Positions 1 through 25,392 of a DNA stretch of 25,392 nucleotides are shown one piece after another. The translations under genes were made by a program, and so were the position numbers. Every line of letters begins with the position of its first letter. The first letter of the stretch is position 1. Below the pieces are notes generated by a model. It ran no database searches. It had not been told where the DNA came from and was given only the letters and a program-made list of their open reading frames with translations. Where the stretch lies: positions 1 to 25,392 of the IMG/VR virus record IMGVR_UViG_3300047667_000496; one strand, 5' to 3'. This DNA comes from a virus.

Positions 1-3000
1 AGCCCAGCCTTGATTGGTCGTGAACAGGGAGGCAATGTTGAAATACTCCTGCGTTTGGTCATAGTCCCCATCCGGGTCCTGCATCGTGGACCAGTAGGGG
101 ATGCCCTGGGCAATCCGCGCTTGCTTGATGGTCTGTGAGATGGCGCCCTGTCCATCCAGGGCTCTGATGGTGGCCTCTGGGCGCGTCATGGGCTCGATTG
201 CCCCACGCATGGCTTGGCGCATGGCCAGCTTCCAGAAGCGCCAGAATGGGAGCAACGCGGCCCAGGCAGCACTGTCCCAGGCGCCAATGCCGTGCTTCCA
301 GTCGTACAGAGCATCACGCACAGCCTTCGTCGCCTCTGCCCGGGTGCCCCCCTGTTGCAGCACATCGAGGTAGAGCAACGCTCGCTGGCGCTGCTGGGCA
401 AGTCGGGCATGGTCGGCCAGGGCCTTCTGCCAGGACCCATCAACGCCTATCTTCTTGCCCACCTTCGACAGTATGCCCAGTTTGTCCCATCCAATCTCGT
501 CCCAACTGCGCAGCAACTCTTCAGAGACAATGTTGTCCATCACGCCGTCTCGGACAAGGAAGTCCCGCGCACGGTCATAGGTATAGAAGTCACCGGCAGC
601 GGTCTCCAAGTGCCCAGCCTTGCCGCTGAAGATGCGCCCGATGTGGGGGTTGATGAGCGCATTCATCAGTCCACCCAACACGGGCTTGCCCTTGAACTTC
701 ATGGACATCTCTGCCGCAGCATCGGAGATGTGGCGCCCCCAGGGAAGCAACGCGGGCACTGCCTGGAAGGACACTCGAGTCGCAGCCACAATGCCGCGCT
801 CCACCATCATCTGGCCCCAGTCTCCAATGAGCATGTTCGTCCAATACTTCGGGCGCGGGATGAGAATGCCCGTGACCTTGCCAATCTTCCAAAGCTGGAT
901 GTATGTGCGGAAGGCGTCACCAACTATGCCATTGGCAGATTCCTTCGAGGACCTGGCATCCAGTGTCTTGATGAGGTCAGCCACGGAGCCCTCGAGGGCG
1001 GTTGCCATCGCAGTCGGGATGTAGCCATAGCGGGACGCAGGCCCGAGTTCACCCGCACCTTTCAACCCTTGCAGCCCCGCAGTGCGGTCCAGAATCTCGA
1101 GGGCGTCTAGGCTACGCGCAGCCTTGCTCATCTGCTGGATGCCCGAGACGACTTCCGGTTCACGCTGGAAGAAGGTGATGCCTAGCTTCTGCATGACAGA
1201 GTGCCATGCGTCTAGGTCGTGAGCTCCTGGGGTCAGCCCATCAACCCACTTTGCCAGTGCCCGGGCTTCTTCCACAGAGAGGCCCCCAGCCAGACCTGCG
1301 GTGACTTCTTTGGTCGCTTGGCGCATGACCGACGCATGGGCGGCTGCACCGGCAAAGATACGCATGACACGGAGGTTCCGGTACTCGAAGTCGAACTTCA
1401 AGCTCTCCAGGCTGCGTAGCCCCTTGTCGATGACTTCTGCTCGAGTGCCGGGGTGAGAGGGTAGCGCACGGTCCATGCCGCCTGTGCTGCGCTGTATCTG
1501 GGTTGCCGCCATCTGTTTGTACCTGGCTAGGAACGCTTCAGGTGTGCGCCCCACAGCCCCTTGGAAGCCGCCGGTCTCTGTCAGCGCACGGTACGCAATG
1601 CCCAGCAGGTCGCTTTTGATGTCCTGGGGCAGCGATGTGCCTTCAGGCAGTGCAGCCCGGGCCAGGGCCTCGAGGGCCTTGTTGTCCCCCAGCTTGCGCT
1701 TTGCCCTCTTCATCTCCAGGGTGTACAGGACCAAGCGGTCCCAAGGAGCCAGACTGGACGAGGTGTTGAATAAGGTGGACTCGAGCACACCCGGGAGGCG
1801 TGCTGCATTGGGAATGTTGATAGCCCCGGTAGTTGTCATCCAGGCATCCAGATTCGCCAACAACATTCCGGGCTCTCTGAACACAGAGGCGTCCGTCAGG
1901 CGCCCTATCTCATGCCTGGCCCGTTCTGCCTTGTCTGACGCACCCCGGTATGTCTGATAGATGAACTCGGAGAAGTTGCCCATGCGCTGCTTGTCCACAG
2001 CGAAGCCATCAAGGGAGCCATAGACCCAGCGAGTCATCTGGCGCAGGCCCCGGCTGATGAGGTTTTCGTTGAGCGGGGCCCCGGGGTCATTGAGGTAGGT
2101 CCGCATGAGCAGGTCTGCCTGTTTTGCGGGTCCCACCTTCATCTGCTTGCGCACAATGTCCACTTGCTCCAGGCCCTCTTGGAGCAACTGAATCTGCTTC
2201 GGAGTGCGCCAACTGATTGCCTTGGGGGCCTCCATTGCCCTGCCGGGGAAGGGGATGGCACCCCCCGTGGCACTGTCCATGACCTCGAACAAGTAGCGCA
2301 TCTGATTGCTGCCACCTTGGCCCGCGCGTGATGCAGCTTCTTCCAACACACCTTCATCGAATGTCTTGCTGACCAGCCTGTTCAGTTCAGCAATGTCAAT
2401 GCCGACCTTGCCATCTTGTCTGCCCTTGAATGCAGCCTTGAGCAGCCCCCGGTGAGGCTGCGTGTCCAAGGGCTCGTCCATCATCTTCACAAAGGACCGG
2501 AGGGACTGGCCCCATTCCTTCGATGTACGGGCGAACGCTTCCTTGTACAACGCTGCCATGTCAATCTTGCCCGCGTTTGCCTGGACCTGGGTGTACATCT
2601 TTGCGTACTTGGTGGTAGCCTTGGCACTCCGAATGTCAGCTTTGGCCCACTTGCCCTTCTGCATCCGGGCTATCATCCGGTCCCGTACATTCAGTGCAGC
2701 CCGCAGCTTCTTGGCTTGCTTCACAGCATCCAATGCCCGGGCTTGCTCGAGGAGTTTGGCCCCCTGTTGCATCAGCCTGGCGCGCTCCTGGCTCGATGCG
2801 CCCAGTGCTTTCCTGATGGTGTCTTCAAGGGTGTCCCGCAGGCGTAGGGCTTGCTTCTGTGCAATGCCCAGGTTGTCCATCGCCGTAGTGAACTGGGGTG
2901 AAACCCTCCAGGGGGTGAGTGCCACCGGGCGCACCTTACCCGCATCGTCCATCTCAATCAGGCCCTTGCGGACTAGATTGTTCAGCACGCGCTTGTGAGT

Positions 3001-5343
3001 GCCCGGGGGTGGCGCCGCCCATTGTGGGGCATTTGCGATTGCCCGGTAGGCCTCGCGTTGGCCGCTGGACATTGATGGAAGCCTGGCAGCGTTTGTCTGC
3101 AGTCTGTCAGCCTGACGCTCGTACTTGGCGACTTGCTTATCTGCCGCGTCCGCAGTGCGGCGGATAGTTGCAATCTCCGGGGCACTCATCAGTTCCTTCA
3201 GCCTCGCGTCAATCGTGGCGAGCTCTGCCTTGACAGTCGCTTCGGTCACACCAGATGCAGCCCCTCCGATTCGGATGGTGGTAAACTCCGCGGCTTGGAC
3301 CCGGAGGCGCAATGCCTCTCGTTCAGCCAAGGCAGCAAACTGCTCTGCGTAGACTCGTTGGAGCGCAATGCCTTCAGCTTCAGCCGTCCCACGGGCAGCT
3401 GCGAGCTCCAAGTCCAATGCCATGACTGCGCTTTTGGCCACATCGGAAGCGTAAATCATGTCATTGACTGTCGCTGCTAGGCCCCCGTTGCCGTTCATCT
3501 TGGCCAGCACATCGAACTCAAAGATGTGTGATGCCGTTGGGCCCAAAGCTGTGGTGGCCCGCAGGTCAGCGAGCAATGCCTTCACCCCAACTCTTTGCTT
3601 CTCTGCCTTCAGGCGGGCAAGCACACCGGGCAATCCCTCACTGGCCACCAGGCTCTCCAGGGTGGGTGGCACCCCATCATCTCCAGCCATGCGCTCAAGT
3701 GCTCTGGCCATGCCGTCTTCTTCTGCCAGACGGGCCAGGACGGTGGGCGTGGCCTCGAGGGCACCCCCATCTGTGAGACGTGCAGTGACAGTAGCCATGT
3801 CTTCGGCACTACCCAAGCGAGACGGCACGTTGTCCATGAATGTCGCCAGCTTCGTCATGCGCGTGGCTACCAGCCCCTTCAAGCCTCCACGGATGGCACC
3901 ACCTGCCATACCAACGACGGGCCCGAAGATGTCGGGCTCTACCATTATGCCCATGAAGACCGCTGGCACACCGAGCCAAGCAGCTTCATTCCACGAGTCA
4001 TCCCTGTCACCCCATTCTGGATTGCCCAGTTGGCGCTTGACCGCGAGGCCTACTGGGATGGTAGCGTCGAAGGCATCCCCACCATCCATCAGGTACTTCT
4101 GAACCCGGTCAGAGTTGGCGAAGTCGTAGACGCTGATGCTGTCCACACCTTCATCTGGAGACAGCAGATGCAGGCCCAGTTGGCCCAAGAAGCCCGTGCT
4201 GTAGCGGGCCAAGCGATGTGTAGCCGCCCCTATGCTCTCCGATGCGCCATGCACACTGTCCGCTTCTGCCATGACAGACGCAGACAGCAAGGTAGTCATG
4301 CTGATGCGCCCCATCCAGTCAAGCACTCCGTTGTGCTTGAAGACGCGCCTGGTGCCCGACCGCTGATGCACAAACTGCTGCGATGGTGTTGCCATCGCCA
4401 GGAACGGACGGAACATCCACGGCGCACTCTTCACCCAAGCGTAGTGCCCTTCGGGGTCGTCAATGACGAAGGGAATGGCCAGGCCCGTGCCGGCCTTGAA
4501 GCGCATCATGGTCTCCCGGGCTGATGCCTCCGCTTGAGCCCGACGAGCACTGTCAGGCATGGCCGGGTTCTCACGAACCAGCCGGTCATATTGACTGGAG
4601 TAGTGGCGACGGAAGTATGCCCCCTCGTCGATGTAGACGCCATCCGGGCTCTGCGTCAGGTCCAGTGTCTCCCATGGGCTCTCTGGCCCCTCGCCTTCCG
4701 TGAGCCACATCGTGTCAGCCGGGTCACGCCCTGCTGCATTGTTGCGCTCCAGTAGGTCAGCACCCCAGGCTACCATCATCTCTGTCTGGGCCCGGGGGGT
4801 GCCATAATTGATGTTGCGTGCTTCTTCTTCCGTAGCACCCAGTGTCCTCGCTGCGTCGTAGCGGACGCGGTCATTGGCCTCCTCGATGCCGACTTGCTCT
4901 CCCCGAGCGGAGTACAAGTCTTGGACCCCCCGGGCCACCGTGTCTATGGTTGGCCGGTACAGGGGGTTCTTCGATGACGGGTTGCCCGTGAGTTCTTCAT
5001 AGAGCTCTGTCAAGAACCCTGGGAGCCCAGAGCGCAGCCCATAATTCAAAGTGCCCGAAGCTGGGTCATAGGGGGATGTCGTTAAGAGTGACGCTGCCCG
5101 TACCAGCTTCTTCCCCAACGAGGGGGCCTGCTGCTCTGTGCCCACGGGCTCCGAATACTCGGGCACTTCAGGGGCAGCGGGAGATTCAGGTGCCACGGTC
5201 TCTGGGGGTGCTGCCGCTACCGTTGCCCGCTGTGCATCACGCCGGGCAACGGCATCTTCCCGAGCCTTCCGGTCCCGCTCAATGCGGGCTTCCACCAACG
5301 CTGTCTGCTCTCTGGTGGTCTCGGCTAGGTTCGGGATGGGCAT
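1..5343 (-). CDS. giant internal virion (ejection) protein, 3' end beyond window
   Basis: The frame stays open from the ATG at 5343 to the left edge: 1781 residues without a stop. The N-terminal ~75 residues are charged then Pro/Ala-rich. Residues ~80-440 are mixed and contain a hydrophobic segment near 440-480 (AVFMGIMVEPDIFGPVVGMAGG). Residues ~540-760 are long charged helices. A possible winged-helix stretch is at ~759-809. Later regions are again helix-rich. Near 1493-1515 ILIPRPKYWTNMLIGDWG, and near 1699-1705 PFWRFWK, resemble motifs of giant phage polyvalent or internal proteins. T7 gp16 (1318 aa) and P22 gp16 occupy this last position. I see no lytic transglycosylase motif in the visible part. 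It is probably ejected to span the host envelope. Confidence 0.7.
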   Translation of the reverse strand, partial: MPIPNLAETTREQTALVEARIERDRKAREDAVARRDAQRATVAAAPPETVAPESPAAPEVPEYSEPVGTEQQAPSLGKKLVRAASLLTTSPYDPASGTLNYGLRSGLPGFLTELYEELTGNPSSKNPLYRPTIDTVARGVQDLYSARGEQVGIEEANDRVRYDAARTLGATEEEARNINYGTPRAQTEMMVAWGADLLERNNAAGRDPADTMWLTEGEGPESPWETLDLTQSPDGVYIDEGAYFRRHYSSQYDRLVRENPAMPDSARRAQAEASARETMMRFKAGTGLAIPFVIDDPEGHYAWVKSAPWMFRPFLAMATPSQQFVHQRSGTRRVFKHNGVLDWMGRISMTTLLSASVMAEADSVHGASESIGAATHRLARYSTGFLGQLGLHLLSPDEGVDSISVYDFANSDRVQKYLMDGGDAFDATIPVGLAVKRQLGNPEWGDRDDSWNEAAWLGVPAVFMGIMVEPDIFGPVVGMAGGAIRGGLKGLVATRMTKLATFMDNVPSRLGSAEDMATVTARLTDGGALEATPTVLARLAEEDGMARALERMAGDDGVPPTLESLVASEGLPGVLARLKAEKQRVGVKALLADLRATTALGPTASHIFEFDVLAKMNGNGGLAATVNDMIYASDVAKSAVMALDLELAAARGTAEAEGIALQRVYAEQFAALAEREALRLRVQAAEFTTIRIGGAASGVTEATVKAELATIDARLKELMSAPEIATIRRTADAADKQVAKYERQADRLQTNAARLPSMSSGQREAYRAIANAPQWAAPPPGTHKRVLNNLVRKGLIEMDDAGKVRPVALTPWRVSPQFTTAMDNLGIAQKQALRLRDTLEDTIRKALGASSQERARLMQQGAKLLEQARALDAVKQAKKLRAALNVRDRMIARMQKGKWAKADIRSAKATTKYAKMYTQVQANAGKIDMAALYKEAFARTSKEWGQSLRSFVKMMDEPLDTQPHRGLLKAAFKGRQDGKVGIDIAELNRLVSKTFDEGVLEEAASRAGQGGSNQMRYLFEVMDSATGGAIPFPGRAMEAPKAISWRTPKQIQLLQEGLEQVDIVRKQMKVGPAKQADLLMRTYLNDPGAPLNENLISRGLRQMTRWVYGSLDGFAVDKQRMGNFSEFIYQTYRGASDKAERARHEIGRLTDASVFREPGMLLANLDAWMTTTGAINIPNAARLPGVLESTLFNTSSSLAPWDRLVLYTLEMKRAKRKLGDNKALEALARAALPEGTSLPQDIKSDLLGIAYRALTETGGFQGAVGRTPEAFLARYKQMAATQIQRSTGGMDRALPSHPGTRAEVIDKGLRSLESLKFDFEYRNLRVMRIFAGAAAHASVMRQATKEVTAGLAGGLSVEEARALAKWVDGLTPGAHDLDAWHSVMQKLGITFFQREPEVVSGIQQMSKAARSLDALEILDRTAGLQGLKGAGELGPASRYGYIPTAMATALEGSVADLIKTLDARSSKESANGIVGDAFRTYIQLWKIGKVTGILIPRPKYWTNMLIGDWGQMMVERGIVAATRVSFQAVPALLPWGRHISDAAAEMSMKFKGKPVLGGLMNALINPHIGRIFSGKAGHLETAAGDFYTYDRARDFLVRDGVMDNIVSEELLRSWDEIGWDKLGILSKVGKKIGVDGSWQKALADHARLAQQRQRALLYLDVLQQGGTRAEATKAVRDALYDWKHGIGAWDSAAWAALLPFWRFWKLAMRQAMRGAIEPMTRPEATIRALDGQGAISQTIKQARIAQGIPYWSTMQDPDGDYDQTQEYFNIASLFTTNQGWA

Positions 5344-5346
5344 GGG

Positions 5347-7695
5347 CTACTCCAAAGGCTGGTCTGAATAAGGGTCATAGGGGTCTACCACGAGAGTCTT
5401 CGCATTGCGCTGCCTCTCTACTTGGCGCCTGATGGCTAGGGCTTCCATCCGTGCGGTCACAGCCCCCGTGGGGTCAGCGGCTTCTGCCAGCTGTGCCCCC
5501 CCGGGGCCAGGCGAGCCCGCGTCGTGGACAGATGTTCCCCTGCCCCTTGGCATCCCTGCATAGCCGCTGGGGCCCCGTGCGGAGGCCCGTTGGACAAGTT
5601 CTCCCGCATCCGTCAATACCTGCCCGCTGGAGAGCCAGTCAGAAAACCTGTGCGCACTTGTGGCACGGGGTGGCGACTCTGCGGCAGAATTGGCATCAGC
5701 ATACGCAGCCTGGGTGCGGGCCTCAATCTCCTTCTGTACAACATCAGCCATGCCCTCTGGAGGGTTCGTGCTTTCCCCTGCTGCCCCCGAACCCCCACGG
5801 GCGCTCGCTGCTGCAGCTTGGGTGTAGGCATCAATCGCTTGACGCTGGGCCGACGCGGTTCCTGCAGCATACATGGGAGCCTGCTCTGGCCCCTCCACTG
5901 CATTCGATGCGCCCTCATCTACAGCTTCAGCTTCATCGCCGCTAGAGGCCAATGCCCTTGCTGCACCCCCAACAGCGCCCCGCTGTGCCTCTTCTTCGGG
6001 AGCGTCAGCACCCGAGGGCACTGCTGAAGCCTCCGTGCTGCCCACACCCTCATTGCCCGTGCCGGCTGGTGCTGGGGCTTCGGGCGCCGTGGGGTAGTTG
6101 CCAGGGCCACTAAGTAGCTGGCGCCTGGTGGTGCTGGCAGCGTCACCCATGAGGTCCCTAGAGCCACGCCGGGTACGTTGACGGGCTGCGTGGGACTCGA
6201 TGCGCTCCATCTTCTCTGCTTTGTTGAGTGCAACACCGCGGTCAATCTCGTTTACGCTGACCCCTTGTTCCAAGGCTATTGACTCCATGAGAGGGAGCAA
6301 AGCGTCCGATTCACGCAGTGAGTCACGCTGGCCACGGACAGTGGTTGGGCGGTCCAAGGCTGCAATCTTGCCTTCAAGCTGTGCCTGCAAGGGCTTACCG
6401 AAGTTGGCAATCTCTTCTTCAAGCCTGGCGCGGCCCTCTCCCGCGTCGAAGAGTTCTGCAGCTTGCTCGAGATAGGCAGCGGTAGAGGTCCCGATGTCAT
6501 CAGACCTGCCGAAAGTCGAGATTTCCTGTAGCTTGGTCAACGCGGCATCAGCGGCTCTGCGGGATTCTGGCTGCAGCATGAGCGTGCCCGTGTTGGGGGG
6601 CAGTGGCTCTCCGTTTTCGTCCAGCAACACTTCGCCATCGTCACCACGAGGGGGCTCACCCAGGAGTGAGCCTAGATGGCGCCGGTCGGATTGCGTGCTT
6701 AGGACCACCTGGCCCCAGCCAGAGGTGACGCGGGAGCGCCCATCGGTGCCGCGCTCGCCTTGAGCTCGTGCTGCCTCTTCACGCCCAATGGCTTCTTCCA
6801 CACCAGGCAAGCTCTTTGCCCAACCCAGCATAGTAGCCCTGCCGCGTTCATCATTGGCAGGGAACGCGGCCCGCAACTGGGCCCCTGCTTTGTCACTCGT
6901 TGGGTCGTCTTCGTTTGCTGCGAACCATGCGTCGAAGGCTTCAACTAGTCGGGGGTCACCAGAGGTGGCGCCACCGCCGCCCAAAATGCCTGCCTCTAGC
7001 AGAGCGTCTTGTACGCCGGCATCAAGGTCCCAATACCGCCCTGCCACAGCCATGGTCGCACCGTAGGAAAGTTGCGCATCAGCCATGGCAGACCTACTAC
7101 TGTGCCCCTCCTGAATCATCTTGTTGGCCAGCATGGTCATAGCTAGGTCAGCAATCTGGGCCTGCCTGTCGTCCCCGGTTGTGAGCATCCCAGCACGCAG
7201 CTTGGCCCGCTCGGTCTCGAGCTCACCCAGTTGCTCCATGTACCCGGCTTGGAGCTCCGCACTGTTGTCAGCCCCTCCACGCTGGCGTGCCACGGCAACA
7301 CCGACAGGGGTGCCCGAAAGCGAGTCTCCCCCGGCTGTGATGCCACGGCGCACTTGCTCCATAGTGTGTCGCCGTCTGTCGATGCGCGCGAGCCGCAACT
7401 GGTTCATCAGGTCGCCACGAGACACGGGCCCACGGGCCAGGGCTTGTCGGGCTTCATGCTCTGTGGACGGTTCAAAAGGTTCATCAGGGTCAACCCAGTC
7501 GGGATTATCCACCTGTGCTGCTGCATCCCAGCGTTCGGCCCACCCCTCCGATGGGCCTCCCCGCTCTCCGAGTGCAGTCAGTTCATCAAGCTCCTCGAGG
7601 TCAGAGAACAATTCACCATTGGCGTTGTACAACTCTGGGTTGTTACGCTGATGAACTGCTTTGATTGCGGCCATGCGTTCTGCGTCTGTGGGCAT
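5347..7695 (-). CDS. putative internal virion (ejection) protein, 782 aa
   Basis: A large polar protein lies between the 157-aa gene and the giant gene, like T7 gp15 (747 aa) or P22 gp20 (471 aa). About residues 1-500 are mostly helical, with a Trp/Asp-rich stretch near 45-75 and Ala/Glu/Arg/Leu-rich repeats. From about residue 530 to 700 it is low-complexity Ala/Gly/Pro/Glu/Ser, probably disordered and flexible enough to pass the tail channel. No enzyme motif or signal peptide is seen. GGGAGG six bases before the ATG gives a strong ribosome site. The TAG stop is followed by one codon and then the giant gene's ATG in the same frame. Function rests on order and size. Confidence 0.62.
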   Translation of the reverse strand: MPTDAERMAAIKAVHQRNNPELYNANGELFSDLEELDELTALGERGGPSEGWAERWDAAAQVDNPDWVDPDEPFEPSTEHEARQALARGPVSRGDLMNQLRLARIDRRRHTMEQVRRGITAGGDSLSGTPVGVAVARQRGGADNSAELQAGYMEQLGELETERAKLRAGMLTTGDDRQAQIADLAMTMLANKMIQEGHSSRSAMADAQLSYGATMAVAGRYWDLDAGVQDALLEAGILGGGGATSGDPRLVEAFDAWFAANEDDPTSDKAGAQLRAAFPANDERGRATMLGWAKSLPGVEEAIGREEAARAQGERGTDGRSRVTSGWGQVVLSTQSDRRHLGSLLGEPPRGDDGEVLLDENGEPLPPNTGTLMLQPESRRAADAALTKLQEISTFGRSDDIGTSTAAYLEQAAELFDAGEGRARLEEEIANFGKPLQAQLEGKIAALDRPTTVRGQRDSLRESDALLPLMESIALEQGVSVNEIDRGVALNKAEKMERIESHAARQRTRRGSRDLMGDAASTTRRQLLSGPGNYPTAPEAPAPAGTGNEGVGSTEASAVPSGADAPEEEAQRGAVGGAARALASSGDEAEAVDEGASNAVEGPEQAPMYAAGTASAQRQAIDAYTQAAAASARGGSGAAGESTNPPEGMADVVQKEIEARTQAAYADANSAAESPPRATSAHRFSDWLSSGQVLTDAGELVQRASARGPSGYAGMPRGRGTSVHDAGSPGPGGAQLAEAADPTGAVTARMEALAIRRQVERQRNAKTLVVDPYDPYSDQPLE
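5350..5353 (-). promoter_or_regulatory. Shine-Dalgarno site of the giant gene
   Basis: GGAG lies six bases before the ATG at 5341-5343, inside the last sense codons of the 782-aa gene. This couples the two genes and supports the chosen start. Confidence 0.55.
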
Positions 7696-7710
7696 GATGC
7701 CTCCCTAAGT

Positions 7711-8184
7711 CTATGGGGTCAATACAGCGCCGGCAACAGAAGAGGCGGCTTCAACGCCCTTCAGAGCGAGCTCACCAGCGTACTGTGAGTTCTGGCGTCT
7801 GCGCTCCCGTTCACGCTCTGTAAGTGCGTAGGCCCGCTGCTTGCGGGCTTCTGCTGCTTGTGTAGCGATGTCATGGGCAGACATCTTGGCAGCAGCACCA
7901 GCTGATGCTGCTTGCTTGGCCAACCCGCGTTGAGCCACACCAGCAGCACCGGATGCCTGCACACCGGAGCCCATGTTCTGGCGTGTCATCTCACGTTGCT
8001 GGGCTGCGACCTGCTGTGATGCCCCGGTGGCTGCAGTGTTCGCGGCGCGCTCCACCTCACCCCGGTTGACACCCAGGCTGGCTTCGGCTTGACCTGAACG
8101 GAGGTTTGCCTTGTGTGCCTTCCTGGCTTTGAAGTTGCGCCCAGAGGCACCGCCGAAGTCACCCTTGTAGTAGTCGCCTGCCAT
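7711..8184 (-). CDS. putative internal virion (ejection) protein, 157 aa
   Basis: The protein is rich in Ala, Gln, Arg and Ser with almost no hydrophobic core, and looks like one long set of helices (about residues 20-145). There are many QAE/QRE and charged repeats such as RERERRR near 123-129. T7 gp14 (196 aa) and P22 gp7 (229 aa) are small helical proteins ejected ahead of two larger ones, in the same order as here. The C-terminal Ala/Val-rich end (AASSVAGAVLTP) could insert in a membrane. AGGAG sits six bases before the ATG. Role inferred from order, size and composition. Confidence 0.6.
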   Translation of the reverse strand: MAGDYYKGDFGGASGRNFKARKAHKANLRSGQAEASLGVNRGEVERAANTAATGASQQVAAQQREMTRQNMGSGVQASGAAGVAQRGLAKQAASAGAAAKMSAHDIATQAAEARKQRAYALTERERERRRQNSQYAGELALKGVEAASSVAGAVLTP

Positions 8185-8204
8185 GATGTCTCCTAGTGCG
8201 CTGC

Positions 8205-8642
8205 TTATGCGCTGACTGCCAGTTCGCCAACAGCTGCATGGAACTGGGCTTCGGCTACATTGTATAGGAATGTCACGGCGCAGAGACCTGCAGCCGGCAC
8301 GGTGCCCGCAACTCGCATACCCGTGGGGAACGTGAGCCCCCCTGTGGCCGCGATGGTGACAGTGACGTAGGCAGTGCCCGTGCCTGATGGGGCCAACTCG
8401 CGCGTCTCGGTGCCGACGTTCAGGGTGTAGTCCGTGCGCCCAGGTGCCGTGGTGGCGACAGCAACAGACGCAGCGTCAGTCAGTGCGCCACCATCAAGGG
8501 GTGTTGGGTCAGCGATGAGCTTGAGCCGGGTACCCAACTGGATAGTTGAACCCCACTTCTTCAAGGCGTGGATGGCATCGCCAGCTTTGACAGCGTTGTC
8601 TAGCATGGTCACGAGATTTGCCGGAATGTCTGCCAGGGGCAT
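8205..8642 (-). CDS. hypothetical virion protein, 145 aa
   Basis: This Ala/Thr/Val/Gly-rich protein has a short N-terminal helix (DIPANLVTMLDNAVKAGDAIHALKKW, trimmed here in function only) and a beta-rich rest (TAYVTVTIAATGG). The composition is like phage structural proteins. GGAGG lies six bases before the ATG. It sits between appendage genes and ejection genes. I recognise no family. A tail-tip or fibre-cap protein is possible. Its segment near 75-110 resembles a short Ig-like sandwich, but this is an impression only. Confidence 0.6.
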   Translation of the reverse strand: MPLADIPANLVTMLDNAVKAGDAIHALKKWGSTIQLGTRLKLIADPTPLDGGALTDAASVAVATTAPGRTDYTLNVGTETRELAPSGTGTAYVTVTIAATGGLTFPTGMRVAGTVPAAGLCAVTFLYNVAEAQFHAAVGELAVSA

Positions 8643-8657
8643 GGGGCCTCCAAAGTT

Positions 8658-9413
8658 TTACAAGGCTATGTACTTGATGTTGGTTGTCCGCGCCCGTGTT
8701 TGTCCGGGGCCCGTGGCGTCGGTGCGGCTGAAGGCCCCGGATGAATACATATCCAAGGAGTCCCCCGCGACAAAGAGGCCTGCCCGATGCCAGCCAGCAG
8801 ACATGCTTGTGATGAAGTGGTGGCCCGACCAGCGTTGGTCGAAGTGGGACAAGAGGTCAGCAGACTCTAGGTTTGAGCCAGCTGACACATTGGCAAGGAA
8901 GGCACGGCCACGGAGGGCACGGCGTTGCCAGCCATAGAAGGTGCCGTCGATGCCGAAGCGGAGGGCCCCGCATCTGTGGTCTGCGCGGACAGCTGGACTT
9001 ACATTCCCACAGTACGCATCGTTGGTGGCGTTGACCTGCCAACTGAACAGGACAGGACGGGCATGGGCTAAGTAGAACTCGACCATGCCACCGGGCAGTG
9101 GGATGAAAGCTGCAGGGTCATCTGCGATGGTCCCTGACTGGTGGCGCACGACATTGGAGCCCCCTGGCAATACGGACTGGAAGAGGTCACGGTTGACGGT
9201 GCAGCCCACCATCTTCGCTTCTGTGAACGTGCCTGGTTTGAACTTTCGAGCAGGCAACTCCACACCGGGTGCAAGGTTACCTGCGTCAAGCCTACCATTC
9301 TGCAACTCGAGCGACGTGGCTATCGAAGGGTCGTAAAGGTTCGCGCCCAGGGTGGCCGCGTCCGTCAGCACGCCCGAGACGAACACGTTCGTTATGGTGC
9401 CGATTCCTGCCAT
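8658..9413 (-). CDS. putative tail appendage protein C, 251 aa
   Basis: Third gene of the set. A hydrophobic beta-prone N-terminus (GTITNVFVSGVLTDAA) is followed by a Pro/Gly-rich middle and a C-terminal beta-rich domain with many aromatic and His residues (HHFITSMSAGWHRAGLFVAG). It ends in TRARTTNIKYIAL, a strand-like ending comparable in style to gene A. Two Cys are present in the middle. It is coupled to gene B by TGATG and followed by a 15-base gap. A receptor-binding or appendage role is inferred; homology to A and B is not proven by the sequence. Confidence 0.6.
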   Translation of the reverse strand: MAGIGTITNVFVSGVLTDAATLGANLYDPSIATSLELQNGRLDAGNLAPGVELPARKFKPGTFTEAKMVGCTVNRDLFQSVLPGGSNVVRHQSGTIADDPAAFIPLPGGMVEFYLAHARPVLFSWQVNATNDAYCGNVSPAVRADHRCGALRFGIDGTFYGWQRRALRGRAFLANVSAGSNLESADLLSHFDQRWSGHHFITSMSAGWHRAGLFVAGDSLDMYSSGAFSRTDATGPGQTRARTTNIKYIAL

Positions 9414-10216
9414 CAGGCATCTCCTGCGTGCAAGTGCAGCACTGTCATATGACTGGCACCCAGATACACTGTGCGCGCTATGGTGGCCGCGGCGGTAGCG
9501 TCAAACGTCAAGTTATTGCAGAGGGCCGAGACGACACGGATTCCGGTCAGATTGGTCATGCCCAGGTCAGTGAGGTCTTGTGCAGTCACCAAAGTAGCCA
9601 GGGGCACATCGTGAAAAGCGGGTGCATGGGATAGTATAACGCTAGTACCATCCCAGCCGGATACGGTTGTGGCGGACAAGTGGCGCACTGTACGGGGCAG
9701 CGTCTTCCATGTGTCTACGCCCGACACAAGACCGGAGATTTGGATGCCGAAGGCCGATGTGAGTGCATTGGATTGTGCCACCTGCTGGCCCGTGACTGCG
9801 GCATCGATATACCTGATGTGCAGCACTTCCACGTTGGCCCGCACAAAGGCTGCTGCAATCCTGTCCGCACCCGCCATGCCAAGAACGATGCCTGTCCAAG
9901 TAGTCTGCAGGGCATCACTAGATGAGTTGCCCACCACGCCCCAGCCGGGGTCGGTGCCCGCTGTGGACGCTGACATAGTGTCTGAATCGTCGGCTACCCA
10001 GGGGTTTGTGCGGGTGTCAATGATGTTGCCCTGCACTGTCTCCGTGAAGCTCGCCACCACAACATCAGCCCCAGTACCCCTGTGGGTGTGGTCCAGTGCT
10101 GCATCCTGTAGGGCATCAGCGGGGAGCCCGTCAATCCGGGCAACAATAGTAGCGAACCGTGAGTTCAACCCGCTGGCTGTGATGAAGTCGCCTGGCTGGT
10201 ATGCATCAAAGCTCAT
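9413..10216 (-). CDS. putative tail appendage protein B, 267 aa
   Basis: Second of the three-gene set. It begins with a short segment (YQPGDFITASGLNSRFATI) similar in style to a fibre attachment region, then a helical linker (IDGLPADALQDAALDHTHRG). The rest is Ala/Thr/Val/Ser-rich beta structure (HIRYIDAAVTG, GIRVVSALCNNLTF) and ends in HMTVLHLHAGDA. It overlaps the upstream gene by ATGA and the downstream gene by TGATG. It might be a trimeric fibre or needle subunit. No known receptor-binding or depolymerase motif is visible, so the role is only inferred. Confidence 0.6.
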   Translation of the reverse strand: MSFDAYQPGDFITASGLNSRFATIVARIDGLPADALQDAALDHTHRGTGADVVVASFTETVQGNIIDTRTNPWVADDSDTMSASTAGTDPGWGVVGNSSSDALQTTWTGIVLGMAGADRIAAAFVRANVEVLHIRYIDAAVTGQQVAQSNALTSAFGIQISGLVSGVDTWKTLPRTVRHLSATTVSGWDGTSVILSHAPAFHDVPLATLVTAQDLTDLGMTNLTGIRVVSALCNNLTFDATAAATIARTVYLGASHMTVLHLHAGDA

Positions 10217-10905
10217 CGCACCATCTCCCAGCCAATGACTTCACGCGAGAACACCGCGAACCTGTGCAGGGAAGGCGCGTACATCCTGGCAACGAGCTCT
10301 ACCACAACGTCCCCAGCATCAACAGGAATGACAGCGTCCAGCAGCACAGGGTACCGATTATGCGTGATGCCAGGAGACCACCTAACATCTTCGTCACCGG
10401 CAACTTGAAGGCCTCCTGGGGTGAACCCAATAGACATACTCTCATTGGCTCTGTCGGCTGTGCCCGATATGGTCTCTGGCACCAATGCACCGTTGATGCG
10501 GAGGGCAAAGTCCCAACCTGATGATGCGGCAGAGTAGTCCCCATAGGCGCCCGCAAGAGTCTCCAGTTGTATGCCCGCTTGGAAGGTCCAGATGATGTGC
10601 AGCATGGACTCACGGACATTCTGGAACGTATGGGTTTCCACCACGCTCCAGTCAGCATTGCTCTGCACTGTCAGGGCGTTGGCTGGAAGCGCACGGGCAC
10701 CGGGGGAGGCGTATGCCGCCGCTTGGTGCAGCTGTACAGCTACGTCGTCTGCCAGGTCCTCACGGTCGAAGGCTGAAGTGGCGAAATTGTGCTCGTTCAA
10801 CTGCCCATACAAGTCTTCTGTCATGGCGTAGAAGTTCTCGTTGAGGTCATCGAGGTCGAGGGGTTGGGTGTCTTTGATGACCCACTTCGGGTAGCGCCAG
10901 GTCAT
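10213..10905 (-). CDS. putative tail appendage protein A, 230 aa
   Basis: First of three consecutive, overlapping genes of 230-267 codons after the nozzle. The N-terminal ~45 residues (..LDLDDLNENFYAMTEDLYGQLNEHNF) look like an attachment helix pair such as those that anchor phage fibres to a tail. The C-terminal ~140 residues are beta-rich (VVVELVARMY, HRFAVFSREVIGWEMV) and resemble a jelly-roll-like tip. No enzymatic motif is seen. It overlaps the upstream gene and the next one by ATGA. A fibre, needle or head-tail appendage role is inferred from position and architecture. Confidence 0.6.
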   Translation of the reverse strand: MTWRYPKWVIKDTQPLDLDDLNENFYAMTEDLYGQLNEHNFATSAFDREDLADDVAVQLHQAAAYASPGARALPANALTVQSNADWSVVETHTFQNVRESMLHIIWTFQAGIQLETLAGAYGDYSAASSGWDFALRINGALVPETISGTADRANESMSIGFTPGGLQVAGDEDVRWSPGITHNRYPVLLDAVIPVDAGDVVVELVARMYAPSLHRFAVFSREVIGWEMVR

Positions 10906-13259
10906 CTTGGGGTCCTCAAACCGCTGTCACCCTTGGGGTTGTCTTCAACAGTCAATCCAATCACCTCTAGCCCCCGGGGGCTGCTGCTGGTTGCGGGGGA
11001 GGCCTCGATGCGTACACGGTAGACCTCACAGGAGGCTACGTCAATGTCGTACCGACGCCAGAAGGGGCGTCTGCGCTCCCACACTGCGCCTTCAGCATCC
11101 CATGCCGTCACACCCCACATGGACGGAATGTCGTCAGGGGGGATGAGGGCAAAGGGCTCAAGCTCGGGCTGACCGGAATAGACCTCGCCATTGGTCAGCT
11201 TCCAGTCCCGGAACACAGTGATTTTGGCATTCTGACTCGATGTCTCACGGAGCCAGAAGGATATAGACCGGGCAGACTTCCGAGTGCGCGATGCCCGGGC
11301 TTCTATCCAAGCTGTCTCGAAGATAGCTTGTGGCTCAATGATGTCCCAGCCTGTGACAGCATGGTCGAGCAGCCACACACCATTGTCACCCAATACTGTG
11401 TTACCCACGGCCAGCAGGTATTGCCTATGGTCTTGGGTGACGCAGATGTCAGTGGGGTACACACCGACCCGGTATGTGCGCCAGCCATCGCCTGAACTGT
11501 ACACGAGAGCAAGTGTGTTTGAATCGGCGCCGTCCAGGGGCAAGAAGCAACGGTACTCACCAGAGGTGGGGTCCACGACAGCTACAGATTGGACCCGGCG
11601 TGCTTTGTTGATGCCACGAAGTGTCGTCGCCTTGTCATCGGAGATGACAACCAGCATCTCTCCGTCCCAGGCCACGAAGCCATCACGGGCCAGCCAAACA
11701 GCACGACCGTCTTGGAGTGTGGCACAGCTGTTCGGCGCAACGCAGCCCAACGACGTATGGATGCGCCGCAGCACGAACTCACCGGATGAGTCTGATGGGG
11801 CCAGCAAGAAGGTAGAAGTCTCGGAGAAGACGAGCAGCCCGGAGGCGTGGGCCCACATGCCGCGAATCTCTTGGCCCTCGAGGTCTGGGTACCACACATC
11901 ATCACGCAGGAATGTGCCCCAGCGACCTGGCATGGAAGCCCGGAGTTGCCCCTGGTGTGTCAGGATGAACAACCGACCGAATGCCTTGCGGGCGAACGCA
12001 GCATCAGAGGGGAAGGAGATGACATCCTGGGCCTCACGCAGCAGCCAAGCATCCGGTGTGTTGTCGGGCCAGATGGTGTTGCTGTTGTCATTGAGTGTTG
12101 CGAAGCCCGTGGTGGTGGTCATCGCGTCTGCGGGGACCTCGTAAAACTTGTCCGTCCCCGCATTCTGCAGGTCCTTGGTGCGGTACAAGATACGACCTAA
12201 AGTGCGAGTAGGCCCAGGGTCGATGCCAGTCCAGAGCAAGTGCTTCAGCAGGTACTCCGTTGGATACGGGTCCTCTGTTGTATTCGCTGTGCGCGCCACC
12301 TTGTGGGGGTGCGCGGTCTGACGCAGGAAGCTCACATCAGCAGAGGGCCCGGAGAGGGGGGACAGGTTGCCCCAGCGGTCTACCCACTGTGTTGCTGCCC
12401 TGTACTGCCCAGCTTCCAAATAGCCCGCAGAGCTCCCGTATCGAGTGTAGTCTCGGGTAGCTCCGATAGTCTCAAACTCCATGGAGACATGCTCCTTTGA
12501 CATGGTCCCCACGCGCCCAAAGCCGAAGCTGGGGTGCATGGAAGTCTGAAAGCTCTCTTCTGGCTGGCCGAGGCTCCAAGTGCGTGGGTTGTCACTGCGC
12601 CAGGGCTCATTCGGGTTGCGGTCATGCGCGTAGCCCACAGTGTTCGGGTGCGTCCTGGCACTCACAGCCTGGGCCACGCTTGGGTGCCCCCCATCGGATG
12701 GAGTGGCGGGCCCGGAGCCTTCAGGGGGCGCTGGAGCCCTGGAGTAGCCTAGAGGTGCAATGCAGACGCCGTCGTAGAACAGAGCCCGACCACGGTAGGG
12801 AATGATGACGATGCCGTTGGGCATGACTTCAAACTGGGTGGCCCAGGCCACATCGTCCCCGTAGAGTAGCGTCTGGTTCAACTGGATTGCTGTGGCGCCC
12901 GAGGGGACCACCAATGCCTCCCAGTCGCGGGAGGCCCCCCGGAACACCCACAGCTGGTCATTGGTCTGCAGTAGGAGAATGTCACGGGAGTTGATGCGTG
13001 CGTGGCAGATACCGTGGGAGTAGTCTCCGTAAATCGTGGGCTTGGTTGTCCTGGGCGTACTGGAGTTGCCCGGGGCCCCTGGCCAACTGACATAGTCGGG
13101 CAACCAGGGGCAGAAGCCCGGGGTGCTGCGCATGGTGCCTTCAGCAGTCACGACCATGTTCTCGATGCGCCCGGCTACATCCGAGGGCACCAAGAACTTG
13201 TCACTCTCAACGCGGAGCACAAGCGGACCCGCTTTGTCACGATGGCGCGGGTCCGCCAT
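10902..13259 (-). CDS. tail nozzle (tail tubular protein B-like), 785 aa
   Basis: Nozzle proteins form the hexameric distal tube of short-tailed phages. The N-terminal segment at residues 31-50 (RIENMVVTAEGTMRSTPGFC) matches the pattern 'ENxxVT..G.xRxRPGF' typical of podovirus nozzle proteins such as T7 gp12 and P22 gp10. The remainder is rich in beta strands with repeated WxxY/F/GxxG segments, as expected for the beta-propeller of this family. The length of 785 is close to T7 gp12 (794). There is a Pro/Gly-rich loop at about 175-200. It follows the 113-aa gene by two bases and ends in ATGA overlap with the next gene. P22-type gene order supports the call. Confidence 0.78.
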   Translation of the reverse strand: MADPRHRDKAGPLVLRVESDKFLVPSDVAGRIENMVVTAEGTMRSTPGFCPWLPDYVSWPGAPGNSSTPRTTKPTIYGDYSHGICHARINSRDILLLQTNDQLWVFRGASRDWEALVVPSGATAIQLNQTLLYGDDVAWATQFEVMPNGIVIIPYRGRALFYDGVCIAPLGYSRAPAPPEGSGPATPSDGGHPSVAQAVSARTHPNTVGYAHDRNPNEPWRSDNPRTWSLGQPEESFQTSMHPSFGFGRVGTMSKEHVSMEFETIGATRDYTRYGSSAGYLEAGQYRAATQWVDRWGNLSPLSGPSADVSFLRQTAHPHKVARTANTTEDPYPTEYLLKHLLWTGIDPGPTRTLGRILYRTKDLQNAGTDKFYEVPADAMTTTTGFATLNDNSNTIWPDNTPDAWLLREAQDVISFPSDAAFARKAFGRLFILTHQGQLRASMPGRWGTFLRDDVWYPDLEGQEIRGMWAHASGLLVFSETSTFLLAPSDSSGEFVLRRIHTSLGCVAPNSCATLQDGRAVWLARDGFVAWDGEMLVVISDDKATTLRGINKARRVQSVAVVDPTSGEYRCFLPLDGADSNTLALVYSSGDGWRTYRVGVYPTDICVTQDHRQYLLAVGNTVLGDNGVWLLDHAVTGWDIIEPQAIFETAWIEARASRTRKSARSISFWLRETSSQNAKITVFRDWKLTNGEVYSGQPELEPFALIPPDDIPSMWGVTAWDAEGAVWERRRPFWRRYDIDVASCEVYRVRIEASPATSSSPRGLEVIGLTVEDNPKGDSGLRTPR

Positions 13260-13261
13260 GC

Positions 13262-13603
13262 TTACAGGTCCTCGATGGGGTCGTCGCTGGGGTTGCCGCT
13301 GGGTGTGGGCAACTCGTTGTCTTCCACCCTGACACAGATATCCGGGGCAGCACCGTTGAGGTCTGGGATGCCCGGGTAGGCGTCCCGCGCGTGCCGCTCC
13401 TGCACACAGATTTCCCAGGTGGCTTCAGCCAGGTCCTTCTCGCCCACCTGTTCATCTGGGTAGCCCTGGCGTTGCAGGGTGCAGAACAGGTGTCCGTTCT
13501 TGCGCTCCACGGGACCGATGGTGGCCCACTCTTCCCCTGATGGGGTCTTGCGTGTGATGATAGTGCCCGTAACGAGTAGGATACGGGGTTGCTTGTCTGC
13601 CAT
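13262..13603 (-). CDS. hypothetical protein, 113 aa
   Basis: A small protein sits between adaptor and nozzle genes, four bases after the former and two before the latter. The N-terminal ~55 residues look like a small beta fold (ILLVTGTIITRK, GHLFCTLQRQGY). The C-terminal ~30 residues are Pro/Asp/Asn-rich, acidic and probably disordered. Two cysteines are present without a metal-site pattern. I do not recognise a family. A purine-rich GAGAGAGAA stretch overlapping the adaptor 3' end is the likely ribosome site. Location suggests a tail-completion or minor tail protein. Confidence 0.65.
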   Translation of the reverse strand: MADKQPRILLVTGTIITRKTPSGEEWATIGPVERKNGHLFCTLQRQGYPDEQVGEKDLAEATWEICVQERHARDAYPGIPDLNGAAPDICVRVEDNELPTPSGNPSDDPIEDL

Positions 13604-13607
13604 GTTA

Positions 13608-15161
13608 CTATTCTCTCTCTAGTTGGTTGCGCCCAGTGAGACGGCGGCGCCTGCTCACCCTAGCCGGTTTTATCCGGGTCGGTTGCCCCGAGAATTGGCG
13701 CCCACCGATTCTGCGGCGCAGCAGTTGCAACTCTGCCTCGTAATCCATCTTCTTCCGGTCCACAGCATTCCAGTTGCCATCTTGTTCGTACATCCGCATC
13801 AGTGTGGCTGTGACCAAGATTTCAACGGCTTCATCGTAGACAGCAGGCGCATCTTGGTCATCGACCAGCACATCGGGCTGCCTTGCTGTACGGAGTTTGA
13901 TGACAAAGCGTTCATCGGGTGTAGGGTAGAGCGCCAGCCCGCGGTAGCTGCCAGAGTCCACCAGTCGGGCGCTTTGGTCCTGCAGTTTGCCCGTGTCTAG
14001 GAATACCGCTGCAGATTCGCGTTGCCCCAAGAGGTAGTAGGCATCATCAAACTCTTGCTCGGTGCCCCCCAGCGGTGCTGATGCGTCGGCTAGTGTCACA
14101 CGCTTCCGGTAGACGCGGATGTACACACCACTGCCACCGTAGTCCCTCAACAGTGCCGCGGTGCTTCTGGCGTGGCCCAGGAAGAAGTCTATGTTGGGTA
14201 GGAGAAGTTCTGGGCATTGGGCACCCCGAGTCACCGTGAACAACTCGCTTTCAGGTGAGGCTTCAGACTCCCAAAGTGGTTCGGCAAAGTCTGAAGTTTC
14301 CATCCCAGTGGAGGGCCGTGCGCCCCAGGCGTAGGTGATTTTGTACCTGAATGAGCCGGCTGGCGTGTCCCCATCCCAGGTGAAGCCCCCAACAAAACCG
14401 GCCACAGCCCGCTTGGGTGAATCCATGTCAAAGTTTGCACGCCAGAAAACAGAGTTGGGCATCCCGCCCACGCCAAAGCGGGGGCCATCTGTGACCCCCA
14501 TGTTCTCCGCAGTCTCTTGTGTCAGAATGGTCAGAGGCCATTGGCGCAGGTCGTTGACGATGCGTGCCGACTTGACCTCAACCACATCTCTTGGCAGGTA
14601 CAGCGTGTTCTCGTACAACCTGTAGGCGAAGCTGGTGCCCGTGGGGACAGGCTGGTCGAGCACAATGGCCTGGTGGATATGCCCCGCTGTGTTCTCTGCG
14701 AAGGTGCTGGTGGGCAGGTCAAATACGGCGCTGACTTTGTAGATGCGCCAATCCCCGGTAGCCACCTCTATCTCCAGGGTGCGCCCGTCCATGGTCCCAT
14801 CCACAGGCCACGCATTGGCCCGTGTGGTGGAGTCAATCTGCATGTCGCGGATGACAACATGGTTGTCCGCAGCGGTGTGCGAGGTGAACGTCGTGCCCGC
14901 GTAGGGTGTGACACCATCGGCCAAGGCCCCAGTGTTCGTGGCCGATGCAGTGCCACTGAACGTGGTGTTGCCACTGTCAAACCCAGCTTGGGTAACCAGC
15001 GTGTGCTCTGCCTGGAAGAAGGCAAAGGGGGCGTCCAGCACGAGTCGGTTCAGGGCCCGCTGGATGGCACCGTTGACCTTCCGCTTGGCCTCTGCAGACG
15101 AGCTCGGGGACCAGTCCAACTGGTCGAACACTGCCTGTCTGATTGCTTTCAATGTCGCCAT
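13608..15161 (-). CDS. head-to-tail adaptor-like protein with large insertion, 517 aa
   Basis: Adaptor proteins bind below the portal and connect it to the nozzle. The N-terminus (ATLKAIRQAVFDQLDW, then a helix with NGAIQRALNRL) and the C-terminal helical element at about 440-485 (AVEILVTATLMRMYEQDGNW, then YEAELQLLRRR) are the style of phage adaptor and tail-tubular-A proteins. The position before a nozzle-like gene agrees. T7 gp11 (196 aa) and P22 gp4 (166 aa) are far shorter. The extra length is beta-rich: residues 60-190, and a segment at about 255-395 that looks like a fibronectin or Ig-type domain (GSFRYKITYAWG, VYIRVYRKRV). The final 30 residues are strongly basic. It is the first gene after the terminator. 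Confidence 0.65.
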   Translation of the reverse strand: MATLKAIRQAVFDQLDWSPSSSAEAKRKVNGAIQRALNRLVLDAPFAFFQAEHTLVTQAGFDSGNTTFSGTASATNTGALADGVTPYAGTTFTSHTAADNHVVIRDMQIDSTTRANAWPVDGTMDGRTLEIEVATGDWRIYKVSAVFDLPTSTFAENTAGHIHQAIVLDQPVPTGTSFAYRLYENTLYLPRDVVEVKSARIVNDLRQWPLTILTQETAENMGVTDGPRFGVGGMPNSVFWRANFDMDSPKRAVAGFVGGFTWDGDTPAGSFRYKITYAWGARPSTGMETSDFAEPLWESEASPESELFTVTRGAQCPELLLPNIDFFLGHARSTAALLRDYGGSGVYIRVYRKRVTLADASAPLGGTEQEFDDAYYLLGQRESAAVFLDTGKLQDQSARLVDSGSYRGLALYPTPDERFVIKLRTARQPDVLVDDQDAPAVYDEAVEILVTATLMRMYEQDGNWNAVDRKKMDYEAELQLLRRRIGGRQFSGQPTRIKPARVSRRRRLTGRNQLERE

Positions 15162-15187
15162 GAGTCACCCTGTGTCAGATAGTAACC

Positions 15188-15228
15188 TAAAGCAAAGCCC
15201 CCGTGGGCCAAAGGACCGACGAGGGCTT
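15188..15228 (-). terminator. intrinsic terminator between head and tail genes
   Basis: On the minus strand AAGCCCTCGT pairs with the ACGGGGGCTT side over ten base pairs (one G-U). After one mismatch a further four pairs close a CTTT loop. The 34-base stem-loop (15195-15228) is followed by TGCTTTA. It begins 17 bases after the TAG of the probable decoration gene. The G+C-rich stem with a short T-rich tail fits a rho-independent terminator. The tail is short, so partial read-through is likely. Confidence 0.75.
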
Positions 15229-15245
15229 GAGCTCACCGCGACAGA

Positions 15246-15773
15246 CTACCCGCGGCAGTCAAGGAAGCACAGGCCCAGGGCGGTGCTTGCTGCGTCGGCG
15301 AGTCCGGTGGCGAAAGGCCCGGCCAGGTGGACTTCAGTGATGGCAGTGTTGGCGTCCACCAGGGGGGTCACTGGGTCCTGGCCGGCGCCTGCGACTGCCT
15401 TTGAGACGTAGACGCCTTTGTCCACTTCAATCGTCTCTGAACCTGCAAGGACAGAGCCCTTGCCGGTGCGGAGGATGAAGCCATAGGAGCCCGCAGCAAT
15501 GGCGTGCTGGGCAACTCCGAGGATTCGATTCGACGGTGTACTCACAGGGGCAATGATGCCGCCGTAGGTGCCGGTTGCAGCCTTGCGCGCCACGACCTGG
15601 CCCACGACCCAAGCGGTCGAAGCCTCTTCATTCTTGACGTAGACCCAGACGTGTTCGCCCGTGTCTTGGTCAGCGCCAGCAGATGTCGATGGTGCAACCA
15701 GGCACGCGCCAAGTGGTGCCTGCGCAGTAGTGGTGACATCGGTAACGTCGATGCCGAACATTGTCTGACTCAT
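15246..15773 (-). CDS. probable capsid decoration or minor head protein, 175 aa
   Basis: The protein is Ala/Gly/Thr/Val-rich and looks mostly beta-strand, with no catalytic motif or membrane helix. The segment at about 40-70 (VWVYVKNEEASTAWVVGQVVA) and the later GYGFILRTGKG-like strand look like a small beta-barrel. It follows the major capsid gene by 30 bases and has a GGAG six bases before the ATG. It is the last gene before a terminator, so it belongs to the head transcription unit. Many phages encode a shell-stabilising or decoration protein here. A head-fibre base or head-completion protein are the alternatives. The function is inferred from position and fold impression. Confidence 0.6.
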   Translation of the reverse strand: MSQTMFGIDVTDVTTTAQAPLGACLVAPSTSAGADQDTGEHVWVYVKNEEASTAWVVGQVVARKAATGTYGGIIAPVSTPSNRILGVAQHAIAAGSYGFILRTGKGSVLAGSETIEVDKGVYVSKAVAGAGQDPVTPLVDANTAITEVHLAGPFATGLADAASTALGLCFLDCRG

Positions 15774-15785
15774 TGGAAACTCCGT

Positions 15786-15804
15786 ATCCAGCCTATGACT
15801 GGAT
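15786..15804 (-). other. small hairpin after the capsid gene
   Basis: Six-base arms ATCCAG (15799-15804) and CTGGAT (15786-15791) enclose a seven-base loop in the transcript. The hairpin starts at the last base of the capsid TAA stop. No U-tract follows, so it is not an intrinsic terminator; it may stabilise the capsid mRNA end. Confidence 0.4.
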
Positions 15805-16871
15805 TAAGCTGTGGCTCCACCGGTCACTAGAGCGTTGCGGCGCAAGTGGTCACAGTAGAAGTTCATGTTGAGGATGATGCGGTAGCGCACCATATCGCCG
15901 TCAGGGAGGTCAATTGGACCTTCGACAACGAAGTCACCCTTGGTCTCTGGGCCCGCGCCACCCTTGGTCCACTTCTGCCAGCTGGCAGTGTGAAGCATGT
16001 AGCAGACGCCATTGGCGGCGTTGTCGGCGAACTGGTCCAACTGAATGGAGTCCTCGAGGTACATCATGGCGTTCATAAAGGCGATGCCTTGGCGAACGTC
16101 ATTGGGGGCACTGTCACCGCTGACCTTGCCATTGACCACGCGAACTTGGTCATCGAGGTCATCGAGGTAGTTCAGGTAGGTGCCTTCATCGGCCAGGAGG
16201 AGGTCTACCAGGCCATCCGTCTTCGAGCCTTGACGGGAAGCGGCGTAGTACGCCTTGCGCAACTGGCGCCGGCCATCAGAGCCAAAGCCCGTGATGTTGG
16301 CGTACTGGTGGTTCCAGCCATCTACCGCGGCCTTGTCGAGACCGAAGACAGTGCCGGTCTGGAGACCGGTGGCCTCTGGCTTGAAGACGCCAGCGCGGCT
16401 GGTGCCATCAGGGGAGTAGGTGGCGTTGCCGTTCAGGGTCATAAACCCACTGACATCTTCACCATTGCCCGATGCGACCTGATTGCTGATGCGCTCGTGG
16501 AAGTCCGACAGGGCGGTCTCCGGGTAACGCTTGATGAGTTGCACCAAGTCTTGCTTGCCATTGGCGTCAGCAAGGTCCTTCTTGGGTACATCGAAGACGT
16601 AGATTTGACGGGGTGCGTAGGCGTTGCCCTTGATGGCATTCTGCCGGCGTCCGCCACGAACGAGCTCGGAGCCCGAGTTGATTTGTGTCACGCGGCCAGG
16701 ACCGCCAGTGACAACCGCGAACTCACGGTATGGTCCTTGGCCTTGGCTGTTCGGCACGTTGCCGCGAAGAACCACATTCTCCATGAGAGGATGCCACTTG
16801 GTGAACATCTCACTGTAGCCGGGGGTCAACTCTTGGAGGACAGAGGCGAATACGTCTGGGCTGATGGCCAT
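15804..16871 (-). CDS. major capsid protein, 355 aa
   Basis: This is the coat protein forming the icosahedral shell, presumably with an HK97-type fold as in all tailed phages. Evidence is its place directly after scaffold, typical length of 355 residues, and composition: mixed alpha/beta, rich in Asn, Gly and Asp, no membrane segment. An N-terminal helical region with the LMENVVLRG strand is followed by an R/G/N-rich stretch near residues 65-85 that may correspond to the E-loop. Helices follow at about 95-125 and 200-270. A good GGAG lies five bases before the ATG. It is followed by a small hairpin and the probable decoration gene. I cannot place it in a named capsid subfamily from motifs alone. 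Confidence 0.88.
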   Translation of the reverse strand: MAISPDVFASVLQELTPGYSEMFTKWHPLMENVVLRGNVPNSQGQGPYREFAVVTGGPGRVTQINSGSELVRGGRRQNAIKGNAYAPRQIYVFDVPKKDLADANGKQDLVQLIKRYPETALSDFHERISNQVASGNGEDVSGFMTLNGNATYSPDGTSRAGVFKPEATGLQTGTVFGLDKAAVDGWNHQYANITGFGSDGRRQLRKAYYAASRQGSKTDGLVDLLLADEGTYLNYLDDLDDQVRVVNGKVSGDSAPNDVRQGIAFMNAMMYLEDSIQLDQFADNAANGVCYMLHTASWQKWTKGGAGPETKGDFVVEGPIDLPDGDMVRYRIILNMNFYCDHLRRNALVTGGATA

Positions 16872-16880
16872 GGTGGCTCC

Positions 16881-17777
16881 TTATCGCTTTGAAAGATGCT
16901 TGCCGGCTATACGCAGCAGGCGTTCGTCATGGCTCATGTCAGCAGTGGTCTCACGCTGACGTGGGCGCCCTGACGGGACCGCCGATTCAGCACCAGCCAC
17001 AAGTGACGTTGAGGTGTTTACGGCTGGGACAGTGGCCCCCAGTGTAGCTTCTGCATGGTCATAGGCCAGCTTGGAAGCAGTGTACTTGTCGATGGAGTGG
17101 GTGTTGACCAGCTTCTTCCACTGTGCATCGACGGTCTTCAGGAACTCTGCGCCGCGACGTGCCGACTTCGCGGCAACCTCGAAGTCCCAATCATGGTCCA
17201 GGCGTGCTGAAATAGCCACGCGGGCCTTGGGATGGTCCAAGACATCTTTGTACTCGACAGCGATGTGTTCACGGTACGCGGTGGCGTCCGCTTCTACTTC
17301 GGTGTCAAACTGTGTCTTGTACTCGTCGCGCTCTGTGGCATTCTTGGCAGCTTCCGCGCGCATGGCATCAGCTTCCGTCTTAGCGGCAGCAAGTGCTTTT
17401 TCAACCGTAGTGACGGTTTCCTGCAGCTTTTGGAGGTCTTCTGGTGAGACTCCTTCGTCGGCGCTGAACAGTTGCAGGAGCCGCTTGGTGTCTTCAAGCG
17501 CGTCGTTCGTGTCAGAGAGCTTGGCATTCCAGAACGCATGGGCTCCTTGCTGTTCTTCAGACAACGATTCAGCAGCACCGTCCCATGCCGTCCAATCGAA
17601 CGGAGGGGTTGCTACAGGTGTCTCGACTTGTGCCTCGTCCAATACTTCTGTAGACGCAGGGTCTACAGGTGTCTCGACAACAGGAGTGTCGATGACAACT
17701 TCTGGCACGGATGCAGTGGGCCCCGGGGGCAGCGAAGCTGCCGGCACACCTAGTTCAGTGGCGGCTGGCACTGCCAT
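16881..17777 (-). CDS. capsid scaffolding protein, 298 aa
   Basis: Scaffold proteins guide coat assembly into a procapsid and then leave. The sequence shows the usual layout. The N-terminal ~60 residues are Pro/Val/Thr/Ala-rich and disordered. A long charged helical, coiled-coil-like region follows at about 72-175, rich in Glu, Lys and Ala. The protein ends in a short basic helix at 283-298 (HDERLLRIAGKHLSKR). A basic C-terminal coat-binding element is known for P22 scaffold. The gene is directly upstream of the major capsid gene, with a gap of nine bases, which is the canonical position. The start overlaps the upstream stop as TAATG. Confidence 0.85.
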   Translation of the reverse strand: MAVPAATELGVPAASLPPGPTASVPEVVIDTPVVETPVDPASTEVLDEAQVETPVATPPFDWTAWDGAAESLSEEQQGAHAFWNAKLSDTNDALEDTKRLLQLFSADEGVSPEDLQKLQETVTTVEKALAAAKTEADAMRAEAAKNATERDEYKTQFDTEVEADATAYREHIAVEYKDVLDHPKARVAISARLDHDWDFEVAAKSARRGAEFLKTVDAQWKKLVNTHSIDKYTASKLAYDHAEATLGATVPAVNTSTSLVAGAESAVPSGRPRQRETTADMSHDERLLRIAGKHLSKR

Positions 17778-18049
17778 TACTCGCTCAACCCGTACTTCTC
17801 GCCAGCCTTGTCAACAGCCTTGGTCCGCATGGCATCAAAGTCCATGGGCGCGTCGTCAGCAGGCATGTCAGCAGGCATGTCATCCGGCATGTCATCCGGC
17901 ATGTCATCCAAGCCGGGGAGCTCGTCAGACTCGGCTGCAGGCGCACCTGTAGACTCAATCTTGAAGCCCATGGACTCAAGTTCCTTGACGGCTGCGGCAC
18001 CATCTGGGGCACCGAGTTCTTCGAGGGCTGCTGCAGGTGTCTTGGTCAA
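17777..18049 (-). CDS. small acidic protein with tetrapeptide repeats, 90 aa
   Basis: The start is TTG, backed by a GGAG six bases upstream. A region at about residues 45-70 is built from MPDD/MPAD tetrapeptides encoded by a 12-bp tandem repeat. The N-terminal half looks helical (LEELGAPDGAAAVKELESMGF). No family is recognised. The stop overlaps the scaffold start as TAATG, so the two are probably translated together. This and the acidic character suggest an accessory to scaffold or capsid assembly. That function is inference from position. Confidence 0.65.
   Translation of the reverse strand: MTKTPAAALEELGAPDGAAAVKELESMGFKIESTGAPAAESDELPGLDDMPDDMPDDMPADMPADDAPMDFDAMRTKAVDKAGEKYGLSE
17856..17911 (-). 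repeat. 12-bp tandem repeat inside coding sequence
   Basis: On the plus strand the units are GTCAGCAGGCAT twice, then GTCATCCGGCAT twice, then a partial GTCATCC. In the minus-strand gene each unit encodes MPAD or MPDD. Phase is kept, so copy-number change would alter protein length without frameshift. Confidence 0.9.
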
Positions 18050-18055
18050 GATGAA

Positions 18056-18059
18056 CTCC
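18056..18059 (-). promoter_or_regulatory. Shine-Dalgarno site for a TTG start
   Basis: GGAG lies six bases before the TTG at 18047-18049. No ATG or GTG is available upstream in this frame before the stop at 18095-18097, so this site decides the start. Confidence 0.55.
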
Positions 18060-18084
18060 GGGTACAGAGTTCGTACTATACGGA
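18057..18084 (-). promoter_or_regulatory. possible RNA hairpin masking the ribosome site of the next gene
   Basis: In the 56-bp gap the transcript can pair TCCG (18081-18084) with CGGA (18057-18060), and GTAC (18073-18076) with GTAC (18062-18065), separated by an asymmetric bulge. The 3' arm includes part of the GGAG ribosome-binding site at 18056-18059. This could tune translation of the downstream TTG-started gene. The stem is short, so the call is tentative. Confidence 0.25.
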
Positions 18085-18105
18085 TTTGTTCACGTCAAGA
18101 TTTGT

Positions 18106-18489
18106 CTACGCTTTAACCGTTTTCTTCATCGTCTTCTGGCGTGCACGGAAGTCGCTGTGTCCGGCCTTTCTGGCCTTAGCATCTGCTTTTTCATGCGCCA
18201 TGTCATGGTTGCGTGTAAAGGATGTGTCATTTGGTGCCACCAAACAATTTCCTGATGCCTTCTCGTAGGCGTCCACTTGCTTCTGCGAAGTGAATGTGCG
18301 GCCAATCTGCTCAACCACGAGAGGCTTGTCATCGCAGGGCCCTGGGGAGGCGATGGGGTAGAGCTTGCGCTTGGCCATGCCCGTGCAGGCTGAACATGGA
18401 ATGCCCTCTGGCTTCCAGTCAGCAAGACTTACGCAGACATCATCTTCTTCAAGCCCGCAGGCGGGGCAATGCACGTCGTACAGGGGCAT
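18106..18489 (-). CDS. FmdB-type zinc-ribbon protein, 127 aa
   Basis: The N-terminus, MPLYDVHCPACG, matches the start of the FmdB-like putative regulatory zinc-ribbon family. Four cysteines form two pairs: Cys8/Cys11 and Cys32/Cys35 (CPAC and CSAC). The ribbon ends by about residue 42. The rest is polar, with a Lys/Ala-rich helical C-terminus (KTMKKTVKA at the end) that may bind nucleic acid. Small FmdB-like proteins are frequent in phage structural clusters, with no settled function. It starts two bases after the preceding TAG. A 56-bp gap follows, the largest gap before the terminator. The family call is good; the role is unknown. Confidence 0.8.
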   Translation of the reverse strand: MPLYDVHCPACGLEEDDVCVSLADWKPEGIPCSACTGMAKRKLYPIASPGPCDDKPLVVEQIGRTFTSQKQVDAYEKASGNCLVAPNDTSFTRNHDMAHEKADAKARKAGHSDFRARQKTMKKTVKA

Positions 18490-18491
18490 CG

Positions 18492-19214
18492 CTATTCGCG
18501 CCGTGCGGCGCGGGCCCGTTCAATCTCTTCATCTCGTGCTGCGTCAACGGCTTCAAACCCAGCTGATGCTGCACGAGTGCCGAGGCCCGCGGGGGCCCCC
18601 TCGTGTCGGTAGGCATCCCTCCGTTGGGTGCCAGGCGACACCTTATCAGGGTGGATGAATGGTGTGTTGGGATGTGGCTTCTGCCCGGGGGGTGCCGGGT
18701 CCATCTCTGCTGTCAGCACCACATATGGGGTCTTGTCCTGCGGGCTGTAATCTGGGGCGGACCCAAAGTCAGGCTCAAGGCCATGCATCTCCCATGCGGT
18801 GTCTACTGCACGCTGGCGCTCATCCGTGTGGGTTTCATCCCCCTGGGCGTCCTCCATAGACCTGTCGCGCCGTGTTAGGTACTCCGAGGTGCCCACTCCG
18901 TTGTTCTGCCCTCTGAATAGGGCTTCTGCCCTGTTTTGCATCGGTTGGTCCACATCACTGTAGTCACCATTAAACCAGCGTTTCCGCCACTGTCCATTGT
19001 GGAAGTACAGCGGGGTGTCTTCAGACATTTGAAGGTCATCGCGCCCAAAAAGATTGCTGCGCGATGTTTTTGGTGTCCACGCGCGGGGCTCCTTCCCAGT
19101 ACGCACATCCACCAAGTCAGTGTCAAGGTCAGAGGGGTCAACCAGTGGCTTTGTGTCCGACAAGATGTTGTCTCGGTTCGCTGGGTTCCAAGGGGGTCTT
19201 CCGTTGCCTGGCAT
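18492..19214 (-). CDS. hypothetical protein, 240 aa
   Basis: I recognise no family. It starts nine bases after the portal stop, with AGGAG about seven bases upstream of ATG. The protein is polar, rich in Asp, Arg, Pro and Asn, with many short turns and little hydrophobic core. This suggests an extended or partly disordered protein. The C-terminus is an Ala/Arg/Glu-rich helix (EEIERARAARRE). There are no cysteines, membrane segments or catalytic motifs. Its place between portal and scaffold fits a minor head protein or an assembly protein. Confidence 0.7.
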   Translation of the reverse strand: MPGNGRPPWNPANRDNILSDTKPLVDPSDLDTDLVDVRTGKEPRAWTPKTSRSNLFGRDDLQMSEDTPLYFHNGQWRKRWFNGDYSDVDQPMQNRAEALFRGQNNGVGTSEYLTRRDRSMEDAQGDETHTDERQRAVDTAWEMHGLEPDFGSAPDYSPQDKTPYVVLTAEMDPAPPGQKPHPNTPFIHPDKVSPGTQRRDAYRHEGAPAGLGTRAASAGFEAVDAARDEEIERARAARRE

Positions 19215-19223
19215 GGTGTGCTC

Positions 19224-21047
19224 CTAGAGAGTATCGAAGGGGTCATCAGAGGGGAATGCAGACATACCACGGGCCACACCACCTGAACCGCCATTGCCCG
19301 GCCCACCGGCTTGGTCAAACGCGCCGTCAACAGGTGGGGGTTCTTCGAGCCCATCGGGCAGTCCGCCCGTGGCCATGGCCTCTTCATCCATCGGTGCCGG
19401 CATCGCTCCCATGTCGGGAGCACCCGGTGGCGCTTGTGCAGCTTGTGCTTCCGCCTTGGCTGCTGCCTCCTCTTCTTCGTCGAGGCGCAGGTCGGGCATA
19501 AGCATGAGCTCAAGGAGCTTGTCAGCCAGACGCCCATTGTCAATCATGCCCGCTGCTGCGAGCTCTTGGAGGACCGGCCAGTTCTCCTGCATCCGCTTCA
19601 GCTGGGAGACACGGTTGTTCTCCATGGCCGAATACGGGATGGCTTCGTAGTAGAACGCCTTGCCCGGTTCGGTGGAGCCCTTTGGCCTGAAGTCCAACAT
19701 CTCACGGTCAACGAGCTCGGTGCGACGGCCCGCGAGGCGCACGGGAAGTTCATCCCCATCCGCCAAGAACTGTTCGTACAGGCTGACGATGCTCTCTGCC
19801 ATCCACGCCATGATGTCGTAGATTTTGCGCTGGCGGCGCCCGAGTCGCGTGCGGCGGCTCGAGTCAGCCAAGGCCACTTCAGTCGCCACGTCGGCGCCGA
19901 GCTTGCCCCGGTCGAAGTCAGGGAGGCCCAGCGTGAAGGTGATGCTGCCTTCAATGGAAGCCCGGATGGCCGACCAGCTGTGCTCGAGTGAAGGGGTCGG
20001 CGTCGTGGCCATCAGGTCGGACAGCTTGTACTGACGACCCAATGAGACACCAATGAGGCCCCCGATGCTCGGTGTGCTGATTGCAGCTTCAAAGGCTGCG
20101 GGGTCATCCGAGGCAGACTTGTTGAAGATTGTCTGCGGGATGGAGGCCTGGACGTGCTGCAACTGCAGGCTGTCCAGTTCATTGAGCCGGTCATTCTGGG
20201 CTGCGATGAGGCTGACATCAGACATGCCACCACCATCTTCCAAGTTCTCATTGAACGTGAGCATGGAGTAGGGGTTGCGCAGGAACGTGTAAGGGCGAGA
20301 GCCCTTGTACAGTGGCTCGGGATTGGTGTCGGAGAAGTGGTAGAACTTCACATCCGGGTCTGTGAAGTCGTAAACCTCGTAGACGATGGCCCACTCGAAG
20401 ATGTCCAGCGCACTCTGGGACGCTTGCTTCGGTGGCTTCAACCAGCGGGGGTAGGCGCTGAACGCTGGGTTCTCTGCCGCCTTGCCCGTGTACTGTTTCT
20501 TCTCGACCCGGGCAGCGAACGCAGCCTTGTCAAGCACGACGACTTCAATGATGTACTTGATGTCATCCCATTCTGCTGTGGAACGGTCGAACCACACATT
20601 CCGCGGGTCCAGCACCCGGAAGATGGGGCGATTCGTGCGGGCGTTCCACAAGGCCTTCAGGAATGACCGTGGGTAGACCGATGACTTGGTGGCCAGGCTC
20701 CACAGCTTCTCGTGGGTCTTGCCACGGAAGAAGGTCTCATTGACCAGGGCCTCACGGTACCGCGCAGCTTCCTTGGATTCCTTGTGAGGAGATGTCGTGG
20801 AGATGCGTGGGTTGGTCGGGCAGACATTGGCGACCATGGAGTCCACGAAGGCGAAGCTGTAGTTCGTCTCCGTCAGCAACTCTTCTTCGGTCTCACCCTC
20901 GTCCACTACGACATTCTGGTCCTGCATGTCGTCTTGCCAGCGTCCTTGGTAGAAGCGCCGGTTGCGGTCAAGTTCCTTCTGCTCATGTTGCCCACGGGTC
21001 TTGTGGGTTTTGATGAGGTTGTTGAGTTGGTTGAAGTCCATGGCCAT
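19224..21047 (-). CDS. portal protein, 607 aa
   Basis: The portal is the dodecameric ring at one capsid vertex through which DNA enters and leaves. The call is based on length, position after terminase, and the sequence style of podovirus portals. An N-terminal region carries many aromatic and charged residues. A central segment near residues 270-350 (..NDRLNELDSLQLQHVQAS..) precedes a loop region, and a helix-rich stem/wing follows with DFDRGKLGADVATEVALAD at about 360-385. The last ~85 residues (from about 523) form a Glu/Ala/Pro/Gly/Met-rich low-complexity tail that is probably disordered. The start is the first ATG of ATGGCCATG, overlapping the preceding stop as TGATG; the second ATG would remove only two residues. 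The stop is TAG. Confidence 0.88.
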   Translation of the reverse strand: MAMDFNQLNNLIKTHKTRGQHEQKELDRNRRFYQGRWQDDMQDQNVVVDEGETEEELLTETNYSFAFVDSMVANVCPTNPRISTTSPHKESKEAARYREALVNETFFRGKTHEKLWSLATKSSVYPRSFLKALWNARTNRPIFRVLDPRNVWFDRSTAEWDDIKYIIEVVVLDKAAFAARVEKKQYTGKAAENPAFSAYPRWLKPPKQASQSALDIFEWAIVYEVYDFTDPDVKFYHFSDTNPEPLYKGSRPYTFLRNPYSMLTFNENLEDGGGMSDVSLIAAQNDRLNELDSLQLQHVQASIPQTIFNKSASDDPAAFEAAISTPSIGGLIGVSLGRQYKLSDLMATTPTPSLEHSWSAIRASIEGSITFTLGLPDFDRGKLGADVATEVALADSSRRTRLGRRQRKIYDIMAWMAESIVSLYEQFLADGDELPVRLAGRRTELVDREMLDFRPKGSTEPGKAFYYEAIPYSAMENNRVSQLKRMQENWPVLQELAAAGMIDNGRLADKLLELMLMPDLRLDEEEEAAAKAEAQAAQAPPGAPDMGAMPAPMDEEAMATGGLPDGLEEPPPVDGAFDQAGGPGNGGSGGVARGMSAFPSDDPFDTL

Positions 21048-21289
21048 CAGATGCCTCCGTTCTCACGCCGACGCCTATCCGCTTCGATGGCCCGCTGGTG
21101 TTCACTGTCACGAGATGCCGCGCTTTCAGCCGCCTTGATTTCCGCGTTGACCTCTGCTCTCTCCTTCGCATCCATCTCGTAGGACACGGAACGCACTGGC
21201 ACTTTGTCCGAGAGCAATCCCTGGGCGGCCTTCTTGCGGGCCTCATGGGTCTGGGCCGATGCTGCTGGCTTCTTCATGCGCTCGGGCAT
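21047..21289 (-). CDS. small hypothetical protein, 80 aa
   Basis: This is a highly charged, probably all-helical small protein directly before the portal gene. It has a run of Lys/Ala at residues 5-22 and a Glu/Arg/Ala-rich C-terminal helix ending RRRRENGG. The pattern would suit a coiled coil. TGATG overlaps at both ends link it to the 68-aa gene and to the portal. I do not recognise a family. Placement suggests a protein made in step with portal, for example a portal-assembly factor, but this is inference. Confidence 0.65.
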   Translation of the reverse strand: MPERMKKPAASAQTHEARKKAAQGLLSDKVPVRSVSYEMDAKERAEVNAEIKAAESAASRDSEHQRAIEADRRRRENGGI

Positions 21290-21495
21290 CAGAGCTCCAA
21301 GTCGGTGTCGAGGTCATCCATGGAAGACGCACCAGCCATCAACTCCATGGACGCCATGGGCTGCATGGCACTCAAGGGCTCCGGGCCCCCTGGGCCTTCC
21401 TTCTTCGCCGCGAGGATTGAACCTGCGTCGGACAAGGCCTTTTCAGCCGCAGCGTTGTACGCTTCGAGCTTCGCCTTGTGGGTGTCCATCTTCAT
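21289..21495 (-). CDS. small hypothetical protein, 68 aa
   Basis: A short gene sits between large terminase and portal. The start overlaps the terminase stop as ATGA and its own stop overlaps the next gene as TGATG, so translation is probably coupled. The N-terminal half is predicted helical and Ala/Lys-rich; the C-terminal half is Met/Ala-rich and ends acidic (DDLDTDLEL). There is no signal peptide, membrane helix or known motif. The tight coupling on both sides argues that it is a real gene. A small head-assembly or portal-associated protein is a guess from position only. Confidence 0.65.
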   Translation of the reverse strand: MKMDTHKAKLEAYNAAAEKALSDAGSILAAKKEGPGGPEPLSAMQPMASMELMAGASSMDDLDTDLEL

Positions 21496-23246
21496 TTACG
21501 CCTCCGGTATTTTGTCTTCTTGAGCTTCGGTCGTCCAGCCTTACCCTTCTTTGCCTGCCTTGACTTCACCTCGAAGGCTCTCACCTTATCCCAGGTCATG
21601 TCTTGGTACATGACAACATTCTCGGAGGCCTTCGGGATGGCCCCCGGCTTGACGCGCTGTGGCAGCGTCCTGGCCACGGCCACAGCCATGAGCATCGCCG
21701 ACACTTTGTCCCAGTGATGTCGGTCACGACGGCGGCGTCCGGTGCCACCACCACGGAGGATTTCAGTGTTCACCCCGTCTTCAGTTCGCTTGTCATGGCG
21801 GTACGACAAGAATTGGTTGACCAAGTCCTCGTCGTAGATGGTGAGCTCATCCATCAGTGCGTCAACAAGATGTGTCGTCATTTTGTCAAGGCTCTGGGCC
21901 GATGTCCAGATGCCCGGTGAACCCATCTTCTCGTAGAAGATGTTGGTGTAGCCCGCGGTCTCGAGTGCCACGAGGGTACCCGCACCAACGCCGTTCCGCT
22001 CCACTCCAATCGCGGCGTTGTTGTACCGCTTGCCCGCTGCCATCAGCTTCTTCGGGAACTCCACGGGGTCTGTGACACCCGCGTAGGTCGCCACCTGTGT
22101 CCACTCACCATCCCAGAGCTCGAGCACTTGGAAGGAAGCATGGTCGCGTGCGCCAAAGCCCGCGGGGTCGGCACCGATGGCGTAGATAGCACCTTCGCGC
22201 GGCTCCTTGTACTCCTTGTACACATCGTACTGGGCCCACGGGATGAGGATGCTGTCAATGTGACGCTGCAGGGAAGCCCGGGGGATGACGCCCGACGAGG
22301 CACCGACCCAGCAGGAGATGTCATCCTTCGGGTAGAAGACATCGAAGAGGTCGGGGTTCCGGCGAATCTCCCGGTCCTCGTCCATTGCCGAGCGGCGGAA
22401 GGCGATGTTCTCGAGCTTCATGCCCTTGGGGCCGAACTTCTCCATCAGCTTCTCTTCAACAGAGTCTAGCCGGTCTCCCTTGTTCCACTTCCGTCGATTG
22501 AGAATCGTGTCCCAGTAGGGGAAGAAGGCATAGACGTAGCGTCCGCCCTTCTTCGCGTCATCGACCATCCCCTTCCAGAAGTCCGTGCCAGCCATGCCAG
22601 CCAGGGTCGGAGTACACTCGAAGATGGCCCGTGAGTTGTTCCGGTTGGTCATGGCAGGCCGGAGCATCGACCACTGTTCTTCGGTGTTGTCGCACAGGCC
22701 GACTTCGGACCAGTGCAGGAACGCGGGGCTTGCACCGACACCAACAGCGTTGGTCTCGAGGGATGCTGTACGCATCTTCCCACCGAGCCGGGCATTCGGG
22801 TCGAAGGTCAGCTGGCGTGTTTCCTTCCGGTTGGTGGTCGGGCTACGCACAGCCTTGGGCCAGTGCTCGTGCGTGAACACCACGCGACCGTGGAGGTAGT
22901 TGGCCCGGTCCTTGGTATCAGCCAAGCAGAGGTGGTCAGCACCCGGTGTGTAGCCGCACAGCGCGTAGCTGGCCATTGCAGTGGCCGTGGACTTGCCCGC
23001 CTGTCGTGAGGTCAGCAGGACCAGCCAGCGGTACTGCCCGTGGTCATTCTCCGGGGGTGCCCCTGCGTAGGACAGGATGGTGCGCTGAATCTTCTTGGCT
23101 ATGCGGTCAGGGTCGTACTGGACCGCGGTGTCCGTCGCCATGTCCAGCACCTTGCCATAGGTTGGCAGGGAGAATCTGGGGTCGGCGAGACGTTCACGGG
23201 CTTCTTTCAGCTGCTCTGGTGGCAGGTTGGCAAAGTCGAAGCTCAC
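21492..23246 (-). CDS. terL: terminase large subunit (ATPase and nuclease), 584 aa
   Basis: This is the motor that pumps DNA into the procapsid and cuts the concatemer. An N-terminal ATPase has a Walker A motif at residues 79-87 (TSRQAGKST). A hydrophobic Walker B-like strand at 175-181 ends in Glu181, the likely catalytic residue. A coupling-type motif (ECTPT) is at 210-214. The C-terminal RNase H-like nuclease shows the expected acidic triad: Asp360 (IGADPAGFG), Glu416 (GVERNG) and Asp513 (HHWDKVSA). The length of 584 residues fits the family. The C-terminus is strongly basic (final ~25 residues rich in Lys and Arg), as expected for DNA contact. The start is GTG at 23244-23246, overlapping the upstream TGA. 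The stop overlaps the next ATG as ATGA. Confidence 0.96.
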   Translation of the reverse strand: MSFDFANLPPEQLKEARERLADPRFSLPTYGKVLDMATDTAVQYDPDRIAKKIQRTILSYAGAPPENDHGQYRWLVLLTSRQAGKSTATAMASYALCGYTPGADHLCLADTKDRANYLHGRVVFTHEHWPKAVRSPTTNRKETRQLTFDPNARLGGKMRTASLETNAVGVGASPAFLHWSEVGLCDNTEEQWSMLRPAMTNRNNSRAIFECTPTLAGMAGTDFWKGMVDDAKKGGRYVYAFFPYWDTILNRRKWNKGDRLDSVEEKLMEKFGPKGMKLENIAFRRSAMDEDREIRRNPDLFDVFYPKDDISCWVGASSGVIPRASLQRHIDSILIPWAQYDVYKEYKEPREGAIYAIGADPAGFGARDHASFQVLELWDGEWTQVATYAGVTDPVEFPKKLMAAGKRYNNAAIGVERNGVGAGTLVALETAGYTNIFYEKMGSPGIWTSAQSLDKMTTHLVDALMDELTIYDEDLVNQFLSYRHDKRTEDGVNTEILRGGGTGRRRRDRHHWDKVSAMLMAVAVARTLPQRVKPGAIPKASENVVMYQDMTWDKVRAFEVKSRQAKKGKAGRPKLKKTKYRRRK

Positions 23247-23710
23247 CCAACATCCTCCACAGCCACGTCGATGACTTCAGTGGGCTTGAACTCTTCTGGC
23301 CCGTCTGTGTAGTAGGCCTCAATCTGACGCGCTGGGCCCTTGGAGGCGAACAGCGCAACGACGATGCCCTCTCCACCCTGCTGGGTCAGTTGGTCCTGGC
23401 GATGCTTGGATGCCATCGTGGCGTAGGACATCTTCAAGCCCTCGTAGGCAGAGCGTGCAATGTCCGGTGGCAGCTTGCCCCGCAGGACCTCACGCGCAAT
23501 CTTCTGCCCTGCAGCACCCAGTTCTTCCAGGGTGTGCAGCGGATGCTTGAGGATGGCAGCGTTCGCCTCCCGGTCAGCTTCGGAGACAACAAGGTTGTAC
23601 TCCATGAAGGATGAACCCTTCATGGCAGAGGCGTTTGGCCCCTTGTCCTTCTTGGTCTTCTTCTTGCTCACATGCTCTTGGGTCTCATCGTCTTCGGCAG
23701 TCCTAGCCAT
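23243..23710 (-). CDS. putative terminase small subunit, 155 aa
   Basis: Small terminase subunits bind the phage packaging site and load the large subunit on DNA. The call rests on position directly before the large terminase, with a 4-base GTGA overlap, and on a typical small size. The N-terminus is highly charged with a Lys-rich patch at about residues 16-23 (KKKTKKDK). The middle (about residues 45-105) looks helical and could hold the DNA-binding and oligomerisation core. The C-terminal ~45 residues are acidic. I could not identify a definite helix-turn-helix. The start is supported by a GGAGG seven bases upstream. TerS proteins diverge quickly, so lack of an obvious motif is not evidence against the call; another small packaging-associated protein remains possible. 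Confidence 0.6.
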   Translation of the reverse strand: MARTAEDDETQEHVSKKKTKKDKGPNASAMKGSSFMEYNLVVSEADREANAAILKHPLHTLEELGAAGQKIAREVLRGKLPPDIARSAYEGLKMSYATMASKHRQDQLTQQGGEGIVVALFASKGPARQIEAYYTDGPEEFKPTEVIDVAVEDVG

Positions 23711-24414
23711 CGGTCATCCTCCGAGGGTACAATGATAGCCTGCTTCTTGGTCTGGGGGCGAGGACGGCGGCGCTGCTTGAGCTCGTTCCGCTCAAACATA
23801 TGCCACAGGTCCGAGCACTTCCACCCGTTCAACCCCGTGATTTTCCATGGGTTCAGGATGGCCTTCTCCCACCGGATGAGGTTGACCCCGGCGAACTCCT
23901 CCTTCAGCGTCGGAATGTTCTCCATGTCAATGTTGAACCACCAGATGCACAAGCCCAGGTTCTCTGACTCGATGAGGGCGATGGACTCGAGCACAGGCCA
24001 GGCCGGTCCCAACCACGCATCAATCCAGCCCTTCTCGATGCCCATGGCCATGCAGACGATGCCCGGGATGGTCTCGCACATAGCACGCCAGGTGCAACTC
24101 ATGTTGGCCACGGCCCATGGGGCGGGCCAGCCGCGGGTCGCTGCAGGCGCCAGGTCCCACCCGGGGGGTGGATGCAGGTAGGTTGGTCCCATGACCCACT
24201 CGGAGCACATGCCGAAGTAGGAACCGAGGTCCCACGACTCACGCAAGGCCCGGAGTTGTGTCGCCGGGTGCTGGCCTTCCGAGATGGGGATGTGGATGGG
24301 CATGGGAGACACAGACCGCACGAGTTGAATCAGTGGGTGTTCCCATGTGAACCAAGACATTGCCCCATCGTACAACTGCTTGCTGGGATGCACGTCGGCC
24401 AAGAAGTCGTTCAT
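23668..24414 (-). CDS. tryptophan-rich hypothetical protein, 248 aa
   Basis: No family is recognised. I counted 18 Trp in 248 residues (about 7%), spread over the whole length and including a WW pair near residue 157. Most proteins have about 1%. The C-terminal ~45 residues are basic (RRRPRP, then KK), followed by a short tail. There is no signal peptide and no clear transmembrane helix. The ATG overlaps the upstream stop as ATGA. The 3' end overlaps the putative small terminase gene by 43 bases in another frame. The position directly before terminase is often used for a packaging accessory or HNH nuclease, but no HNH motif is visible. A structured, aromatic-rich DNA- or sugar-binding protein is conceivable; I leave it as unknown. 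Confidence 0.7.
   Translation of the reverse strand: MNDFLADVHPSKQLYDGAMSWFTWEHPLIQLVRSVSPMPIHIPISEGQHPATQLRALRESWDLGSYFGMCSEWVMGPTYLHPPPGWDLAPAATRGWPAPWAVANMSCTWRAMCETIPGIVCMAMGIEKGWIDAWLGPAWPVLESIALIESENLGLCIWWFNIDMENIPTLKEEFAGVNLIRWEKAILNPWKITGLNGWKCSDLWHMFERNELKQRRRPRPQTKKQAIIVPSEDDRWLGLPKTMRPKSM
23718..23722 (-). promoter_or_regulatory. Shine-Dalgarno site of putative terS
   Basis: GGAGG lies seven bases upstream of the ATG at 23708-23710. This strong site supports a start inside the preceding gene, with the 43-base overlap, rather than the internal Met codon at residue 30. Confidence 0.6.
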
Positions 24415-24725
24415 GGCGCGTCTTCAATTTGTGCTAGGTCCCAATAAACGGTGTAGCCAAAGTATAGACCGAAGAAGGCAATACAGAAGTCCTGCCTGAC
24501 TGCGCGCTCATGTACTTTTGGGGCCTTAGTGAGCAAGTCCATATGACATGCGGGCCAGGGGCGTAAGGGCAGGTCTGTGTCCCAGCCCAAACCGATGCGG
24601 TAGATAGCAGCACTGACAAAAAGCTGTTCAGGGGGAGGCTTTAGGCCCCCGTCGCACTGGAGAATAACCCCTTTGCCCCTGATGATGCGGATGTATAAGC
24701 GGGTGCCGAATGATGGAAGTTGCAT
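24411..24725 (-). CDS. hypothetical protein, 104 aa
   Basis: This is a small protein of unknown function. The frame extends upstream to an ATG at 24827, but that start would overlap the preceding gene by about 100 bases. The ATG at 24723-24725 forms a TGATG overlap with the preceding stop, so it is preferred. The Shine-Dalgarno sequence is weak, consistent with re-initiation after the upstream gene. A hydrophobic aromatic stretch near the C-terminus (CIAFFGLYFGYTVYW) could be a membrane segment or a buried strand-helix unit. It is followed by only a short acidic tail. The gene looks a little more AT-rich than its neighbours. It ends in an ATGA overlap with the next gene. Confidence 0.6.
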   Translation of the reverse strand: MQLPSFGTRLYIRIIRGKGVILQCDGGLKPPPEQLFVSAAIYRIGLGWDTDLPLRPWPACHMDLLTKAPKVHERAVRQDFCIAFFGLYFGYTVYWDLAQIEDAP

Positions 24726-25123
24726 CACTCTGTACCCACGATGTGCCACATGAGAGCCGCAAGACGAGCGACTTCTTCTGGGGTGCAATTCATGCCAGTT
24801 TGAATCTTGGCAAAGAGCCCTTCCCACTCACCCATCACATCCTCCCAGCCGGGGCTGTCGATGATGGCCCATGCGGCGTGCATTCTGCCGGTGGGGTCGG
24901 TGAGGTCTAGGCGGCAGGACAGAAGCTCTTGATTTCCCCAGTCGCACAGGTAACAGGTCCGGTCTTCAAACTTGGGAGCTGTCCACACGTTTTCGCGCAC
25001 TACGCTCCGCGCCTTTTTCGAGTTTCCGTGTCCTTGCGGGTTTGTCCACACCCCTTCGGAGGTTGGCGCTACAGGACTCCCTCGACGAATCCCGACACCG
25101 GGGGGCGCTTGGTTATTTGCCAT
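24725..25123 (-). CDS. hypothetical protein, 132 aa
   Basis: I do not recognise this protein. I chose the ATG at 25121-25123 because it overlaps the upstream stop as TGATG; a GTG one codon earlier (25124-25126) is also possible. The first ~45 residues are Gly/Pro/Ser-rich and probably disordered. A cysteine pair (CYLC) and a third Cys 11 residues further on could bind metal, but a fourth ligand is not obvious. The C-terminal half is Trp-rich and looks helical (..GWEDVMGEWEGLF..). It ends in a TGATG overlap with the next gene. Its place just upstream of terminase suggests a packaging or late-regulation gene, but nothing in the sequence proves this. Confidence 0.65.
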   Translation of the reverse strand: MANNQAPPGVGIRRGSPVAPTSEGVWTNPQGHGNSKKARSVVRENVWTAPKFEDRTCYLCDWGNQELLSCRLDLTDPTGRMHAAWAIIDSPGWEDVMGEWEGLFAKIQTGMNCTPEEVARLAALMWHIVGTE

Positions 25124-25392
25124 CACTCACCGCCCGCGGCTTCTGCCCGGTGGCCGCAGCGGCGGCAGAACACACCGGCGCGCGCGCGCACGAGCACAGT
25201 GCTGCCGCACATCTGGCAGCGCGGGTGCGGGGTGTCACCGGGGAACACATCAGGCACTTCTTCATGGAACTGCATGGCCTCAATGAACTCTGCCTTCCGC
25301 TCGGCTGTGTTCTTGTCAGCGTCGTCGGGCACGTCAATGTCGAAGTGCTTCTTGTACAACTCCGGTACAATCCCTTCTTCCCTCGTCTGGCG
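25123..25392 (-). CDS. zinc-ribbon protein, 5' end beyond window
   Basis: The frame is open to the right edge, so the N-terminus is missing; 89 residues are visible. A TTG at 25357-25359 could serve as a start, but the codons upstream of it read as normal protein (ending ..GIVPEL before YKK), so the true start probably lies outside the window. Two cysteine pairs, CQMC and CRRC, are separated by 13 residues near the C-terminus. This is the spacing of a zinc ribbon, a fold used for nucleic-acid or protein binding. The rest is acidic and carries no motif I recognise. The TGA stop overlaps the next gene's ATG (TGATG), suggesting coupled translation. It is the first gene seen in the operon and sits upstream of the packaging genes. 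A transcription-related or DNA-binding role is possible but not shown. Confidence 0.75.
   Translation of the reverse strand, partial: RQTREEGIVPELYKKHFDIDVPDDADKNTAERKAEFIEAMQFHEEVPDVFPGDTPHPRCQMCGSTVLVRARAGVFCRRCGHRAEAAGGE

Follow-up and report, generated by a model that had tools for sequence, protein, structure and literature searches.

Gene order at the locus

The window, the whole stretch of DNA analysed here, is the complete IMG/VR record IMGVR_UViG_3300047667_000496 of 25,392 bases, and the contig ends inside a giant gene. From the terminase towards the giant, the order is terminase large subunit, portal/head-tail adaptor, a scaffold-like gene, major capsid protein, a 517-aa tail protein, and a 785-aa structural protein. 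Next come four small structural genes and, ahead of the giant itself, genes of 157 and 782 aa. The genes used in this work are the following.

21492-23246, minus strand: terminase large subunit (phrog_2), the query for finding relatives
19224-21047, minus strand: portal/head-tail adaptor (phrog_332)
15804-16871, minus strand: major capsid protein (phrog_9953)
13608-15161, minus strand: 517-aa tail protein (phrog_10775), tail-tube-A-like
10902-13259, minus strand: 785-aa virion structural protein (phrog_3287), tail-tube-B-like by position
8658-9413, minus strand: 251-aa structural gene that has homologues in most relatives and serves as a syntenic anchor
7711-8184, minus strand: 157-aa gene, resembling gp14 in position and size alone
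5347-7695, minus strand: 782-aa gene directly upstream of the giant, gp15-like by position only
1-5343, minus strand: giant ejection-type gene, with its ATG at 5343 and its stop 235 codons past the window edge

Neither the 157-aa nor the 782-aa protein has a family match. The 782-aa protein is rich in Ala, Glu, Gly and Arg, and BLAST finds no homologue of it in the relatives, though a similarly sized gene usually occupies that slot. Between the portal and scaffold genes, a small zinc-ribbon protein is encoded at 18106-18489 on the minus strand (Zn_ribbon_8, E 1.5e-4, below the cut-off); the relative G002 has a similar-looking gene near its portal gene.

The giant starts 3 nt past the stop of the 782-aa gene, and its frame is open from 5343 to position 1, with 1781 codons free of stops and a codon-position GC that is uniform along the visible length. 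When viral contigs are searched with the protein, one other carries the gene: a sister contig, IMGVR_UViG_3300049783_000569 (42,112 bases), that has zero mismatches to window positions 1-15343 and extends the frame to a stop. The complete giant has 2016 aa (L002:10001-16051). The sequence-only reading had proposed this unbroken frame, a length about 460 residues above that of T7 gp16, and recovery of the left flank as a check. The frame is correct on the full evidence, and the protein is bigger than the visible part showed: 460 is right for that part, and the full excess is 698 residues (T7 gp16 has 1318 aa). A stop codon or assembly error inside 1-5343 was looked for and none was found; local assembly error is excluded because about 25 other complete homologous giant ORFs exist.

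On the sister contig, a 138-aa gene follows the giant. Further on lie small genes and an amidase, then a replication block in the opposite orientation that includes a family A DNA polymerase. That polymerase (L007:13868-16705, minus strand; 33868-36705 of IMGVR_UViG_3300049783_000569; Pfam DNA_pol_A, E 4.6e-36) is a fusion, with a uracil-DNA-glycosylase superfamily domain (UDG, E 6e-6) ahead of the polymerase part.

A family of giants in uncultured phages

Relatives were first reached via the terminase alignment. Two encode giants that are 31-36% identical to the window's over its C-terminal part, and an alignment of that part led to further viral contigs and one contig in a proteobacterial MAG; two additional search rounds brought about a dozen more members. 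Approximately 35 uncultured phage contigs carry giant homologues at the same locus, after a tail-tube gene, a small gene and a gene of 530-1030 residues. Complete members have 1893-3698 residues, mostly 1890-2110, taking the first possible start codon in each case. Many relatives keep the order tail-tube-B, gp230, x, gp251, a gene of 150-270 aa, a gene of 530-1030 aa, giant, ds138. The member in the proteobacterial MAG (L135, JAERSQ010000243.1) sits on a 57-kb contig and gives a weak host hint.

The window's giant has no match in Pfam, PHROGs, PDB sequences, 50,697 annotated phage records, or bacterial genomes. A second family member used as query likewise has no match among the phage records, so the family is known here only from uncultured phages.

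The conserved C-terminal core

Conservation within the giant is concentrated at about residues 1440-1750. We distinguish the following features.

34-1023, minus strand: conserved C-terminal core, LPD38-like (residues 1441-1770)
817-852, minus strand: core motif 1, PKYWTNMLIGDW (residues 1498-1509); family consensus PNPRYWTNNIxGDF
229-249, minus strand: core motif 3, PFWRFWK (residues 1699-1705), after ALYDWKHG
1-2313, minus strand: visible part of the region modelled with AlphaFold (residues 1011-2016), mainly helical, pTM 0.69
3889-3966, minus strand: moderately hydrophobic segment with a conserved EPD motif (residues 460-485), a candidate membrane-contact segment

The core has 14 invariant columns across 21 homologues, with Y1500, N1503, Q1511, Q1650, Q1653, R1654, Y1680, W1682, F1700 and R1702 among its invariant residues. 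The 21 sequences share, in this order, TGLxxPNPRYWTNNIxGDFSQMW, HAxxVQQRQRxxLYxDLxxxGxxRxEAxxxTxxALYDWKHG and PFWRFWRLAxKQ. Both PKYWTNMLIGDW and PFWRFWK, which the first reading had singled out as motifs reminiscent of polyvalent phage proteins, exceed chance because they lie within this core. The front half is poorly conserved and mostly helical. Its EPD segment (near residue 470) is semi-conserved; it is hydrophobic in several members, but few have it above the transmembrane threshold. No clear transmembrane helix is predicted in the window's giant, EPD segment included.

The AlphaFold model of the C-terminal region was built with a 36-sequence alignment. The model of the front half has a pTM of 0.27, and neither it nor its matches to coiled-coil and tape-measure proteins are used here. 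Against the PDB, the C-terminal model has no credible match (best E 0.086; best VIA Z 4.6); those fold searches returned only unrelated helical proteins, and the C-terminal region may still have a known fold. Among predicted viral structures, 23 match the C-terminal model at E 1e-3 or better (Foldseek/BFVD). Most of the named ones are annotated as "large polyvalent protein associated domain" proteins; others carry ART-PolyVal, LT_GEWL/transglycosylase or zeta-toxin names. One LPD38-named model matches with E 1.2e-5, probability 1.00, but with a TM of about 0.3 over the whole multi-domain model.

We compared the core with an LPD38 profile made of regions from prophages and phages, with 16 sequences in its final form (phage sources include Burkholderia JC1, Thalassomonas BA3, Pelagibacter HTVC010P, Bacteroides BKO1-TP3 and the archaeal virus MetMV). 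HHalign scores of the core are 23-27 against the first LPD38 sequences and 36.0 and 39.6 against the 16, with both motif blocks aligned collinearly. Controls with reversed profiles and with other giant families score 25 or less. The maxima for 200 block-shuffled profiles are 32.1 and 35.6, and none of the 200 reaches the real scores (Z 4.5 and 4.6). HHalign's own probability for this comparison is just 11-15%, no family member reaches the Pfam cut-off for LPD38 (PF18857), and LPD38 is not significant by HMMER alone. With the HHalign probability this low and the Pfam cut-off not reached, we call the core LPD38-like without assigning it to the LPD38 family. By these profile and model comparisons, the core looks like a diverged relation of the LPD38 end found in DarB-like giant virion proteins, and the suspected polyvalent-protein resemblance is borne out for the C-terminal end. 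LPD38 itself has been reported exclusively from polyvalent proteins of the phage type (PMC5512222).

Domains ahead of the core in relatives

The window's giant has no recognised enzyme or effector domain in Pfam or PHROGs and no HExxH zincin. The lack of a transglycosylase motif, noticed in the visible part, extends to the complete protein, which has no lytic transglycosylase match in either collection. Most family forms of about 2000 aa are likewise without a recognised effector domain.

Several longer relatives have domains ahead of the core. G002 (3534 aa) has DUF7178 and a zincin, VSTVLHELGHVFRRD, homologous to those of BPP-1 Bbp10, Pseudomonas phage AF AF_016, and others. At L131:1214-11818 (IMGVR_UViG_3300025141_000180), a relative of 3534 aa combines DUF7178 (PF23802) with a Bbp10-type zincin in a single chain. 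L114 (2421 aa) has a zincin, VVVHELLHAATTRR, that is different from that of G002 and matches the internal virion protein in PDB 9sfn chain G (E 7.7e-9). L114 also matches phrog_2206, the N4-type virion RNA polymerase family (we take the domain layout of the N4 polymerase from PMC12633501). This match is via the zincin region and not the polymerase, and L114 was dropped as a candidate N4-like RNA polymerase carrier; phrog_2206 matches L114 alone, and no single-chain RNA polymerase domain was found in the family. Candidate HExxH motifs occur in L123, L154, L155 and L168. The largest member (L165:980-12076, 3698 aa) has more than 1000 extra residues before the core, without HExxH.

Comparison with named giant virion proteins

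A close parallel for the C-terminal end is JC1 gp69, a Bcep22-like DarB-like giant of 4515 aa from a Burkholderia phage, with LPD38 (PF18857) at its C-terminus (residues 4195-4401). It has been detected in purified virions by mass spectrometry with 51 unique peptides (PMC9144972). The two giants have in common a locus ending the virion genes and a C-terminal end with collinear motifs. They differ in that the front of gp69 carries LT-like, YtxK-like, HepA-like and LPD3 regions, none of which is recognised in the window's giant, and in that the latter falls below Pfam's LPD38 cut-off.

T7 gp16 (internal virion protein D) has the same place, last and largest in its cassette behind the tail-tube genes, whereas the giant exceeds it by those 698 residues, has no transglycosylase match, and has no detectable sequence homology to it: hmmsearch and HHalign against gp16 proteins give no signal. 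Homology of the giant to N4 gp50, phiKMV-type gp37, Bbp10 and the P-SSP7/HTVC011P type was also tested, and none was detected. Bbp10 of Bordetella phage BPP-1 and AF_016 (phrog_9880, LPD22, PBECR1/LPD23, zincin) are of the same locus and size class and share a zincin with G002, but the core has no match to their C-terminal half, and the giant lacks both zincin and LPD22. Coliphage N4 gp50, the virion RNA polymerase of 3500 aa, is also a giant ejection protein; its link to this family is the zincin of L114, that is, the phrog_2206 zincin part in one member, and its polymerase domain is not found in the family. The phiKMV-type internal virion protein (PDB 9sfn chain G, 1337 aa; phikF77 ORF37) has a zincin homologous to that of L114 and the same cassette position, and does not match the window's giant itself. 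Similar cassette orders are found in T7 gp14-gp15-gp16, in BPP-1, and in Pseudomonas phage AF, which has internal virion proteins A and B, a structural lysozyme, and a 2213-aa giant.

Proposed role of the giant

The giant is the last and largest gene of a gp14-gp15-gp16-like cassette after the tail-tube genes, the position of the T7 gp16 type. The small-medium-large cassette behind those genes is conserved in relatives, in agreement with the three-gene ejection module recognised in the first reading. We infer that the giant is, with high probability, the largest ejection protein of a short-tailed phage, which would be packaged in the head and enter the host with the DNA. Position, size, gene order and the LPD38-like end combine in favour of packaging and ejection as the best reading. 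The earlier interpretation as an ejection protein with polyvalent character is partly supported: by the place in the cassette, the absence of a recognisable transglycosylase and the polyvalent-like end. Homology to T7 gp16 finds no support.

In T7, the largest ejection protein sits above the portal and, once ejected, forms a complex at the inner membrane (PMC12633501). The giant would most likely reside above the portal inside the head, leave through the tail ahead of or together with the DNA alongside the products of the two upstream genes, and end up at or across the inner membrane. We infer this membrane role, and also a division of labour along the chain. The front half, about 1000 helical and probably coiled-coil-rich residues, is probably an extended scaffold; relatives have additional protease or other domains ahead of the core. 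The LPD38-like end is probably the shared packaging and translocation part, which the head and tail machinery would recognise; this assignment to the C-terminal end follows from conservation, since all members keep the end while the front varies. Tentatively, and at somewhat less than an even chance, this end may be a common packaging-and-translocation module, such that the family links T7-type cassettes to DarB-like polyvalent giants, with effector and protease domains as optional cargo on a bare carrier of about 2000 residues.

Alternatively, the giant could act mainly as a polyvalent effector carrier that is injected to shield the phage's DNA or to modify its host, with a minor part in the DNA channel. 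An anti-restriction role has reportedly been proposed for DarB. The resemblance of the C-terminal end to LPD38 polyvalent proteins and the zincin and DUF7178 domains of relatives are consistent with this. Like phage polyvalent proteins, the giant is encoded with virion genes. Several biochemically unlike domains per chain, another mark of such proteins, are not found in the window's giant with Pfam or PHROGs; the absence of a recognised effector domain there and in most forms of about 2000 aa, together with the strict gp16 position of the gene, makes this alternative rather unlikely.

That the giant is a true, extremely diverged member of the T7 gp16/internal virion protein D family that has lost its transglycosylase would account for the shared cassette position and small-medium-large order, and distant ejection-protein homologues, which are hard to align, are often paired by size and synteny (review PMC8954989). 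T7 gp16, phikF77 ORF37 and a P-SSP7/Syn5/HTVC011P profile give no signal above controls, however, and we regard such descent as improbable. The small genes and amidase that come after the giant would suit a non-virion, lysis or tail-fibre protein merely situated behind the structural genes; the family-conserved gene order, the lack of a fibre-like or enzyme domain, and the resemblance to packaged giants leave this with a slim chance. Finally, an assembly or frame artefact, conceivable for a metagenomic contig terminating within the gene, is already refuted by the identical and complete second contig, the uniform codon signal, and the many complete homologous ORFs.

Giant ejection and virion proteins are already known (N4 gp50, JC1 gp69, and the Bbp10 type). 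New here is an unnamed family from uncultured phages that has a diverged LPD38-like end, a bare form without a recognised enzyme, and protease-bearing relatives. For annotators, the core motifs offer a sequence signature by which to recognise a giant gene without a name in Pfam or PHROGs. To our knowledge, the LPD38 end of DarB-like giants has no tested role. Natural minimal members (about 1900-2050 aa) and domain-bearing members (up to 3698 aa) share one conserved end, and they allow testing which part serves head entry and tail passage. The family bears on how phages package proteins of 200-400 kDa and thread them through a narrow tail.
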